From Sulfuricurvum sp. (GTDB taxonomy: Bacteria > Campylobacterota > Campylobacteria > Campylobacterales > Sulfurimonadaceae), in NCBI GenBank assembly GCA_024637295.1, contig JAGXFL010000011.1, positions 124,001-188,000 on the forward strand: DNA of 64,000 nucleotides, given 5' to 3'. Below are positions 1 to 64,000 of the stretch, in pieces. The notes below the pieces were generated by a model. That model made no database searches. It was not told the origin of the DNA and saw only the letters and a list, made by a program, of their open reading frames with translations. Numbering within the stretch: position 1 is the stretch's first letter; every line of letters begins with the position of its first letter. The translations under genes and the position numbers were made by a program.

Positions 1-2
1 AT

Positions 3-1448
3 GTAGATATTAACGAAACCGGTAAAATCGTCTCATATGGAGATGGCGTTGCACAAGTTTATGGCCTTAACAATGTTATGGCTGGAGAAATGGTTGAGTT
101 TGAAGACGGGACTCGCGGTCTTGTTATGAACCTCGAGGAGAGCAGCGTTGGTGTTGTTATTCTTGGTAAAGGTACTGAACTCCGTGAAGGGATGTCAGTA
201 AAACGTCTTGGTCGTTTGTTGAAAGTTCCTGTCGGTAATGCTCTTCTTGGCCGTGTTGTCAATGCATTGGGTGAGCCAATCGACGGAAAAGGTCCAATTG
301 AATCTACAGAATCACGTTTTGTAGAAGAGAAAGCACCTGGTATCATGGCACGTAAATCGGTTCATGAACCTATGGCAACCGGTATCAAATCCATTGATGC
401 ACTTGTTCCAATCGGACGTGGTCAACGTGAGTTGATCATTGGTGACCGTCAGACAGGTAAAACAACCATTGCTCTTGATGCTATTATGAACCAAAAAGGT
501 AACGGCGTAGTTTGTATCTATGTTGCTATCGGGCAAAAAGAATCAACAGTTGCAAACGTTATCCGTCGTCTTGAAGAGAGTGGCGCGATGGAATATACCA
601 TCGTTGTCTCTTCTTCAGCTTCAGAAGCTGCTGCATTGCAATTCCTTGCTCCATATACGGGTGTTACAATGGCGGAGTATTTCCGTGATTCAGCTCGTCA
701 CGGTTTGATCGTTTATGATGACCTTTCTAAGCATGCAGTTGCATACCGTGAGATGTCATTGATCCTTCGTCGTCCTCCGGGCCGTGAAGCGTATCCGGGT
801 GACGTTTTCTATATCCACTCTCGTTTGTTAGAGCGTGCAGCAAAATTGAGTGATGAATTGGGCAACGGTTCTTTGACTGCTCTTCCAATTATCGAAACTC
901 AAGCGGGTGACGTTGCGGCGTATATCCCTACAAACGTTATTTCGATCACTGATGGTCAAATTTTCTTGGAAACTGACTTGTTCAACGCAGGTGTTCGTCC
1001 TGCGATCAACGTTGGTCTTTCAGTTTCACGTGTTGGTGGTGCGGCTCAAATCAAAGCGACTAAACAAGTTGCTGGAACATTGCGTCTTGATCTTGCACAA
1101 TACCGTGAACTTCAAGCGTTTGCACAGTTTGCTTCTGATTTGGACGAAGTAAGCCGCAAACAGCTTGAACGTGGTCAGCGTATGGTCGAAGTATTGAAGC
1201 AACCTCCATATTCTCCACTTGCTGTTGAAAAGCAAGCATTGATTATCTTCGCGGGTAATGAAGGGTATCTTGATAGCCTTCCTGCATCAGCGGTTGTTAA
1301 ATTTGAAGCAGATTTGTATCCATTTATTGAAGCAAGTTATCCACAAATTTTTGAAAGTATCCGTACATCATCTAAAATTGATGATGACACTATGGCTACG
1401 ATGAAAAAAGCGCTCGAAGAGTTTAAAACTACTTTCGTTGCGCAATAA
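3..1448 (+). CDS. atpA: F1 ATP synthase subunit alpha (5' end outside window)
   Basis: This is the regulatory nucleotide-binding subunit of the F1 head, which makes ATP from proton flow on the cytoplasmic face of the inner membrane. The open frame enters from the left edge, so roughly the first 20 residues are missing. The P-loop GDRQTGKTT is visible, as is the alpha-typical stretch around SISDGQIFLE, and the C-terminal helical domain is complete. It is followed after 9 bases by atpG, and then by atpD and atpC in the usual F1 order. Recognition is by strong family conservation. Confidence 0.98.
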
Positions 1449-1457
1449 GGATCTTTA

Positions 1458-3760
<2,303 letters not shown>

Positions 3761-3786
3761 TTGCTTTTCATCCTAAAGGATAGATA

Positions 3787-4194
3787 GTGCCTACTCTAGA
3801 ATTAGAAGTGCTAACACCAAGTGGTTCGATTTTTCATGGTTCTGTTAAAAGTGTAACAGTTCCTGGAGAAGAGGGTGAATTTGGTGTTCTACCTGAGCAC
3901 GTGGGATTAACAACACTGCTACAAGCGGGTGTTATTGATATCATTAAAGATAACGGTAAAAAAGAGTCAATCGTCGTTAATTGGGGTGTAGTTCAAATTG
4001 CCAGCAATTTAGTGACTGTCCTTGTTGACGGTGCTGTTGCCATCCGTGGCGATAGCGAAAGTGAAGTTGCAAAAGCACTTGATGAAGCTAAAGAGCTTAT
4101 CTCTAGTGTTGCAGATTCACACTCAATGATTGCATCTGTCTCAGCTAGAATTGAGTCAGCAGCACATCATCAAAATCACACTCATATGATCTAA
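3787..4194 (+). CDS. atpC: F1 ATP synthase subunit epsilon
   Basis: This subunit binds the foot of the gamma stalk and can inhibit ATP hydrolysis. The start is GTG, preceded by AAAGGA. The N-terminal beta-sandwich motif (LEVLTPSGSIFHG, then VPGEEGEFGVLPEH) is clear. The C-terminal helical part is short and ends in a His-rich tail (AAHHQNHTHMI). Short C-terminal helices occur in this family and may mean weaker autoinhibition, which is inference. It is the last atp gene; tolQ/exbB follows after 5 bases, suggesting one transcript. Confidence 0.95.
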   Translation: MPTLELEVLTPSGSIFHGSVKSVTVPGEEGEFGVLPEHVGLTTLLQAGVIDIIKDNGKKESIVVNWGVVQIASNLVTVLVDGAVAIRGDSESEVAKALDEAKELISSVADSHSMIASVSARIESAAHHQNHTHMI

Positions 4195-4199
4195 CGCTC

Positions 4200-4766
4200 A
4201 TGTTTGAGCTACTTTCCGACTTTATTGCTAAAAGTCATCCAGTAACACTTGGCGTGTTACTGGTCCTCACCTTTTATTTTATTACTATCAACTGGGTCTT
4301 TTTTTATCGATGGTTAGCTCTTAATCAGTGGATTTCACAAGAAAATGAGACATTAGAATCGCTTTTGATGGGTTCACAGCGTCTTAATGATTATGCATTT
4401 CTTGCCCCTTTTTTAAAAAGCGGTACGATGTATTCAAAAGCATTGTTTGATTTGGCTCAATATGCCGCTACCAAAGAGGCGACTAAAGGGCTAACAATTC
4501 TTTCGGTTGTGGCATCTACCACACCGTTTATCGGTCTTTTTGGAACGGTTATTTCTATCTTGGGAACCTTTAAAAATATTGGACAGTCAAGTGGTACGAT
4601 GAGTATCATTGCTGCAGGTGTTTCGGATGCTCTTGTTGCAACGGCATCGGGAATATTTGTGGCTATTTTTGCTTACACCTATCACCAGGTTCTGAAACGT
4701 CAATCATTTGAAGTTATTGGTCTAATACGTATGCAAAGTGATTCCTTGCTCTCTAAGGACGATTGA
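4200..4766 (+). CDS. exbB: MotA/TolQ/ExbB-family proton channel protein
   Basis: This inner-membrane protein forms the proton-driven motor with the next gene and energises the Tol or Ton system. There are three predicted membrane segments: residues about 18-38, and two in the second half in the conserved block TPFIGLFGTVISILGTFKNI and GVSDALVATASGIFVAIFAY. The 188-residue length matches epsilonproteobacterial ExbB/TolQ. Its position before exbD/tolR, a TolA/TonB-like gene, tolB and pal argues for a TolQ role. The ExbB versus TolQ name cannot be settled from sequence alone. Confidence 0.9.
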   Translation: MFELLSDFIAKSHPVTLGVLLVLTFYFITINWVFFYRWLALNQWISQENETLESLLMGSQRLNDYAFLAPFLKSGTMYSKALFDLAQYAATKEATKGLTILSVVASTTPFIGLFGTVISILGTFKNIGQSSGTMSIIAAGVSDALVATASGIFVAIFAYTYHQVLKRQSFEVIGLIRMQSDSLLSKDD

Positions 4767-4769
4767 CAT

Positions 4770-5159
4770 ATGTATGATTGGGAGGATAAACCGGAACTAA
4801 ACATTACTCCGTTGGTTGATGTGATGTTGGTTCTGTTGGCCATCTTGATGGTCATATCGCCCAATATCATCTATGAAGAATTGATTCACTTACCCAAAGG
4901 GTCAGCTCAAACACAAGTCACCGAAAAAAAAGAGATTGAGATCTTTATCAGTGATGCCAAACAGATAAAAGTGAATAATCAAGTCTTTGACTATAAGACA
5001 TTCAGTGATAACTTTAGATTATTTTCGAATGATTTTTCACCTGAAACAGTCGTACGTATTAGTGCTGATAAGAAGCTTGATTACGGAGATGTCATGAATG
5101 TTATGAGTGCGGTAAAGCAGTCAGGACTCACAAATATTTCACTCGCTACAAGCGGTTGA
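4770..5159 (+). CDS. exbD: ExbD/TolR-family biopolymer transport protein
   Basis: This is the partner of the preceding channel protein. It has a short cytoplasmic start, one membrane segment (LVDVMLVLLAILMVISP, residues about 15-31) carrying the conserved aspartate that takes part in proton flow, and a periplasmic domain ending in a family-typical KQSGLTNISLAT. The length of 129 residues is normal. The stop overlaps the next reading frame, so the motor and the TolA-like protein are probably translationally coupled. Confidence 0.92.
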   Translation: MYDWEDKPELNITPLVDVMLVLLAILMVISPNIIYEELIHLPKGSAQTQVTEKKEIEIFISDAKQIKVNNQVFDYKTFSDNFRLFSNDFSPETVVRISADKKLDYGDVMNVMSAVKQSGLTNISLATSG

Positions 5160-5194
5160 ATTCATATAAAAACTATAACAAGAGTATTTTTTAC

Positions 5195-5935
5195 ATGAAT
5201 TTGCATTACCAACGTTTTTTTCTCCAAAGTGGGCTGATCACTCTTTTTATCTTAGGCTCTATTGTTTCTTTTTTCTTGACTGGAGTCTTGACAACATCCA
5301 GCCCAGAAGCCTTTGCATTAACAAAAAGTGATGTTATATCGATCTCTTTAGAGGATAAACCTTTTACTGCTAAAACGGTTCCAAGGGTGTCATCTGCTGT
5401 TGAAGAACCTAAAATGGCAGAAGAAACACCGCCATTAGAAAATGAAATACAAGAGGCTATTCCCGAAATAAACGATTTATTTTCTACGGTTAAAGTGATA
5501 AAGACCAAGCCAAAACCTATTGATAATTCGAAACAGCTATTTGAATTGAATGCATTAGAAGAAAAAGTCTTGACAACGCATCGAGAGTCAAAACTTTTTG
5601 ATAAAGCAAAAACACTGGATTTGGCAAAATCCGGGGTGAAGATGGTTGCATCCTCAAGTGGACCGGCCGTTAACGAATATAATGCTAAGATACAAGCCAT
5701 TATTTATGCTAATTTTCATCCTGCTAGCGGGACAGAAGGCTTTGCCGCTCGTGTACGTATAACGATTAGCCCTGATGGACGATTAGTGGCATATCGTGTT
5801 ATTAGCTATTCTGGGAATACTGTATTCAATGCAGAGGTGGATTGGTTAAAAGAGCGATTGCGTCAAGTTGGGCTTCCATCTCACCCGCACGGGGTAGAAG
5901 CTGTGTTTGATATTATATTAACAGCTAAGGAATAA
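5195..5935 (+). CDS. tolA: TolA/TonB-like periplasm-spanning protein
   Basis: It is anchored in the inner membrane by a single segment (about residues 10-35), followed by a Pro/Glu/Lys-rich stretch and a C-terminal TonB/TolA-type domain (NEYNAKIQAIIYANFHPA, then RVRITISPDGRLVAYRVIS). That domain would contact outer-membrane or periplasmic Tol partners. The position between exbD and tolB makes a TolA role most likely. The start is uncertain: an in-frame TTG at 5156 overlaps the exbD stop, while the ATG used here lies close before the membrane segment. Confidence 0.82.
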   Translation: MNLHYQRFFLQSGLITLFILGSIVSFFLTGVLTTSSPEAFALTKSDVISISLEDKPFTAKTVPRVSSAVEEPKMAEETPPLENEIQEAIPEINDLFSTVKVIKTKPKPIDNSKQLFELNALEEKVLTTHRESKLFDKAKTLDLAKSGVKMVASSSGPAVNEYNAKIQAIIYANFHPASGTEGFAARVRITISPDGRLVAYRVISYSGNTVFNAEVDWLKERLRQVGLPSHPHGVEAVFDIILTAKE

Positions 5936-5936
5936 A

Positions 5937-7178
5937 ATGCGTTATTTACTGATACTTTTTTTTGTCTCAACACTTTGGGGTGCCGATGCTACGTTAGAAG
6001 TTACTAAAACTGTGGGTGCGTTGCCACGGCTTGCAATCGAGGATAGCAGTGCTGTGACGAATGATGCAAGTACCCGATTTCATAGAATGCTCAGTGCTGA
6101 CATGAATGTGGTTTCGCTGTTTGAAGTTGACGATCGTTATGCAGCTCAATCATTAGACAATACACAGGCAGCAGCGATTCATAAAGATGCCATTTATCTT
6201 TTACGTTATCGTTTAGTGGCTGATGGCAGTGGTGGATATCGATCGGATGTTAAACTGTTTCAAAACGGTTTAGAACTTTTTAGTAAAGTCTACTACCTGA
6301 AACAAAGTGAGATGCTGGTTTTTTTAGCGCATTCTGTTGCTTACGACATCAATGCAAAAATGGGTGGCGGACCTTTAGAATGGATGAAGCGCAAAGTTCT
6401 TTTTGTACGTCTTAGCGGACCTCGTCGCTCTGATATTGTCGCGGCAGACTATACGTTATCGTACCAAAAAGTGGTTTTGAGTGGAGGGATGTACGGATTT
6501 GCTAAGTGGGCAAATGGTGAACAGACCGATTTTTATTATACCTCTCTGAGTGACTTTCACCCGACGATCTACAAAGTAAATCTGGCCACAGGAAACAAGT
6601 CAGCAGTGATTTCATCTGACGGAATGGCCGTTTGTTCGGATGTGAGTGAAGACGGCAATAAATTGTTATTGACATTGGCGCCTAACGGTCAGCCTGATAT
6701 TTTCCTTTATGATTTACGAACTAAAATAAAAGAGAGATTGACGGATTACTCAGGTATTGATGTCAGCGGGCAGTTTATGGGAGATAATAGAATCGTTTTT
6801 GTTTCTAACCGTATGGGTAATCCTAATATATTTACTAAAAAAATAGGAGAAAGTGCTATTAGCCAGGTTGTATTTGAGGGAAAAAACAATTCAACATGTA
6901 CTGCATACCATGATTGGGTAGTCTATAAAGCGCGTGAAAGTTCTTCAGCTGGAGGGAGTACGTTTAATTTACATCTAATTTCCATGCATAACAGTTCAAT
7001 TCGCCGTTTGACGAGTAGTGGGGACAATGATTATCCTCGTTTTTCACATGATGGACAGGCAATATTACATATAAAACAAGAAGGTGCACACAGTATGGTC
7101 GGAATTATCCGTCTTGGTGTGAATAAAAGCTTTAGTTTTCCATTACATATAGGACGTATGCAGTCGATTGACTGGTGA
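5937..7178 (+). CDS. tolB: TolB periplasmic beta-propeller protein
   Basis: A periplasmic Tol-Pal component that binds Pal and helps keep the outer membrane attached during division. The N-terminus is a signal peptide (MRYLLILFFVSTLWGADA). An amino-terminal TolB domain follows, then propeller-blade repeats of the form DVSEDGNKLLLTLAPNGQ, DIFLYDL, NRIVFVSNRMGNPNIF and YPRFSHDGQAILHI. The length of 413 residues is normal. It is one base after the TolA-like gene and just upstream of pal. Confidence 0.94.
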   Translation: MRYLLILFFVSTLWGADATLEVTKTVGALPRLAIEDSSAVTNDASTRFHRMLSADMNVVSLFEVDDRYAAQSLDNTQAAAIHKDAIYLLRYRLVADGSGGYRSDVKLFQNGLELFSKVYYLKQSEMLVFLAHSVAYDINAKMGGGPLEWMKRKVLFVRLSGPRRSDIVAADYTLSYQKVVLSGGMYGFAKWANGEQTDFYYTSLSDFHPTIYKVNLATGNKSAVISSDGMAVCSDVSEDGNKLLLTLAPNGQPDIFLYDLRTKIKERLTDYSGIDVSGQFMGDNRIVFVSNRMGNPNIFTKKIGESAISQVVFEGKNNSTCTAYHDWVVYKARESSSAGGSTFNLHLISMHNSSIRRLTSSGDNDYPRFSHDGQAILHIKQEGAHSMVGIIRLGVNKSFSFPLHIGRMQSIDW

Positions 7179-7194
7179 TTTACTTTTTTTTAGA

Positions 7195-7200
7195 TACAAT
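7195..7200 (+). promoter_or_regulatory. Putative -10 box of a pal promoter
   Basis: TACAAT stands in an AT-rich stretch (T-run, then TTTTTAGATACAATAATGC) 32 bases before the pal start. It resembles the sigma-80 promoters of epsilonproteobacteria, which have a strong -10 and no clear -35. It would give pal its own transcript besides the operon one. This is by inspection only. Confidence 0.45.
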
Positions 7201-7232
7201 AATGCAAAGATAATTAAATTTAGGGGTGACTT

Positions 7233-7787
7233 ATGAAACGTGTAGCATATTTGAGCGCGGTATTAGCCGTATTAGTATTTAGTGGATGTTCTAGCAAACA
7301 ACCTGCTATTGATGCAACTGCAAATAATAGTGCTTCTGGAGCAAACAGCAATGCAGGGTCTAACGGACAAACAAGTGGTACGGATGGATCAGCAGTGATT
7401 GCACCGGTAACGAATGCTTCTTCTGTGGATAACACAGCTGCTAACGGATCTAGCAGTACAGCTGATGCCCAAATCGTGAATGTCTATTTTGACTATGATA
7501 AGTTTGATATTCGTGAAGATATGATGGGATCTGTAAAAGGAAATGCTGGTTTATTGAAAAATAAGAGCTTTAAACTTGAAGGTAATTGTGATGAATTCGG
7601 AAGTGATGAGTATAACTTCGCTTTGGGGCTTAAGCGTGCAAATGCAGTTAAAACTGCACTTGTAAATGAGGGTGTCAATGCTGATTCAATCAGTATGGTC
7701 AGCCTTGGTGAAGGAAATCCTGCTTGTATGGAAAAAACACAAGAGTGTTGGGCAAAAAATCGTCGTGTTGAAGTAAAACTTCCGTAA
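7233..7787 (+). CDS. pal: Pal, peptidoglycan-associated lipoprotein
   Basis: This outer-membrane lipoprotein binds peptidoglycan through an OmpA-type domain and completes the Tol-Pal bridge. The signal peptide ends in the lipobox VFSGCSS. A Ser/Asn/Ala-rich linker follows (about residues 25-80), then the OmpA domain with VYFDYDKFDIRED, the peptidoglycan-binding region NCDEFGSDEYNFALGLKRA and the C-terminal NRRVEVKL. The ribosome site AGGGGTG is well placed. It directly precedes the cpoB-like gene. Confidence 0.96.
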   Translation: MKRVAYLSAVLAVLVFSGCSSKQPAIDATANNSASGANSNAGSNGQTSGTDGSAVIAPVTNASSVDNTAANGSSSTADAQIVNVYFDYDKFDIREDMMGSVKGNAGLLKNKSFKLEGNCDEFGSDEYNFALGLKRANAVKTALVNEGVNADSISMVSLGEGNPACMEKTQECWAKNRRVEVKLP

Positions 7788-8660
7788 ATGCGTTTTTTCG
7801 TTAGTCTTTCGTTACTCTCTTCTATACTGCTCGCATCGGAACCATCGGTTTTCGGTGCCGGCAATCTAAATGCTCCCGAACCTTATGGTCTTACTGCCGA
7901 AGAAAAGCTCATTCTTGAAAACAAACAAGAAATTCAAGCAGTTGTTCAAAAGCATAATCTACAAAATGCAAAAGTAGAAACGGTAACTGAACGTCTTGAT
8001 GGGTTACAAACCGTTATAGAAGGATTAGGGCAGTCGGTAAACGAGCATAAAATTGCTTTACAGAAAATTACGGAGTCATCTGCGGCAGATGCAAATATAT
8101 CTTCTTCAATCAATGAATTACGCCAGCAGAGTATTGCTAATAGTGAAAATATTACGCAGCTTAAAACATTGCTTGAAGAGCTTTCCCATATGGTTGACAC
8201 CCTTAATGCTTCGTATGTCAGTAAAGATGAGTTTTCACTTCTGGTAAAGCAGTTGAAAATGACATTGCCTACAAAAACCGAGTCAAATTCTAAAATGGAT
8301 TCCCAGTCACTTGAAAAAAAAGCAAAAACTCTGTTTGATCAGCAAAAATATGCTGATGCGCAAAGCTGTTATGAACTGTTGATTCAAAAAAAATATAAAG
8401 TCTCTGAGTCGAATTTTTGGATAGGCGAAAGTTATTTTAAACGTAAAGAGTATAAGCAGGCTATTGCATTTTATAAAGAGAGCGCTTCCCTAAACGATAA
8501 AGCGTCTTATATGCCAACATTACTTTTACATACGGGTAATGCAATGGAAAAGAGCAATGATACCACCAGTGCGAAAGCATTTTATAAAGCAACAATCAGT
8601 AAATACAGTGGTAGCGGTGCCGCTGATGAAGCACAAGAGCTACTCTCTAAGCTCAAATAG
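7788..8660 (+). CDS. cpoB: CpoB/YbgF-like TPR protein of the Tol-Pal operon
   Basis: A secreted coordinator of Tol-Pal and peptidoglycan synthesis in the known family. It has a signal peptide (MRFFVSLSLLSSILLASEP), then a long coiled-coil region (about residues 40-150), then C-terminal TPR units (AKTLFDQQKYADAQSCYELL, SNFWIGESYFKRKEYKQAIA and LLHTGNAMEKSNDTTSAKAF). The start ATG is one base after the pal stop. The position after pal is diagnostic. Confidence 0.88.
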   Translation: MRFFVSLSLLSSILLASEPSVFGAGNLNAPEPYGLTAEEKLILENKQEIQAVVQKHNLQNAKVETVTERLDGLQTVIEGLGQSVNEHKIALQKITESSAADANISSSINELRQQSIANSENITQLKTLLEELSHMVDTLNASYVSKDEFSLLVKQLKMTLPTKTESNSKMDSQSLEKKAKTLFDQQKYADAQSCYELLIQKKYKVSESNFWIGESYFKRKEYKQAIAFYKESASLNDKASYMPTLLLHTGNAMEKSNDTTSAKAFYKATISKYSGSGAADEAQELLSKLK

Positions 8661-8699
8661 CTATTTGCCTCTTTTCAGGCTAAGCATAGCTAATTGTGC

Positions 8700-8705
8700 T
8701 AAAAT
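8700..8705 (+). promoter_or_regulatory. Putative extended -10 promoter of slyD
   Basis: TGCTAAAAT, an extended -10 box, lies 31 bases before the slyD start in the only gap (76 bp) between cpoB and slyD. This would start a separate slyD-fabD transcript. It is by inspection, with no experimental support. Confidence 0.45.
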
Positions 8706-8736
8706 CGCATTATCTTAAAATTTGTAAGGCAAATCA

Positions 8737-9258
8737 ATGGCAATTGAAGCAAATCAGATCGTTTCGATCGAGTATGAAGTACGTGATGGACAAAATGTTG
8801 TAGACAGTAATATTGGTGGTGCGCCATTGGTATTTATGTTTGGTAAAAATCAAGTTATCTCAGGTCTTGAATCTGGAATCGCGAATATGAGCATTGGTGA
8901 AAAATCAGATGTACTAGTTAAAGCTGCTGATGCATACGGTGATTATAATGAAGAAGCACAGCAAGAGCTTCCTCGTGAGCAATTTGCAGGTATTGACTTA
9001 AATGTTGGAATGACACTTTACGGTCAAGGTGAAGACGGCGGTACGGTTCAAGTTACTGTCAAAGAAGTTAAAGATGAGAATGTTGTGATTGATTTTAATC
9101 ACCCATTAGCAGGAAAAGACTTGATGTTTACAGTAACGATCAGTAATATCCGTGATGCATCTGCTGCAGAAGTAGCTAGCGGTATTCCTGCTGAAAATGC
9201 TGTCGATGACAGTGGATGTTGTGGAAGCGGTGGTAACCACGGTTGTGGATGTCACTAA
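8737..9258 (+). CDS. slyD: SlyD-like FKBP peptidyl-prolyl isomerase and metallochaperone
   Basis: A cytoplasmic FKBP-type prolyl isomerase with an insert-in-flap domain. The core motif (VSIEYEVRDGQNVVDSN, then PLVFMFGKNQVISGLE) and the later DFNHPLAGKDLMF are typical of SlyD. The C-terminal tail SGCCGSGGNHGCGCH is rich in Cys and His, which in SlyD relatives binds nickel. That would suit delivery to nickel enzymes such as hydrogenase or urease, but no such gene is in this window. It is followed by an overlapping regulator-like gene. Confidence 0.93.
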   Translation: MAIEANQIVSIEYEVRDGQNVVDSNIGGAPLVFMFGKNQVISGLESGIANMSIGEKSDVLVKAADAYGDYNEEAQQELPREQFAGIDLNVGMTLYGQGEDGGTVQVTVKEVKDENVVIDFNHPLAGKDLMFTVTISNIRDASAAEVASGIPAENAVDDSGCCGSGGNHGCGCH

Positions 9259-10015
9259 TTTTTTAACAGCTTCAAGCGCCTCAGTAGAGGCGTTTAAGAC
9301 CGCAAATTTATTAAAATCGCTATCGGTTAATGCTATGATTATTGGCGAACGTGGAACTGGAAAGCTCACACTGGCACGCTATATACTCCCTCATGCTCCT
9401 ATTATCGACGCAAACCGTTTTGAGGAACTATTAGAAGCAATTGAACGTAATAGTGAAATCATTATTCATCGTCTAGATGATGTGGCAAATCTAAAACGTC
9501 TGATTGACACCTTAAATAGGACCAAGACGCGAGTCGTTGCAACAGGTGGATACCGTTATACGCAAGATCAACTAGAAGAGATCTTTTCGATTCGTCTGGT
9601 ATTACCGCCTTTGAACCAGCGACAGGAAGATATTGCGCTTTTGGTAAATTTGTTTGTAGAAGAAGCAAAAAATACGTTCGGAAGATCCGATGAATTTGAT
9701 ACTCAAGAATTTGTCCCTGATGTGAGTGAAAATGCACTTTCACTTCGACGACAGGTCTATTTGTATTATTTGTTGAACAATATACAAGAAAATGATTTGA
9801 TGAAAATTATCGAACATTTCTTAGTGGATAAGTTAGGCAGTAATAACGATTACCGAAAATTTTTGCCTTTGTACGAAGTCCCATTGATCCGTGCTGGAAT
9901 TAAGCGATTTAAGTCGCAGTTGCAATTGGCAGATAAATTGGGGCTAAATCGTAATACGTTACGTAAAAAAATAGCTGAAAACAGCGATTATCAATTTGAT
10001 TTAAAGGATATGTAG
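9245..10015 (+). CDS. Sigma-54 activator-like protein with Fis-type HTH, reduced AAA region
   Basis: The protein has a degenerate P-loop (IIGERGTGKLTLARYIL), a stretch resembling the sensor part of NtrC-type AAA domains (VLPPLNQRQEDIALLVNLFV), and a C-terminal Fis-type helix-turn-helix (LQLADKLGLNRNTLRKKI). It is much shorter than a full sigma-54 activator and lacks a clear GAFTGA loop, so ability to activate sigma-54 is doubtful. The start chosen is GTG at 9245, giving MDVTNFLTASS; an in-frame ATG at 9197 would overlap slyD deeply. Its place between slyD and fabD is common in this phylum. Confidence 0.75.
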   Translation: MDVTNFLTASSASVEAFKTANLLKSLSVNAMIIGERGTGKLTLARYILPHAPIIDANRFEELLEAIERNSEIIIHRLDDVANLKRLIDTLNRTKTRVVATGGYRYTQDQLEEIFSIRLVLPPLNQRQEDIALLVNLFVEEAKNTFGRSDEFDTQEFVPDVSENALSLRRQVYLYYLLNNIQENDLMKIIEHFLVDKLGSNNDYRKFLPLYEVPLIRAGIKRFKSQLQLADKLGLNRNTLRKKIAENSDYQFDLKDM

Positions 10016-10953
10016 TGGGTCAGAAAAGAATAGCGATGATTTTTCCGGGGCAAGGTAGCCAGAGTATCGGGATGGGAAAATCTTTTTATGAGAATAGCTC
10101 TGTCGCACGTGAGATGTTTGAAAAAGCAGGAGAACGTATCGGAGTTGATTTCACGAAACTATTGTTTGAAGAAAATGATCTGCTGGATAAAACAGAGTAC
10201 ACGCAACCTGCGATTTTATTGATTTCTTTGATCGCGTATCGATTGTTTCAAGATGCAATGCCAACCAAGCCCGCTATGCTGCTTGGTCATTCTTTGGGTG
10301 AGTTTAGTGCCTTGAGTGCTGCAGGTGCGATTGATTATGTTGATGCAGTAGAACTAGTACATAAGCGCGGAGCGTTGATGCAAAGTGCGTGTGAAGAAAT
10401 TGATGCGGGTATGATGGCAATTTTAGGGCTAGAAGATTCTGTTGTTGAACAGCTTTGTGCAACAGCTAACGCAGAAGGTAAAAAAGTATGGACTGCTAAC
10501 TTTAACCAAAATGGTCAGCTAGTCGTTGCAGGTTTAAAGGCCGATTTGCAAGCAATGGAATCAACGTTTAAAGAAGCAGGTGCAAAACGGGCATTATTAC
10601 TAAACATGTCCATCGCAAGCCACTGTCCGCTCCTTTCAATCGCACAGGAGCCTTTGGCACAAGTGATGGAAAAAATGGTAAATGATACATTTATCGCACC
10701 GGTTGTCTCCAATGTTACAATGCAAAAATATGCAACCAAAGCTGATGCTGTGGCATTACTAAAAGAACAGTTGGTCAAGCCTGTACGGTATAAGCAGTCG
10801 ATTGAAGCGATTGTCAACGAAATCGATGTGATGATCGAGTTTGGTAACGGCGCGGTTCTAAAAGGTCTAAATAAGCGTAACGCACCTAATAATGAGACGT
10901 ATGGTATTTCTGATATGGAAACGCTTACAAAGGTATGTGAAGCACTCCAATGA
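10015..10953 (+). CDS. fabD: Malonyl-CoA:ACP transacylase
   Basis: It transfers malonyl from CoA to acyl carrier protein, supplying type II fatty-acid synthesis. The start (IAMIFPGQGSQSIGMGKSF) and the nucleophile motif LLGHSLGEFSAL are canonical; the catalytic histidine lies in MSIASHCPLL. The 312-residue length is normal. The GTG start overlaps the previous stop by one base and the stop overlaps the next gene, so it is in the middle of a tightly packed operon. Confidence 0.96.
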   Translation: MGQKRIAMIFPGQGSQSIGMGKSFYENSSVAREMFEKAGERIGVDFTKLLFEENDLLDKTEYTQPAILLISLIAYRLFQDAMPTKPAMLLGHSLGEFSALSAAGAIDYVDAVELVHKRGALMQSACEEIDAGMMAILGLEDSVVEQLCATANAEGKKVWTANFNQNGQLVVAGLKADLQAMESTFKEAGAKRALLLNMSIASHCPLLSIAQEPLAQVMEKMVNDTFIAPVVSNVTMQKYATKADAVALLKEQLVKPVRYKQSIEAIVNEIDVMIEFGNGAVLKGLNKRNAPNNETYGISDMETLTKVCEALQ

Positions 10954-11708
10954 ATGTTGCATTAATCCAATTTGCACCGAAACTGAATCGTTCCAATCTA
11001 CAAGAGGTTCTTGAGATTATTAAAAAGCATGAGCATGCTGATGTCGTTGTGTTCCCCGAATTAGCTCTTAGCGGGTATATGCTACAGGATAAGCTTTTTG
11101 AAGATGCGTGGAATCTGGATGAACTCGATGAGTTACGTGTTGCCAGTTTGCAGTGCGATATAGTTATTGGTGCAGCTGTTTGGGAGAATGGAAAAGTGTA
11201 CAACAGTGCATTGTATTTTAGTCAAGGTGAACTGCTGCATATTCATCATAAGAATCATCTACCGACGTATGGGATGTTTGAAGAGGGGCGTTATTTTGCT
11301 TCTGGCGGTGAAATACAAGGATTTAAAACACGCTATGGCAAAGCAGTTATACTCGTGTGTGAAGATCTTTGGCGTGCACAGACAATAGCCGATTTGGCTT
11401 CGTGTGATCCGGATATTATTTATGTCTTGGCGGCATCTCCCTCACGTGATTTTAGCGAGGGTGGATTACTCATTGAGCGTCAGTGGGATGCATTGCTCAA
11501 ATCGTGCGCTCTTTTGACCCATGCCTATGTTATCTTTGTCAACCGCGTCGGATTTGAAGACGGATTAGGATTTTGGGGTGGAAGCCGTGTCATTACCGCA
11601 TTGGGCGAGAGCGAACATACGCTTGGTCTTTTAGACAACGAAGTAAAAGTGGTTCCTCTCAATCATGCATTACAAAAACTACAGCGTTACATCGTAAAAC
11701 ATTCATAA
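10950..11708 (+). CDS. Carbon-nitrogen hydrolase (nitrilase superfamily)
   Basis: The three catalytic residues can be placed: Glu in VVFPELALSGY, Lys in HHKNHLPTYGMFEEGRYF and Cys in VILVCEDLWRA. The protein would hydrolyse an amide or nitrile in the cytoplasm. The LCEDLW-like context and the DIIYVLAASPSRDF stretch recall the glutaminase domain of NAD synthetase, but no synthetase domain is attached and the substrate is unknown. ATGA overlap with fabD, followed by mtnN after 17 bases. Confidence 0.88.
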   Translation: MNVALIQFAPKLNRSNLQEVLEIIKKHEHADVVVFPELALSGYMLQDKLFEDAWNLDELDELRVASLQCDIVIGAAVWENGKVYNSALYFSQGELLHIHHKNHLPTYGMFEEGRYFASGGEIQGFKTRYGKAVILVCEDLWRAQTIADLASCDPDIIYVLAASPSRDFSEGGLLIERQWDALLKSCALLTHAYVIFVNRVGFEDGLGFWGGSRVITALGESEHTLGLLDNEVKVVPLNHALQKLQRYIVKHS

Positions 11709-11725
11709 CATTAAAAGGACACACA

Positions 11726-12418
11726 GTGAAAATAGCTATTATGGGCGCAATGCGCGAAGAGATCGACCCGATTTTAAGTACGGTTGAAAACTACACCACT
11801 ACCGAATATGCAGGAAATGTGTTTTATGAGTGTACGTATGGCGGTCATGAATTGGTGATTGCCTATTCAAAAATCGGCAAAGTTTTTTCAGCGATTACTG
11901 CGTCAGTGATGTTGGAGCGTTTTAAAGCTCAGACTTTATTGTTTAGCGGTGTCGCAGGGGGTATTAGTAAAGAGTTGAAGATTGGTGATTTGGTCATGGC
12001 TAGCGCACTGTGTCAACATGATGTTGATATTACGGCCTTTGGACATCCTGCCGGTTTTATCCCTGAGGGAACATTGATGATTGAAGCAGATGAACAACTT
12101 CGTTCTTTGGCATCTGAAGTTGCCGTAGATATGGGAGTTGATTTATACGAGGGCGTTATTGCTACGGGCGATCAGTTTGTTGCCAGTAGTGAGCGTAAAG
12201 CATGGATTGAAAAAACTTTCGATGCGGATGCCCTAGAGATGGAAGGGGCAAGTGTCGCATGTGTCTGTCAAAATTTTGGCGTTCCATTTTTCGTACTTCG
12301 TGCGATCAGTGACACAGCAGATGGTGGAGCGAGTGATGATTTTGACGCTTTCTTGAAAACATCGGCGCAAGTAAGCGCGAAGTTTATTTTGGAAATGGTC
12401 AAACGCATTGGCCATTAA
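11726..12418 (+). CDS. mtnN: 5'-methylthioadenosine/S-adenosylhomocysteine nucleosidase
   Basis: It cleaves MTA, SAH and, in some relatives, aminofutalosine (menaquinone route common in this phylum), releasing adenine. The protein starts KIAIMGAMREEIDPIL and carries the family blocks FSGVAGGI, ATGDQFVAS, ALEMEGASVA and FVLRAISDTAD, the last containing the catalytic aspartate. The start is GTG at 11726 with AAAAGGA upstream; the open frame extends further back but that part lies inside the nitrilase gene and is not conserved. Confidence 0.94.
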   Translation: MKIAIMGAMREEIDPILSTVENYTTTEYAGNVFYECTYGGHELVIAYSKIGKVFSAITASVMLERFKAQTLLFSGVAGGISKELKIGDLVMASALCQHDVDITAFGHPAGFIPEGTLMIEADEQLRSLASEVAVDMGVDLYEGVIATGDQFVASSERKAWIEKTFDADALEMEGASVACVCQNFGVPFFVLRAISDTADGGASDDFDAFLKTSAQVSAKFILEMVKRIGH

Positions 12419-13166
12419 ACTCAGTAAAAAGATCATGCGCCGCATGGGTCAAACCAATGCAGCGTTTAATCTGATCGAAGAGGGGGATAAGATCCTCGTC
12501 GGTCTTAGTGGCGGCAAAGATTCTCTCACGATGATCCATGCTCTCATGGAACAGCAGCGTCGCGCCCCATTTAATTTTGAACTGCTTGCTGTCACGGTAA
12601 CGTACGGTATGGGAGAAGATCTATCTGCATTGGTGGCTCATTGCGCCCAACACAACATTCCCCATGTGATTCATGAAACCAATACCTATGAAATCGCGGG
12701 TGATAAAATCCGTAAAAACTCCTCTTTTTGCAGTTTTTTTTCCCGTATGCGTCGAGGCTCACTCTACAGTGCGGCGCTAGAGCATGGATGCAACAAAGTA
12801 GCATTGGGACATCACCTCGATGATGCGGCAGAAAGCTTTTTTATGAACATGATCTACAACGGTCACATGCGCGCTCTTGCACCGAAATACAAGGCCGAAA
12901 ACGGTCTTATTATTATCCGCCCGTTGATTCAGATGCGTGAGCGTCAGTTACGGGCATGTGCAATAGAAAATGAGATGCCAACAATTGGTGATGAAGCGTG
13001 TCCTTCGATGCGATTTGATGTGAAAATGCCCCATGCCAGAGCGAGTATGAAGGAGATGTTAGCCGATATGGAGGAAAAATATCCGGATATCTTTGTCTCT
13101 ATAAACGCTGCTTTTGGACATATCAGTGATGAGACGTTTTTTGATCCGAAACGTTTTAGTCTATAA
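12408..13166 (+). CDS. ttcA: TtcA-family tRNA thiolation PP-loop protein
   Basis: It resembles tRNA 2-thiocytidine synthase. The PP-loop LVGLSGGKDSLTM is intact, as is VALGHHLDDAAESFFMNM. Of the usual iron-sulphur ligands, the CxxC site reads FCSFFSRMRRG, so the second cysteine is replaced by phenylalanine; another cysteine is in GDEACPSM. Cluster binding may therefore differ from E. coli TtcA. The start is uncertain: TTG at 12408 overlaps mtnN by 11 bases, and ATG at 12435 is the alternative. Confidence 0.85.
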   Translation: MAIKLSKKIMRRMGQTNAAFNLIEEGDKILVGLSGGKDSLTMIHALMEQQRRAPFNFELLAVTVTYGMGEDLSALVAHCAQHNIPHVIHETNTYEIAGDKIRKNSSFCSFFSRMRRGSLYSAALEHGCNKVALGHHLDDAAESFFMNMIYNGHMRALAPKYKAENGLIIIRPLIQMRERQLRACAIENEMPTIGDEACPSMRFDVKMPHARASMKEMLADMEEKYPDIFVSINAAFGHISDETFFDPKRFSL

Positions 13167-14121
13167 ATTGTAGTACTTTGTAATCAGCACGGCTCAGTGA
13201 GAGGAAATTGATCTCTTCACGGCTAAACCATTCCCCATCTTCGTTAACAAAATCTTCTTCAGAGATATAGACGTCGGCTTGTAGGGTAAAATGGCTGTAG
13301 TGCTGTGTAATGTGTCCTAAAAATTTTCCTTCGTTATTTTCTAATTCTTCATATTGCATAAATCCCCATAATCCATGCAAAAAACGCTCTTTTCGTTGGG
13401 AGAGGGCAAATTGACCGTTGCGTGTATAAACGACGATAATACGGTTGCGTATGGGTTTGATTTTTTTGATTTTCGGTTGGGGGTACTTTAGGGGAACAGA
13501 TTTACCTTCGCACCCTTTTTCAAAAGGGCACACATCACAAAGCGGTTTTCTTGCCAGACACACCATTGAACCGATATCCATCATCGCTTGATTGTAGTTG
13601 AAAGGATTACCTGAGTCAAAGAGTTCATAGGCCGCTTTCCACAGTAGTTTTTCGTCACGCTTTTCAATGGCGAAATAGCGATGAAGTATCCGTTTGACAT
13701 TGGCATCCAGAATAGGGAGTGGTTCTTTGTACGCAAATGCACTGATGGCATGGGCGGTAGAACGTCCGATACCTGGTAGCTCTAGAAGTTCGAAGGCATT
13801 GTTAGGAAGTATTCCGTTACACTTTTTTGCAGCTGTATGCAAGTTTTTGGCGCGCGTGTAGTAGCCAAGTCCCTCCCACATTTTGAGTACATCGTCCAAA
13901 TCGCTTTGGGCAACATCCAAAAGAGTAGGAAATTTTTCTAAAAAAGGGAAATAAAACCGCTCTAACACTGTTTTGACCTGTGTTTGCTGTAGCATGATTT
14001 CACTCAGGTAAATTTTGTAGGGATCATCTGTAATGCGCCACGGCAAATCATGTCGTCCATTGATTTTGTACCATTGCAAAAGTGAAGTATGAATTTGATT
14101 ATGCATGAAATATTGTATCAA
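13156..14121 (-). CDS. mutY: A/G-specific adenine glycosylase
   Basis: It removes adenine paired with 8-oxoguanine in base-excision repair. The N-terminal block DLPWRITDDPYKIYLSEIML, the helix-hairpin-helix LPGIGRSTAHAI followed by the catalytic aspartate region PILDANVKRIL, and the iron-sulphur cluster cysteines in CLARKPLCDVCPFEKGC are all visible. The C-terminal NUDIX-like domain that recognises oxoG follows (FALSQRKERFLHGLWGF). It is convergent with the preceding operon, overlapping ttcA by 11 bases at the 3' ends. Confidence 0.95.
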   Translation of the reverse strand: MIQYFMHNQIHTSLLQWYKINGRHDLPWRITDDPYKIYLSEIMLQQTQVKTVLERFYFPFLEKFPTLLDVAQSDLDDVLKMWEGLGYYTRAKNLHTAAKKCNGILPNNAFELLELPGIGRSTAHAISAFAYKEPLPILDANVKRILHRYFAIEKRDEKLLWKAAYELFDSGNPFNYNQAMMDIGSMVCLARKPLCDVCPFEKGCEGKSVPLKYPQPKIKKIKPIRNRIIVVYTRNGQFALSQRKERFLHGLWGFMQYEELENNEGKFLGHITQHYSHFTLQADVYISEEDFVNEDGEWFSREEINFLSLSRADYKVLQFID

Positions 14122-14176
14122 AATGTCTTATAAAAAAGATAATATTTATTACTGAAGTTTTTAAGTAAGTAAGGAG

Positions 14177-14182
14177 TATAAT
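14177..14182 (+). promoter_or_regulatory. Putative -10 box of the tRNA-fMet promoter
   Basis: TATAAT lies 27 bases before the tRNA gene and is followed by a GC-rich CCGCC segment, as in many stable-RNA promoters. No convincing -35 hexamer is seen. It is on the host side of the prophage junction, so the tRNA keeps its own promoter. Confidence 0.55.
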
Positions 14183-14209
14183 CCGCCTAGAAAAAGAATA
14201 CCTTCATAC

Positions 14210-14288
<79 letters not shown>

Positions 14289-14318
14289 ATTATCCCCTAA
14301 AATAGCCACTTTCAAGCC

Positions 14319-15536
14319 TTATCCAATCTTTTTAAAATCTGTCACATTTGTCACTGTGTCCATTTTGTGTCCACGCTGTGTCCGCTCGGATTGTGACCCA
14401 ACCTCAAACTCATCAAGAAAGCTTGCTCTCTTGATCTCTTTCTCATAAATATACTTCGCATAAAATTTGAGTGTGATGCTTGGGTTGCTATGCCCCATCA
14501 CTTTTGACACCCAAATAATGTCCTCTCCTCGGCTGATCATCATCGTAGCGAATGTGTGCCGCGTCTGATACTGATCTCTCGCCTCCATCTGTAACCGTTT
14601 AATAAGTGGGTTCCAGTATGTCTTTTGGACAGAGCTGGCATGCCTAAACGATTCCCCATGGGTATTGACAAATATCGCGCCACCCTTGAGCCCAGTTGTT
14701 TTGAACTGTTCCATCAGTGCTTTGGAGACTAGCGGCAACATATCAATCGTTCGGATCGAACTCTCGGTTTTAGGATCAGAGGTGATCCCATTGCGTACCG
14801 ATCTCTCGATTCGGATCTTATTACTGACAAAGTTGATATCTTCCCATCGTAGTGCCATCATCTCTCCGGTACGCATACCGCTGAAAAATGAGAGCGTTAA
14901 AAAGTTCCGATACCATCCTTCGGCATTTTCTAGGATGTATTTCACTTCATCTAGGGAAAATGGGTAGACCTCAGCGCTTTTTTGCTTGACCCCTTTCATC
15001 CCTTGAAAAGGACTCTTTGAAATCAGCCCATCAGCTGCCGCGTCGTTCATGATCCCTTGGAGTACCATACGGATGTTATGCACCCGCTTGGGGCTTACCC
15101 CGCTGTCTTTTAGTTTACCTTGCCACGATAGCAGATCAGTTTGTACAATCTTAGATAGTGGAATCGTCCCAAAAAATGGTATAATTCTCTGCTTAAATAT
15201 TCCAAGGTACTCTTTATGGGTATTCTCTCGTCGATCTGTTCTATGAGCTTCGAGAGATTTATAACCATACTCTTCGACCGTTATCTCTCCGTCGTTTTTC
15301 TCAACTTCGATCTTGTCATTTCCTAATATTCGATCCAGCTCTTTTTGCCAGTTCTTCTCGACGTATTTCAAATTAGCTGGCGTTGCAGGTCGTCCGGTAC
15401 TCTTTCGATGCCGGACACCATCGACTCTTACATCGAGGTATACCATCCCGCCGCGTTCTTTACAGTTTTTATAATTGCTCATATCGTCTCCAATACTTGC
15501 AGTGCTTTGTGGGCGACGAATTGTACCCAATAGCAT
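14319..15536 (-). CDS. int: Phage tyrosine integrase
   Basis: It catalyses site-specific recombination between attP and the tRNA-fMet attB. There is an N-terminal arm-type DNA-binding domain (GGMVYLDVRVDGVRHRKSTG), a SAM-like core-binding domain, and the catalytic domain with Arg in SFFSGMRTGEMMALRW, the RH pair in YQTRHTFATMM and the closing MGHSNPSITLKFYAKY holding the nucleophile tyrosine. The C-terminus faces attL. Two starts have good ribosome sites: ATG at 15536 (AGGAGGGTAAG) and ATG at 15482 (TTGGAGACGAT). Confidence 0.95.
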   Translation of the reverse strand: MLLGTIRRPQSTASIGDDMSNYKNCKERGGMVYLDVRVDGVRHRKSTGRPATPANLKYVEKNWQKELDRILGNDKIEVEKNDGEITVEEYGYKSLEAHRTDRRENTHKEYLGIFKQRIIPFFGTIPLSKIVQTDLLSWQGKLKDSGVSPKRVHNIRMVLQGIMNDAAADGLISKSPFQGMKGVKQKSAEVYPFSLDEVKYILENAEGWYRNFLTLSFFSGMRTGEMMALRWEDINFVSNKIRIERSVRNGITSDPKTESSIRTIDMLPLVSKALMEQFKTTGLKGGAIFVNTHGESFRHASSVQKTYWNPLIKRLQMEARDQYQTRHTFATMMISRGEDIIWVSKVMGHSNPSITLKFYAKYIYEKEIKRASFLDEFEVGSQSERTQRGHKMDTVTNVTDFKKIG

Positions 15537-15682
15537 CTTACCCTCCTATTTTTGAACTCTCGGTGATGGAGTGGCGCAGCCATCTTCTAATGGCATACCA
15601 CTACATCATAAAAAGCTCAGTTTGACAATAAGTTTTCAAAGGACTTGTTAAGACTGCTGCTACATGTAGACAGTAGGCTTAA

Positions 15683-15958
15683 TTAAGCGCTTTTACGAAC
15701 TGTTATATTGTGGATCGCCGTGCGGCGGATATACGTCTGTCTCCCATTTTTTCGGATATCGTGCATCGGGTCGATATCCCCATTGCGGATCTTCTTACGA
15801 ATTGCCTCTTCACTCACTCCCTTCATCGCCGCGACCTCTGCCACTGTGGCATAGTCGCTTTTAAACAGAGCACGCAACTCACCAATTTCATTCAGAGCAC
15901 GGTCGAGCTTACTCGTCATCTCTTTCATCATTGCCATGATCCGCGCTTCAAACATCAT
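15683..15958 (-). CDS. Small helix-turn-helix protein, excisionase-like
   Basis: This 91-residue protein has an N-terminal helix rich in Met and Glu and a C-terminal MerR/HTH_17-like DNA-binding domain (ATVAEVAAMKGVSEEAIRKK, then NGRQTYIRRTAI). The start at 15958 forms an ATGA overlap with the upstream gene; a longer frame from 15982 is less likely. Its place beside the integrase makes an excisionase or recombination directionality role plausible but unproven. The 150 bp between it and int hold a perfect 10-bp palindrome CTACATGTAG that could be a binding site. Confidence 0.75.
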   Translation of the reverse strand: MMFEARIMAMMKEMTSKLDRALNEIGELRALFKSDYATVAEVAAMKGVSEEAIRKKIRNGDIDPMHDIRKNGRQTYIRRTAIHNITVRKSA

Positions 15959-16467
15959 AAGACAACCCCTTTTCCATCCCATTGCCCTTTACGGCGGAGG
16001 TGATCACTTGTGATTGCTCCAGCTCTAATTGCATTGAGCATGACATTTGCCATAATCACAGTTACTTCTTTAACATCATTTTCATGATAAATTGGCTCTT
16101 TTATGAGTTTTCCTCCAGTCTTGCTAATATATACTAATCCCCATTTTTCAGGAATTTCTTCGGGCTTTATCAACCCATTAGGGCACGCATAGATTTTATA
16201 GTGCCCATAAGGATGATTATGAAGTTTTTTAGCATCTGCAAAAAAATCTGACCGAGACACTTTTACCTCAATATTAACCGTTGAGTTGGCACCCCATATT
16301 CCTAATACATCAGGCTGCTCATCACCATACATTGAGAGATAGTTTGTAGGTTCTTGAAGAATAATTCGACATCTCAAATTACTATCAATAGTAGTTTTTG
16401 TTGCTCTATTAGATAACCATGTTGCTGCCAATCGAGTACAGTGTTTATGATTCAGTTCATAGCTCAT
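15955..16467 (-). CDS. PDDEXK nuclease of MmcB-like type
   Basis: The core reads QPDVLGIWGANSTVNIEVKV followed by SRSDFFADAKK, matching the D...ExK arrangement of PDDEXK nucleases. The ExKVSxxDFxxDxK form is like MmcB-family DNA-repair proteins, and the later YKIYACPNGLIKPEEIPEKWGLVY agrees. A metal-dependent role on phage DNA is inference. The start at 16467 gives an ATGA overlap with the upstream replication-like gene. It is in the leftward early operon with the excisionase-like gene. Confidence 0.7.
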   Translation of the reverse strand: MSYELNHKHCTRLAATWLSNRATKTTIDSNLRCRIILQEPTNYLSMYGDEQPDVLGIWGANSTVNIEVKVSRSDFFADAKKLHNHPYGHYKIYACPNGLIKPEEIPEKWGLVYISKTGGKLIKEPIYHENDVKEVTVIMANVMLNAIRAGAITSDHLRRKGQWDGKGVVL

Positions 16468-17339
16468 CCCACACTCTCCCACACAGGCTTAATCTCATGC
16501 GCCACAAACCCACCGTCGCTGATATTACGCATGATATTGGCGAATCCAACCGCAGTGATAATTGATAGCTCTTTTTCATCGAAGCGTGCGGTATCCCACG
16601 ATCCGTCCTCTTCCATCTTTGTAAGATTATTTGCTTGAGCACTATTAAAAAGCTCATCTGAAAGAACCGAACACTTAGCGCGGAAACTCTCAAACGGGTC
16701 AAGCGGAGCCGCCGCCCCATTTGAAATTTTTTTGGGCTCACCTTTACCCTCATAATCACACCATCGCTTCGCATTGAGCCACGCAGAAGCCATCTTCGGC
16801 TCTTGCCAAGACTTCTCTGCGAGGTCTGCTATGTAGTGATTGAGCCCAAACATGATTTCGTTGAAATGTTTTGCGTGCTTCGCGAATACCTTGCAGGCAT
16901 TTTCACGGTCGCGGTAGTTGATTGTATTGTAGAGTTCCCAAAAAGTAAGCCAGTTCGCGTGATCATCCGCGCCCATTTTCGCCTCATACTCTTTGCGCGG
17001 CTTAGAATCCGCCGGCGGATTTTCCCCTTGCTTAATAGCGGCCGCCCCATTTGCGATTTTTTTGAGGCTATGAATCTCTCTCCACAACTTCGTCGTTCGC
17101 ATCTTGAAATGTCCCGACTTCTCGACAACTCCGGTACAAACGAGCATATCGACCGACCGAACCATAGTGCGGCTCGAAAAGTTGAACAACTCCCCGATCT
17201 CTTTGGACTTTTTAAACGCCCAAGGCTCTTCATTATACGGAGAGTACGCGTAAAAATCGATAGCAGCGGCTATAACGTACTCATCTACGCTCAGACCTAG
17301 CTCCGCCCTTATATCATTGTGGACCGTCGTGGATAGCAT
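16464..17339 (-). CDS. Winged-helix replication-like protein
   Basis: The N-terminal 90 residues look like a winged helix of phage replication-initiator type (LGLSVDEYVIAAAIDFYA, FNFSSRTMVRSVDMLVCTGV). The middle (WLTFWELYNTINYRDRENAC) resembles phage replisome-organiser proteins. Two in-frame repeat inserts, KKIANGAAA and KKISNGAAAP, and one palindromic insert (NPPADSK) lie in linkers. In the circular phage it would be close to the helicase gene. The role in origin binding is inference. Confidence 0.6.
   Translation of the reverse strand: MLSTTVHNDIRAELGLSVDEYVIAAAIDFYAYSPYNEEPWAFKKSKEIGELFNFSSRTMVRSVDMLVCTGVVEKSGHFKMRTTKLWREIHSLKKIANGAAAIKQGENPPADSKPRKEYEAKMGADDHANWLTFWELYNTINYRDRENACKVFAKHAKHFNEIMFGLNHYIADLAEKSWQEPKMASAWLNAKRWCDYEGKGEPKKISNGAAAPLDPFESFRAKCSVLSDELFNSAQANNLTKMEEDGSWDTARFDEKELSIITAVGFANIMRNISDGGFVAHEIKPVWESVG
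17006..17021. repeat. Palindromic element copy 1
   Basis: AATCCGCCGGCGGATT, a perfect 16-bp palindrome, lies in frame in the replication-like gene and encodes NPPAD. Six further copies or near copies occur at 18896, 26032, 31696, 33830, 43050 and 49537, all inside ORFs of the prophage. Confidence 0.85.
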
Positions 17340-17564
17340 CTATTCGCTCGGCTTAGGGGTAATACCAAAGATATGATCAATACTTACTTGGTGCTCAATA
17401 CAAGCCTCTATAAGGTTTCTAACTGGAGCAGTACCATTTGCTTTAGCTTTTGATATTGCAGATCGGTCAACACCAATGATTTTAGCCAATGCCGTATCAC
17501 TATCTGCATTGAAAGCCACTTTAGCTTTTGCAAGTGCTGCTAAGTATATTTCGGATATTTGCAA
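17340..17564 (-). CDS. Cro-like repressor
   Basis: The 74-residue protein is almost entirely one helix-turn-helix domain (DTALAKIIGVDRSAISKAKA). It is transcribed away from the CI-like gene with a 107-bp divergent gap, the usual cro/cI arrangement. Its sequence resembles the N-terminal domain of the adjacent CI-like protein (for example HQVSIDHIFG versus RGISSDYIFTG), suggesting both recognise related operators. Confidence 0.8.
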   Translation of the reverse strand: MQISEIYLAALAKAKVAFNADSDTALAKIIGVDRSAISKAKANGTAPVRNLIEACIEHQVSIDHIFGITPKPSE

Positions 17565-17671
17565 TTTTTATCCCTTTTAATTGTGATTTTGTTGTATAAT
17601 CATACATACCAATTAAGTTATTGTTGAATTATGTCATCATTAAACTTAAACTCTAATTAGGAGAATCCGAA
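17565..17671. promoter_or_regulatory. Divergent cro/cI control region
   Basis: This AT-rich gap of 107 bp separates the two repressor genes and must hold both promoters and operators. A TATAAT stands at 17595-17600 on the plus strand, and AATTAAGTTATTGTTGAATT (17610-17629) is an imperfect inverted repeat that could be an operator. The CI-like gene has a good ribosome site (TTAGGAGAATCC). Confidence 0.5.
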
Positions 17672-18349
17672 ATGAAGTTAATATTTTCCGAAGTCATGGA
17701 TAGACTGAAAGATGAATTGGGATTTACTGAAGATCAACAAATGGCAAAACACATGAAAATGTCTAACGCTGCCTACTCTGAGCGTAAAACTCGTGATTCA
17801 TTACCGTATGAAAAGATTATTAATATCTGCCGTGATCGAGGGATCAGCTCAGATTATATTTTTACAGGGATTCGTGGTGAGCTGAACGGGAAGATCATTC
17901 ATACATTAGATCAGTCTGATTTTGATGAAACGAAAATGATAGTGGTCCCCTATTTTGAAAATATCAAATCCATACCTACTGTATCAACTGATCAGCCCGA
18001 TAATCTCTCTTATATCATTCTCCCAAAATTAGATCACCCTGAGTTACTGAGTGAAGGTTATACCCTCAATGCGGTCAGTATAAATGATGACTCAATGGAG
18101 GGTACAATCTTAAATGGAGGGATATTGCTCTTTGATATTAATGATCACGGAATGGAGTCAGGTAAAATTTACGTTATTCAATCCGGTAGTGAGAAAATGC
18201 TTAAGCGAATTTTCAACGACCCATCCACCCCTGATAAAGTGTTATTAAAATCAGACAATATTTATTACCCACCATTTGATGTAAATCGTAATGAAGTAGA
18301 AGTAATCGGTCGTGTTGTGGTTATTTATAACCGAGCAAAACTCATTTGA
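17672..18349 (+). CDS. CI-type phage repressor with S24 peptidase domain
   Basis: It keeps lysogeny and is predicted to self-cleave on RecA activation. The N-terminus is an HTH of the phage CI family (DQQMAKHMKMSNAAYSERKT), and the C-terminal half is a LexA/S24 fold. The catalytic serine is in INDDSMEGT and the lysine in GSEKMLKRIF. No clear Ala-Gly cleavage site is obvious by eye between the domains. The length of 225 residues is usual for this class. It faces away from the cro-like gene. Confidence 0.88.
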   Translation: MKLIFSEVMDRLKDELGFTEDQQMAKHMKMSNAAYSERKTRDSLPYEKIINICRDRGISSDYIFTGIRGELNGKIIHTLDQSDFDETKMIVVPYFENIKSIPTVSTDQPDNLSYIILPKLDHPELLSEGYTLNAVSINDDSMEGTILNGGILLFDINDHGMESGKIYVIQSGSEKMLKRIFNDPSTPDKVLLKSDNIYYPPFDVNRNEVEVIGRVVVIYNRAKLI

Positions 18350-18403
18350 GAAAAGAGAGAAAACACAATAATATACTTAATCTTTCTTATTATAGTAAGA
18401 GAC

Positions 18404-18476
18404 ACGCCAAAATGACACTTTAAAAACGCCATTTTGGCACTTTGCACAGTTTTCTAACGTGCCATTTTGGCACTTT
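18404..18476. repeat. Array of GCCATTTTGGCAC motifs
   Basis: Two copies of GCCATTTTGGCACTTTGC start at 18428 and 18461, and an inverted, imperfect copy (ACGCCAAAATGACACTTT) at 18404. The copy at 18459-18473 is itself a hairpin, GTGCCA-TTT-TGGCAC. Such spaced copies next to the repressor gene could be operators or replication iterons; nothing in the sequence decides this. Confidence 0.7.
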
Positions 18477-18480
18477 GCCA

Positions 18481-18540
18481 CCGCGCCCCATTTGCACAAA
18501 ATTTGCCCGATCCGACCCGCGCCCCATTTGCGATTTTTTT
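18481..18540 (-). repeat. CAAATGGGGCG repeat, two copies in tandem
   Basis: Read on the minus strand, AAATCGCAAATGGGGCGCGG (with four more A before it) and a variant GTGCAAATGGGGCGCGG lie 36 bp apart. The same element is in the replication-like gene (16709-16740 and 17038-17069) and, in the opposite direction, at 19071-19097 and 19117-19138. The 16.7-kb and 19.07-kb copies share about 27 identical bases. Confidence 0.75.
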
Positions 18541-18868
18541 CTCTTGCACTCTTGGACAGAGCTGTAGAATTTTTGGGAATTTTTCAGCGGTTCATTGTTG
18601 GACAATCGATATTTTCTATGTAATGGTGTATTTGCACCCATGGGGTGTATGGCGCACCCCCGCGTGGGGGACAGCCCCCCGTCTCCTACAGAAAAAAATC
18701 ATAGCCCAGTAGTAAAACGAATAAACCAAAGCAAACTATCACCGTAAATAAATTCCCAATCCCCACAATTCCTACGTACTATTTAGTCACAAAATCATAA
18801 AATTGTGACCATACTATTATATCGGATGCCGTGCGCAGTGGGTCTATCAACTTTAAAGACGTCGGGCT

Positions 18869-19141
18869 ATGTACCCGAAGTGCCCCGATTGTGCAAATCC
18901 GCTGGCGGATTATGTCGCCCTATCTGCTTGGTCGGTTCATACTAGAATTGGATTTTCGGACATGTCTAATTTTACGTGGGGATGCGGCGTTTACGCCCAA
19001 AAAACAGAGAAAAAGTCCGGAGTTATTTCACTCACAGGCAACAGTCGTTCCGATAAAGCCCAAAAAAGAGCCAAAAAAATTTCAAATGGGGCGGCGGTCG
19101 GAGGAAGAAAAGGGGATTTTCGCGCAAATGGGGCGTGGTGA
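18869..19141 (+). CDS. Possible small zinc-finger-like ORF
   Basis: The frame begins MYPKCPDCANPLADYVALSA and has a later WGCG, so a Cys-based zinc site is possible (CPDC plus one later Cys). It includes a palindromic element (NPLAD) and a KKISNGAA repeat, then ends in a Gly/Arg-rich tail. No good ribosome site is seen. It may be a decayed gene rather than an active one. Confidence 0.3.
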   Translation: MYPKCPDCANPLADYVALSAWSVHTRIGFSDMSNFTWGCGVYAQKTEKKSGVISLTGNSRSDKAQKRAKKISNGAAVGGRKGDFRANGAW

Positions 19142-19193
19142 ATATGGTGGGAAATGTGTGGTAGAATATGAGAAATAACCTAGTGGAGTTCCT

Positions 19194-19760
19194 ATGCTCA
19201 AGCTATCATCGTTCATCGTTGCCTCAGCGCTGTTTATATCAGGATGTGCAACCAAGACTTATACCTTCACCCCGATCAATGAAACAGTGCCTATGCGTGC
19301 CGATACCGCCGCTATTACAGTCATCGCTCCACAAAACTTTCATATTGGTGTTGCTTTTAGTATGTTTACTAACTATGACTACTTCCTAGACTGCTTGGAA
19401 GATACTTGTAAGGTCGGAAAGATGAACTCACTCCAATACATTACACTCTACTCCAATGGAGGAAAACATACACTCTACACAAAGCTATCAGAAGATGGAT
19501 TCACAAACTCTCTCATTGTGATTGATAAGAATGCCACCGCCAGTATATCTTTTGACGTAAATACTACAGATCGGTCCTATGTGTTACATGAGTGGGAACT
19601 TTCTTCAGCATCTCTTATGATGCCATTAGCAGCAGAGCCTTCAATTTTAAAAGTGATTGATGAGGACAATGCAAAAATACTCTTACAAAAAATAATTGAT
19701 GGTAATGATCGATTAGCCGCAGGCTTCATAAGTAAGCAGGGAATAACTTACCAACACTAA
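19194..19760 (+). CDS. Prophage-encoded lipoprotein
   Basis: The signal peptide ends in the lipobox LFISGCATK, so the 188-residue product is probably anchored in the outer or inner membrane. No known domain is recognised in the rest, though VLHEWELSSASLMMPLAAEP near the end is distinctive. It is the first of three envelope-directed genes placed between the repressor and the partition operon, a usual position for lysogenic conversion or superinfection-exclusion genes. That role is inference. Confidence 0.75.
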   Translation: MLKLSSFIVASALFISGCATKTYTFTPINETVPMRADTAAITVIAPQNFHIGVAFSMFTNYDYFLDCLEDTCKVGKMNSLQYITLYSNGGKHTLYTKLSEDGFTNSLIVIDKNATASISFDVNTTDRSYVLHEWELSSASLMMPLAAEPSILKVIDEDNAKILLQKIIDGNDRLAAGFISKQGITYQH

Positions 19761-19842
19761 AACAATCGCAACCCTACCATTACTACCTGAAATGTGATCG
19801 TTGCTTGTAGAGGCTCTGAGAGATAATACTAAAAGGATATCC

Positions 19843-20097
19843 ATGAGTAAAGTAGCATTTTTAATACTACTTTTGATTTCTATGACAAACGCAGAAGAAT
19901 ATGTAGATACTAATGGATGGGTTAATGATACATTGCCAGAAGGTTTCCATGTTATTTATACCCCTCCTAAAGTAAAAAAATACATAGCAATCTATGAAGA
20001 TGGTACTGTCATATTCCCCGATGGCACTAAAACAAAATTTGATCCTAAATCAGATGAATACCTAAATCTTCTAAATCCTAAAAAGTTGCATGATTAA
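19843..20097 (+). CDS. Small secreted protein, unknown
   Basis: It is an 84-residue product with a clear signal peptide (MSKVAFLILLLISMTNAEE) and a short mature part with repeated Asp/Gly turns (YEDGTVIFPDGTKTKFD). The ATG at 19843 has AAAAGGA upstream; an earlier in-frame TTG at 19801 is weaker. It ends directly before the next membrane-protein gene (TAAATG junction), so the two are probably co-translated. No family is recognised. Confidence 0.65.
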   Translation: MSKVAFLILLLISMTNAEEYVDTNGWVNDTLPEGFHVIYTPPKVKKYIAIYEDGTVIFPDGTKTKFDPKSDEYLNLLNPKKLHD

Positions 20098-20514
20098 ATG
20101 TTCATAAAACGATTAAATATAGCCCTGTACTCTATATCATTCTTAATTATATTCTCCCATCTTTGGTTTGGGTTATTTATTAGCTTTTATACTATGATTG
20201 ATAGTTATGCATGGCTATGGATACGTATTGGTTATGCTCTCCATCTAATAGGAGCTGGATGGGTATTATATTTCTGGAAAGTAAAAATATGCCCAATATA
20301 TAATACTTCCAAAGCTCCTATATTTATTGTCACTGCATCTTGGTATAGCTCAATTCCACTATTTATCGCCTATAACCAAGAAATAATCTCATATAAGTAC
20401 CTATGCTTTAATCCAATCAGTCCTATGGTTCTAATCATGATAACTGCATCTATATTTTTTATTTGGTTTTGGGATGAAATCAAAAATACGTTTGGTAACT
20501 CATGGTGTGAATAA
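20098..20514 (+). CDS. Four-helix membrane protein, unknown
   Basis: The 138-residue product has about four hydrophobic segments (starting near residues 9, 41, 75 and 108) and many Trp and Tyr residues. It begins at the stop of the secreted-protein gene. Small polytopic proteins in this position of a prophage often act on the host envelope, but nothing here proves that. Codon use is AT-rich compared with the head genes. Confidence 0.65.
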   Translation: MFIKRLNIALYSISFLIIFSHLWFGLFISFYTMIDSYAWLWIRIGYALHLIGAGWVLYFWKVKICPIYNTSKAPIFIVTASWYSSIPLFIAYNQEIISYKYLCFNPISPMVLIMITASIFFIWFWDEIKNTFGNSWCE

Positions 20515-20590
20515 AAAGTATCCTTAATACTTTCTCATACCGCCATAAGGCATAATTACAACATTGTTACAATCTTGGAGCTACCAACCA

Positions 20591-21364
20591 ATGAAATATA
20601 TTGATGAAATTAATATGTCAGACTATGACTTACTTACAAGTAAAGAACAGTGTGAGGCATTTGAAAAAGCTATGAAGATGGTGGATAAAAATATCCAACT
20701 TCATGAGCCTATTATTAAAGCCGTATTATATTTTGATACAGAAAAGTCATCATACTCTGAAAGTGATAGTTTTGTTGATTCGGTACGAAACTTCATTGAA
20801 AAACATCCTATATCATTTCCATCTAAAAAACCGGATCAATCTATCACCCAAAAATACTTCCTATCCGATAATGGTTTTGTAAATACGAAAGCGGAAGCAT
20901 CCACTATTCGTGATCCTGAATCAGTAGAGATGATCGAGGAGTGGTTACATGATAAATCTATTGCTTCAGATAAGAAATTTGGGCTTAGTTCTTACTCTCT
21001 TAAACATCGTGCAGAATCTGATCTTGGCAAATACCTCACAAACGGAGCTTTCATACAGGCGTGTATCAATGTGGGATATAAACTAGATCGCATCGAGGGT
21101 GGTACGAATGCCTATTTGTATGCAGATTTTGGAGATATGAACATCATTAAAATTGCTTGTAAGAATTTAGGAATTACCTATGGTGAGCTTGGAGAACTAA
21201 TAGGATATGGTCTTGACTCTGTCAGAAAATCTGCATCTACAGGAAAAATAAGTGAATCTATGCAGAAAGCTATTGAGTTATATCTTCGTAATGTTGAGCT
21301 TGAGCAGAAACTATCTAAAAGTGAATCATTTAAGAATATCCTCAAAGAATGGGTAAAAGATTGA
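20591..21364 (+). CDS. Uncharacterised protein with C-terminal HTH-like region
   Basis: No family is recognised for the N-terminal 150 residues. The C-terminal part (IKIACKNLGITYGELGELIG, then GLDSVRKSASTGKI) looks like a helix-turn-helix, with a trailing coiled-coil segment. The ATG at 20591 follows TTGGAG; an in-frame TTG at 20564 is the alternative. It stands alone, with its own short upstream gap, before the BRO-N operon, so it may regulate that operon. This is inference. Confidence 0.65.
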   Translation: MKYIDEINMSDYDLLTSKEQCEAFEKAMKMVDKNIQLHEPIIKAVLYFDTEKSSYSESDSFVDSVRNFIEKHPISFPSKKPDQSITQKYFLSDNGFVNTKAEASTIRDPESVEMIEEWLHDKSIASDKKFGLSSYSLKHRAESDLGKYLTNGAFIQACINVGYKLDRIEGGTNAYLYADFGDMNIIKIACKNLGITYGELGELIGYGLDSVRKSASTGKISESMQKAIELYLRNVELEQKLSKSESFKNILKEWVKD

Positions 21365-21370
21365 TTTTTT

Positions 21371-21469
21371 ACACTACTTATAAAATATAAATGTATTATT
21401 TACATTAAATTACTTGACATAATATAATTTTTACACTACTATTCTTCTATAAATGTATTATTTACATTT
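21371..21469 (+). promoter_or_regulatory. Duplicated operator region of the BRO-N operon
   Basis: Two tandem units 62 bp apart each contain ACACTACT followed by the inverted repeat AAATGTA-TTATT-TACATT (21389-21406 and 21451-21469). The second copy sits at the expected transcription start of the promoter at 21414-21442. The spacing and symmetry suggest cooperative binding of a dimeric repressor. Confidence 0.7.
21414..21442 (+). promoter_or_regulatory. Putative sigma-70-type promoter
   Basis: TTGACA (21414-21419) and TACTAT (21437-21442) are separated by 17 bp, upstream of the BRO-N gene. The downstream operator copy begins 8 bases after the -10 box, so a bound repressor would block initiation. 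Confidence 0.6.
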
Positions 21470-21484
21470 AAAAGAAGATTTTTG

Positions 21485-22270
21485 ATGAATAACATTACCC
21501 CCTTCAACTACGGTGATAATCTAATTAGAGTTGTTAATGACAATACCACAGGAGAGCCTCTATGGATTGTCAAAGACGTATGTAAGGTTCTTCAAATTAA
21601 TAATCATCGCGATGCATTGAACCGTCTTGATGAAGATGAAAAGGGGGTAGTTTCAACCGACACCCTTGGTGGAATCCAAAATATGAATGTTATAAATGAA
21701 TCTGGGTTATATTCCTTGATTTTATCAAGTCGTAAACCAGAGGCAAAACCTTTTAAGCGTTGGGTAACACATGAAGTCCTCCCTAGTATCCGTAAAACTG
21801 GAACATACGCCATAAATCAAAATACCGGCATTGATCTTACTCCACTCTATACGATTATGGAAACACAAACTCGGATCATGGAGACGATGCAGATGCAAAG
21901 TGCCATCACTCTGAGCTTGATCGACTCGATTAGCAAAACTCAAGACGATATCATATTCGGTACGCGCCATATTTTTGGAAAAGTGACGACCATCTTGGAA
22001 GAAGTCGCTCCTAGATTTAGATATGACGGTCTACCTATGATGCAAAACAATCCTCGCATTAGCTCAGAACAGCGCGGTATCCTCTACAGTGCTACCACTA
22101 CACGGGCCGCATATCTAGCAGAAGCGTTCTCTATCAAAACCGACGTTATCGCCAGTGCGATCTTCGCAGGATTAAAATCACGTTTCAGATACACCCACTA
22201 CACCGATATCCAAGAACATGAGTTTGATGAAGCCATCGAGTTCGTCAACACTTTTGAAATTACAAGATAA
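21485..22270 (+). CDS. BRO-N domain antirepressor-like protein
   Basis: The first 110 residues form a BRO-N domain (LWIVKDVCKVLQINNHRDAL, then GLYSLILSSRKPEAKPFKRW and THEVLPSIRKTGTY), as in phage antirepressors and Rha-like proteins. The C-terminal 150 residues are not assigned to a family. The start is ATG at 21485, just after a TTG. It is headed by a promoter with two operators and begins a run of overlapping genes reaching parA and parB. DNA binding and a role in induction are likely for the family but not shown here. Confidence 0.82.
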   Translation: MNNITPFNYGDNLIRVVNDNTTGEPLWIVKDVCKVLQINNHRDALNRLDEDEKGVVSTDTLGGIQNMNVINESGLYSLILSSRKPEAKPFKRWVTHEVLPSIRKTGTYAINQNTGIDLTPLYTIMETQTRIMETMQMQSAITLSLIDSISKTQDDIIFGTRHIFGKVTTILEEVAPRFRYDGLPMMQNNPRISSEQRGILYSATTTRAAYLAEAFSIKTDVIASAIFAGLKSRFRYTHYTDIQEHEFDEAIEFVNTFEITR

Positions 22271-22280
22271 GGAGTACATC

Positions 22281-22481
22281 ATGGCATCTCACACAGAAAC
22301 CATAAAAACAGCAGTCACAAAATTGGAGTTCTTGGCAGGAGTCATTGCCAGCTCTGAAGAAGGTTCGATCCGTCTCGATGGATTGTATTACACATTCGCA
22401 GGGGTGATCGAAGAGATCCGCTCAGCACTGGACGGTGTAGAAGACCGCCCAGCATATGCAGCTATCAACAAAATAGCCTAA
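22281..22481 (+). CDS. Small acidic protein, unknown
   Basis: The 66-residue product starts at 22281 with AAGGAG properly spaced before it (MASHTETIKTAVTKLEFLAG). It is mostly helical in appearance and acidic, with no recognised domain. It sits between the BRO-N gene and a membrane-protein gene. A longer frame exists upstream but lies inside the BRO-N gene. Confidence 0.7.
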   Translation: MASHTETIKTAVTKLEFLAGVIASSEEGSIRLDGLYYTFAGVIEEIRSALDGVEDRPAYAAINKIA

Positions 22482-22491
22482 AGGAGCAGAA

Positions 22492-22803
22492 ATGTTAAAC
22501 GTAGTCCCTAACGCTATCGGGGTTTCGCCAAACACCGATAAACAACAGTATCACAGCCGCAGTCAAAGCGATATCATACCAGCTATATTCCATACGATCC
22601 TCATTCCGCTAGGGTTATCACTCGGATCACCCACAGCCGGTTTAGTCTATTTCATCTTAACGATAGTTGCGTATTCTACCAAATTCCGCGCCAAAAGTTA
22701 TTATGTTTTTCAAATCGTGAAAATAGTAGGAGCATTCTTCGCAGTTGCCTCCGAATGGGTTGGACTGCTTTACGCACTGGGGCGTATCGGGCACGCCCTA
22801 TGA
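22492..22803 (+). CDS. Small membrane protein, unknown
   Basis: The product of 103 residues has two hydrophobic segments, about residues 28-62 (IIPAIFHTILIPLGLSLGSP and following) and 73-98 (IVKIVGAFFAVASEWVGLLY). The ribosome site AAAGGAG is strong. Its stop overlaps the next gene (ATGA). No family is recognised. Confidence 0.7.
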   Translation: MLNVVPNAIGVSPNTDKQQYHSRSQSDIIPAIFHTILIPLGLSLGSPTAGLVYFILTIVAYSTKFRAKSYYVFQIVKIVGAFFAVASEWVGLLYALGRIGHAL

Positions 22804-23036
22804 GAGTATCCCCTCAAACACAGATCGAGTTCGAGGAGCTATACAAAACCCTCATTATGATCTATAGCGAGTACACGCTAAGTATGAAAATAGCGGATCA
22901 ACTCGAAAAAACCACCATGGCGATCTATATGTATTTCCGTCAGCAGTTTATCGGCGGCAGCGAAGAGTACAAACGATCCATCATCACCGCGATGAAAACA
23001 TTATCACCAAAAGCAGAAGCAGGAGAAGCAGCATGA
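22800..23036 (+). CDS. Small helical protein, unknown
   Basis: This 78-residue product begins MRVSPQTQIEFEELYKTL at an ATGA overlap with the upstream gene and ends in another ATGA overlap with the next one. A longer in-frame start at 22755 lies within the preceding gene and is rejected. It is predicted helical, with no domain recognised. Confidence 0.7.
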   Translation: MRVSPQTQIEFEELYKTLIMIYSEYTLSMKIADQLEKTTMAIYMYFRQQFIGGSEEYKRSIITAMKTLSPKAEAGEAA

Positions 23037-23194
23037 AAAAGCAACCCGACTTAAATGAGTTAGCAAAATACGCAAAACGTCACGGCTATACCGTAGAGAT
23101 CAAACACGATCACATCGTCGCCGCAAACAACAACGGAATAATCAGAACCGGATCGATGGAGACATTGAAAAAAGTGGCAGGGGGTACGAAGTGA
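23033..23194 (+). CDS. Small basic protein, unknown (53 aa)
   Basis: It starts MKKQPDLNELAKYAKRHGYT and ends VAGGTK. Both ends overlap neighbours by four bases (ATGA before, GTGA after), which argues that this short frame is really translated. It is reminiscent of small HicA-like folds (KYAKRHGYTVEIKHDH) but too short to assign. Confidence 0.6.
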   Translation: MKKQPDLNELAKYAKRHGYTVEIKHDHIVAANNNGIIRTGSMETLKKVAGGTK

Positions 23195-23460
23195 TCCCTA
23201 TATCTCGTAAAAAAATCGTATGCCATCTATCTACTCTAACACCTGAGCTTTCCGATGCTATCGATGAGATCGTAAATCGCTCTTTCACCGATGGAGAGGC
23301 AGATATTGACTCGTTCAAAAGACAATGTAGGGCTTTTCAAATGCTGTTCAATGATCGACTCCCACAAATCGGGATCAAACATGGTGCAGTGTTGCAAATG
23401 GTTTCAAAAGCATTAGGATACGGAAGCTGGAATCACCTGAGCGCGGAGGAAAAAAAATAA
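23191..23460 (+). CDS. Small protein preceding parA, unknown
   Basis: It starts with GTG in a GTGA overlap and has 89 residues. The C-terminal stretch MVSKALGYGSWNHLSAEEKK has a pattern (ALGYxSWNHL) found at the ends of several small mobile-element proteins, but I cannot name a function. Its last codons are an A-run (GAGGAAAAAAAATAA) that also contains the ribosome site and start region of the ParA gene, so the two are coupled or possibly fused by frameshifting. Confidence 0.7.
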   Translation: MIPISRKKIVCHLSTLTPELSDAIDEIVNRSFTDGEADIDSFKRQCRAFQMLFNDRLPQIGIKHGAVLQMVSKALGYGSWNHLSAEEKK

Positions 23461-24095
23461 AAAAAGTAATCTCCCTAGCCAATTCCAAAGGCGGAGTGTC
23501 AAAATCCACGATGGCATGGAACCTCGCTATCACATTGCAAATGCTTGGTTTTCGCGTTGTTCTCATCGACATCGATATACAGCAGCTCACGATCACTAAA
23601 ACAGCACAGGCACGTACAGCGTCAGGTTATGATCCGTTCACTGTCATCACCGCTTCATCCATCGATGAAATGGTACAGATCACACAGAGCGATGATTACG
23701 ACATCGCTCTTATCGATGTCGGAGGATATGACTACGATCTTGGACGTGTAGCCATGTCTCTATCGGATCGTATCGTCGTCCCGATCTCTGAAGATCCTAC
23801 GGAGCTTTTTGGGTTCATATCGTTTTTGGGATCTCTAAAAACGATCTCCGAGCACACCGCGCTCCCCCCGATCATGATCGCCATCACCCGCGCCCATGCG
23901 CGAGCCAAAGCGTTTAGTGGTGTTAAATCTGCTGCCGCACTATGGCCATCAGCTACCATCGCCGAAACGATCACCCGCCGCCGTGCGGTGTACTCCGCAT
24001 CGATGGGTCATGGGTTCGGAGTCACTGAACTCGCGGCCAAGTTCCCCGAAGCGGCAGATGAGACGTACCGACTTGCACGGGAGGTGGTAGCGTGA
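23457..24095 (+). CDS. parA: ParA-type partition ATPase (non-canonical start)
   Basis: The N-terminus KKVISLANSKGGVSKSTMAW carries the deviant Walker A motif KGGxxKST with the signature lysine. Further blocks are VVLIDIDIQQLT, DIALIDVGGYDYDLGRVAMS (Walker B) and DRIVVPISED. The first canonical in-frame start, GTG at 23496, falls inside the Walker motif and would destroy it. Upstream in frame there is only ATA at 23457, six bases after GGAGGA and overlapping the previous TAA, or ATC at 23469. I give 23457; a -1 frameshift from the previous gene is the alternative. The length of 213 residues is short, typical of plasmid small ParA proteins. Confidence 0.8.
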   Translation: MKKVISLANSKGGVSKSTMAWNLAITLQMLGFRVVLIDIDIQQLTITKTAQARTASGYDPFTVITASSIDEMVQITQSDDYDIALIDVGGYDYDLGRVAMSLSDRIVVPISEDPTELFGFISFLGSLKTISEHTALPPIMIAITRAHARAKAFSGVKSAAALWPSATIAETITRRRAVYSASMGHGFGVTELAAKFPEAADETYRLAREVVA

Positions 24096-24247
24096 ACCTC
24101 AGAGAAATAAACCGAATAATAGCTTCCCTCATCGCCGAGGGCAAGAGCGAAAATGACAAATTGATAGCGTTCTACCGACGTAAGCGCGAAGAACTTCTAC
24201 AGAAGATAAAAGCTGATGTAGCTAAAAAATTGGAGGGATTATCATGA
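24092..24247 (+). CDS. Small helical protein, unknown (51 aa)
   Basis: It has a GTG start in a GTGA overlap with parA and a stop in an ATGA overlap with the DUF2786 gene. The product is highly charged and helical (NLREINRIIASLIAEGKSEN, then YRRKREELLQKIKADVAKKL). GGGAGGTGG serves as ribosome site. In this position between parA and parB it could be an accessory partition protein, but no domain is recognised. Confidence 0.6.
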   Translation: MNLREINRIIASLIAEGKSENDKLIAFYRRKREELLQKIKADVAKKLEGLS

Positions 24248-24960
24248 GCGACCCTAAAATCATCGAAAAAATCAAAAAGCTACTAGCACTCAGCCTGAGC
24301 GATAATCCCCATGAGGCAAAACTGGCAGCACAAAGAGCTGTAGACCTCATGGCATCCTATGGCATCGCAGAAACAGATCTTGATAATAACCCGTTTGTCA
24401 GTGAGACATTCAAATCACGGCACTATTACAAACTCCCGATATGGGTATCGACTCTTTGGGGGCAGTTAGGATGGGCGAGTGGATGTTTTGTTGTATATCA
24501 GCACGGAGCCAAATGTTGGGGCAAAAAAGCATCTGTAACCGTAGCCGGTAAAAAAGCGGACGTAGAGATCATGCACTACATGGGTGAATATTTCGAGGAT
24601 GAAATCTACAAAAAAAGCGAGGAGTTCAAAAAGCAGCACAAGCGGCTAAAACCCTCCGTGTACAACAAATATAAGCAAGGCCTAGCGATAGGAATATCCC
24701 ATCTGATTAAAATGAGTCAGGATGATTTTTTTAAATATCACTCAGAGACAGTAGGCAAAGGCCTCATCCCAATCGATGTTAAATATCAAGAAGCGCAAGA
24801 GTATTTTGAAGAGTTCAATAAAGTGGACCGAACAGTCAAAAGAGATACTGAAGACCCTGCCGTACTAAAAGGGATGCGAGACGCAAGTGAGATCAGCATT
24901 AGCAAAGGCGTTGCAGGTACGATAAATACTCTCGCGCTAGAGCATAAGGTGCAACTATGA
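24244..24960 (+). CDS. DUF2786-domain protein
   Basis: The N-terminal 40 residues (IEKIKKLLALSLSDNPHEAK, then LAAQRAVDLMASYGI) match the DUF2786 domain found in many phage and plasmid proteins. The rest (VSTLWGQLGWASGCFVVYQH, VTVAGKKADVEIMHYMGEYF) agrees with the domain found downstream in this family. The function is unknown. ATGA overlaps link it to both neighbours, parB following. Confidence 0.85.
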   Translation: MSDPKIIEKIKKLLALSLSDNPHEAKLAAQRAVDLMASYGIAETDLDNNPFVSETFKSRHYYKLPIWVSTLWGQLGWASGCFVVYQHGAKCWGKKASVTVAGKKADVEIMHYMGEYFEDEIYKKSEEFKKQHKRLKPSVYNKYKQGLAIGISHLIKMSQDDFFKYHSETVGKGLIPIDVKYQEAQEYFEEFNKVDRTVKRDTEDPAVLKGMRDASEISISKGVAGTINTLALEHKVQL

Positions 24961-25787
24961 AAAAACAACCCATAAACGCAGCCCTCTTAGCCTCTATAGC
25001 AGCAGGCGCAGCACTAAAAACCCAAGACGTTTCACACAGCGCACAAGCACCCTCAGAGATCTCCTGCGCCCTCATCGATCCCAACCCATACCAACCTCGC
25101 CTCGACTACGATCCGGCAGAGGTGCGTGCTCTATCAGACTCTATCGAAGAGTATGGATTGCTCCAGTCCATCGTCGTACGTCGTGACGGTGATCGTTATA
25201 CCCTCGTCGCAGGACATACCCGCCTCGAAGCGTTTAAACTCTTAGGACGCACCACGATCCCTGCTAACACTATCGACGTATCCGATATCGAAATGGCATC
25301 CTTGGCACTGATCGAGAACGTGCAGCGCTCCGATCTTCACCCGCTGGAGATTCAGATCGCAATATCCCGTGAACCGTTCACATCGATGAAAGACGAAGAT
25401 ATCGCGCAGATCCTCGGATATTCCAATGTCACCAAGGTACGAAACATCCGATCCATCAGCCGACTCTCCGAAGAAGTACGTGAGCACATGACCGCTAACC
25501 GACCGAAGATCGGAGTGGATCTCCTCGTCGAAATCCAAAAGTTTGATACATCGGATCAGTTCCACTATTATGAGCTAATTATATGCGGGCAAGCTACCCG
25601 TCAAGAACTTCGCAACTGGCTATCATTAAAAGAGCTAAAAAAGCGGCAAGAAACCCGAAAACCGCATTTTCCCTTAACGCGAGTCGGCTCAGTCTATAAA
25701 ATAGATTCGACTGTCATTTCTAATAAAGACATCAAGGCTTTTGAGAATGATCTGCATACTATTATAAAAAAATACAGAAAAGGATAA
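24957..25787 (+). CDS. parB: ParB-type partition/nuclease-fold protein
   Basis: The ParB N-terminal domain is clear: CALIDPNPYQPRLDYDPAEV, LSDSIEEYGLLQSIVVRRDG, LVAGHTRLEAFKLLG (CTP-binding GxxR-like motif) and LALIENVQRSDLHPLEI. A HTH-like part follows (DEDIAQILGYSNVTKVRNIR). With ParA upstream this is a complete partition gene set; no parS repeats were identified. The gene is coupled by ATGA to the preceding one. Chromosomally integrated phages seldom need partition, which suggests a plasmid stage. Confidence 0.88.
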   Translation: MKKQPINAALLASIAAGAALKTQDVSHSAQAPSEISCALIDPNPYQPRLDYDPAEVRALSDSIEEYGLLQSIVVRRDGDRYTLVAGHTRLEAFKLLGRTTIPANTIDVSDIEMASLALIENVQRSDLHPLEIQIAISREPFTSMKDEDIAQILGYSNVTKVRNIRSISRLSEEVREHMTANRPKIGVDLLVEIQKFDTSDQFHYYELIICGQATRQELRNWLSLKELKKRQETRKPHFPLTRVGSVYKIDSTVISNKDIKAFENDLHTIIKKYRKG

Positions 25788-25790
25788 CCC

Positions 25791-26060
25791 ATGCAAAATA
25801 CAACTACCACGATGCTCTACCTAATAGAGCCACAACACTTTGAAAGTGTAAAAACAGAACATGCGAAATTCAAACACGGATTTTTAACCTCAGAGCTAGT
25901 GGAAAATATTACGCCAATTCAAGTCATAAGTGCAGCATCTTCCATGGACGGCAATGTAGTAAAGAACAAATTTACGGGTGCATGGGCTTATCTCCCTGAG
26001 CCACTAAAACAACTTTTTGAACGGCACACAAAATCCTCCGGCGGATCGGAGACAAAATGA
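25791..26060 (+). CDS. Small protein, unknown
   Basis: This 89-residue product follows parB after 3 bases (ATGCAAAATACAACTACC start). It has no recognised domain. The C-terminus includes a near copy of the palindromic element (KSSGGSETK). It overlaps the next short frame by ATGA. It is the last clear gene of the rightward operon, which meets the leftward structural genes here. Confidence 0.6.
   Translation: MQNTTTTMLYLIEPQHFESVKTEHAKFKHGFLTSELVENITPIQVISAASSMDGNVVKNKFTGAWAYLPEPLKQLFERHTKSSGGSETK
26032..26047. repeat. Palindromic element copy 3 (degenerate)
   Basis: AATCCTCCGGCGGATC differs from the consensus at two positions. It encodes KSSGGS at the end of the small gene after parB. Confidence 0.6.
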
Positions 26061-26173
26061 AAAAAACTACACTTATGCTAGAACCAGTACCGCCACAACA
26101 TGTCCCCTATCAACTCCCCATTTCCCCGCCCGTATCACCAACACTCACGCTGCTCTCACTAATATACTTCTGA
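26057..26173 (+). CDS. Possible 38-aa peptide overlapping the portal 3' end
   Basis: ATGA overlap with the preceding gene; the product begins MKKTTLMLEPVPPQHVPYQL. Its 3' half overlaps the convergent portal gene by 64 bp, so only the start is independent evidence. It may be a chance frame. Confidence 0.3.
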   Translation: MKKTTLMLEPVPPQHVPYQLPISPPVSPTLTLLSLIYF

Positions 26174-27921
26174 GCCTGTGCCGCGTTCTTCATCGATTTG
26201 GACTCCAGCTCTTTGATTTTCGATTGCATCTGTTGGAGGGTTAGCATCATCTGCTGTTGCTGCATCTGTGCGGCACTGTCATCTTTTGGCGCTTTTTGCA
26301 TCTCTTCGATGATCTTGCGGATCTTATCAGCTCCAGCTGCTTCCACATCCGTCAGTAGCTCAGGCATATACGCCAGCCCGATTTGCCCCGTAGGATCAAA
26401 CTCTTTCATCATCTTCATCAGCTCGACCCCTTGGGTATAACGCTCACCCGTAGCACCGCGTGTTTGATTCACCATACTCATCGTGATGTCATAGCGACCG
26501 ATATTGATGAGATTACGACGCACTGGAGCACCGGAGACTCGTTTCACGGCACCGTACTGATCACGCTCGATCTCATTGATTGTGACGACGCGATCCACCC
26601 CACTAGGCTCTACGATACGGACAATCTGCTCCGCGCTAAAATACTGCTGCACAAACTCACTGGCCAGTGTATAAAAATCGAGATCCTGCTTCATCGAGGT
26701 TTGTAAAAACCGCTGTAACCCTACCATCCCTACGTTCTGTCTTTGCTCGATAGCATACCCGCTCATACGGTTCACTGCTGCACCAAGTATCTCATCATTT
26801 AACCCGATGATCTGCTCCGCTTGTTTACGCGCATCGACGATCAGCTGCATGAGATGATTGATCTCCGCACTGTGCTTGATCTCTTTGATACGACCCTCTG
26901 ATATTGCCCCATCCGCGAGCATCACTACCGCGTCGTCTTTGCTGTACTCATCGGCGAACAGATCACCATCATCGACCGCACTTGCTTCATAGAGAAGCTT
27001 CACTGATCCCAGCATATTCGCGATACGCAAATGCATAAAATTGATACGATCCTGTATCGGTTTGATATTGCGGAAAATCCCGTAAAACTCTCCGGTACTG
27101 TGCATGTGATAGAGACGACGAATGGCAAAGGGGAATCTATCAAATTTGTATGGGGTATCCCCATGCTTTAGAATCGTCGTATTGCTCCACACATACCAAC
27201 GAATAGTGGATTTTCCATCTACATACTCACGGCACCATGTGACCGTTACGAGGATTCGGTCACGGTTTATATCCTGCCCGTTTGCCATATTGCGATATTG
27301 ATCGATGCTAAAATCGCCCGTATAGTTTTGATTATTGATGAGTGTATCTACCGCTGCTTTATCGAAATGCAGATACAGATAATCACGATCCAGCCATCGT
27401 GCACGGTGAAAATACCGAGCATCACTGTAGTCAGGGGATTTATAGTACGGATCGATAAAGGCCTCATCAAACGGTACATGATACCCACGGATCTCTTTCT
27501 CATGCTCTCCGAGAATATCCGCCTCCGGGAGGATATGCACTGAGGCTTCCATGACTGATAACCCTGCGATGAGGAGATCTTCATCGCATCGCTCTTTATG
27601 GGCGTAGTAATCGGTACTGTCAGGGATAGAGAGTAGCACATCCGTGAGCAAAAGCGCAGCGGCGATATCAGAGCGTTGTCGCCCTTTGGCTTTTAGCTCC
27701 TGCTTCATCGACATTTTATAGCCGAGGATCTTATTGCCTATTTTTTGGTAAATGTTCTCCCATGTGATCGGCTGGCCACGGGATTGTAATACTGCCATAG
27801 TACCGGCATCGAGTTGTTCCCCATCAAAATAGCGCCGTTGCAGTTGCGCTTCCTCGCGTGACTTCTTGCTCAGATCATAGCTCTCTTTGAGCATCCCGCG
27901 CAGTTGTGTGATTGTTTTCAT
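26110..27921 (-). CDS. P22-type portal protein
   Basis: It forms the dodecameric DNA-entry ring at the capsid vertex. The protein of 603 residues has the pattern of P22-like portals: QRRYFDGEQLDAGTMAVLQS, GYKMSMKQELKAKGR, then HVPFDEAFIDPYYKSPDYSD and DARYFHRARW. A Gln-rich coiled segment (MQQQQMMLTLQQMQSKIKEL) at the C-terminus would be the barrel. Its start shares a base with the stop of the giant gene upstream (TAATG). It is the last gene of the leftward block, separate from the terminase, which is unusual but seen in some podoviruses. Confidence 0.88.
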   Translation of the reverse strand: MKTITQLRGMLKESYDLSKKSREEAQLQRRYFDGEQLDAGTMAVLQSRGQPITWENIYQKIGNKILGYKMSMKQELKAKGRQRSDIAAALLLTDVLLSIPDSTDYYAHKERCDEDLLIAGLSVMEASVHILPEADILGEHEKEIRGYHVPFDEAFIDPYYKSPDYSDARYFHRARWLDRDYLYLHFDKAAVDTLINNQNYTGDFSIDQYRNMANGQDINRDRILVTVTWCREYVDGKSTIRWYVWSNTTILKHGDTPYKFDRFPFAIRRLYHMHSTGEFYGIFRNIKPIQDRINFMHLRIANMLGSVKLLYEASAVDDGDLFADEYSKDDAVVMLADGAISEGRIKEIKHSAEINHLMQLIVDARKQAEQIIGLNDEILGAAVNRMSGYAIEQRQNVGMVGLQRFLQTSMKQDLDFYTLASEFVQQYFSAEQIVRIVEPSGVDRVVTINEIERDQYGAVKRVSGAPVRRNLINIGRYDITMSMVNQTRGATGERYTQGVELMKMMKEFDPTGQIGLAYMPELLTDVEAAGADKIRKIIEEMQKAPKDDSAAQMQQQQMMLTLQQMQSKIKELESKSMKNAAQAQKYISESSVSVGDTGGEMGS

Positions 27922-30900
27922 TAGAATACCTTTTCTAATTTATTCATAGCTCGATCCACTTTTTTGCTCCACTTTTCATCTCGTTTCTCTGATTTAATCT
28001 TATCTTTTCTCATCCGGTCTCGTTGATTGGATACGTCATACGTTTGCAGATTGACAAAAAACGATGCTGCTTCCTGAGTAGGGGTGCGAGGCTCAAATAC
28101 CCGATCAGTTCTACGTGTCTCTTTATCGAGTAGCTTACTCTCCGCTAGGTTGTACGCTTTGTCGAGTACGTCAGGGCTAGGGAGAACATTTTGCACAGCA
28201 TTTTTGACTTGATGGTAGGTTCCCTCTGTACCATCTTTCATGGTAATCGGTTTGCGAAAGTAGAAGTTATAGTTGGTAGCCGCTCCCAGTATCGTTTGCG
28301 GGATTCCGCTTGTGAGCGGTTCGAGAAACGTATTTTCAGGTTGTGCCAGCTGGATATGCGGAACCATAGAGCTCACCCGCAACCCAGTCACCTTATCCCC
28401 ATCACGAGCTATCGCTACACGCTGAGCATCGAACCCTTTGGGCATAGTCTCATCATCATAGGGATCAACCCCAAAGAGCCGATCCAGTCCATACCATCCT
28501 GCGGCTATAGCAGCTACACGAGTTGGGTGAGTGCGCAGCTGTTTAATCAGGATCGGAGTCGAGTAATACGTCCATGACATAAACGGAACCAGTCCGCTAT
28601 CGCGCAGAGTCAGCGCGAGCTTGGACATCGGTTTTGAGTAGTCCGGGACGATGGTGTCATTGACATGCTTCATCGCTTCGTCGACATCCATCACGCTCTT
28701 AGAGCCATCCGCCCATACTCCATCATTCATTAGCTGTTTGATAGCGGAGAAACGCATCACATCATCTTCGCCCTGGTATAGAGCTTTCATCGACTCAGAG
28801 ACTTTATGAGAGAGCGATCCGGCTTTCGTATCGATGGATGGCGACATGTAGCTTCTGAGCATCTCATTGAGCTGTGAACGGCCAAACATCTTTTTCTCAT
28901 CGAGAGACTTCCATAGACTCACATCGCTATTAGCTTCGAGTCGTGAGAGTTCAGCCGCTTCATCACCGCCCAAGCCACTAACACTCTTAGCTGATAGCTC
29001 TTTCCATCTCCCATAACGTCGTGCTGCGATAGTTCCGTCCGTAGCATATTTGATCGTCTTAAACGGATTAAGCCCCCCCGCTGCTTGCAAGAATACGTTT
29101 GATCCAATATTATTGACGTGTGCGGTCGGGTTGTAGATCGTATGGCTCATCTTCACCGCTGAGACATAATCATTCCACAGCCGTTTAACATTTCCTTCTT
29201 CACCCATCGCATCATTGCTCACACGCTTCAAATCCCCCGCGATAGAGTGATTTACCCATTTACCGTTTAGCGCACCGTATCGGCTTCCGCTGAGCTTCTC
29301 ATAGCCCAACTGTTTCATCACCGCATCGCTGTACTGCCCTTGCTCCATGAGATATTTAGCCGGCACGCCTTTAAGCATCTTCCCAAACTCGATCATCTGA
29401 GCCAACCGCCCAACCGTCTCAGGGAGACTGTACGCCGCGTTGCGGATCTCTCCCATCTCTTTACGCTCTTGAGGTGTCCAGTCACGGCGAAGCTTATACC
29501 CACTGTCCGTATCTTTGAGTACCTCTATTTTCCCCTCAGAGACTTTCCCGATCTCACCGTTTTTAAGTAACTCTTGATACTCATCCTCGGTAGCATTCCA
29601 CGTTTTACCGCGCATGTGGATCTTCTCTACGCTAAACTCACCCTTACCGCTCGCCCAGTCACTCGCCTGTTTGATCTTCGAGGCGTATTTACGGTGGAGA
29701 TATTGACCTTTCCACTCCTCATACGCCTCTTTAGTGAGAAAGCCCTCATCCACCATCTCCTGACCCATACCATCGATTTTAGTGATAAACGTATCCGCAG
29801 CACGTTTTAACTCAGGAGTGAGAGCAACTGTTTTATCGCCGCTCATATAGACATACATCGCCTCGCATGCTTCACTGGAGAGTTCTGAGAGTTGCAGATG
29901 CAGCCGTGCGGCGTTCTCCATCCCCGCATTGGCAGAGCGCAGAGCACCCTCACGGAGTTTCATATAATCTTCGAGCTTATAAATCTTATGCCCGATCACA
30001 TAATCGACGAGATCGCTCTTGCTGATCTTTTCCGCTATCTTAGTGATACCGTTCGCCGTTACCTTATCGACACTCTTGATAGCGACCCTAACCATCCCTT
30101 GGATCGTCGCATCGCTCAGATGCTCAGCTTTCCCTGCGAGCTTCGATACCGCACCGCGCACGCTCTTAGACATCAGCGTACTCACTCCTGCGATACCTGC
30201 CAGTGCCATGATCGGATCAAACGTCACATTCCCGTTCTCATCCTCACCCACGCCTGCGAGCATCCCTCCCCCTTGGACATAGAGAGGCTGACCGTTTTTA
30301 GCGATCTCCTCTTTCATCTTCGCATTGACGGGGAAGCTATGGGCTTCGACACCGTTAGGGAGTGTTTTTTTCTCGACGGTTACGCCCCATTTTTTCGTGT
30401 ACTTTTTCGCATAGTCTACGAGGATTTTGTCATAAAACCCTTTCATCCCATCCCCGCCGATATCGAGAGCTTCCCCCTTGATCTCATGGATACCGCTGTG
30501 GACTTCATTCTCCATCAGACGTTTAGCCGGTTCTTTCCCGATCAGCGCTTCGAGTTCACTCTCATCCGCGTTTTTGTACATCACCGATTTACCGTCTTTG
30601 TACCCCTCGATGACATGATAATTTTTGTTATAGACGAGACGATCTACACTGTGACTCATCGCGTATCGATTCGCCTGAGTAGCACCATCCACCCACGCGA
30701 CACGATCATATCCCTTAGTCACCGCTTCATCGATGATCTGACGCATACCGAACTCATGCCATGTTTTTGACATAGGGGCTTGAGGGACTGCACTAATTGA
30801 TTGACGTTCAGCATTTATTTTATTGACTAATTCTTCCCCCGCTCCTATTGATTTAAGCTCCTTAGCTCTTAACTTCTCTGCTTCGGTAAGCTCTCCACTC

Positions 30901-33900
30901 CATGACTTTGCATTTAACTCTTGTAGCTCAAGTGCATCTTTTGATAAAGGTTTTGGTTGTGACTTATATCCCTTCTTCCGCCCATCTTGATGCCAGTCGC
31001 TTTGGATCTCTTCAATGAGGAGCGTTTTATCCCCATCGATAATAGTGTCTTGTTTACGGGTATGGAGGAGGACGTTTGGCTCACCCCAGTGCGAGGATCG
31101 ATATAGTGCTTTATCAGAAGATACTAGCATTGTATCCAGTGCAGATTCATTGATTAAATCTTCTTTCGTTGCAAAACCTTTATGATATACCCACCCCTCT
31201 TCACCTTTAGTATCCCATAAATTCCAACTACCATCATCCATCTGCTTAGGTGAAAGTCCGCGTTTCCACTCAACATCTGCTTCACCTTTGAGTGTTGTCA
31301 ACTCTTCCCGATAATTTTCCCCACCATTAGTAGAATATCTTTTATATTTTGTATTTCCAACATCTGTTGGCATTGCTTCTAAATAAGTATTCTTGGCATC
31401 AACATCTAATGAATCCCAAACCTCTTTATCGATATCAAAATGTTTTCTTGCCTCTTCATAATCATTCGTTTTATCGATAGGATTACTTTTTAGTACCTTA
31501 CTCTCCATCACCGGATTTCCAAACTCCCCCTCGATCTCCGCTTTTGTAATCGACGTTTTACCCTCTACCGCCTTGGCAATTCCGCTATGAAGAATCTCAT
31601 CGTCTTTGACCCCGTTGTTTTTGAGGTACTTGATAAACGCTTCACTCTCCATCTTCGGAGGCATCTTCTCGATGGCTCTTTGTGCGGCAGAGTAAAATCC
31701 GCCGGCGGATTTTTGTTGAGTTTGCAATAGCTCATCAGCTTTAGAGTTCATCACTTTGGACGGTTTCACATCCCCGAATACTCTCCCGGCTGCCTCTTTA
31801 TTCCCCATAATCGCACGCATAAAATCGATATGATCGTCGTTTAGTTTAAATGTACTCTCACGAGTAGCGACCACTCTCCACAAATCAACGAGCCAGTTTT
31901 TAAACTTCTCAAAAGCCCCAACCAGTTCATCCGTAGGAGCACTCCCATCGGATAGATATTTCACAAACGCTTCGGCAAACGCTTCCTGTCGCGGTTTACC
32001 CTCAGCAAAGCTTGCGAATGCTTTATTATACGCCGCACGCTCAATCTCATCGAACTGGGATTCGACGATGTGAGCATTCTCGTGGATCAGTGTAGAGAAA
32101 TCAGCCGACTCGAAAAGACGGATCGTACTTTGCATCTCCCCTTTGGTATTAATACCGATTGATACCATCCCCTTAATCAGCTTTTCGTCTTGGAAAAGTT
32201 CATCCACTTGACCATTAAGCATCTTCCCATTATGCCCGATGATCTCGATGTCGTCGTCGCTAAAAATGACATAGTTATGTTGAGTGTTGTCTGAGAGTTT
32301 CGTCGTCCATCCCTTCGCTTCTCTATCTGTGATATACGCTTTAGCTTGATTGATGTCGTGCCACTGAGTCTTTGCATATGGTTCACCATCCGAGGTTAAG
32401 AGTTCGACCTTATAGCGTTTTAGATTACGGCTATTCCCATCCACATACTTGATCCCACGGATACCGTTTTGATGGAGAAAATCTGATGCCGCTTTATCTG
32501 ATCCTAATTTATCAGTGAGCCCATAATACAAACTCTCCCCATCCCAATCTTGGAGTTTTACGTTGAGAACACGTTTTTCAGCGATGGCCTTATTCCAGTC
32601 AGAAGTATCTAATTTGCCAGCTTTATCGAGCTGATTAAGCTCTTCTTTAAGTTCGTTGTATCGGATAAAATCAGCTTCGTTGTAGAGTCCCGCTTTTATA
32701 AGAGCTTCTTTAATGTCATTGCTTTGTTCTAAGAGTGGCTTATCCCATACTAACATTTCAGTATCTTCGGGCTTCAGGTCGACCTTGTAGAGATTGCCTC
32801 TATGTATCTCTACTTTTCCACCACCCTCATTGATATGATCGAGTAGTGCTTGACGTTCAGGGGTCATATTTATTTTATCAATACTGTCTTTTCCTAGCAT
32901 GCGCAAAAAAAACCGTTCTTGTTCTGTTTTTGGGATGTATTTTTTCCCGTTGATATAGAAATCGCTTTCGGGGCTCAGCTTATTGCGATACCAATCTGCC
33001 ACCTCTTTATCCCCGGCAAAATACAACCCATGCCCATACGCCTGAGCACCTTCGCCCGTTCCGATCTTTGCCGTAGTGAACTTGTCAACATTATGAGGTG
33101 CACCATGATATGCCGCCTGAAACAACCCATCCGCCTCTTCGATATCCGCTTTAAACTGAGGATAATCAGAATGACGCATATCTTCGAGATCGTACCCCGT
33201 AGATTTCAGCCACTCATCGGTACTCACCCCTTTGGCTTTGGCGATCTCGTCGATCACTTTCATATTTGCTTCGGCCATACCCTCACCGAACACCTCGGCC
33301 GCTTTTGCTATCTGAACATCGCGCAACGGTGTAGGATCGATTTTGGCATAGAGCGGGTCACTGTCGAGACGTTCGAGATCCGCTCTGAGCTTCGCCTCGA
33401 TCTCAGGGGTGATCTTCCCTTTTTCGATCCGTACCACATCCCCTTTTGTGAGAGAGAAATCATAGTCATAGTTTTGCACGTCGCTCTCAGGGATCACGCT
33501 CGTCTCATATCCTCCGCCGTTGTTTTCATGTAACACGGTACGATCTGACTCTCGGATAGCCTTGTACTCCGCACTCTTTGCAGAGACATTGCGACGCATC
33601 TGTAGGAGTTCGTCATAACGGGGGTGAGCTTGGAGCTCTTCGATGATAGGTTTAGGGGCGAGTTGCGCTTCGAGTTCTGCCTTGCGGGCTTTCCCCTCTG
33701 CGAGAGCTTTTTCGACTCTCTGTGCCTGTTGCTCTTGCGCTTTAGCTTTTGGATCTTCGGCTATCTCGACGACATTGGTGTCGCCGACATCAGGTTTGGT
33801 TGCGACATCGATGTCGTTAGCAGGAGTAGAATCCGCCGGCGGATTACTCTCTACTTTCGGCGCACCGTTCTCATCCGCAATCGCTTTGGCTATTGTTTCA

Positions 33901-34826
33901 TCACGCTTAACATTCTTAGGGGTTTCTACTCCCATTGTTGCACTGGAACTTTTGATGATATCATCAGCCGCATCGAAAATCTGTTGTTGCCCAGTCGTGA
34001 GTGCGCGCATCTCCGCTTTGTATCCTGCAACTCCTCCGACAATGAGCCCAGCCCCCATCTGTAATCCTGCGGCAAGAGTAGGGTTCTCTTTCTTCCACTT
34101 CTTATCCATCGCGGCATCAGTGCCTTCCATTGCTGCAACTGCACCGACCTGACCGGCAGCATCACCTACAGCGAACGCTCCCCCGGAGATGTTAGCTTTT
34201 GCCCCATGCTTAACCATCTCTTTATTCTTAAGTACCTTTCCTGCCACCATTTCAGCAGCACCCTTTATGCCATGGACAGCTCCACCGCCTATGAATGCAA
34301 CATCAAGCGTAGTATCTTCCAGCGGTGCATCGCCAAGCAGCTGATTGAGTTTATTGTCAGTATCCTCTTTTTTATTTTGATCTTCCTCTAGTGCCACTTT
34401 CACTTTCGCCGGATCATTGGTGAGCAATCGAGTATCAATCTTTTTAGCCTCCATGAGATTATCCCATGGGGTGGTTCCTTTTGGTGTTGGCTCTTCGGGT
34501 TTGGGTTGTATGGTGGGTTTTGGTTGTGTCTTTTTTGCGGGGATAGGTTGACTATTGTCATGCTTTCCGATGATATTTCCAATCGGATCTTTGGCAAACT
34601 CATCAACCGCATCCACAACTCGGCTGATCACCCCTTTTGGTGCAGGAGTAGGTAAAACTTCTTTGAGAAAATTATGATAAACAGTATTTCGCTGATCTTG
34701 ATCGAGTAATTTGTAGGTATCCGCAGTAGCGAGAGTCTCTTTAAAATGCTCCCTTGCTACCTTGGTTTGTGCAGTAGGATCAAGCCCTAAAAAAGCATCG
34801 CTGCCAAACAACCCTTTGTCCATCAT
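27921..34826 (-). CDS. Giant polyvalent ejection protein (2301 aa)
   Basis: It is a multidomain protein of the polyvalent type that phages are thought to inject with their DNA. In order: N-terminal Pro-rich part and hydrophobic Gly/Ala segment (about 180-290); an ART-PolyVal-like ADP-ribosyltransferase region (AAYHGAPHNVDKFTTAKIGT, AYGHGLYFAGDKEVADWYRN; about 570-640); a zincin-like site (TLIHENAHIVESQFDE, near 920); a block with LLIEEIQSDWHQDGRKKGY (about 1280); a long helical region; and a C-terminal LPD38-like part (MSHTIYNPTAHVNNIGSNVF). The start is ATG at 34826 with GGAG upstream; a TTG three codons earlier is rejected. Two palindromic elements lie in linkers. Confidence 0.82.
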   Translation of the reverse strand: MMDKGLFGSDAFLGLDPTAQTKVAREHFKETLATADTYKLLDQDQRNTVYHNFLKEVLPTPAPKGVISRVVDAVDEFAKDPIGNIIGKHDNSQPIPAKKTQPKPTIQPKPEEPTPKGTTPWDNLMEAKKIDTRLLTNDPAKVKVALEEDQNKKEDTDNKLNQLLGDAPLEDTTLDVAFIGGGAVHGIKGAAEMVAGKVLKNKEMVKHGAKANISGGAFAVGDAAGQVGAVAAMEGTDAAMDKKWKKENPTLAAGLQMGAGLIVGGVAGYKAEMRALTTGQQQIFDAADDIIKSSSATMGVETPKNVKRDETIAKAIADENGAPKVESNPPADSTPANDIDVATKPDVGDTNVVEIAEDPKAKAQEQQAQRVEKALAEGKARKAELEAQLAPKPIIEELQAHPRYDELLQMRRNVSAKSAEYKAIRESDRTVLHENNGGGYETSVIPESDVQNYDYDFSLTKGDVVRIEKGKITPEIEAKLRADLERLDSDPLYAKIDPTPLRDVQIAKAAEVFGEGMAEANMKVIDEIAKAKGVSTDEWLKSTGYDLEDMRHSDYPQFKADIEEADGLFQAAYHGAPHNVDKFTTAKIGTGEGAQAYGHGLYFAGDKEVADWYRNKLSPESDFYINGKKYIPKTEQERFFLRMLGKDSIDKINMTPERQALLDHINEGGGKVEIHRGNLYKVDLKPEDTEMLVWDKPLLEQSNDIKEALIKAGLYNEADFIRYNELKEELNQLDKAGKLDTSDWNKAIAEKRVLNVKLQDWDGESLYYGLTDKLGSDKAASDFLHQNGIRGIKYVDGNSRNLKRYKVELLTSDGEPYAKTQWHDINQAKAYITDREAKGWTTKLSDNTQHNYVIFSDDDIEIIGHNGKMLNGQVDELFQDEKLIKGMVSIGINTKGEMQSTIRLFESADFSTLIHENAHIVESQFDEIERAAYNKAFASFAEGKPRQEAFAEAFVKYLSDGSAPTDELVGAFEKFKNWLVDLWRVVATRESTFKLNDDHIDFMRAIMGNKEAAGRVFGDVKPSKVMNSKADELLQTQQKSAGGFYSAAQRAIEKMPPKMESEAFIKYLKNNGVKDDEILHSGIAKAVEGKTSITKAEIEGEFGNPVMESKVLKSNPIDKTNDYEEARKHFDIDKEVWDSLDVDAKNTYLEAMPTDVGNTKYKRYSTNGGENYREELTTLKGEADVEWKRGLSPKQMDDGSWNLWDTKGEEGWVYHKGFATKEDLINESALDTMLVSSDKALYRSSHWGEPNVLLHTRKQDTIIDGDKTLLIEEIQSDWHQDGRKKGYKSQPKPLSKDALELQELNAKSWSGELTEAEKLRAKELKSIGAGEELVNKINAERQSISAVPQAPMSKTWHEFGMRQIIDEAVTKGYDRVAWVDGATQANRYAMSHSVDRLVYNKNYHVIEGYKDGKSVMYKNADESELEALIGKEPAKRLMENEVHSGIHEIKGEALDIGGDGMKGFYDKILVDYAKKYTKKWGVTVEKKTLPNGVEAHSFPVNAKMKEEIAKNGQPLYVQGGGMLAGVGEDENGNVTFDPIMALAGIAGVSTLMSKSVRGAVSKLAGKAEHLSDATIQGMVRVAIKSVDKVTANGITKIAEKISKSDLVDYVIGHKIYKLEDYMKLREGALRSANAGMENAARLHLQLSELSSEACEAMYVYMSGDKTVALTPELKRAADTFITKIDGMGQEMVDEGFLTKEAYEEWKGQYLHRKYASKIKQASDWASGKGEFSVEKIHMRGKTWNATEDEYQELLKNGEIGKVSEGKIEVLKDTDSGYKLRRDWTPQERKEMGEIRNAAYSLPETVGRLAQMIEFGKMLKGVPAKYLMEQGQYSDAVMKQLGYEKLSGSRYGALNGKWVNHSIAGDLKRVSNDAMGEEGNVKRLWNDYVSAVKMSHTIYNPTAHVNNIGSNVFLQAAGGLNPFKTIKYATDGTIAARRYGRWKELSAKSVSGLGGDEAAELSRLEANSDVSLWKSLDEKKMFGRSQLNEMLRSYMSPSIDTKAGSLSHKVSESMKALYQGEDDVMRFSAIKQLMNDGVWADGSKSVMDVDEAMKHVNDTIVPDYSKPMSKLALTLRDSGLVPFMSWTYYSTPILIKQLRTHPTRVAAIAAGWYGLDRLFGVDPYDDETMPKGFDAQRVAIARDGDKVTGLRVSSMVPHIQLAQPENTFLEPLTSGIPQTILGAATNYNFYFRKPITMKDGTEGTYHQVKNAVQNVLPSPDVLDKAYNLAESKLLDKETRRTDRVFEPRTPTQEAASFFVNLQTYDVSNQRDRMRKDKIKSEKRDEKWSKKVDRAMNKLEKVF
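31696..31711. repeat. Palindromic element copy 4
   Basis: A perfect AATCCGCCGGCGGATT in the giant protein gene, encoding KSAGGF on the minus strand. Confidence 0.85.
33830..33845. repeat. Palindromic element copy 5
   Basis: A perfect AATCCGCCGGCGGATT in the giant protein gene, here read in a different frame as NPPAD (ESNPPADSTP). Confidence 0.85.
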
Positions 34827-34865
34827 CAGCTCCAAATTTTTGCTTTGATGATAGGGTAAAATTAG

Positions 34866-34884
34866 TTTATAAAATAGGGACGTA
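34866..34884 (-). promoter_or_regulatory. Putative phage late promoter, copy 1
   Basis: Read on the minus strand, TACGTCCCTATTTTATAAA ends 39 bases before the giant gene start. The same sequence stands at 42793-42811 and, with one base less, at 48880-48897, each time in a gap 43-45 bases before a structural gene. Confidence 0.6.
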
Positions 34885-34891
34885 AGGGAGG

Positions 34892-35902
34892 TTACTTATT
34901 CAGCAGTCTCCCAATCTCATCATTGAAATTTTTAGTCTTAGGTACTTTTGATGGTATAGGCTTAGGTTGGGTGATAAGTGTACCGGATGGGTAGACTGCT
35001 TGGTATTGCCCATCTACCTCTTGGAACTTCTTGGGTAATACCCCTTTTTCAACAAAGATTTTATTGACCTCTATTTGTTGAGTCCCTGTCAAGCTATCAT
35101 AATCAGGGAGAAGATTTTTCATCCTACCAAGAGCAATATGATTTTGTCGCCCTTGCACTGTTTTAAGATCACTCGTCCCGTTATCCCCTTTCGTTTCAAA
35201 CCATTTTTTATGCCTTGTATCCGTAGATACTTTTTCAGGTTCCAATGCAGCACGTACATTATTGAGATTGGCAGCACTGGTATTTTGAGCGATCTTGGCC
35301 CTGGATTCAGGGATAACTGTTTGCGCTTCGAGTGTGGTCTTTTTGGTCGTCGCCTCTTTGTAAGCTATCTCGCCCTTCGTCTTCCCAGATTCGAGAGACT
35401 CTTTGCGATACCCATCTACCAACCCATCGAAAAGATGGATATTTGCATCTGCCCATCCGCCCTCAGATTTAAATTGTGTCCGGGCTTTGGATGCAAGGTC
35501 ATCAGAGAACTTGCCGGTAGCTGGATCGATAAATGTTTGCGAAGGGACAAGCTGTTTAAATTTATCCATAAATCCATTATCGGTCTGTTTCTTGACATCG
35601 GCTTTCCACTCGATCTCTTTCTTGAGCCCCTCAAGTGTTTTATTTCTTTTTTCCAGTAAATGGGTCTCTTTTTTACGTGACTGCTCCTCGCCGAAAACAG
35701 AGTTCTCATTCTTCTTGGCGATGATAGACTGACTTGCCTCTTCCATCTTTAGCGCATTAAGGGCACTAGCAGATTGCTGCGCTTCAGCATCGACAAAAAC
35801 TTTCCCTATATTTGCTATTCCATTGGCAACCGCACTAACCTCACTACCGTCAGGCATGGCCAATGCTGCTATTTGTGGGTTGAACTGTGATGAGTCTCTC
35901 AT
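34892..35902 (-). CDS. Virion-associated protein, unknown
   Basis: This 336-residue protein is Gln/Lys/Glu-rich and mostly helical (QSASALNALKMEEASQSIIA, KKETHLLEKRNKTLEGLKKE). No family is recognised. It starts with a good ribosome site (AAGGGGATATT) and is placed between the lysis genes and the giant ejection protein, so a role as a second ejection or internal protein is plausible but unproven. Confidence 0.7.
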   Translation of the reverse strand: MRDSSQFNPQIAALAMPDGSEVSAVANGIANIGKVFVDAEAQQSASALNALKMEEASQSIIAKKNENSVFGEEQSRKKETHLLEKRNKTLEGLKKEIEWKADVKKQTDNGFMDKFKQLVPSQTFIDPATGKFSDDLASKARTQFKSEGGWADANIHLFDGLVDGYRKESLESGKTKGEIAYKEATTKKTTLEAQTVIPESRAKIAQNTSAANLNNVRAALEPEKVSTDTRHKKWFETKGDNGTSDLKTVQGRQNHIALGRMKNLLPDYDSLTGTQQIEVNKIFVEKGVLPKKFQEVDGQYQAVYPSGTLITQPKPIPSKVPKTKNFNDEIGRLLNK

Positions 35903-35911
35903 AATATCCCC

Positions 35912-36154
35912 TTAGTTTGCTGGAGCTGTTATTTTATTTAATATTGATCCGGCCTGATCCACATCAGTATAATTATGCGTATGCTGCGCCAGTGTATTAG
36001 ACAGTGCCGTTATTTGATCTGATTGATCCGAAATCTGTTGTTGCATTGATGTCAAGGTGCTCAAAATAGAGCTTACATCACCATTGGCCAACTCTGCCAT
36101 ATTCTGAGCTTTTCGCGCCTTAGTAAAAGATACAAGATCAATTTTTCGTTTCAC
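35912..36154 (-). CDS. Small coiled-coil protein, unknown
   Basis: The 80-residue product has a central heptad-like stretch (LSTLTSMQQQISDQSDQITA) and ends THNYTDVDQAGSILNKITAP, a pattern typical of the start of tail-fibre collagen-like or hinge segments. It has a GTG start in a GTGA overlap with the Rz1-like gene. It may be a small trimeric virion protein; this is inference. Confidence 0.65.
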   Translation of the reverse strand: MKRKIDLVSFTKARKAQNMAELANGDVSSILSTLTSMQQQISDQSDQITALSNTLAQHTHNYTDVDQAGSILNKITAPAN

Positions 36155-36414
36155 TGATAGGCCTTGATATTCACATTCTGCATAGCAAAAGATTCACTCA
36201 CTACAACGAAGTTGTACGTAGCAATACCAATAATGCACTCATACTCATGAGGCTTACACCAATCTTTAGCGTTTAATGCATCAGGGAATGGTGTCGTTGC
36301 TATCTCTGACTTCTGTTTTACCTTGACGATCTGCGGCTGTGATTGTGCGGTTGAACACCCCACGAAAATCAAACTCATACAACTTAGCCATACTGCTATT
36401 ACAATCCGTTTCAT
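36151..36414 (-). CDS. Rz1-like outer-membrane spanin (lipoprotein)
   Basis: The signal peptide ends in a lipobox (SLIFVGCST), placing the 87-residue protein in the outer membrane. It starts inside the Rz-like gene in another frame (134-bp overlap), the classic overlapping spanin layout. With its partner it would fuse inner and outer membranes in the last step of lysis. The mature part lacks the usual proline richness, and has two later cysteines (DWCKPHEYECI). Confidence 0.7.
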   Translation of the reverse strand: MKRIVIAVWLSCMSLIFVGCSTAQSQPQIVKVKQKSEIATTPFPDALNAKDWCKPHEYECIIGIATYNFVVVSESFAMQNVNIKAYQ

Positions 36415-36715
36415 TACTCTCTCTCCATTGATAAATTGTGTGGTAGATCGGTTTTAGTTCCGTTCGGATCTTTTCAATCTGTAGGGGGATTTGATCCACC
36501 TTTTTTTCATCGACGGCGCTTACCTCTGCCGCGACGTTTTGGGCTAGAAGTAGGTTCTCTTTTGCTTGTATTGTTGCTTGCAATTCCTTCTTCTTCCCCT
36601 CCAGTATCGGTATCACCGAGAATTTGAGGTATAAGACCCACAACCCCAACATCACGATCACTGCTATCAGCCCCATTATTATCCATGTTTTGATCTGCTC
36701 CGTTATCTTGAACAT
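36281..36715 (-). CDS. Rz-like inner-membrane spanin
   Basis: The 144-residue protein has an N-terminal membrane anchor (TWIIMGLIAVIVMLGLWVLY) and a periplasmic coiled-coil (EGKKKELQATIQAKENLLLA), typical of i-spanins. It overlaps the Rz1-like lipoprotein gene at its 3' end and the holin-like gene by 209 bp at its 5' end, each in a different frame. Identity is inferred from topology and position rather than from sequence similarity. Confidence 0.68.
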   Translation of the reverse strand: MFKITEQIKTWIIMGLIAVIVMLGLWVLYLKFSVIPILEGKKKELQATIQAKENLLLAQNVAAEVSAVDEKKVDQIPLQIEKIRTELKPIYHTIYQWRESNETDCNSSMAKLYEFDFRGVFNRTITAADRQGKTEVRDSNDTIP

Positions 36716-36923
36716 TCTTTTTTACCCCTTTTATCGGTTTTGTTGTAATAAATCGCATCATCACCATTACCGCAGGAAAAGAAATAGCAAACGCTAACCC
36801 TGCATCGGTATTGGTATGAGACGCGATGGCCGTTTTAACTTCCTCCATATGAAGCGTTACCTGTGCGAGGGCTTCCATGGCCATCGCCACTAGGATAGTT
36901 TTTGATAGATACCACTTTTTCAT
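36507..36923 (-). CDS. Holin-like membrane protein
   Basis: The 138-residue frame has two hydrophobic segments in its first half (YLSKTILVAMAMEALAQV and GLAFAISFPAVMVMMRFI), then a hydrophilic, Arg/Lys-rich tail ending KRRGRGKRRR. The tail is translated from sequence that also encodes the i-spanin. It starts in an ATGA overlap with the endolysin gene. Holin function is inferred from size, topology and place. Confidence 0.62.
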   Translation of the reverse strand: MKKWYLSKTILVAMAMEALAQVTLHMEEVKTAIASHTNTDAGLAFAISFPAVMVMMRFITTKPIKGVKKNVQDNGADQNMDNNGADSSDRDVGVVGLIPQILGDTDTGGEEEGIASNNTSKREPTSSPKRRGRGKRRR

Positions 36924-37465
36924 GCGTATAGCTCCTTTAACTCTTCAATACTCACTCTCACAAAATGGTGTGTTGCATCTTTTAGCTTGAGCTTACGTCG
37001 GTTATCCCCTGCGATGTATCCGATATGTACCCACCCGTTTGGAAAATGCTCCGCTATGATCTCTCCAAACTCTTTGAGATTATGATACGCCCACTCCAAC
37101 ATCTCCATAAGAGAACCACCATCAAGCCGTTCAATGTCTCCACCGCCTCCAGTGGGATGAAACCCTACTGTTGACCCTCCGATATCCTTGTGGGTATTGA
37201 GCTCAATGCAGCGGAACCACGATTCAAGATGCAATGCTCCGAATCGATTACGTAATGGCTGAAGCACGTTTTGTGCAAACGCTTCGGCACGCTTCCACTC
37301 TATTTCTGTAGGGATATTTTCAATCCCATGCTTTACTGCAATCTTAGACTGTACCACCTCACCATAATAAAAATTAGGCGCTCCGGGGATCTGAGCATTT
37401 AGATCACGCCCATAATTAACATTTGGTAGGACTTTCCATCTTACATGTTGATCTGATCGTATCAT
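36920..37465 (-). CDS. Endolysin, M15-type peptidase
   Basis: It resembles Peptidase_M15_3 proteins that cut peptidoglycan cross-links. Zinc ligands can be placed in GFHPTGGGGDIERL (His and Asp of the S-x-H...D motif) and in GWVHIGYI (second His). The 181-residue size suits a single-domain endolysin, with no signal peptide, so it needs the holin to reach its substrate. It is coupled by ATGA to the neighbours on both sides. Confidence 0.83.
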   Translation of the reverse strand: MIRSDQHVRWKVLPNVNYGRDLNAQIPGAPNFYYGEVVQSKIAVKHGIENIPTEIEWKRAEAFAQNVLQPLRNRFGALHLESWFRCIELNTHKDIGGSTVGFHPTGGGGDIERLDGGSLMEMLEWAYHNLKEFGEIIAEHFPNGWVHIGYIAGDNRRKLKLKDATHHFVRVSIEELKELYA

Positions 37466-37725
37466 TTATCCGCCTTTCGATCAAGCTTGTCACTAATTTG
37501 GTCAAGCTTTGCAAATAGCGCCTCTTTGAGTTTGTCCTGGTCTGACCTTTTGACATAATCACCCGCAACTAATACCTCAATCCCTTGAATCTTAGTTGCG
37601 AGCTTTGACAAATCAACCTCTTGCTCCTTCATACCCGCACGGATATCTCGATAGAGTATCCCCCCTAAAAATGAAACTACTACGAATAGCCCATTCGCTA
37701 CTTGCTGCCAATCCATCACATCCAC
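37462..37725 (-). CDS. Small membrane-anchored coiled-coil protein (possible second holin)
   Basis: The 87-residue product has one membrane segment (LFVVVSFLGGILYRDI, about 13-28) and a charged helical tail (LKEALFAKLDQISDKLDRKA). This resembles XhlA-type haemolysin or holin accessory proteins. It starts 9 bp inside the preceding gene and ends in an ATGA overlap with the endolysin, so it belongs to the lysis cassette. Confidence 0.65.
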   Translation of the reverse strand: MDVMDWQQVANGLFVVVSFLGGILYRDIRAGMKEQEVDLSKLATKIQGIEVLVAGDYVKRSDQDKLKEALFAKLDQISDKLDRKADK

Positions 37726-38060
37726 TCCGCTTTAAATTTTAATACTGCTGCCTCTTTGAAAAAGCTGTTTTCACAATGGCGCTTATCCCAAAACAAGAAG
37801 TTAATAAACCGCATAAAATAGGTCGCATACTTATTCCCTTTGCGATGGAGATGATACGTCCAACTTGAAACCATCCAATCCTCTTGACTGTACAAGATAG
37901 ATCCTCCAATTTGATCGAAACCGGATGCTATGATTTTGAAATACTCGACAACACTGTCTCTTCGTTGCCATATTTTGCGAACCACATTTAAAACGATCAC
38001 CGGCAAAGTCACGATTGTAATGACGATGAGTGCTATGAGCATTAAGAAAAAGGATCTCAT
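37716..38060 (-). CDS. Small membrane protein, unknown
   Basis: The 114-residue product has an N-terminal membrane segment (FFLMLIALIVITIVTLPVIV) followed by a Trp/Tyr-rich, basic part. A DUF-type phage protein with this shape is common beside lysis genes, but I do not recognise it. It overlaps its neighbours at both ends. Confidence 0.6.
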   Translation of the reverse strand: MRSFFLMLIALIVITIVTLPVIVLNVVRKIWQRRDSVVEYFKIIASGFDQIGGSILYSQEDWMVSSWTYHLHRKGNKYATYFMRFINFLFWDKRHCENSFFKEAAVLKFKAEWM

Positions 38061-38485
38061 GGCAACACCAATACTGGCAGCATTAAAATGAAATCTTCTA
38101 CCGCAGGTAAAGGGATAGTTCCCGCTTGAACTTGTGCCAAAACCTCATACCCCTTGGCATTACACGCATCCATCCATGCGCCATACACCAATCCCTCAGC
38201 ATGATAGGGAGAGTTTACCAACGCGGCACGTAGTGAGGCGGTATGGATCGTTGTGTATCCGCGCTCATTGGCTTTTTTGTTCATGTGATCTTCGAGCGCT
38301 TTTTCATACGTCGTTTTTGTCTCAGTGAATACCAATGCAGCATATGCCGTATCCACAGCCGTAATCTCAACTGGCAACAGCGCACGCCATGCCCCTTTAT
38401 CCATTACTACAAACTCAGTCGCATTAAACCCGACTTGTAGCCCCGTTACTTTTCCGATTGCAGTTTTACGCAGCGCATTGCTCAT
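38057..38485 (-). CDS. Phage protein, unknown
   Basis: A 142-residue protein starting MSNALRKTAIGKVTGLQVGF, overlapping the reverse transcriptase 3' end by 20 bp and the next gene by 4. It has no recognised domain; the composition (Ala-rich, one hydrophobic C-terminus, VEDFILMLPVLVLP) suggests a soluble virion or assembly protein. Its start inside the reverse transcriptase gene suggests co-expression with the DGR. Confidence 0.65.
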   Translation of the reverse strand: MSNALRKTAIGKVTGLQVGFNATEFVVMDKGAWRALLPVEITAVDTAYAALVFTETKTTYEKALEDHMNKKANERGYTTIHTASLRAALVNSPYHAEGLVYGAWMDACNAKGYEVLAQVQAGTIPLPAVEDFILMLPVLVLP

Positions 38486-39464
38486 ACATTCCCCTTATTG
38501 TTGATTTTAAATTATGGCTATCAGCCGTTTGAACGTGTCCGTGCCATGAGGCTAGGAACGCTCTTAGGTTTTCACTATCACCGTTTGCCACGTACCGCTT
38601 CACTTTTCGTTTGGCTCTAGTCACGCTGTCTTTTCGGATGAGCTTATAAGTAGGAGCTATTCGGTATCCCAAGAAATTCACTTGCTTATGCACCGATGAG
38701 ATCATCCAGTGGCTAAATTTGAGGTTCATGTGCGTACGGGCAAACGCTTCGAGATAGTCGCGCAGCTCTTTGAGATGTTCTTTGTCATGACTGAGAATCA
38801 CCGTATCATCCATGTATCTAAAATAGTGCTTTTTTCCCAGCTCTTCTTTGACATGACGGTCAAAGATATGTCCGTATAAATTGGCGCATAACTGTGAGAG
38901 TAGATTACCGATAGGGATACCGACACCATTACGATCACCGAACTGCTCCAGCAATGAGATCACTTTCTTATCGCTGATCTTGCGCTCGATCTCTGTGAAC
39001 AAAACGCCTCTATCAATGCTCACATAATATTTGGAGAAGTCCATCTTTAGAAAAAACACTTCTCCCTCTGACTCCATCTGTCGCATCGTCGATTGTACGG
39101 CTCTTACTCCTGCATGAGTACCTTTGTTCTTTCTGCAAGCATACGTGCATGAATAAAAGACGTTATCGAAGATAGGCTCGATGATGTTGTTGATAGCGTG
39201 TTGCACGATACGATCACCAAACGGCAGCGCATTGATAATCCGTTTCTTTGGTTCATAGACTTCAAACTGACTGTATGCTCCATGATGGTAGCTTCCATCG
39301 ATGAGAGCGGTTTGGATACGATAGAGATTTGCTTCGAGATCTTCTTGAAACTTCAAGTGTCCCTCGGTATATCGATTCCCCCCTCGGCTCGCCTTTCGGT
39401 ATGCGCTTCTCAGGTTCTCGATATCGTGAATCAAATCGTAAAGATGTTTATGTTTAGCACCCAT
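38466..39464 (-). CDS. DGR reverse transcriptase
   Basis: It copies the template RNA with adenine-directed errors to give mutated cDNA for the variable repeats. Motifs in order: FGDRIVQHAINNIIEPIFDN (RT2a), FLKMDFSKYYVSID (motif A), GIPIGNLLSQLCANLYGHIF with the IGxxxSQ form that marks DGR enzymes, RYMDDTVIL (catalytic YMDD), and NFLGYRI (motif E). At 332 residues with no nuclease or maturase domain it matches DGR RTs rather than group II or retron enzymes. It is transcribed after avd and the template repeat. Confidence 0.95.
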   Translation of the reverse strand: MGAKHKHLYDLIHDIENLRSAYRKASRGGNRYTEGHLKFQEDLEANLYRIQTALIDGSYHHGAYSQFEVYEPKKRIINALPFGDRIVQHAINNIIEPIFDNVFYSCTYACRKNKGTHAGVRAVQSTMRQMESEGEVFFLKMDFSKYYVSIDRGVLFTEIERKISDKKVISLLEQFGDRNGVGIPIGNLLSQLCANLYGHIFDRHVKEELGKKHYFRYMDDTVILSHDKEHLKELRDYLEAFARTHMNLKFSHWMISSVHKQVNFLGYRIAPTYKLIRKDSVTRAKRKVKRYVANGDSENLRAFLASWHGHVQTADSHNLKSTIRGMYEQCAA

Positions 39465-39617
39465 GATGAGCCGCCATGTCGTCTTGATATTTCGTTTTCA
39501 CTACTCCACCTTTTACGAACCTCGTAATGTATTCGCTTACGCAGGAAAAATGAGCTAACCACTGCGAGAGTGATCGCACCGAGTATCCCGTGAGATAGTC
39601 GAGTGCATTGTGTATGC

Positions 39618-39727
39618 GGTTACAGGCGTAGCGACAACCATTATTCCAATTCGTATTCCACACGTAATTATTCCAATTAGACGCGCGCGAGCCGGACTCC
39701 ACGGTGTTGTCACGATTGCCGCCAAAG
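39618..39727 (-). repeat. DGR template repeat (TR)
   Basis: This 110-bp segment between avd and the RT gene matches VR1 and VR2 along its whole length. On the minus strand it would read FGGNRDNTVESGSRAS, then NWNNYVWNTNWNNGCRYACN; nine positions are AAY asparagine codons that in the variable copies become other amino acids. It has 26 adenines in the sense strand. The RT start is 154 bp further downstream. An ORF runs through it, probably by chance. Confidence 0.95.
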
Positions 39728-39755
39728 ATAGCCGTATGTCTCATTTTCCCCTGAA

Positions 39756-40091
39756 TCATCTCTTGATCCAAGTACCGAGTATTTTTCCCACTTCGTCAAT
39801 CTTGATCGATGCGACTTGGTGTTGATGCTGTGAGATAAAGCGACGTTTATCGTTCGCCATAAATCGCAACCAATACCGTATCGTTGCGAGATTTGCATCT
39901 GCTTCGTGCAGTTTGGATTTCTGATCTGATTTAAGAGCTTTATAAAAAAGCTCTGTTTGGATAAAGATAGATTGGATAATCATCGCTTTTACAGTACCGT
40001 GCTTGCGCTCCATGTTCTGCACGACAGGGTAGATGTAGTTGATAAACCCGTCGTATTTTTCGATGATGACCAGCAAACTATCGCGTCCCAT
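39756..40091 (-). CDS. avd: DGR accessory variability determinant (Avd)
   Basis: The 111-residue, all-helical product (YDGFINYIYPVVQNMERKHG, then FYKALKSDQKSKLHEADANL and ATIRYWLRFMAN) fits the four-helix Avd family, whose pentamer binds the RT and template RNA. It stands between the VR1-bearing tail fibre and the TR, as usual. The ribosome site GGAGG is part of the sequence just past the 17-nt post-VR motif. Identification rests on size, helix pattern and place. Confidence 0.88.
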   Translation of the reverse strand: MGRDSLLVIIEKYDGFINYIYPVVQNMERKHGTVKAMIIQSIFIQTELFYKALKSDQKSKLHEADANLATIRYWLRFMANDKRRFISQHQHQVASIKIDEVGKILGTWIKR

Positions 40092-40101
40092 TTAGAGCCT
40101 C

Positions 40102-40118
40102 CATTCGCTTTCGCTCAT
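40102..40118 (-). promoter_or_regulatory. Post-VR1 motif (candidate DGR target-recognition hairpin)
   Basis: CATTCGCTTTCGCTCAT on the plus strand; its complement can form a GC-GAAA-GC hairpin with a tandem G-A mismatch and flanking AT pairs. It starts 16 nt beyond the 3' end of VR1. The identical 17 bases lie 17 nt beyond VR2 (54731-54747) and not beyond the template. Confidence 0.6.
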
Positions 40119-42484
40119 TACGCAAGCTCCAAGTGGTTACAGGCGTAGCGACAACAATAATTCCAACCCGTATCCCACACGTAAGTAGCCCAAAAAGACG
40201 CGCGCGAGCCGGACTCCACGGTGTAGTCACGAAAGCCGCCAAAGCGAGCCCCTACTGGGGAAGCGGCATTACCATAAATAGAACCCCTTCCCTCAGTATT
40301 GGCAGCCCATGCAGAAGCTACGCCATTATTCCCTATATCTTTACCCCAAATCCATTGACAGCCCGTAGCCATACACATACCGAACTTAGAGGTAAAGTTA
40401 GCGAGATGCTGAGTGACACCTGTATCCGCTGCGCCCGCTGATGTTGCTTCGAGAACCCCATAAGCGATGGCACAAAACTCTTCATACGAGATCATGTCTT
40501 TGCCGTATGCTTTACCAATCTCCGCCGCTTCAAACCATGTGAGTGTTCCGTAGGTAGTCGTACCGTTTCCACCGTAGAAAGTAGGAATTTTAGGGAAGTT
40601 ACGCCCATTGAGTACCGTACCCCCTGCGATGGTTTTTCCTGCTGCCGATGTACCAAAAGTATGATGATCCACATTGAGTAAATAGAGGTCATACCATTTA
40701 CCCGTATTGGCTTTGAACATACCACGGTTATCACCATTGGAAGCTCTAAACTTCAAATCCCAAAAAGAGTACGCATTGATACCAGCGATCTTCGTAGCAT
40801 CTGCCGCAACGATGTTGTTGATAGCCGTAAACGCTTCAGGAACAACACCATAATGAAACCCACCGATTTGGCGAGAGTTCGCAGTCGTGTATCCCGTCGG
40901 ATTCGTAGCATTGGCAGAGAGAATAAACCCACCCGCTTCGAGCGCATAGACATAGTAATCTGTCCCTGCGGCTTTCACACCTGTATCGAGTGCGCCTACT
41001 CCTACGCTGTTAAGTGAGAGGGTGTAGGCGGTTCCCGATACGGTGATAATATTTACTCCGGCTTTTACTGATGTGCCGATGGGGATGGTGATTGTGGAGA
41101 CTGAGGCTTTGGTGAATAATGGGGCGCCTTGGAAGGGTTTGGTGAAGTTTACGACACTGATGCCATTGATCGTAGGCGTTCCAGTTAGGTCAGGGGAAAG
41201 AAATAGTGATAATTTAAAATCACCAATTCCTATCTTTTTTAGAAGTCCTGATACACTGTCCCAAAACCCAAGTTCGTCTATACTTGCTGGTGTTGTTTTT
41301 ACAGGAGCTGCATGGATTTGAGCGGCGATATCTGATGAAGATATCCATGCTACTCCATTCCATGTTTCCCCTATGCCAATCTCAGTATTAAACCCTGTCG
41401 CTCTATCACTAGCTCCAAGCACAGGGCGTGTAGCCGTCGTCCACTGTGGTAACCCGATAGATCCGGTAAATACTGGATTTGCAGTTGGGGCTTTCGTTCC
41501 AATCAGCGTTGTCATTGTTGTCGCAAAAGCAGGATCATCACCCAGTGCTGCTGCCAACTCATTGAGGGTATCCAGTGTTGCAGGAGCAGTATCGGTAAGT
41601 GCCGCGATAGCAATAGAGATATTAGCATCCGTTTGAGTTTTGGTGTAGACATCGGTAATACCATACCCAGCAGCATTGGTAGGGGTATTTTGGATATGAC
41701 TAAAATCTACACTTACATCATCGGCACTAATTGTCAGCGTATTGGTCACATCATCATAAACTATGGATATATTAGTGCCTTGTTGGATTAATGCCGCAAC
41801 GCGATCATCAACCCGTTCATCGGTGTAGTATAAATTATTGAAGCCCTCGGAGATATCATCACTCGATAGTACGACTGCCCCTATGTGCCCATTGACGCTA
41901 AACACGCCACCGCTATTAAGCATTTTCCAGTTTGCCAATGTAGACGCAGGAAGAGCCAAAAGCATATACTGCCGCTGATCATCAATACGAAATGCTAAAT
42001 CTCCGGGCTTTGCAGCGGCAAGCGCCAACATAGATGCTTCATCTGAAGTAGGGAAAATATCAATAATATTAAGGCTTTCTAGAAAAGATGGGTCAATTTT
42101 TCCATTTACACCAAGCGGTGCATATCCATTAGGAACCCCTCTGTTCGTTGTAAACTCGACATTATCCATATCCGCAGGCTTGCCTGTAATCTCGCTCCAG
42201 TTTACATATCCAAAACCAGTATTACCGTTTGCGTCCGTTTTCACAAACTGCATCGGATATACACGGCCATCTATGATAGCTACGGGGTGAAAATCAGGGT
42301 GAGTATAGTTATTGGCATTTTCTGCTATAGCTTCTAATTTTGATTTTTCAGCACTCAAAAACTCGGCTTCGCTTAACCCCTTACCTACTACTTTATCAAC
42401 TTTATTATCCTGAGTAGCAATGATGCTTTTTATTAATTCTATAAAACTAGGCACAGTATCCCCTTTGTATTTCAGCACAGCCAA
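40118..42484 (-). CDS. Tail fibre / receptor-binding protein, DGR target 1
   Basis: This 788-residue fibre probably binds the host surface. The N-terminal third has tail-fibre features (MAVLKYKGDTVPSFIELIKS, FNNLYYTDERVDDRVAALIQ, NGHIGAVVLSSDDISEGF) and the C-terminal 250 residues form a C-type-lectin-like domain of the formylglycine-generating/DGR type (GQ...YDLYLLNVDHHTFGTSA, TGCQWIWGKDIGNN). Its last 40 residues are VR1, ending HLELA just after the invariant CRYACN. It lies directly upstream of avd, TR and RT. Confidence 0.92.
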   Translation of the reverse strand: MAVLKYKGDTVPSFIELIKSIIATQDNKVDKVVGKGLSEAEFLSAEKSKLEAIAENANNYTHPDFHPVAIIDGRVYPMQFVKTDANGNTGFGYVNWSEITGKPADMDNVEFTTNRGVPNGYAPLGVNGKIDPSFLESLNIIDIFPTSDEASMLALAAAKPGDLAFRIDDQRQYMLLALPASTLANWKMLNSGGVFSVNGHIGAVVLSSDDISEGFNNLYYTDERVDDRVAALIQQGTNISIVYDDVTNTLTISADDVSVDFSHIQNTPTNAAGYGITDVYTKTQTDANISIAIAALTDTAPATLDTLNELAAALGDDPAFATTMTTLIGTKAPTANPVFTGSIGLPQWTTATRPVLGASDRATGFNTEIGIGETWNGVAWISSSDIAAQIHAAPVKTTPASIDELGFWDSVSGLLKKIGIGDFKLSLFLSPDLTGTPTINGISVVNFTKPFQGAPLFTKASVSTITIPIGTSVKAGVNIITVSGTAYTLSLNSVGVGALDTGVKAAGTDYYVYALEAGGFILSANATNPTGYTTANSRQIGGFHYGVVPEAFTAINNIVAADATKIAGINAYSFWDLKFRASNGDNRGMFKANTGKWYDLYLLNVDHHTFGTSAAGKTIAGGTVLNGRNFPKIPTFYGGNGTTTYGTLTWFEAAEIGKAYGKDMISYEEFCAIAYGVLEATSAGAADTGVTQHLANFTSKFGMCMATGCQWIWGKDIGNNGVASAWAANTEGRGSIYGNAASPVGARFGGFRDYTVESGSRASFWATYVWDTGWNYCCRYACNHLELA
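40135..40244 (-). repeat. DGR variable repeat 1 (VR1)
   Basis: It aligns with the template without gaps. Thirteen bases differ: twelve at template adenines (to T, G or C) and one G-to-T change in the codon after the ninth asparagine. The nine Asn positions read F, Y, F, A, T, D, G, N, Y. The 3' part (TGTCGCTACGCCTGTAACC) is unchanged and would be the homing-initiation site. Confidence 0.95.
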
Positions 42485-42749
42485 GTGTGCTGCTCACCAT
42501 CGCAACCAACATATCATCCAATGCTTTTAGCTCTGGTCGTTCTACGATATCCCCATCGCTGTATTTCACAAAATCATCAAATAGTTTTTTTTCTGTTTGA
42601 GTCATTGGGCTAGAACACCAACTCATCATGAAATGATCTATGACACCAATCGTAGAACAATGAATGACACAGACATCCCCATCCAATTTATGGAAAATAG
42701 TATAAGGATGAGCATTTGATCTACCAATACTTCCAGCGGATGAGAGCAT
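42447..42749 (-). CDS. Small phage protein before the tail fibre, unknown
   Basis: A 100-residue protein (MLSSAGSIGRSNAHPYTIFH; later FVKYSDGDIVERPELKALDD) with a fair ribosome site (AAGGA), starting 43 bases after a putative late-promoter motif. It overlaps the tail-fibre start by 38 bp. Six cysteines are present, but no domain is recognised. Possibly a tail or fibre-assembly protein. Confidence 0.65.
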   Translation of the reverse strand: MLSSAGSIGRSNAHPYTIFHKLDGDVCVIHCSTIGVIDHFMMSWCSSPMTQTEKKLFDDFVKYSDGDIVERPELKALDDMLVAMVSSTLGCAEIQRGYCA

Positions 42750-42792
42750 TATGGTTCCTTATTTTTTTGACATTAGTTTAGAGGTTTTGGAG

Positions 42793-42811
42793 TTTATAAA
42801 ATAGGGACGTA
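42793..42811 (-). promoter_or_regulatory. Putative phage late promoter, copy 2
   Basis: The same TACGTCCCTATTTTATAAA as at 34866, in a 110-bp gap upstream of the gene before the tail fibre and DGR. It also shares upstream bases CAAAATCC with the copy at 48880, so similarity reaches about 33 bp between these two. It probably drives fibre, avd, TR and RT. Confidence 0.6.
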
Positions 42812-42859
42812 TTGGGATTTTGTTGAGTGGTAGTTAATATTTTGTTGATTGTATCCGGA

Positions 42860-43255
42860 TTAACCGAATACTTTGTCGTAGTTTGCTTGCTGTTTATCCT
42901 GCCTAGTAGTTTCTCTAGCTACACGAGCTTCTTCCATCCCAAACACTTTGTCCTGGTACTTCTTTTTATTATGAGCATCATAAAATCCTGCCGCCGCCTG
43001 AGCTACAGCCCCTATGCCTTGGATTGTTGTACCGACTCCTCCTAAATTAAATCCGCCGGCGGATTTTAGATCAGTCAGCCCATCGAGCTTTGCTGTTTTT
43101 AAAAAGTCAGTGCTAGTTACTTCACCAATACCATTGATATTTCCTACATCAATTTTATCCGCAGGATTAATCAAATCATTTCCAAACTCAATTGCAGACA
43201 CCCCAGTATTGCTTTCTAACGCCCCGGTAGTAGGGTTTATTTTTGGTTCCATCAT
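42860..43255 (-). CDS. Small structural/ejection-like protein
   Basis: The 131-residue protein has a Gly-rich hydrophobic centre (GFNLGGVGTTIQGIGAVAQA) followed by a charged helix (NKKKYQDKVFGMEEARVARE). This layout is like small podovirus internal-virion proteins, but no firm match can be made by eye. The start has AAGGAGAG upstream. A palindromic element encodes KSAGGF just before the Gly-rich part. Confidence 0.65.
   Translation of the reverse strand: MMEPKINPTTGALESNTGVSAIEFGNDLINPADKIDVGNINGIGEVTSTDFLKTAKLDGLTDLKSAGGFNLGGVGTTIQGIGAVAQAAAGFYDAHNKKKYQDKVFGMEEARVARETTRQDKQQANYDKVFG
43050..43065. repeat. Palindromic element copy 6
   Basis: A perfect AATCCGCCGGCGGATT in the small ejection-like gene, read as KSAGGF on the minus strand. 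Confidence 0.85.
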
Positions 43256-43261
43256 CTCTCC

Positions 43262-44230
43262 TTATTGTGGTTTAAACGCATAATTTCCGGCATACTGCGC
43301 GAAATACCGATTATTCATCAACCGATCCATCTCAGGATCACTTTTGTCAATCAGCCCCAACGCATAGCGTGGCTCAGCTACATTGGTAACAGAAAACAAA
43401 TCGTGTCCAGCCCCCATATTAAACAGATCCCCTCCGGCTTGAATACGGTTGATCATATCAGGGTTAGTCATCATATCAAACCACTGATCTTTAGCGGCCT
43501 GAGCTTGGCTTAATAGCTTACGATAATATTCTTCTGCCTCTACTAGAGCGGCTTTCCAATACTCTTGAGAAGCGATTATCGACTGAACAGCACTATAGAT
43601 GGTATAAGCCCCATAGCCCATATTCGCCATATTGATGACACTCTGCCATGACTGTATTGCTGCACCTAATCCGCTCCAATCGATAATATAGGGAGTAGCC
43701 ATATAGCCTGCGTATAATGAAGCTCCTAGGGTGATTAGCCCTTGGATCTCTGCGGCATACGTCTCGATCATATTCGAGTTAAATACTATTGTCTCTATAT
43801 CCCCGGCGATAGCTATCGTTCTGCTGAGTAATTCCCCTTGATTATGTTGGGCATCAAGAACGACTACCCCAGCAGCAACAAGCCACCAGTTCCAGGTAAC
43901 AGCTCCGACTGCTATAGCTACTACAGCGATTGCAGTCGTTATAGTCCCCATAGCCCCATCTCTAAACTGCACCCAATCTCCCGACAATGCTCCATGTGCT
44001 GTCCCTGCAAGATTATCTATAGTTCCCATATAAGTGTTATAGACTAACCTACCGGTGAGTTTTTCATCAACATACTTGATTCCGGTAACGGTTAAAGTAG
44101 CATCAGTAATAATCTTAGCAGCACTCTCTGCAAGATCTACAAGGTCATGAGCAGCTTCACTCACCACATCGACAATATCATTAAAAACATCCGTAACGCT
44201 GTCAAATACATTGCCGATAGCCCCACCCAT
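43262..44230 (-). CDS. Ejection/internal virion-like protein with hydrophobic segments
   Basis: The 322-residue protein has several long hydrophobic stretches (TTAIAVVAIAVGAVTWNWWL, AEIQGLITLGASLYAGYMAT) and a helical C-terminal part (ALVEAEEYYRKLLSQAQAAK). Proteins of this type in podoviruses are ejected to line the DNA channel. It stands next to another such small gene. No named family is recognised, so the role is inferred from composition and place. Confidence 0.65.
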   Translation of the reverse strand: MGGAIGNVFDSVTDVFNDIVDVVSEAAHDLVDLAESAAKIITDATLTVTGIKYVDEKLTGRLVYNTYMGTIDNLAGTAHGALSGDWVQFRDGAMGTITTAIAVVAIAVGAVTWNWWLVAAGVVVLDAQHNQGELLSRTIAIAGDIETIVFNSNMIETYAAEIQGLITLGASLYAGYMATPYIIDWSGLGAAIQSWQSVINMANMGYGAYTIYSAVQSIIASQEYWKAALVEAEEYYRKLLSQAQAAKDQWFDMMTNPDMINRIQAGGDLFNMGAGHDLFSVTNVAEPRYALGLIDKSDPEMDRLMNNRYFAQYAGNYAFKPQ

Positions 44231-44667
44231 TATCGATTCCTTATCAGTGTATAATTCCCGACACGCTTGATTGCTTTGGTATTTACAATCGCCTCAATGC
44301 TATTTTTGTAACCCTTGTACAAATACTCATCCCCGCCATAGATGATGTAATACGCCTGTGCATCCATGAGCAGGCGCTTCATCTCACGCAATAGCCGATA
44401 GGCCCACTTCGTCCCCTTGTATTCATCGAGTACCACACAGTCCATTACAAGCGGATAATCAAGATCAACCACTCCGTATCGGATCAAACATACCCCCACA
44501 GGGACAACACCGTCATAAAGAACGACACCGGCATCTGCCATCGTTAGCTCATGCAGCACATCCGTTCCCCCTCCGTAGGTTTTTTCGATGATCCGATAGG
44601 CAAACAAAAATGTTTTATGGGACAACGGCTCAACATTAACCATCCCAGTGCTAAATTTACGAGACAC
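44230..44667 (-). CDS. GNAT-like phage protein
   Basis: The 145-residue product resembles a minimal GNAT acetyltransferase fold: a strand pair (AGVVLYDGVVPVGVCLIRYG), then VMDCVVLDEYKGTKWAYRLL in the place of the acetyl-CoA loop, and a C-terminal strand. GNAT-like proteins are known among head and tail genes of podoviruses, where activity is often not shown. It overlaps both neighbours. Confidence 0.6.
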   Translation of the reverse strand: MSRKFSTGMVNVEPLSHKTFLFAYRIIEKTYGGGTDVLHELTMADAGVVLYDGVVPVGVCLIRYGVVDLDYPLVMDCVVLDEYKGTKWAYRLLREMKRLLMDAQAYYIIYGGDEYLYKGYKNSIEAIVNTKAIKRVGNYTLIRNR

Positions 44668-45355
44668 TACCGGTCTCCGGGTTGACAGCTAATGCGATAT
44701 CGTCTATCTCAGTAAAGTATGCCACCGGTGCTGCTAAAATTCCATCGAGCCCATCTACCGCGCGCTGTAAATGAGTCGTAGATATTGTCAGGGTTTCATC
44801 CGTTGCAATGGCTTGGATCAGTGCTACTTCACGATCTGCCTTTTGAATCTGATCGTTGGACTCGGTAGAGTGGATCAAGATATAGCGTCGAGCTTCCTCG
44901 AACTTGGCACTCTGTGTCGTAGCATGAACTTGTGCATTTTTGACCAATATCCCCGCCATCACATCATAGGTTCGCTTTTTCTCTGTTTTGATTTGCTCAT
45001 CGACAAGAAGTTTATTACTGGCCAATAGGGCGACTTCGTTTGTGACTTTAAGGGTATTTTGTACCTCAGTTGCCAGTTGCTGAGTCAATAGATCCACTTT
45101 TGCGGCCTCTGTCGCAATCTGTTTCTCCACAAGCCCACTATTAACAACAACATCGATGAGCTTGCTAACGACTTGAACACTAAACTGCATCTCGAAATTA
45201 GCGTACAGTTTTGATTTCTCGGCAGGGGTAATCTGAAACCCTTTTATGCCCGTCAATACTGCCTCACGCGTTTTGGTTATCAGCGCATTGTTATCCAGTG
45301 CCGCGCTGATTGCTTCAATATTACCTAATACTTCAGTAACATAAGTTGGAGTCAT
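44657..45355 (-). CDS. Coiled-coil head or tail protein, unknown
   Basis: A 232-residue, largely helical protein (GLVEKQIATEAAKVDLLTQQ and NEVALLASNKLLVDEQIKTE). It begins 3 bases after the adaptor-like gene. The place between the adaptor and the ejection proteins suggests a structural role. No family is recognised. Confidence 0.65.
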   Translation of the reverse strand: MTPTYVTEVLGNIEAISAALDNNALITKTREAVLTGIKGFQITPAEKSKLYANFEMQFSVQVVSKLIDVVVNSGLVEKQIATEAAKVDLLTQQLATEVQNTLKVTNEVALLASNKLLVDEQIKTEKKRTYDVMAGILVKNAQVHATTQSAKFEEARRYILIHSTESNDQIQKADREVALIQAIATDETLTISTTHLQRAVDGLDGILAAPVAYFTEIDDIALAVNPETGSVS

Positions 45356-45358
45356 TGC

Positions 45359-45955
45359 TTAGCACCTTTGATATGTAGATTTAGCAGTGCGGGAACTACG
45401 ACGCTGCGAGGTTATTTTGGAGATATCCCCGCATCGTTCTCTATAGAGATTCAGGTAAAACCGACTTTGGGTTAAACTCTCTTCATTCGCTTGTTTTTGA
45501 TGCGCGAGGGAAAGAGCATAATACAAAACCGTATCTTCCATTTCTGTACTGATATGAAGCGCATCGTTTATATTTGTAACCAGTCGTTTTGCATGATAAT
45601 TAAAAACAATTTGCTGCGCCTGTATCGGCATAGGGTAGATGATCAGTGAGTCCATATCGATAAAAGCTGCCGTATCGGGGCCCTCGTTGGACATCGACCA
45701 TTCGATCCCTTTGATCTCTACTTTTTTACCGTTGATAAAAAGAGAGATAGGAGCCATAAAATCTTCGGGAATACTGTATGTATCTACCCCGATAAGTGTC
45801 TCATTGACCCATCTCCCTTTCCATGGGAGCAGTTTACTGGCGACAGCGGTAAGAGCAAAGTTCACAGAGTCTAAAAGCTCTGCATCACTCCACCCCTCTT
45901 TTGCTTCATCACGCAAGCGTGAGCGCATTTTGCCGATCAGTTTACTGCAAAGCAT
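45359..45955 (-). CDS. Phage adaptor-like protein (head-to-tail connector)
   Basis: The 198-residue protein resembles phage adaptors of DUF6682 type: KLIGKMRSRLRDEAKEGWSD, then ELLDSVNFALTAVAS and VDTYSIPEDFMAP, and later YALSLAHQKQANEESLTQSR. Such proteins bind below the portal and seal the head. It overlaps the repeat-containing gene by one base and is just upstream of the coiled-coil protein. Confidence 0.72.
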   Translation of the reverse strand: MLCSKLIGKMRSRLRDEAKEGWSDAELLDSVNFALTAVASKLLPWKGRWVNETLIGVDTYSIPEDFMAPISLFINGKKVEIKGIEWSMSNEGPDTAAFIDMDSLIIYPMPIQAQQIVFNYHAKRLVTNINDALHISTEMEDTVLYYALSLAHQKQANEESLTQSRFYLNLYRERCGDISKITSQRRSSRTAKSTYQRC

Positions 45956-46485
45956 TAGTTACCTTTCGGTTTTTTTGGAGCTTTAGTTTGTGCAACTTCT
46001 GCATCTGCTTGAGCTTGGGCTGCTTGTGCAGCTTCGGCATCTGCTTGAGCTTGGGCTGCTTGTGCAGCTTCGGCATCTGCTTGAGCTTGAGCTGCTTGTG
46101 CAGCTTCGGCATCTGCTTGAGCTTGAGCTGCTTGTGCAGCTTCGGCATCTGCTTGAGCTTGGGCTGCTTGTGCAGCTTCGGCATCTGCTTGAGCTTGGGC
46201 TGCTTGTGCAGCTTCGGCATCTGCTTGAGCTTGGGCTGCTTGTGCTTGGGTCAATTCTTCAGCAGCAAGAAAAACATCGGCAGGGATGTAGCTCAAAAGC
46301 ACATTTAGATCTATGGCTTTAAAATCTTTATTTTTACGCATCATATGCGCTGTCAGCTCAGGAACGATGACGATATCCCCATTTTCAAGAATAGGGAATA
46401 CACGAACCGCAACCAGCTGTTTAAACCGCTGTGGTTCTTGACCCACGTATTTAAGTGCTTTTAGGTTCGGTGTGTGTATTTTCAT
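45955..46485 (-). CDS. Head protein with seven 12-residue Ala/Gln repeats
   Basis: The first 80 residues look like a small globular domain (MKIHTPNLKALKYVGQEPQR, VRVFPILENGDIVIVPELTA). The rest is seven repeats of AQAQADAEAAQA, the last slightly changed, followed by a basic tail (KAPKKPKGN). The repeats should form one long helix. It is between the coat-associated gene and the adaptor, so it is probably a virion protein. Its function is unknown. Confidence 0.7.
   Translation of the reverse strand: MKIHTPNLKALKYVGQEPQRFKQLVAVRVFPILENGDIVIVPELTAHMMRKNKDFKAIDLNVLLSYIPADVFLAAEELTQAQAAQAQADAEAAQAAQAQADAEAAQAAQAQADAEAAQAAQAQADAEAAQAAQAQADAEAAQAAQAQADAEAAQAAQAQADAEVAQTKAPKKPKGN
45985..46236 (-). 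repeat. 36-bp tandem repeat (7 copies) inside a head gene
   Basis: Seven copies of a 36-bp unit encode AQAQADAEAAQA. Copies differ by single bases (for example GGG versus GAG in the Ala codons). The in-frame unit means copy-number change would lengthen or shorten the helix without breaking the gene. Long plus-strand frames over it are artefacts. Confidence 0.9.
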
Positions 46486-46841
46486 TAGTACACCACGCTC
46501 TGTTTTGATGGTTTAGCATACATAACGGTGACCATAGCGGTACCCGTTGTAGACGTACCTGTTACCGCTGCGATCACTTTTTTCTCAGTTGATACCACTT
46601 CATGTGTGATGGTAGAAGATAATCCCCCTAAAACATTCGCATCTTTGGTCACGAATTTGTTAGCAGTGAGTTCACTCCCAACAGTGATCGTTGATGCAGC
46701 ATCGCTAAACACCTCTAGTACGGTTACATTGACACTCAATACTACCCCGCCCACAGGTACGCCGCAGATTTCTACAGCTGTATCTGAAAAACGTACTTGC
46801 TTGCGGACTACGCCCACTTTATCCATTTCATATTGCAACAT
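46485..46841 (-). CDS. Small head protein, possible capsid decoration
   Basis: A 118-residue, beta-rich protein (VCGVPVGGVVLSVNVTVLEV-like pattern, then TVGSELTANKFVTKDANVLG) encoded 2 bases after the coat gene. Position and strand-rich composition suggest a decoration or head-completion protein. No family is recognised. Confidence 0.68.
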   Translation of the reverse strand: MLQYEMDKVGVVRKQVRFSDTAVEICGVPVGGVVLSVNVTVLEVFSDAASTITVGSELTANKFVTKDANVLGGLSSTITHEVVSTEKKVIAAVTGTSTTGTAMVTVMYAKPSKQSVVY

Positions 46842-46843
46842 GA

Positions 46844-47971
46844 TTACTCCTTACTCGCCGGTACGAGGATAACCCCATAGTCTTGGCCATGCCATACCTG
46901 CTTTTGCTCCAATGCCGTTTTACCGACAAACTTCGCTTTATCAAACGCCCATGTGCGGCTGATTGCAACACCCATTTTTTTGCCATAGTCAAACGTATCT
47001 TCGCTGTACTCAAAGCCGCTATCCATTGGACAAAGCCCCGCAGTAGCACCGAGGAAAAGGTTGAGCTCAGTAGTAAGACCTAATGCACCATCATAAGCAT
47101 CGAGGCCCGTTGCATAGTGGCCATAATCACCCGAATCACTGCACATGATCCCTGCGTAGTTTTTCGTCCATGTTCCGAAATCAACAAGGATAACGTCATC
47201 GAATACACCCAACTGTCCGGTAAACAAATTATTCAATGATTTGTTATGGGTGAATTTTTGAGACTCAATCCACAATGGATCATTTTTAAGCTGCTCAGCC
47301 GAATACCCTCCGACCGCCATAACAAAAACTTTACGAACATTTGGTACACCCTCGATAGCACCTTCGCGCTTGAGCAAATATGGGCGCAAACGTGGAGCGA
47401 GAGTTCCATCTACTTTTACCCCGCGAGTCGCAACACGCTTCGCGATACGAATCGTCTCTGTTGAGAAGATATCCCCGGAAACCATCGAAGCCGTTCCATT
47501 TACTATCCCAGCTCCATTCGTCGCATGACAAGGAACGATATTAGTACATCCATGCGTAAGGCGTGCAGTTACGATTTTATCCGCTTTAGTAGCTCCCCAT
47601 GTTGCGAGCTGACGCTTAGAATCGCCTTTGAAATTTTGGGCGACACTGGCATTACTGATCTGAATCTTTTTAGACTTGACAGAGTTTCCGAAGAGCTCCA
47701 TATCTACTTTTTGGTGCAGGTACGAGAGGGTGTCTTCGTTGCTGTCCAAATCAGTATTACCCTCTACCCCATCACCTTCCAACATCCCGATCATAGACAT
47801 CATGTGAGAGCCTGCGCTTGACTCAGTTGTGAGTTGTGTTTTAAGGATGTGCTGATCGCTAGTCCCCATCAAACTATTCCACATGCTCTCTTCAGCAGCA
47901 GCGATAGTAACCTCTTTACCATACGAAATACGGAGTTCATCCGTTGTCAAAAAATCTTCGGCACCTGCCAT
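46844..47971 (-). CDS. Major capsid protein, N4-gp56 type
   Basis: The 375-residue coat protein has the pattern of the N4-gp56/DUF4043 coat family: TTDELRISYGKEVTIAAAEE, GDGVEGNTDLDSNEDTLSYL, NSVKSKKIQISNASVAQNF, then RQLATWGATKADKIVTARLT. The HK97 fold is expected. It is preceded by a scaffold-like gene and followed by head-completion genes. Start ATG with AAGGGGATACC. Confidence 0.85.
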   Translation of the reverse strand: MAGAEDFLTTDELRISYGKEVTIAAAEESMWNSLMGTSDQHILKTQLTTESSAGSHMMSMIGMLEGDGVEGNTDLDSNEDTLSYLHQKVDMELFGNSVKSKKIQISNASVAQNFKGDSKRQLATWGATKADKIVTARLTHGCTNIVPCHATNGAGIVNGTASMVSGDIFSTETIRIAKRVATRGVKVDGTLAPRLRPYLLKREGAIEGVPNVRKVFVMAVGGYSAEQLKNDPLWIESQKFTHNKSLNNLFTGQLGVFDDVILVDFGTWTKNYAGIMCSDSGDYGHYATGLDAYDGALGLTTELNLFLGATAGLCPMDSGFEYSEDTFDYGKKMGVAISRTWAFDKAKFVGKTALEQKQVWHGQDYGVILVPASKE

Positions 47972-47985
47972 GGTATCCCCTTTGT

Positions 47986-48177
47986 TTAGTTTCTAAAACC
48001 GATTTTTTTCAAAAAATCAGTGTCAGAGAGTGCTTTCATAGCCTCTGTTTGTTTAGTAAAAAACGCTTGCGCTTTTTCCAACCTCTTTGGATCTTCCACG
48101 ATTTCTTTTGCACGCATCAGCGTTTCACAATCGCGTTGGATCTCCCATTGATCATCTGTGCTATCACCTACTAACAT
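47986..48177 (-). CDS. Small protein between scaffold and coat, unknown
   Basis: The 63-residue helical product (MLVGDSTDDQWEIQRDCETL, then ALSDTDFLKKIGFRN) stands between the scaffold and coat genes with AAAGGGGGATACGGG upstream as ribosome site. Small genes here are often head-assembly helpers. No domain is recognised. Confidence 0.65.
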   Translation of the reverse strand: MLVGDSTDDQWEIQRDCETLMRAKEIVEDPKRLEKAQAFFTKQTEAMKALSDTDFLKKIGFRN

Positions 48178-48198
48178 CCCGTATCCCCCTTTTTTTGA

Positions 48199-48834
48199 TT
48201 ACCGCAATCCGATTGCTCGGTTGTAGTTTTCATCAATAGCTCCGGCATACGGGTTGCCTTTTGGTGCTGAGGATGCAGCGTCATTCATGTTTGGGGGGAG
48301 GTTAGGCTCTTCTTTTGTTGGGGCTTCGGGGGGATTTTTTTTGTTTTTTTTGCTGAAAAGCTCATACACTTTTTCCATAAACGGCACGAGATCCAAATCA
48401 ATAAGATCCTCTTTTTGTCGAGCCGTCATATCATTTTTGTAGAACTCTGTGAGAGCACTCCAATCGGATTCAGGGTGGGCTTCTAAAAATACCCGTTTCC
48501 CATCTTCGATATCGATAGCTTCTTCCTCGTCCGATGCTTCTTTTTTAAGAGCATCAATTTGCGATTTGAGTTCATCGAGTTTGGTACGATAGAATCCCTC
48601 TTTTTTCTCTTCTACGAGAGCCAAGAATGGGCGAAAATCCTCATCGAGACGCATATCTCCTTCCTCTTCGGTAAGCATGGAGGGCAGCTGCTCGATAAAC
48701 TCTGCGTCTAAGGCCGCATCGATATCAGAGAGCTCACCCTCTAGGATTTGGATTTTTGCTTTTTTGAGGTTGAGCGCATCGCGAGGGTTTGCTTGTGTAC
48801 TCTCTTGTGGTAGTGGTGTGTTATCCTGTGGCAT
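48199..48834 (-). CDS. Putative scaffolding protein
   Basis: The 211-residue product is acidic and helical (KKAKIQILEGELSDIDAALD, then RTKLDELKSQIDALKKEASD), with a Pro-rich linker and a basic, Asn-rich end (GAIDENYNRAIGLR). It lies just upstream of the coat gene, where scaffolds are coded. The start at 48834 has GGGAG and gives the same distance from the late-promoter motif (45 bases) as at the other two copies; an ATG at 48861 is the alternative. Confidence 0.68.
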   Translation of the reverse strand: MPQDNTPLPQESTQANPRDALNLKKAKIQILEGELSDIDAALDAEFIEQLPSMLTEEEGDMRLDEDFRPFLALVEEKKEGFYRTKLDELKSQIDALKKEASDEEEAIDIEDGKRVFLEAHPESDWSALTEFYKNDMTARQKEDLIDLDLVPFMEKVYELFSKKNKKNPPEAPTKEEPNLPPNMNDAASSAPKGNPYAGAIDENYNRAIGLR

Positions 48835-48879
48835 AGTGACTCCCGTATTAACATTTTCCAAATTGTATGGGAGTTAATT

Positions 48880-48897
48880 TTTATAAAATAGGGACGT
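48880..48897 (-). promoter_or_regulatory. Putative phage late promoter, copy 3
   Basis: ACGTCCCTATTTTATAAA on the minus strand, in the gap before the scaffold and coat genes, overlapping the end of the upstream gene's flank. Together with copies at 34866 and 42793 it divides the structural block into units: scaffold/coat, fibre/DGR/lysis and giant ejection/portal. Confidence 0.6.
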
Positions 48898-48898
48898 G

Positions 48899-49126
48899 TT
48901 AGGATTTTGTGAATATATTTTGCAGTTTAGTTAGTTTTTTGTTTTCTAGTATCAATAAATTCTTGATTGCTACTTCTACAATACGGCTCTGGCATATCCC
49001 CATTTTTGATGAGCTGTCCTTGACTAATTCAATAACATCCTCCCCGATAGACCAGTTTGGGCAAGTGATGCGTTTAATCACTTTTAGTTTCACCTTTCGG
49101 TAACTTTCTCCTTTGTTTCGTCCCAT
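48899..49126 (-). CDS. Small protein after terminase small subunit, possible RHH regulator
   Basis: The 75-residue product (MGRNKGESYRKVKLKVIKRI, then GICQSRIVEVAIKNLLILEN) has a basic start and an SRIVEVAIKNLL helix like ribbon-helix-helix proteins. A strong ribosome site AAAAGGGGAA precedes the ATG directly after the terS stop. It is just upstream of a late-promoter motif. A regulatory role is a guess. Confidence 0.62.
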   Translation of the reverse strand: MGRNKGESYRKVKLKVIKRITCPNWSIGEDVIELVKDSSSKMGICQSRIVEVAIKNLLILENKKLTKLQNIFTKS

Positions 49127-49127
49127 A

Positions 49128-49715
49128 TTATTCCCCTTTTAGTGGATTGTTTTGAATCCCTTTAACCATCTGCAATAGCTCCTCTGTTGACGCATTCGCG
49201 ACATCCACATCGGTGATCTTGGAAAAATCTCCAAGAAACACCATATCAGGGTTCTTCCCGAAAATAATCTCCTGCACCGTTTTGATACACTCGATCACAG
49301 TGCGCTGATCAGTGATACGGGTACTGACTCCGGCTAGTTTGATCGCGCTTCGCAAGGCCACGGATGCTTCCTCTTGCAACTCAGTACGCGTCAAAACATC
49401 CCGCATCACTTCGCTGGCCACCTTCCCGGCTCGATCTTTATTCAGATGTCCCGTATGAGCATCGGCTTCCATAACCTCTCCGATCACTGCGTCCATAGCC
49501 CCGCTGCGAACCGCCTTCATCGCCGCCTCATCGATCAATCCGCCGGCGGATCTCTTCACCCCTTGATACTTGTTTTGTATCCAGCCATTTTTTTCAATCC
49601 ACCCATACATAATCGAACGTGACACTTTAAATAGAGTTGCCACCTCAGGAGGCGTATCATCATGCGTCTCAAAATATATCCCAACCTTTTCGATGAACTC
49701 AGGCGCGTATGCCAT
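49128..49715 (-). CDS. terS: Terminase small subunit
   Basis: The 195-residue protein starts with a terminase-type helix-turn-helix (DDTPPEVATLFKVSRSIMYG, WIEKNGWIQNKYQG), which would bind the packaging site. A helical oligomerisation region and a C-terminal tail that meets the large subunit follow. It starts directly after the large-subunit stop. A palindromic element copy is present as RSAGGL just after the HTH. In most phages terS precedes terL; here it follows. Confidence 0.8.
   Translation of the reverse strand: MAYAPEFIEKVGIYFETHDDTPPEVATLFKVSRSIMYGWIEKNGWIQNKYQGVKRSAGGLIDEAAMKAVRSGAMDAVIGEVMEADAHTGHLNKDRAGKVASEVMRDVLTRTELQEEASVALRSAIKLAGVSTRITDQRTVIECIKTVQEIIFGKNPDMVFLGDFSKITDVDVANASTEELLQMVKGIQNNPLKGE
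49537..49552. repeat. Palindromic element copy 7
   Basis: AATCCGCCGGCGGATC differs in the last base only. It encodes RSAGGL in the terminase small-subunit gene, right after the DNA-binding domain. Confidence 0.8.
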
Positions 49716-51254
49716 CTAAAACCTCCATTTTCCGCTACTAGGCTTTTTATGCCTACTTCTTATTGTCTGTTCTTTTTTAACTGAGCCTATTCGTTTAGGG
49801 CGGCAGTGCTCCTCACCGCTGTGTGCTGCATCGATACAGTCATCACGATTGCTCTCTTTGTTGGGGTCGAACCGTAAATACTCTTTTTTCATCTGATCAA
49901 TTCCGTTTGCCCCGCGCCGAAACTTGAACCGCCCCGTCTCCAACTCTATAAGCCCTACAGATATTTTCTGATTCTTTGAGATTTTGTTACTTGGGGTATA
50001 GGTGATGATATGATTTTGTATGCGATCTTTGCGCTGCTCTTTGAGCACGGCATTACGGCGTAGGATCTCTTTGTTGAGCTGCTGTCTAATGAGCAACCCT
50101 CCGCCGCTTGATTCGAGTAGCACCACAGCACTGGGATAGCGCATCATTGCCATGATGATATAATCAACGAACTCATCAAGCCCCCATATCCCAAACCAAC
50201 AATCCATCATCACCTTTAGCTCTATCTCGCTGCTGTCGATGCTGTACCCTATGACATCAATAGCGCGATTGTCCGCTGTTTGCTTTGTAGACATTGCAGG
50301 ATCTATCTTGATATAGAGATTTTGCTCAGGGATATCAAACTCCCCAATCTCACTAAACCATGACTCTTGCACATACCCTGACTCATTAGGTTCAGGATCT
50401 TGCTGATACTGTGTATTGAACTTCGTTTCCCCCATGGCTCTACGCATTTTATGTAGCTGTTCAAGATTTTCATGTGCTTCAAACAGAGGCTCCATGGCAG
50501 GGCGCACATACTTAAACTTACCAAAATTATAATACGTCGTTGTAGGCTCCAACGCTTTGAGGGTGAAAAACTCCCAGTCATCCCCTTCTTCGGAATCTCG
50601 GATTTTTGCAACCTGATCATTAACATCCAACCGCTGCATAATCAGCCCGATAAACCCATGCTCTTTATCTCGGATACGTGTCAAAATCGTCCCCGTATAA
50701 AAATCATAGGCTTCATCGTGCTTTGCCTTACTCGATGCGTCGATAGCCTTGAGTGGATCATCCATCATGATCCCATCATAGTGAGTCCCTGTCATTGCAC
50801 CTCCGGTAGACGTAGCATACATGCCGCCCTCTAGCGTAGTTTGCCAGTCATCATTTTTATTTTTGACTTTGGAGAGTTTAGTATCTGAGAAAAGCCCCAT
50901 GTAGGGTTTGCTCTCTACGATACTGCGAGTTTGGATACTGACCATAGTGGATAGGTCACCGCCATATGTTGTATAGGCATACTTCTTGCGAGGGTTCTGC
51001 CCTAATGCCCATGAGAATCCTTGTCGTACTGTTTCCTCTGTCTTTCCGGTAGAGGGTGCGATTTGTATCGAGAACCGATTTAGCTCTCCGGCAAACGCCG
51101 CCATCATGATCTCAGAGATAAAACCTTGATGCCAGTTTATTTTCAGAGGCCGCTGATAGTGGAACTCAAAGACATAGCGCATATAATATTCAAGATTACG
51201 ACGTGCGAGTTCCTGCTTTATAAGTACCTGTTTGATAATGTCATGCTGACTCAT
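49716..51254 (-). CDS. terL: Terminase large subunit
   Basis: It is the ATPase and nuclease that packages DNA through the portal. Walker A-like IQIAPSTGKTEE and Walker B GIMMDDPL are seen in the ATPase domain. The nuclease domain has LYIKIDPAMS and the closing DDCIDAAHSG. The start at 51254 makes an ATGA overlap with the upstream gene; an in-frame ATG at 51320 would overlap that gene by 70 bp. The product is 512 residues, normal for the family. Confidence 0.92.
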   Translation of the reverse strand: MSQHDIIKQVLIKQELARRNLEYYMRYVFEFHYQRPLKINWHQGFISEIMMAAFAGELNRFSIQIAPSTGKTEETVRQGFSWALGQNPRKKYAYTTYGGDLSTMVSIQTRSIVESKPYMGLFSDTKLSKVKNKNDDWQTTLEGGMYATSTGGAMTGTHYDGIMMDDPLKAIDASSKAKHDEAYDFYTGTILTRIRDKEHGFIGLIMQRLDVNDQVAKIRDSEEGDDWEFFTLKALEPTTTYYNFGKFKYVRPAMEPLFEAHENLEQLHKMRRAMGETKFNTQYQQDPEPNESGYVQESWFSEIGEFDIPEQNLYIKIDPAMSTKQTADNRAIDVIGYSIDSSEIELKVMMDCWFGIWGLDEFVDYIIMAMMRYPSAVVLLESSGGGLLIRQQLNKEILRRNAVLKEQRKDRIQNHIITYTPSNKISKNQKISVGLIELETGRFKFRRGANGIDQMKKEYLRFDPNKESNRDDCIDAAHSGEEHCRPKRIGSVKKEQTIRSRHKKPSSGKWRF

Positions 51255-51940
51255 GCTGACAAACTTTTCTCTTGAGAGGTAGACGTATTGTTTTGCGGTT
51301 GGCGATTTTTCTTCTTCCAATCCAGCGCATTCGCATTCACCTGTTCCCGATTATTTTTCTGCCACTGACTCATGTACTTTTTCGCAGCCTCTCTCTCTTC
51401 TGGGGTTCTATTCTCCCGTCTGATCCGTGCTGCTTTGAGCATCTTCTCTTTGTTATTTTTATAGTATTCATTGCAGTATTTTCTCTGCTTTTTCTTGCGC
51501 TCCTCGCTCATGGGTTTTAATTCCCCATTTTTCTTATCCTTTACTCGACGCTCCCTAGCGAGTTTATTACGATGCTCTTGACGCTCTTTTTTGTTCATCC
51601 CCTGTAGAGAGGTTTTAGGAATAGCATTCGCTCTGCGTGTGATCTCTTTTTGTACGGGGAGGGCTTTGGTTTTTTTTGGTATTGGTTTCTCTATCGTTTT
51701 GCTAGGGACAGGGATACGATCCATCAGATTAACTTTGAGAGGAGCTGATGCCCTCGGATCTTCATGATTTGATAGCGTTGGAACTACATTGCGAAAACTC
51801 TCTTTTTTACGGGCCACGAATGGGATATGTTCTTCTTCATCTTTGATCCCGACCCCATCCTTCCAATCCTTTTCAGACATAGGATTGCCCATTCCTTTCG
51901 ATGCCAATACATCGAGATAGTTTTTATATCCTTCGTGCAT
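51251..51940 (-). CDS. Basic helical protein upstream of terL, unknown
   Basis: The 229-residue product is Lys/Arg-rich, with a long charged segment (KERQEHRNKLARERRVKDKK, KMLKAARIRRENRTPEEREA). The composition suggests nucleic-acid binding, for example an HNH-less relative of packaging accessory proteins. No family is recognised. It is coupled to terL by ATGA and to the upstream gene by one base. Confidence 0.68.
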   Translation of the reverse strand: MHEGYKNYLDVLASKGMGNPMSEKDWKDGVGIKDEEEHIPFVARKKESFRNVVPTLSNHEDPRASAPLKVNLMDRIPVPSKTIEKPIPKKTKALPVQKEITRRANAIPKTSLQGMNKKERQEHRNKLARERRVKDKKNGELKPMSEERKKKQRKYCNEYYKNNKEKMLKAARIRRENRTPEEREAAKKYMSQWQKNNREQVNANALDWKKKNRQPQNNTSTSQEKSLSA

Positions 51941-52491
51941 TATGCCACCTCCCCAAGGTTTCGTTCTACTTTATGCTTTAGAGCGCGTAACCGCCCGTTT
52001 ACTTTAATCCCCATCTCTGAGGCCAACAGTTCCGTGAGATACCCTCCGAACACTGCCCCCGCTGTTTTATTCACCTCGTCCCCATCGTTACCCTCAGCGG
52101 CATATGCATCGATCTGCTCTTTGCGTATCCGTGCGTGCTTATGCAGCACTTCGGGTAAAAACTCATAGAGAGCAACAACGGTCGATATCGCATCGATTTT
52201 GAGTGAGTGCTTTGCATACCGTTCCAGTGCAGAATTCCAAATCGTATTCGCGATCTTCATCGTCTCTAAAAACTGCTCATGCCGTTTTTTATCGGTCACG
52301 CGCGGGGTCATTATCCGACCCCCAAACTTCCCGCGCACCATCACCAGTTCAACCCCTGAGCGTTTATCGGTAAATTTGGTACACGCATCGATGAGAGTTC
52401 GGATAGAGGGAGTGATCTCATCTTCTTGATACTCCGTGAGTAGAGTTCCGATAAACCCTGTGAGGATGATTGCTCTTCGTACTTCGGTCAT
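51940..52491 (-). CDS. Phage protein, unknown
   Basis: The 183-residue helical product (MTEVRRAIILTGFIGTLLTE, NTIWNSALERYAKHSLKIDA) has no recognised domain. ATGA overlap with the zinc-ribbon gene upstream. It stands between replication and packaging genes. Confidence 0.68.
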   Translation of the reverse strand: MTEVRRAIILTGFIGTLLTEYQEDEITPSIRTLIDACTKFTDKRSGVELVMVRGKFGGRIMTPRVTDKKRHEQFLETMKIANTIWNSALERYAKHSLKIDAISTVVALYEFLPEVLHKHARIRKEQIDAYAAEGNDGDEVNKTAGAVFGGYLTELLASEMGIKVNGRLRALKHKVERNLGEVA

Positions 52492-52805
52492 GATTGATCC
52501 TTAATAAAAATATCTTTCCCAAAAACAAACCCACTCCCGCCACACACTGGACATCCACCACCTTGACATGATGGACAATGTAGGGCTTGAAAGCCTTTAG
52601 ATTTTAGTTCTTTAAGTACCGATGTAAGCATCGCCTTATCATTTTTTAAATCAACGATCACTCTGCCTAATCCCTTGTTCGCTTCATCGGTAATAAACCT
52701 ATCTCTTTCAATTTGTTCAATGTAGGTTTTTAATACAACTGCCTCATTCTTAAAATAATCATCATCTCCAATAGATTCTAATATCTCTTGTATTTGCTGT
52801 GTCAT
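52488..52805 (-). CDS. Small protein with DnaJ-like zinc-ribbon
   Basis: The 105-residue product has a helical N-terminal part and a C-terminal cysteine motif (CPSCQGGGCPVCGGSGFVFG) resembling the CxxCxGxG units of DnaJ. It would bind one zinc. It is coupled by overlaps to both neighbours. A chaperone-like or DNA-associated role is possible; the target is unknown. Confidence 0.7.
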   Translation of the reverse strand: MTQQIQEILESIGDDDYFKNEAVVLKTYIEQIERDRFITDEANKGLGRVIVDLKNDKAMLTSVLKELKSKGFQALHCPSCQGGGCPVCGGSGFVFGKDIFIKDQS

Positions 52806-53662
52806 GATTGCACCTCACTGATCTTATGCACATAAACCATATCATCATCCGTAAAATAGGGTTCATACTCCAGCCACATTTCAAGCAGTCCTACAAACCC
52901 GAACTGTTCAGGGGTATAAAACCCATTATCAAACAAAGAACAAAAAGCCGGCATAGTGAGTGCAATTTCAAACACTGCTTCAAACCGCTCATCATTGATA
53001 GTAAATTCACCCGACTTATCCCGCTTTCGTGCTGTTCGTATTTTAGTACGATCTAAGATTTTTTGATGGTGATGGGGGGAAAATGATAGAGCCTCTTCCC
53101 CTAAGTATACTTTGCGGAGAAAAGCATCGCGCTCTTCATCGAATTTTTCAGAGGCGTTATCATTTCCATACGGGCATGGAGTTTGAAATGATTGTGGAGG
53201 CAGTGGAATACCATCGAGATATTTAAACTCTCCCTCTTCACATTTACTTAGGAGCATCATCGAGATCCCGACAAGATCAGCGGCATCGCGTCGGTTATTC
53301 ATCCCACGATCTTTGAACTTTTCTACATGATCTTCAAGCATTTCTAAAAGATGCTCTTTGCTGCAAGTTTCCCAACAGCATCTACCCTTATCAATCACTG
53401 CCTCTCTGAATTTTGCTTTTACGATATGAGCAGCTGTATCAATTACCACTTCATCTTTGAGTAGTTCTTTGTAAATATTGATTTTGTTTATTTGTTGGTT
53501 TGGAAATTCCATCACTTTCCCCCTCTTAAAAATACCCAAAATATTCGGTGGATTCTCCCCATACTTTCGGAACTTACACAGTGCGTAATCGATCAACCCG
53601 ATCACCAATAACCCAAGCCCTATGACTACGGCTATAATCTTCATATAGTCCATCGATTCCAT
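52802..53662 (-). CDS. Membrane-anchored phage protein, unknown
   Basis: The 286-residue product has an N-terminal membrane segment (IIAVVIGLGLLVIGLIDYAL) and a soluble domain with KEHLLEMLEDHVEKFKDRGM followed by NNRRDAADLVGISMMLLSK, reminiscent of MazG-like nucleotide pyrophosphohydrolase helices in phage nucleotide-pool proteins. I could not confirm catalytic residues. Good ribosome site (TTAGGAGATAAC). Confidence 0.65.
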   Translation of the reverse strand: MESMDYMKIIAVVIGLGLLVIGLIDYALCKFRKYGENPPNILGIFKRGKVMEFPNQQINKINIYKELLKDEVVIDTAAHIVKAKFREAVIDKGRCCWETCSKEHLLEMLEDHVEKFKDRGMNNRRDAADLVGISMMLLSKCEEGEFKYLDGIPLPPQSFQTPCPYGNDNASEKFDEERDAFLRKVYLGEEALSFSPHHHQKILDRTKIRTARKRDKSGEFTINDERFEAVFEIALTMPAFCSLFDNGFYTPEQFGFVGLLEMWLEYEPYFTDDDMVYVHKISEVQS

Positions 53663-53671
53663 TGTTATCTC

Positions 53672-54076
53672 CTAATTATTGGGGTGATATTCCCCATGTC
53701 CGGTTGTGTTTCCTGCTGCATCTTGTTGCTCTACAGGTATCCCGCCATCCCCTTTGCTATCCAGCATCTGCATACTCTCAACGATCATGGAGTGCTTAGA
53801 GCGCTTTTGCCCACTTGTCTTATCAACCCATTGCTCAAAGTTCAATCGTCCCTCTACGAGGATTTTAGAACCCTTGCGAAGGTATTGATTGGCAACCTCA
53901 CCGCTACGCCCAAAAAAGGTGATATCAACAAAACATGTCTCTTCTTTTTTCTCACCGTTTACCGTAAACTTACGGCTTATAGCAATCGCAGTGTTTGCAA
54001 TCGCAGAACCATTTTGAGAATATCTAAGTTCAATATCGCGGGTTAGGTTCCCGACTAAGATCACTTTATTGAACAT
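53672..54076 (-). CDS. ssb: Single-stranded DNA-binding protein
   Basis: It protects ssDNA during phage replication. The OB-fold N-terminus is standard (MFNKVILVGNLTRDIELRYS, ANTAIAISRKFT, EETCFVDITFFGRSGEVANQ, LRKGSKILVEGRL). The protein has 134 residues and ends GEYHPNN, without the acidic DDDIPF-like tip that bacterial SSBs use to recruit partners. It overlaps the exonuclease gene by one base. Confidence 0.93.
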   Translation of the reverse strand: MFNKVILVGNLTRDIELRYSQNGSAIANTAIAISRKFTVNGEKKEETCFVDITFFGRSGEVANQYLRKGSKILVEGRLNFEQWVDKTSGQKRSKHSMIVESMQMLDSKGDGGIPVEQQDAAGNTTGHGEYHPNN

Positions 54077-54693
54077 TAACTATCTTCCCCTCTGATTAAG
54101 CCAATTAGTACAAAAAATAGTTTTCTCGTAGCTTCAATATCCGAAGAGGCATCATGTGCATCAATGGCTATTCCATATTTTTCTGCCATTGTCTCAAGCT
54201 TAAAGTCTTTAGGCTCAAACATTAACCCCATAGCATAAGCAGTTCTTGCTAGTGTCATCACATCGATAACCCTGTGATCGAGATATTTTCCTAGCTTTTT
54301 TTCACCTACAACTGTAGCCCATCCAAATAGCATATCCTTATCAAAGCCTACGTTGTATCCAGCAAGAATAAACTTATCTGTTTTGTCTTCTAAATTTATG
54401 TGTCCACTTAATGTGGTTATTAACTTCTGCATCCCTGCCGCATAACTTTGGTAGCTCGATAAATCATCTTGAGTCTTGCCTGAAATAGATAAAGCATCAA
54501 TCTCACAATCTTGATTCTTGTCATGCCAAGAACTAACTTTACAATGCGGCAATGGATTGGCATTGATATCAAATCCAATGAGAGGATTGGCTTTGTCCAA
54601 TACACTCAATTCAATTAATCCGGCAACTTGATGTACTCCGTTTTCAACTGGGTTCAGCCCTGTTGTTTCTGTATCAACCCATAATACTTTCAT
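54076..54693 (-). CDS. DnaQ/RNase T-family 3'-5' exonuclease
   Basis: The DEDDh motifs are visible: VDTETTGLNP (Asp/Glu), ILAGYNVGFDKDMLFGW (second Asp) and AHDASSDIEATRKLFF (His and last Asp). The 205-residue protein has only this domain. It would act in replication proofreading or recombination of the phage, being placed between SSB and the DGR target protein. Confidence 0.88.
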   Translation of the reverse strand: MKVLWVDTETTGLNPVENGVHQVAGLIELSVLDKANPLIGFDINANPLPHCKVSSWHDKNQDCEIDALSISGKTQDDLSSYQSYAAGMQKLITTLSGHINLEDKTDKFILAGYNVGFDKDMLFGWATVVGEKKLGKYLDHRVIDVMTLARTAYAMGLMFEPKDFKLETMAEKYGIAIDAHDASSDIEATRKLFFVLIGLIRGEDS

Positions 54694-54696
54694 CTA

Positions 54697-55698
54697 TTAT
54701 TCCTTAGCTTCATTAACATTTTCTGCCTCACATTCGCTTTCGCTCATGTCTACAGGATGCAAGGGGTTACAGGCGTAGCGACAACCATAAGACCAATTCG
54801 TATACCACACGTAAAAATGCCAAAAAGACGCGCGCGAGCCGGACTCCACGGTGTTGTCACGAGGGCCGCCAAAGATTTTCTTTCTCTCTATGTTGTCTCC
54901 GTACTGCTCACTGCTCCAAATCCATTGACAGCCCGTAGCTTGTTCGATTCCATACTTAGACATAAAATCAGGGATGTGCTTAGTGATACCGTTATCCAAA
55001 TCACCGGCACTATGATTTTCTTTGACACCATACATAGCGACTTGAAACTCTTTTTCAGTGAGCATACGTTTACCGAACTTGTCACCGATCTCTTTGAAGT
55101 CCTGCCATTTACATTCGGTTTTATCTTTTGGAAGTTTTCGCCCATGATGTTCATATCCTGCGAGAATGTTATATCCTGCTGCCGATGTTCCGACCTCTTC
55201 GTATTTATCACTCACAAGATACATATCAACCCATAGGTCAAGATTTTTAACATATGCCATCCCTTTTGGATCACAAGTAGGACGATGGTATTGATCCCAA
55301 ATAGTGTTTGCTTTAATCCCTGCTAACTTCTTGGCGTGTTTTTTGCCTATGTTGTTGATCGCTTTAAAATCTTCACCACATTGCCCATAATGAAAACCGC
55401 CGACGATATCGCCACTGGCTCCTAGAAGATCTTTAAGCTCATAGAGTTTAAAAGAATTTCCATCTTTACAGATAAAATAATCAGTACCTTCTTTTTTAAC
55501 AACACCTTCGTCGTTTAGCGACAACTCAAGACCATCGACAAATACCGTATGCGGATTCGCTTTGACAATGGATACTTTTTTAGTAAGCACCTTCGCCACA
55601 GCCATGCTCTTGCAAAACGAATTATAAAAATGCGCGACTTCTTCCCATTTCCCAGTTAACACTACGCCTACGTTGTTTATGTTTGTTTCTAAAATCAT
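54697..55698 (-). CDS. Second DGR target protein, lectin-fold, among replication genes
   Basis: The 333-residue protein has the same C-terminal lectin-like domain as the tail fibre (GGFHYGQCGEDFKAINNIGK, LWVDMYLVSDKYEEVGTSAA, TGCQWIWSSEQYGDN) and ends with VR2 plus 21 further residues (HPVDMSESECEAENVNEAKE). The N-terminal 90 residues are not fibre-like and carry no signal peptide or membrane segment. It stands between the helicase and exonuclease genes, away from structural genes. Possible roles: a free or virion-bound binding protein, or a displaced fibre domain. Confidence 0.9.
   Translation of the reverse strand: MILETNINNVGVVLTGKWEEVAHFYNSFCKSMAVAKVLTKKVSIVKANPHTVFVDGLELSLNDEGVVKKEGTDYFICKDGNSFKLYELKDLLGASGDIVGGFHYGQCGEDFKAINNIGKKHAKKLAGIKANTIWDQYHRPTCDPKGMAYVKNLDLWVDMYLVSDKYEEVGTSAAGYNILAGYEHHGRKLPKDKTECKWQDFKEIGDKFGKRMLTEKEFQVAMYGVKENHSAGDLDNGITKHIPDFMSKYGIEQATGCQWIWSSEQYGDNIERKKIFGGPRDNTVESGSRASFWHFYVWYTNWSYGCRYACNPLHPVDMSESECEAENVNEAKE
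54731..54747 (-). promoter_or_regulatory. Post-VR2 motif (candidate DGR target-recognition hairpin)
   Basis: The same 17 bases as after VR1 (CATTCGCTTTCGCTCAT), 17 nt past VR2. Here they are inside the gene and encode MSESE. Flanking bases add ACAT/ATGT pairs on the two sides of a GAAA-capped stem. Confidence 0.6.
54765..54874 (-). repeat. DGR variable repeat 2 (VR2)
   Basis: It aligns with the template over 110 bp without gaps; all eleven differences fall on template adenines. The nine Asn positions read P, N, F, H, F, Y, N, S, Y. It differs from VR1 at most of these, so the two have been mutagenised separately. Confidence 0.95.
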
Positions 55699-55737
55699 GC
55701 TATCTTCCTTTACTCACTCAAGATTTACTTTTCTGCC

Positions 55738-55917
55738 TTATAGACAAATTACTTTCTCTAAAAATACTCTCCGAACCCTACGCCCGCGCTTGAGGATAGC
55801 AGTTATTGCCCCCCCCTCTTCAAACATTGGCAAAGGCTTCTCAAGCCCAACAACTACATATTTAACTGCTATTTTTCCATTAGAGAGTTTTACCTCGCTT
55901 CCTACTAAAACCATCAT
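55738..55917 (-). CDS. Small basic protein, unknown
   Basis: The 59-residue product starts at ATGATG after GAGGAGGAT, an excellent ribosome site, 10 bases beyond the helicase stop (MMVLVGSEVKLSNGKIAVKY, ending RGRRVRRVFLEKVICL). The longer open frame overlaps the helicase gene. It looks like a small beta-barrel; no family is recognised. Confidence 0.65.
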   Translation of the reverse strand: MMVLVGSEVKLSNGKIAVKYVVVGLEKPLPMFEEGGAITAILKRGRRVRRVFLEKVICL

Positions 55918-55927
55918 ATCCTCCTCT

Positions 55928-57289
55928 TTAAATCGTTGGCATACTGATTTGGCCGGACTGACCTCCGGCAACTTCATTGAGTTGATCCTCAACAATCTTC
56001 ATCGCACTCTGTCCCGTCGTTCTCCCATTAGAGTCTTTATGCTCTACGGGAATCGAGGCACCTTTTTTATGCCCCTCATACTCGATACTATTTCCTGCAC
56101 TATACGGCCGCGTGAACATCAGAGTGTATGGATTAAAATTCACTTCACCCTTGAAGTGCTGCCCTGTCTGTTTATTCTTACTAAAGATAATTTTACGCAT
56201 CTCTTTTTTGCCATTTTCAGGATCGTCTTTGACCAGCTTGAGATGAATAATAATCGAGGCCTCATGCGCCCCTTTCTTTGTCCCCATCGGAGAGATCACC
56301 GACGCAGCAGCATCCGCCTTCGAGTTTTGGATGATGAGCAGGATCACGATGTTTAGCCGATGAGATAGTTTTGCCAGTCGGCTAAACTTCTCAGACTCAC
56401 GATCTTCCATCGTTCCGTTATTGGCCGCGTTCTCCATCCGCATCTGTGAATCGATGACAAAAAACCGCGCACCGCGCTTCGCCCAAATCTTGATCTCACG
56501 TTCCAAGTCCACGATGTCGTACCCATCGTCAATAATTTGCAGATGCTCATTCTCATACGCTTCACTCTCTACACGCATCTGTAGCTTCACGAGGCTATCG
56601 GTCGTAAACTCAAACGCAAACAACACCGCAGGGTTTAGTTTTGTGATATTTTTGAGGATTTGCATCGTAAGAATTGTTTTCCCCGCTTCGGGGTCGCCGG
56701 AGATGAGGATGAGTTGCCCCATTTCAATACCTCCATTGAGTGCTTCATCGATGAAACTCACCCCCGTGGCGTACACTGGAGCTGGAGGGTTTAAGAGGTA
56801 CTCTTTTTTAAGCTGACTAAACGACTTAGCCCGTGACTGATCCGACATCTCCAACACATCAATGAACCGTGCTACCTCTGCAATGATCTGATCGGAGGTT
56901 TTTTCCTCACTCACTTGCTGCTTTATGACGGTAGATAACTTCACAATCTCCCTCATCGTATAGAACTCTTTGATCTGTGCGACGTAGGGGTTGATGTGAG
57001 CTATAGGGGTAGAGGTTAGAACTTCAACCATCGTCCGTTCATCAAACTTCTTTTTACGCTCCAGCTCAAGCCGCAAAAAAGATTCATCAATCGGTTTATC
57101 ACTTCGATGTAAAAGTAGCATCGTCTCATAAATGTTTTGATGCGATTGAAGATAAAAGTGGTGTGACTTGAGCGTATCGACAACATCGCTGAAGAGTTCA
57201 GGGGAAAAAATAAATGAGGATAAAATTGCCCTTTCATGGGCAAGGTTGTATCCGAAATTGTGATCGGAATCGTTTTGTTGTTCTGACAT
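55928..57289 (-). CDS. DnaB-type replicative helicase
   Basis: The DnaB N-terminal domain (NLAHERAILSSFIFSPELFS, FYLQSHQNIYETMLLLHRSD) is followed by a RecA-type motor with Walker A LISGDPEAGKTILT and Walker B RFFVIDSQMRME. It would unwind the phage replication fork. The start is ATG at 57289 (MSEQQNDSD); the open frame goes on upstream to 57370 but without a ribosome site. It is the first gene of the leftward block, close to attR. Confidence 0.88.
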   Translation of the reverse strand: MSEQQNDSDHNFGYNLAHERAILSSFIFSPELFSDVVDTLKSHHFYLQSHQNIYETMLLLHRSDKPIDESFLRLELERKKKFDERTMVEVLTSTPIAHINPYVAQIKEFYTMREIVKLSTVIKQQVSEEKTSDQIIAEVARFIDVLEMSDQSRAKSFSQLKKEYLLNPPAPVYATGVSFIDEALNGGIEMGQLILISGDPEAGKTILTMQILKNITKLNPAVLFAFEFTTDSLVKLQMRVESEAYENEHLQIIDDGYDIVDLEREIKIWAKRGARFFVIDSQMRMENAANNGTMEDRESEKFSRLAKLSHRLNIVILLIIQNSKADAAASVISPMGTKKGAHEASIIIHLKLVKDDPENGKKEMRKIIFSKNKQTGQHFKGEVNFNPYTLMFTRPYSAGNSIEYEGHKKGASIPVEHKDSNGRTTGQSAMKIVEDQLNEVAGGQSGQISMPTI

Positions 57290-57491
57290 TTTGGCTCTTT
57301 TTACTGTGACCATTTTGTGCCCATAAAGGTACAACAAGTTGTCCACTGCGAAACGGCGCGAATCCCACAAAGACTGCGTTTTCGTGTAATAAAGAGGTTG
57401 TTTTATGATTTATTCTAAAAACTAGGGTAGATCTAAAAAAGTGCCCTTTGTTAGGGGTATTGATTCGGTTTTAACATGATTTTTACACAGT

Positions 57492-57538
<47 letters not shown>

Positions 57539-57562
57539 CTCGTATATAATCCTTAAGTTTTT

Positions 57563-58672
57563 TTAGCTCATTGCATCCATGGATATCAGTAAATCATCCA
57601 TTTTTTGATCCACAGTTCCGACATAATGTGTTAAATCTACCATATCATCCATATTTTGATTGAGCGCTTCACTATTATCACTAATTGCTTGTATCAGTAC
57701 ATTGATCGTTGCCGAAATTTCAGATAGACTCTTTTGAGTTCGTTCAGCTAGTTTACGTACTTCATCAGCGACAACGGCGAATCCTCGCCCATGCTCACCG
57801 GCACGAGCCGCTTCAATCGCGGCATTTAGGGCTAGAAGATTTGTTTGATCAGCAATATCACCGATTGTAATCAATATATCTTTGGTTTCTCGGGCATTAC
57901 CTGCTAATGATTTAAGATTATCGGCAAGGTCATGCTCTTTTTCAGCAACGTTTTGTATCCGTTTTACTGTTGTCTCAATCATGGTGTTGAGTTCGACAAA
58001 TTTGGTCGAACGAAGCGTTTCTATTGTCTCTTTGAGATTGCGTGTATTATTGTTTAGGATCTCTTTCGCCTCATTATTTTGAGACTCCATCGACAGAAGT
58101 GCTGATCCCAGTGTATTAATCTTTTCAAGCATCTGCCCCATTTTTGCTTGAACATTGACATTGGCGCGAGTCGAAAATTTCCCCTCACACAGTTCTTCTA
58201 AAACATGGATTGCATTGTCCAAATTACCTTCGATTGCGTCCAATGTATTATTCATTGTCTTACGAAGCAGATGAACATGTGGAGTTTTGGAATCACTGCT
58301 TACACGACACTTATAGTGACCTTGTCGTACTTTATCTCCAAGAAGTACCATCTCACCTGCAACCGCTGTATCTTTCAATAGCATATCTTCATATGCCAAT
58401 ACCAATAAGTTCACTTTTTCTTCCATACTGCCAGGGTTAGCATCTAACAATGCCAAACGGTTACGCTTAAAATGTATAAGATCTAAAAAATCATCCAATT
58501 GTTTATTTATCTGCTGGGAACCGTTAGAATGATTGGTCACTATCCAAATAGCAACCATTACTACTACTAAAACAGTCCCGACAAACACCGAAATGCTTTG
58601 ACTTAACAGGCCAACCAATAGCCCAATAATGGCTAATACGATAAGAACGATTATTTTTACCGAATTTTTCAT
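57563..58672 (-). CDS. Methyl-accepting chemotaxis protein
   Basis: It has two adjacent N-terminal membrane segments ([38 protein letters not shown]) with hardly any periplasmic domain, a linker, and the cytoplasmic signalling hairpin with the conserved tip ([20 protein letters not shown], then [20 protein letters not shown]). It therefore cannot sense external ligands itself. The PAS gene 9 bp upstream probably gives it its input, like CetA/CetB energy taxis of Campylobacter jejuni. Confidence 0.9.
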
Positions 58673-58681
58673 AATGTCCCT

Positions 58682-59068
58682 TTAGTTCATTGTTTTATAA
58701 AGAGTCTCTGCTGCCGCAATTTCATCGGCAGAAGGCTTACGACGGCATGACAAGAATCCACACGTTCCGCTGTCACACGCTATATTTGGAAAAACAGTAG
58801 CAAAGACCCAATAAAAACCGCCGCTTTTGGTCGCATTTTTCACATAACCTGTCCAGATCTTACCACTATTGACGGTATCCCATAAATCTTTAAAGGCTGC
58901 CTTTGGCATATCTGAATGACGGACGATACTGTGAGGCTTTCCGACCAATTCATCGATCGTATATCCGGCAATCTTACAAAAGTCATCATTGGCAAAAAGG
59001 ATTTTACCCTTATCGTCGGTCTGTGATACCAAAAAATCGGTATCTTTTAATACGTATTCTTTGCTCAT
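58682..59068 (-). CDS. Aer/CetB-like PAS sensor protein
   Basis: A single PAS domain of 128 residues (DFLVSQTDDKGKILFANDDF, then GYTIDELVGKPHSIVRHSDM, PKAAFKDLW, WTGYVKNATKSGGFYWVFAT) that in Aer and CetB binds FAD and reads redox state. The C-terminus has a CDSGTCGFLSCRRK cysteine cluster. It is co-directional with and just upstream of the chemoreceptor gene. TATAAT-like bases stand at 59105-59110 on the minus strand. Confidence 0.87.
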   Translation of the reverse strand: MSKEYVLKDTDFLVSQTDDKGKILFANDDFCKIAGYTIDELVGKPHSIVRHSDMPKAAFKDLWDTVNSGKIWTGYVKNATKSGGFYWVFATVFPNIACDSGTCGFLSCRRKPSADEIAAAETLYKTMN

Positions 59069-59213
59069 TTTTATTTCCTTTAATAAAAATAATGTCTTTA
59101 TATTATTATAGGTTAAAAATGTAAGTTTTTTGTAATAAAATCTAAATTTACAGTATTTTGTTTAAATTTATTTATTTTATGGCTATTTTTTAAATCACCC
59201 GCAACGGTAATGC

Positions 59214-59219
59214 TATAAT
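59214..59219 (+). promoter_or_regulatory. Putative -10 box of the yigZ promoter
   Basis: TGCTATAAT, an extended -10 box, lies 23 bases before the start of the YigZ-family gene, in a 170-bp divergent gap with the PAS gene. Confidence 0.5.
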
Positions 59220-59242
59220 TAGAAACTTTATAAGGGAGTGTT

Positions 59243-59818
59243 ATGGTCACAGTCGATTCAATTTTTAGTGATACGATTGAGATAAAGCAGTCTAAATTTT
59301 TGGCGTATTTAATGCCTATGGCTCTTTATGAAGAAGAGATGAAAAAATTACGCGAAAAACACCCCAAAGCAGTCCATTTTGTAAGTGCCTATAGAATGCT
59401 TAATGAATTCGATCAGATTGTGGAATACAGTGGTGATGACGGTGAACCCAAGGGAACATCGGGCAAACCGACACTCTCTGTCTTGCAGGGGCATGAATTG
59501 ATAAATGCAGCAATCATTACGGTACGCTATTTTGGCGGGACGAAACTTGGACCCGGCGGATTGGTACGCGCGTATGCACAGGCTGCAAATGCAGCAGTAT
59601 CTGCCGCATCGTTACAATCGTATGAAAAACTTTACCGAAGCAGTTTCCTGTGTGACTATTCGAATATCTCTATTGTGGAGTATGAAATGTCACGCAATCG
59701 CATAGAGATCCTCTCAAAAGTGTTTGATGAGCGGGGGGCATTGTTTGATGTTCAAGCTGCATCCGAGGATATGGAACACTTTTACACCCTTCTTAACCGT
59801 ACTATCATCAAGAGGTAG
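59243..59818 (+). CDS. yigZ: YigZ/IMPACT-family protein
   Basis: The N-terminal UPF0029 domain is complete (KQSKFLAYLMPMALYEEEMK, SAYRMLNEFDQIVEYSGDDG, EPKGTSGKPTLSVLQGHEL, TVRYFGGTKLGPGGLVRAYA). The function of the family is not firmly known; translation or proline-peptidase links are suggested. The 191-residue length is normal. It is convergent with the histidine kinase, overlapping it by 11 bp. Confidence 0.92.
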   Translation: MVTVDSIFSDTIEIKQSKFLAYLMPMALYEEEMKKLREKHPKAVHFVSAYRMLNEFDQIVEYSGDDGEPKGTSGKPTLSVLQGHELINAAIITVRYFGGTKLGPGGLVRAYAQAANAAVSAASLQSYEKLYRSSFLCDYSNISIVEYEMSRNRIEILSKVFDERGALFDVQAASEDMEHFYTLLNRTIIKR

Positions 59819-61751
59819 CCAGATTCAAAGGCAAGGTGATGGTAAAACAGACACCTACATCTGAATTGTAAAACGAGAGTGTCCCATGACAATGATCTTC
59901 TATGATGGATTTAGACATATACAGTCCCAATCCTGTCCCTTCATCTGATTTGGTAGAAAAATAGGGTTCAAAAATCTTTGGCGCAATTTCATCCGGAATT
60001 CCTCCGGCATTATCGCAGATGTGGATGACAATGGATTGGGATAATTCTTTTATGATAAGTTTGATATGGCCATGTTGGATGTTTCGTTCAAGGATGACAT
60101 CATGGGCATTTTTTATCAGGTTGATAAGTACATGAAGAAGCCCATTTTTAGCCAAACTGACTTTTTGATGGGTTAAAACAATCATCTCGGTTTTAATACG
60201 GGCACAATTTAAAAATACTTCGCTCATACGCAACGCCAATACTACGATTTGCTCTATATCTTCAGGTTGTTTTGCCTTGCCATCTTTATAGTAATTTCTA
60301 AAATCATCTATCGTGCTGGACATGTATTGTAAATGTTCATCAAACTGTTCATGGGATTTTTTAAAATAGCTTTCGTCGCATAGCCCCATTTTGTATTTGA
60401 AATAAAGATCTTGATTGATAATCCCAAGTGTATTGAGTGGTTGGCGCCATTGGTGTGCTATCATCGAGATCATTTCTCCCATAGCAGCATTTCTGGATTG
60501 GTGGAATAATAGGGCATTTTTTTCTTTGATCTCTTGACTTTGCTTTTTGATTTCATTGTTCAAAGTGGCCAAATTTTTCCGTTTTTCTATCAACAGTTTT
60601 TTTTGTAAACAAATTTCACCGTATTTAGCTTTATGGAATCGTTTGGCAAGGATCAATGAAAATAGGATGATCTCTACTAGTGATCCAAACAAAAAAGAGT
60701 AGCGTGTGAAGTCACAGTTTGGGATAAGTGTGTTGAAGGTTAATACCATAAGCCCCATCAAAGGCATATAGATGATGAGTGCAACGAGATAGTATCGGGT
60801 CTGAATCAGTCCCCGTAACCACATCCAAATAGCCACACCAAAGAGAAGACCCAGAAGAAAAATAGAAAATATGTTAAAGATCAGGTTGATATGAGGTACG
60901 TGCTCGTTGATTAAAATAGCGAAAACAATCAAAATCACAGCAGAGATTTTTATTACAGCGTGTAGTTTGGGTAAATATTTCTTAAGTTGCAAAAATTCAC
61001 TGGAGAAGAGTGTCATAAATGCCATGACGGGTGTACCCAAGGTGTGAAGTCCCTCCGGCCATCCATTAAGACCAAAAGAGAGGTACGAACCACTGAACAT
61101 ACTGATAAAAACAATAAAGGAAGATACATATCCGATGTAATAGCCGTAAAGGCGTTCTTTCATCTCAAAATAAAGAAAAATATTGAGTAAGATGATGATA
61201 AAGAGAACACCGGAATAGAAGAGATAAAAGGTATTGAGGGTAAAACGGCTGGGTCTAAAAAACTCATGTTCTGTATAAAGTTTAAAAGCGCCGATATGAG
61301 AATTTATCGTTCGACCTTTGATAAAGTATGTCTTGGACTCACCGTATTTGATATTTAGGAAAAATGCAGGGCTGTTATCTTCGATTTCACGTTTTTTCAG
61401 CGGATTGATGAGACCATTTTGGTGCTGTTTCCAGCCTTGATTAGTAGGTTCGAAGAGGTCGAAATCACTCCAAAAAGGTTCAGTAAAATAGAGGATAAAA
61501 TCACTGTTTTTACTTTGATTGGTAATGATCAATTTAAACCATGCCGTTCCGTCTTTGTACCCTAAAGCAAACTGGTTTGGAATGGTGTGTGTAAAATTGG
61601 TTTTAGCGATATTCTCAATAGTAAGCGTATTGGACTCATCGTATAAGTATGCCAAAGAAAAGTGGGTATATCGTTTCTGTTCATCTGTGATAACAATGGA
61701 TGCATACGAATAAGAAAGAGATAAAAAGAGTAAAAAAATGATACGAAGCAC
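59808..61751 (-). CDS. Sensor histidine kinase of the 7TMR-DISM type
   Basis: In order: signal peptide (VLRIIFLLFLSLSYSYASIV), an extracellular 7TMR-DISMED2-like domain, seven membrane helices (about residues 160-370), a coiled coil, the H-box IAHQWRQPLNTLGI, and the HATPase with NLIKNAHDVI, DNAGGIPDEI and GTGLGLYMSKSI. No response regulator is next to it. The start chosen is GTG at 61751 with AAAGGGAT; an ATG at 61859 would overlap the next gene. Confidence 0.88.
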   Translation of the reverse strand: MLRIIFLLFLSLSYSYASIVITDEQKRYTHFSLAYLYDESNTLTIENIAKTNFTHTIPNQFALGYKDGTAWFKLIITNQSKNSDFILYFTEPFWSDFDLFEPTNQGWKQHQNGLINPLKKREIEDNSPAFFLNIKYGESKTYFIKGRTINSHIGAFKLYTEHEFFRPSRFTLNTFYLFYSGVLFIIILLNIFLYFEMKERLYGYYIGYVSSFIVFISMFSGSYLSFGLNGWPEGLHTLGTPVMAFMTLFSSEFLQLKKYLPKLHAVIKISAVILIVFAILINEHVPHINLIFNIFSIFLLGLLFGVAIWMWLRGLIQTRYYLVALIIYMPLMGLMVLTFNTLIPNCDFTRYSFLFGSLVEIILFSLILAKRFHKAKYGEICLQKKLLIEKRKNLATLNNEIKKQSQEIKEKNALLFHQSRNAAMGEMISMIAHQWRQPLNTLGIINQDLYFKYKMGLCDESYFKKSHEQFDEHLQYMSSTIDDFRNYYKDGKAKQPEDIEQIVVLALRMSEVFLNCARIKTEMIVLTHQKVSLAKNGLLHVLINLIKNAHDVILERNIQHGHIKLIIKELSQSIVIHICDNAGGIPDEIAPKIFEPYFSTKSDEGTGLGLYMSKSIIEDHCHGTLSFYNSDVGVCFTITLPLNLATS

Positions 61752-61833
61752 TCTTATCCCTTTAAAACTATTTAAATCATGATATATAAAATATATTAAT
61801 AATAGTTTAAATGATATTTTTCTCTGCAGGATG

Positions 61834-62799
61834 TTAGCTTTTACTCCATAATTTCTCATTGAGCTTGAGCTCTTCTACTAAACCGATAGTGCTGTTCAAG
61901 GTATTGACGTATTCCATCGCCTGTTTATACTCCAGCAGTGAAGTAAAAACAGAAGGTTCAAAGAGATCTTTTTTTGTTTCAATGGCAATATGGATATGGT
62001 TATGGACAAATGAGATAAAGAGGGGATAGGATATTTTTTTCTGAAACTCCACGATCCGTTTCATCATGGAGTGGGTGAGGATGTAGCGCGCTTCTATAGG
62101 ATCTGTTCCGTAAACTACAAACTTTTTTTCAAATTCGGGATCATCGAGTTGTATAACGCTGTCGCGGGATACATTTTTAGATTGAAGCCATCCGCCGATG
62201 AGGTTGCCAAATGTCTTTTCGGCAAGATCAGGGAGAACGACTGTGCGGCTTTTAAAATTTTTGTTGAACTCAGCGACTAAAAAGAGTCCACGAAAAAGAG
62301 TGTGCCATTGGGTGCGTCCTTTAGAGTCTTTGGTCTGGTACTGGGCATGGACATCCGAGAACTCTAGCGACACACCGTCGATAGAACCTTTGACGTAGTC
62401 ATTTCCGCTATATCGGTCAATATCGCGCTTAAAAAGCTGTGAGCGCGTAAAAAGATGTTGGGATATTGCAAAATCAGGGTTATAGAGTAAATGAACATCG
62501 ATGGCACCGATGAGAGGGGTAATGATTTTGGCTTTGAAATCTTTGGCATATCCTCGAATCATATAACGATAGCTGATCGAAGCTAATGCTGCAAAGCCGA
62601 TCACGACACTGACCATAAGCGGATGTGACAAGCCGACATTTTTGCCTATCCAAAGTGCGACGATGATAAATAGCACAGCGCCCATTGCGCCGTACCATTT
62701 TAACTGAGAGAGAATATAAAGACGTCTCTTCTCCAATTCTCTCAAAGAGGGATACAACTCTTTGTAATAAAAGTCTGTCAGTTGAGAGGTTGATTTCAT
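61834..62799 (-). CDS. DUF3137 membrane protein
   Basis: The 321-residue protein has two membrane segments in its first 75 residues (WYGAMGAVLFIIVALWIG, HPLMVSVVIGFAALASISYR) and a soluble domain with FSDVHAQYQTKDSKGRTQWH and FRGLFLVAEFNKNFKSRTVV, characteristic of DUF3137. Function unknown. It follows lemA with an ATGA overlap, a common pairing in bacteria. Confidence 0.88.
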   Translation of the reverse strand: MKSTSQLTDFYYKELYPSLRELEKRRLYILSQLKWYGAMGAVLFIIVALWIGKNVGLSHPLMVSVVIGFAALASISYRYMIRGYAKDFKAKIITPLIGAIDVHLLYNPDFAISQHLFTRSQLFKRDIDRYSGNDYVKGSIDGVSLEFSDVHAQYQTKDSKGRTQWHTLFRGLFLVAEFNKNFKSRTVVLPDLAEKTFGNLIGGWLQSKNVSRDSVIQLDDPEFEKKFVVYGTDPIEARYILTHSMMKRIVEFQKKISYPLFISFVHNHIHIAIETKKDLFEPSVFTSLLEYKQAMEYVNTLNSTIGLVEELKLNEKLWSKS

Positions 62800-63353
62800 T
62801 TATTGAAAAGGGCCCCTACATCAACGTTTTGGCGCTCCGTTGCAGTGATCTCAAAAACCGGTTTGCGTTGCAGCTTCATATACGATGCCATTAGATTGGT
62901 TGGAAACATTTCAACCGCATTATTGAAATCAGTGACCGCTTGGTTATAGGCGCGGCGTGCAGCAGATATTTGCTCTTCTGCCTCAGTGAGCGAGCGCTGC
63001 AGATGCATGACGTTTTCGTTGGCTTTTAGATCAGGGTAGGCTTCCATAGCGATGTTAATAGTCCCAAGTGCAGAGGTAAGTTTTGCATCCAGTGCTATTT
63101 TCTGATCGTCGCTGATTCCCGGTTTCATCGCTTGGGCTCTGAGTTCAGTGATTTTTTCGAGAGTCGATTTTTCGTGTTCCATGTATTGTGAAACAGAGGC
63201 TACAAGATTAGGGATGAGATCAAACCGTTTTTTTAAAACGGCATCCACTGCACCAAAAATATTATCGACTTGATTTTTTTTGCTGACGAGTGAGTTATAC
63301 ATCAAAATGGCGACCACAGCGATCAGGCCAAAAATTATTGAAATGACATTCAT
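62796..63353 (-). CDS. lemA: LemA-family protein
   Basis: The LemA core is unmistakable: one N-terminal membrane segment, then YNSLVSKKNQVDNIFGAVDA, VLKKRFDLIPNLVASVSQYM, PDLKANENVMHLQRSLTEAE and RRAYNQAVTDFNNAVEMFPT. The 185-residue length is normal. The molecular function of LemA is not settled. It is transcribed with the DUF3137 gene. Confidence 0.94.
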   Translation of the reverse strand: MNVISIIFGLIAVVAILMYNSLVSKKNQVDNIFGAVDAVLKKRFDLIPNLVASVSQYMEHEKSTLEKITELRAQAMKPGISDDQKIALDAKLTSALGTINIAMEAYPDLKANENVMHLQRSLTEAEEQISAARRAYNQAVTDFNNAVEMFPTNLMASYMKLQRKPVFEITATERQNVDVGALFNK

Positions 63354-63490
63354 GCAGATTCCTTTGAAAGTGTTTCTCTATTTTAGGAAAATTTTTCTAA
63401 AGAATGGATAAGGTACGTTAATATTGGATTAACGGCTCATTTTGGGTTTCATGTTACACTTATCGGATGTTTAGTGCATAAGGGGATGGT

Positions 63491-63700
63491 ATGAAGAGAT
63501 TGTTTTTGGCATTGTTGATGATGACTTTGGGTTCGTATGCTGTTTTTGCAATAGGAGATGAATATCCACAGCCCTCTTCACCGGATGCATATGACGGTAG
63601 TGACGTCTACGCCCCGATCAATCCGGCTGTCAAAATCGTGGATGAGCAAAAAATTCAGCAAGAAGATCAAAACATGACTCACCTAGGTGGTGCAAAATGA
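63491..63700 (+). CDS. Small secreted protein before an efflux operon
   Basis: The 69-residue product has a signal peptide (LFLALLMMTLGSYAVFAIGD) and a short Asp/Pro-rich mature part ending THLGGAK. The ribosome site AAGGGGATGGT is good, and the stop overlaps the next gene by ATGA. Short genes like this precede metal-efflux (CusCBA-type) genes in related bacteria, so a metal-related role is plausible only by context. Confidence 0.7.
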   Translation: MKRLFLALLMMTLGSYAVFAIGDEYPQPSSPDAYDGSDVYAPINPAVKIVDEQKIQQEDQNMTHLGGAK

Positions 63701-64000
63701 AAAAAGAGATTTTTTACTCGTTGGTAACCTTTTTATTTTTTTCGGGATGTTCAACAATCTCTCAAGATGATGCATTTGATGCTGTGAAAGAGAAGACATA
63801 TAACAATCTGCAGTGGATCAAAACACCGCAAGAAGCTGCGAGTGTTGAACAAAGTGTGAATGCTCTGCTCTCTTCGCTGCTAACTCAAGACAATGCGGTA
63901 CGCATTGCTCTCATCAACAACCGTGGATTGCAGCAAACGTATGGTGAAATCGGAATTTCTCAAAGCGATCTTGTTCAAGCGGGGTTGATGAGCAATCCGT
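63697..64000 (+). CDS. TolC/CusC-type outer-membrane efflux lipoprotein (3' end outside window)
   Basis: The 101 residues seen start with a lipoprotein signal (LVTFLFFSGCSTI) and continue with the family's TQDNAVRIALINNRGLQQTY and GEIGISQSDLVQAGLMSNP, which is the first coiled-coil strand region of TolC-family heavy-metal efflux proteins. The gene runs off the right edge. It would form the outer-membrane duct of an RND pump. Confidence 0.88.
   Translation, partial: MKKEIFYSLVTFLFFSGCSTISQDDAFDAVKEKTYNNLQWIKTPQEAASVEQSVNALLSSLLTQDNAVRIALINNRGLQQTYGEIGISQSDLVQAGLMSNP

Follow-up and report, generated by a model that had tools for sequence, protein, structure and literature searches.

What a protein hypermutated by a diversity-generating retroelement (DGR) may be doing among replication genes is the question raised by VP2, a 333-aa open reading frame (54697–55698, minus strand) with a C-terminal variable repeat, located in a prophage of Sulfuricurvum sp.; the whole stretch of DNA analysed (64,000 nucleotides of contig JAGXFL010000011.1) is referred to below as the window. 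Phage DGRs are generally taken to serve host-receptor switching. The original prediction, that VP2 is a second, remote DGR target for which receptor switching alone is an insufficient explanation, was supported in part: a functional-looking second target, its lectin fold and its location in a replication operon stood, and the intracellular role was strengthened by a similar placement in other phages and by the fusion of other phages' anchorless targets to cytosolic enzymes. On balance, VP2 is probably an early, non-virion, intracellular hypervariable binder.

The variable repeat of VP2 (VR2, 54765–54876, minus strand; 112 bp, beginning at VP2 codon 275) was aligned to positions 39618–39729 of the template repeat (TR, 39618–39733, minus strand) with 90.2% match; 11 differences were found (7 A>T and 4 A>C relative to TR), all of them at template A, as had been predicted. 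The probability that 11 of 11 differences fall on the 27 adenines of TR among 112 sites is 2.5e-8 (hypergeometric). Seven VP2 residues are recoded by these changes in this copy; the changed codons are AAY in TR, so that changes at their two adenines are unable to create stops. The variable repeat of the fibre gene VP1 (VR1, 40135–40250, minus strand) differs from TR at 15 sites (13/15 at A) and from VR2 at 15/112 sites. The whole host genome was searched for copies of the repeat; TR, VR1 and VR2 were the only ones, and no additional VR was found elsewhere in it. The predicted remoteness of VR2 from its template holds, with a corrected figure: the distance from TR to VR2 is 15.0 kb, and the 14.5 kb given earlier is the distance from VR1 to VR2. 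On these sequence data, VR2 is as good as shown to be a genuine DGR target.

The machinery is present on the same replicon as VP2: a reverse transcriptase (RT, 38466–39464, minus strand; RYMDD and IGNLLSQ motifs) and the accessory protein bAvd (39756–40091, minus strand; E = 4e-35), both intact, lie next to TR, and VP1, a tail fibre with Mtd-like C-terminus (40118–42484, minus strand), carries VR1. Putative homing hairpins were located 3' of both repeats: ACATGAGC[GAAA]GCGAATGT after VR2 (54730–54749, minus strand) and AATGAGC[GAAA]GCGAATGG in the region after VR1 (40101–40119, minus strand); the BPP-1 hairpin at the corresponding place is GCGGGGCC[GAAA]GGCCCCGC, and this GAAA hairpin element is necessary for BPP-1 homing (PMC3240598). 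A hairpin with GAAA or GGAA loop (GRNA) was found 3' of the VR1s and VR2s examined; no GRNA-loop hairpin followed any of the five TRs compared. The stem mostly holds a tandem G-A/A-G mismatch, and the outer helix varies among phages with pairing preserved; in the VR2 hairpin of the viral contig L027 the innermost two pairs alone are preserved. The mismatch stands between the GC[GAAA]GC tip and the variable outer helix in the window, L017, L024, L025, L026, L032 and others. The window thus resembles the BPP-1 Mtd/DGR system in the layout of target, Avd, TR and RT, in adenine mutagenesis and in the GAAA hairpin 3' of VR.

By sequence, VP2 is a member of the Mtd family (phrog_11262, E = 1.4e-39; PDB Mtd, E = 2.5e-16). 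Its predicted structure, for which the mean pLDDT is 74 with low values in the variable region, consists of a beta-beta-alpha mini-domain (aa 1–35), a beta-sandwich (~aa 37–103) and a C-type-lectin domain (~aa 104–314); superposition of VP2 36–314 on BPP-1 Mtd 55–380 gave Z 24.6 at 3.2 A over 258 residues, in agreement with the lectin fold claimed for VP2. The best alignment begins at Mtd residue 55, and the N-terminal beta-prism of Mtd, through which the trimer is joined to the fibre, is therefore missing; in the model it is replaced by the mini-domain. VP2 shares with BPP-1 Mtd a C-type-lectin domain that follows a beta-sandwich and holds the C-terminal VR, whereas Mtd has an N-terminal beta-prism and tail-gene neighbours, and VP2 has no prism but a beta-beta-alpha mini-domain, lies in a replication operon and is 15 kb from TR. 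Prediction of the N-terminal structure, proposed earlier as a check, returned the beta-beta-alpha unit followed by the Mtd-like beta-sandwich, with no fibre, consistent with a non-fibre N-terminus. No family for the mini-domain was found in Pfam, NCBIfam or PHROGs, and it is too small for a meaningful fold match. The unit is also present in the model of the homologue L024; homologues L027, L033 and L032 have no N-terminal mini-domain at all. Two loops found in VP1s are missing from VP2s. Neither a signal peptide nor a membrane segment was detected in VP2 (maximum 19-aa hydropathy 0.91), as had been claimed, and no Ig domain was found; the VR is C-terminal. The lack of a known anchor is not the same as a lack of virion attachment.

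The prophage is bounded by a 47-bp direct repeat, attL (14242–14288) at the 3' end of a tRNA-Met gene (14210–14286) and attR (57492–57538). The minus strand carries, in order, a DnaB-type helicase (55928–57370), a 59-aa ORF (55738–55917; no match in the family search), VP2, RNase T-type exonuclease (54076–54693), SSB (53672–54076, overlapping the exonuclease gene), small genes, terminase and head genes, continuing past these to the VP1 fibre, Avd, TR and RT; the placement of VP2 between helicase and exonuclease genes was thus borne out, with the 59-aa ORF also intervening on the DnaB side, and 3 nt separate the VP2 stop from the exonuclease ATG. When the prophage ends are joined, DnaB is preceded by a replication-initiator gene, excisionase and integrase, all on the same strand, so that on excision VP2 would, judged from gene order, sit within a leftward early operon. 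Its strand in the window is also that of the late genes; early expression is therefore what we infer, and late expression is possible. Promoter-like sites occurred at chance level, and no timing can be read from them. Other features of the window are a tandem repeat of 72-bp units in the head/tail gene region (45988–46245; copies 95–97% identical), ParA-like and ParB-like partition genes within the integrated prophage on the strand opposite the structural genes (23496–25787), and an exact 27-bp inverted repeat (16709–16735 / 19071–19097) flanking the prophage repressor gene.

Searched with its sequence alone, the viral and genome contigs gave no close relatives of VP2; an alignment of VP2 with the first homologue was required to reach more of them, and homologues were obtained from viral contigs (L024, L025, L026, L027), Sulfurimonas MAGs (L032, L033) and an Arcobacteraceae MAG (L014, = L034). 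The search for homologues and their gene contexts, also proposed earlier, placed these Campylobacterota genes beside replication or early genes: the gene order is DnaB-VP2-SSB-TerL in L027 and L033; in L025 the genes of the series VP2-ORF-exonuclease overlap, and a primase lies downstream, as it does in L014; L024 has an SSB-like gene downstream and L032 a CII-like activator upstream; and, in L026 (G537), VP2 is near the integrase on the strand opposite the structural genes. The last record (35 kb; terminase, portal and tape measure genes present) contains VP2 as the sole DGR target found. In five homologues, every difference between the VR and its cognate TR is at an adenine (8/8, 7/7, 15/15, 13/13, 7/7); for L027 VR2, 10/11 differences are at A, and for L033 VR2, 7/13, six being non-adenine. 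The RT frame of L033 (17163–18148) is broken in pieces, and its VR2 lies at 10701–10815; a decaying DGR or a sequencing error may be the cause. In a tree including seven VP2s (the window and six homologues; L014 was omitted as a fragment), the VP2s form one clade separate from the fibre-type targets (support 100/99; still 100 after VR removal), with dN/dS of 0.12–0.19 outside the VR, that is, purifying selection. A function of VP2 as a silent cassette donating variants to VR1 was considered and dropped because of the purifying selection on the ORF and the 15-site difference between VR1 and VR2.

When an alignment of further Mtd-like targets was used as a probe, 159 relatives were recovered, and the 80 best matches were analysed; these are matches to one query and no measure of prevalence. 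Two architectures were observed among the best 80 of 159: long fibre N-termini, or only ~85–95 residues ahead of the lectin part's GFHF/GFHY motif. Assignment to the fibre-type or the anchorless class was by N-terminal length, start-codon artefacts being corrected manually; within the same 80, the anchorless class comprises 56 proteins from 33 additional phage loci, with an A-biased TR nearby in 46/56, a hairpin in 51/56, and 540/585 VR–TR differences at A. Among these best 80, the ORFs upstream of anchorless targets match repressors/regulators, sliding clamp, dNMP phosphatase and DNA methyltransferases, and none of their 25 commonest families is a tail family; those upstream of fibre-type targets match tail families, central tail fibre J and tail fibre among them. 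Portal models were applied to 16 anchorless records; a portal gene was found in 16/16, 13–34 kb from the target, and the target is on the strand opposite the portal gene in 12/16. Anchorless targets are often paired on one TR (L066, L070, L072, L074, L077, L082, L084, L088, L093, L095 and others), each bearing adenine changes of its own and, mostly, a hairpin of its own. No family was found for the N-terminus of L089. In LR745707 and LR745708 (Escherichia phage T7 records; H12, H13, H26, H27), a gp17 tail fibre with Mtd-like lectin domain was noted, perhaps a chimera.

In two other phages, the position of the VP2 mini-domain is occupied by MazG or nucleoside deoxyribosyltransferase. The L029 target (8670–9878) carries a fused MazG-like pyrophosphohydrolase domain (phrog_229, E = 1.4e-7, yet below the Pfam cut-off; the same in L030 and L064), with 11/12 VR differences at A; it directly follows the DnaN sliding-clamp gene, and after it come a second target, Avd, TR and RT. 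The L068 target (5425–6846) shares one open frame with a nucleoside deoxyribosyltransferase (phrog_12607, E = 2.7e-57; VR 10/12 at A). Both fusions belong to phages outside the Campylobacterota clade, kin through the Mtd family only. In the tree, whose root is not certain, the L029 pair stands with BPP-1-like Mtd, apart from the Campylobacterota VP2s, and the anchorless early-region form may therefore have arisen more than once. Intracellular action of VP2 is suggested by the lack of anchor and signal taken together with the gene neighbourhood and these enzyme fusions in distant relatives.

Two-target phage DGRs have already been published and are interpreted as receptor adaptation (PMC10743442, PMC11792537). 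According to PMC11792537, the Faecalibacterium prophages Lagaffe_CP, Lelie and CP11 have one TR and two VRs, as here, both targets of Lagaffe_CP are Mtd-like, as here, and broadening of host range is proposed by the authors; unlike for VP2, neither placement in an early operon nor loss of an anchor is described in the portion of the text covered. The gut phages nd4/nd12 (tentaclin + tgt2) possess in tgt2 a small prism-less C-lectin target like VP2, with a DUF3310-like N-terminus in nd12 and, unlike VP2, no Mtd beta-sandwich; receptor binding is supposed by the authors (PMC10743442). The diversified C-lectin domains of the cellular targets of Thiohalocapsa PB-PSB1 were proposed as antigen sensors for foreign proteins, and some are served in trans, like VP2; they are bacterium-encoded and tied to NACHT/STAND defence, whereas VP2 is phage-encoded (PMC10907252). 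In the largest survey, published in 2021, remote DGR targets were stated to be undetectable by the approach used, and for clades 1, 4 and 6 the targets in viruses were described as mostly tail proteins (PMC8144416). Neither MazG fusions of DGR targets nor the early-region anchorless class was found in the open literature searched, subscription journals and preprints lying mostly outside it.

Alternatively, VP2 might be an additional ligand on the virion, in line with how the published two-target phages are read (PMC11792537, PMC10743442): it would act as a second receptor-binding tip, diversified for wider receptor choice, made from the replication region and assembled into the tail via the beta-sandwich or the mini-domain. 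The fold of VP2 is that of the Mtd receptor-binding family, PHROGs gives the label 'tail protein', and the gene lies on the late-gene strand in the window; we nevertheless regard this role as unlikely, since VP2 has neither beta-prism nor fibre, the L027 and L033 homologues have no N-terminal domain of any kind, the placement by replication genes is conserved, and in other phages the anchorless targets mostly lie opposite the portal strand, two being fused to cytosolic enzymes. VP2 is likely not a tail component. It is quite improbable that VP2 is a soluble lectin, freed at lysis or carried to the surface by an unspecified route, which blocks receptors against rivals or binds debris: a soluble, anchorless protein with a fold suited to surface ligands would be compatible with such a use, but VP2 has no signal or export feature, release at lysis needs no early operon placement, and the MazG and deoxyribosyltransferase fusions of the wider class would be senseless extracellularly. 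The idea that VP2 is a dead copy of the fibre gene's 3' end carrying a fixed VR, named in the original prediction as an outcome against it, can hardly be upheld, for despite the clear homology of the VP1 and VP2 C-termini and the six non-adenine differences and broken RT frame of L033, it is contradicted by the old, separate and monophyletic VP2 clade, by its dN/dS of 0.12–0.19, by adenine-only differences and by the conserved hairpin.

For VP2 as an early intracellular binder, we propose a course whose first part is well supported by sequence. VP2 is a second target of the prophage DGR, served in trans across 15 kb: RT-Avd copies TR with errors at adenines, and the cDNA replaces VR2, guided by the 3' portion that the repeats have in common and by the GAAA hairpin at 54730–54749; in this way the seven residues in the variable part of the C-type-lectin domain have been recoded. 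The protein would presumably be produced together with helicase, exonuclease and SSB and, having no visible way to join the tail, would remain in the cytoplasm as a hypervariable binder; the mini-domain may serve for oligomerisation or for contact with a partner. As a guess, its ligands would be fast-varying intracellular proteins, namely those of host defence or of competing phages.

The more general proposition, that phages hold hypermutable intracellular recognition proteins, namely anchorless C-type-lectin binders whose genes stand with early genes or are fused to those of nucleotide enzymes, diversified by the DGR to neutralise or exploit fast-changing host-defence or rival-phage proteins, is put forward tentatively. 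If it is true, phage DGRs serve an intracellular arms race besides receptor switching. The recurrence of an anchorless class outside tail regions, some members of which carry cytosolic enzymes, suggests that phage hypermutation may in part act intracellularly, and the loci listed here provide many systems in which intracellular DGR action can be tested.
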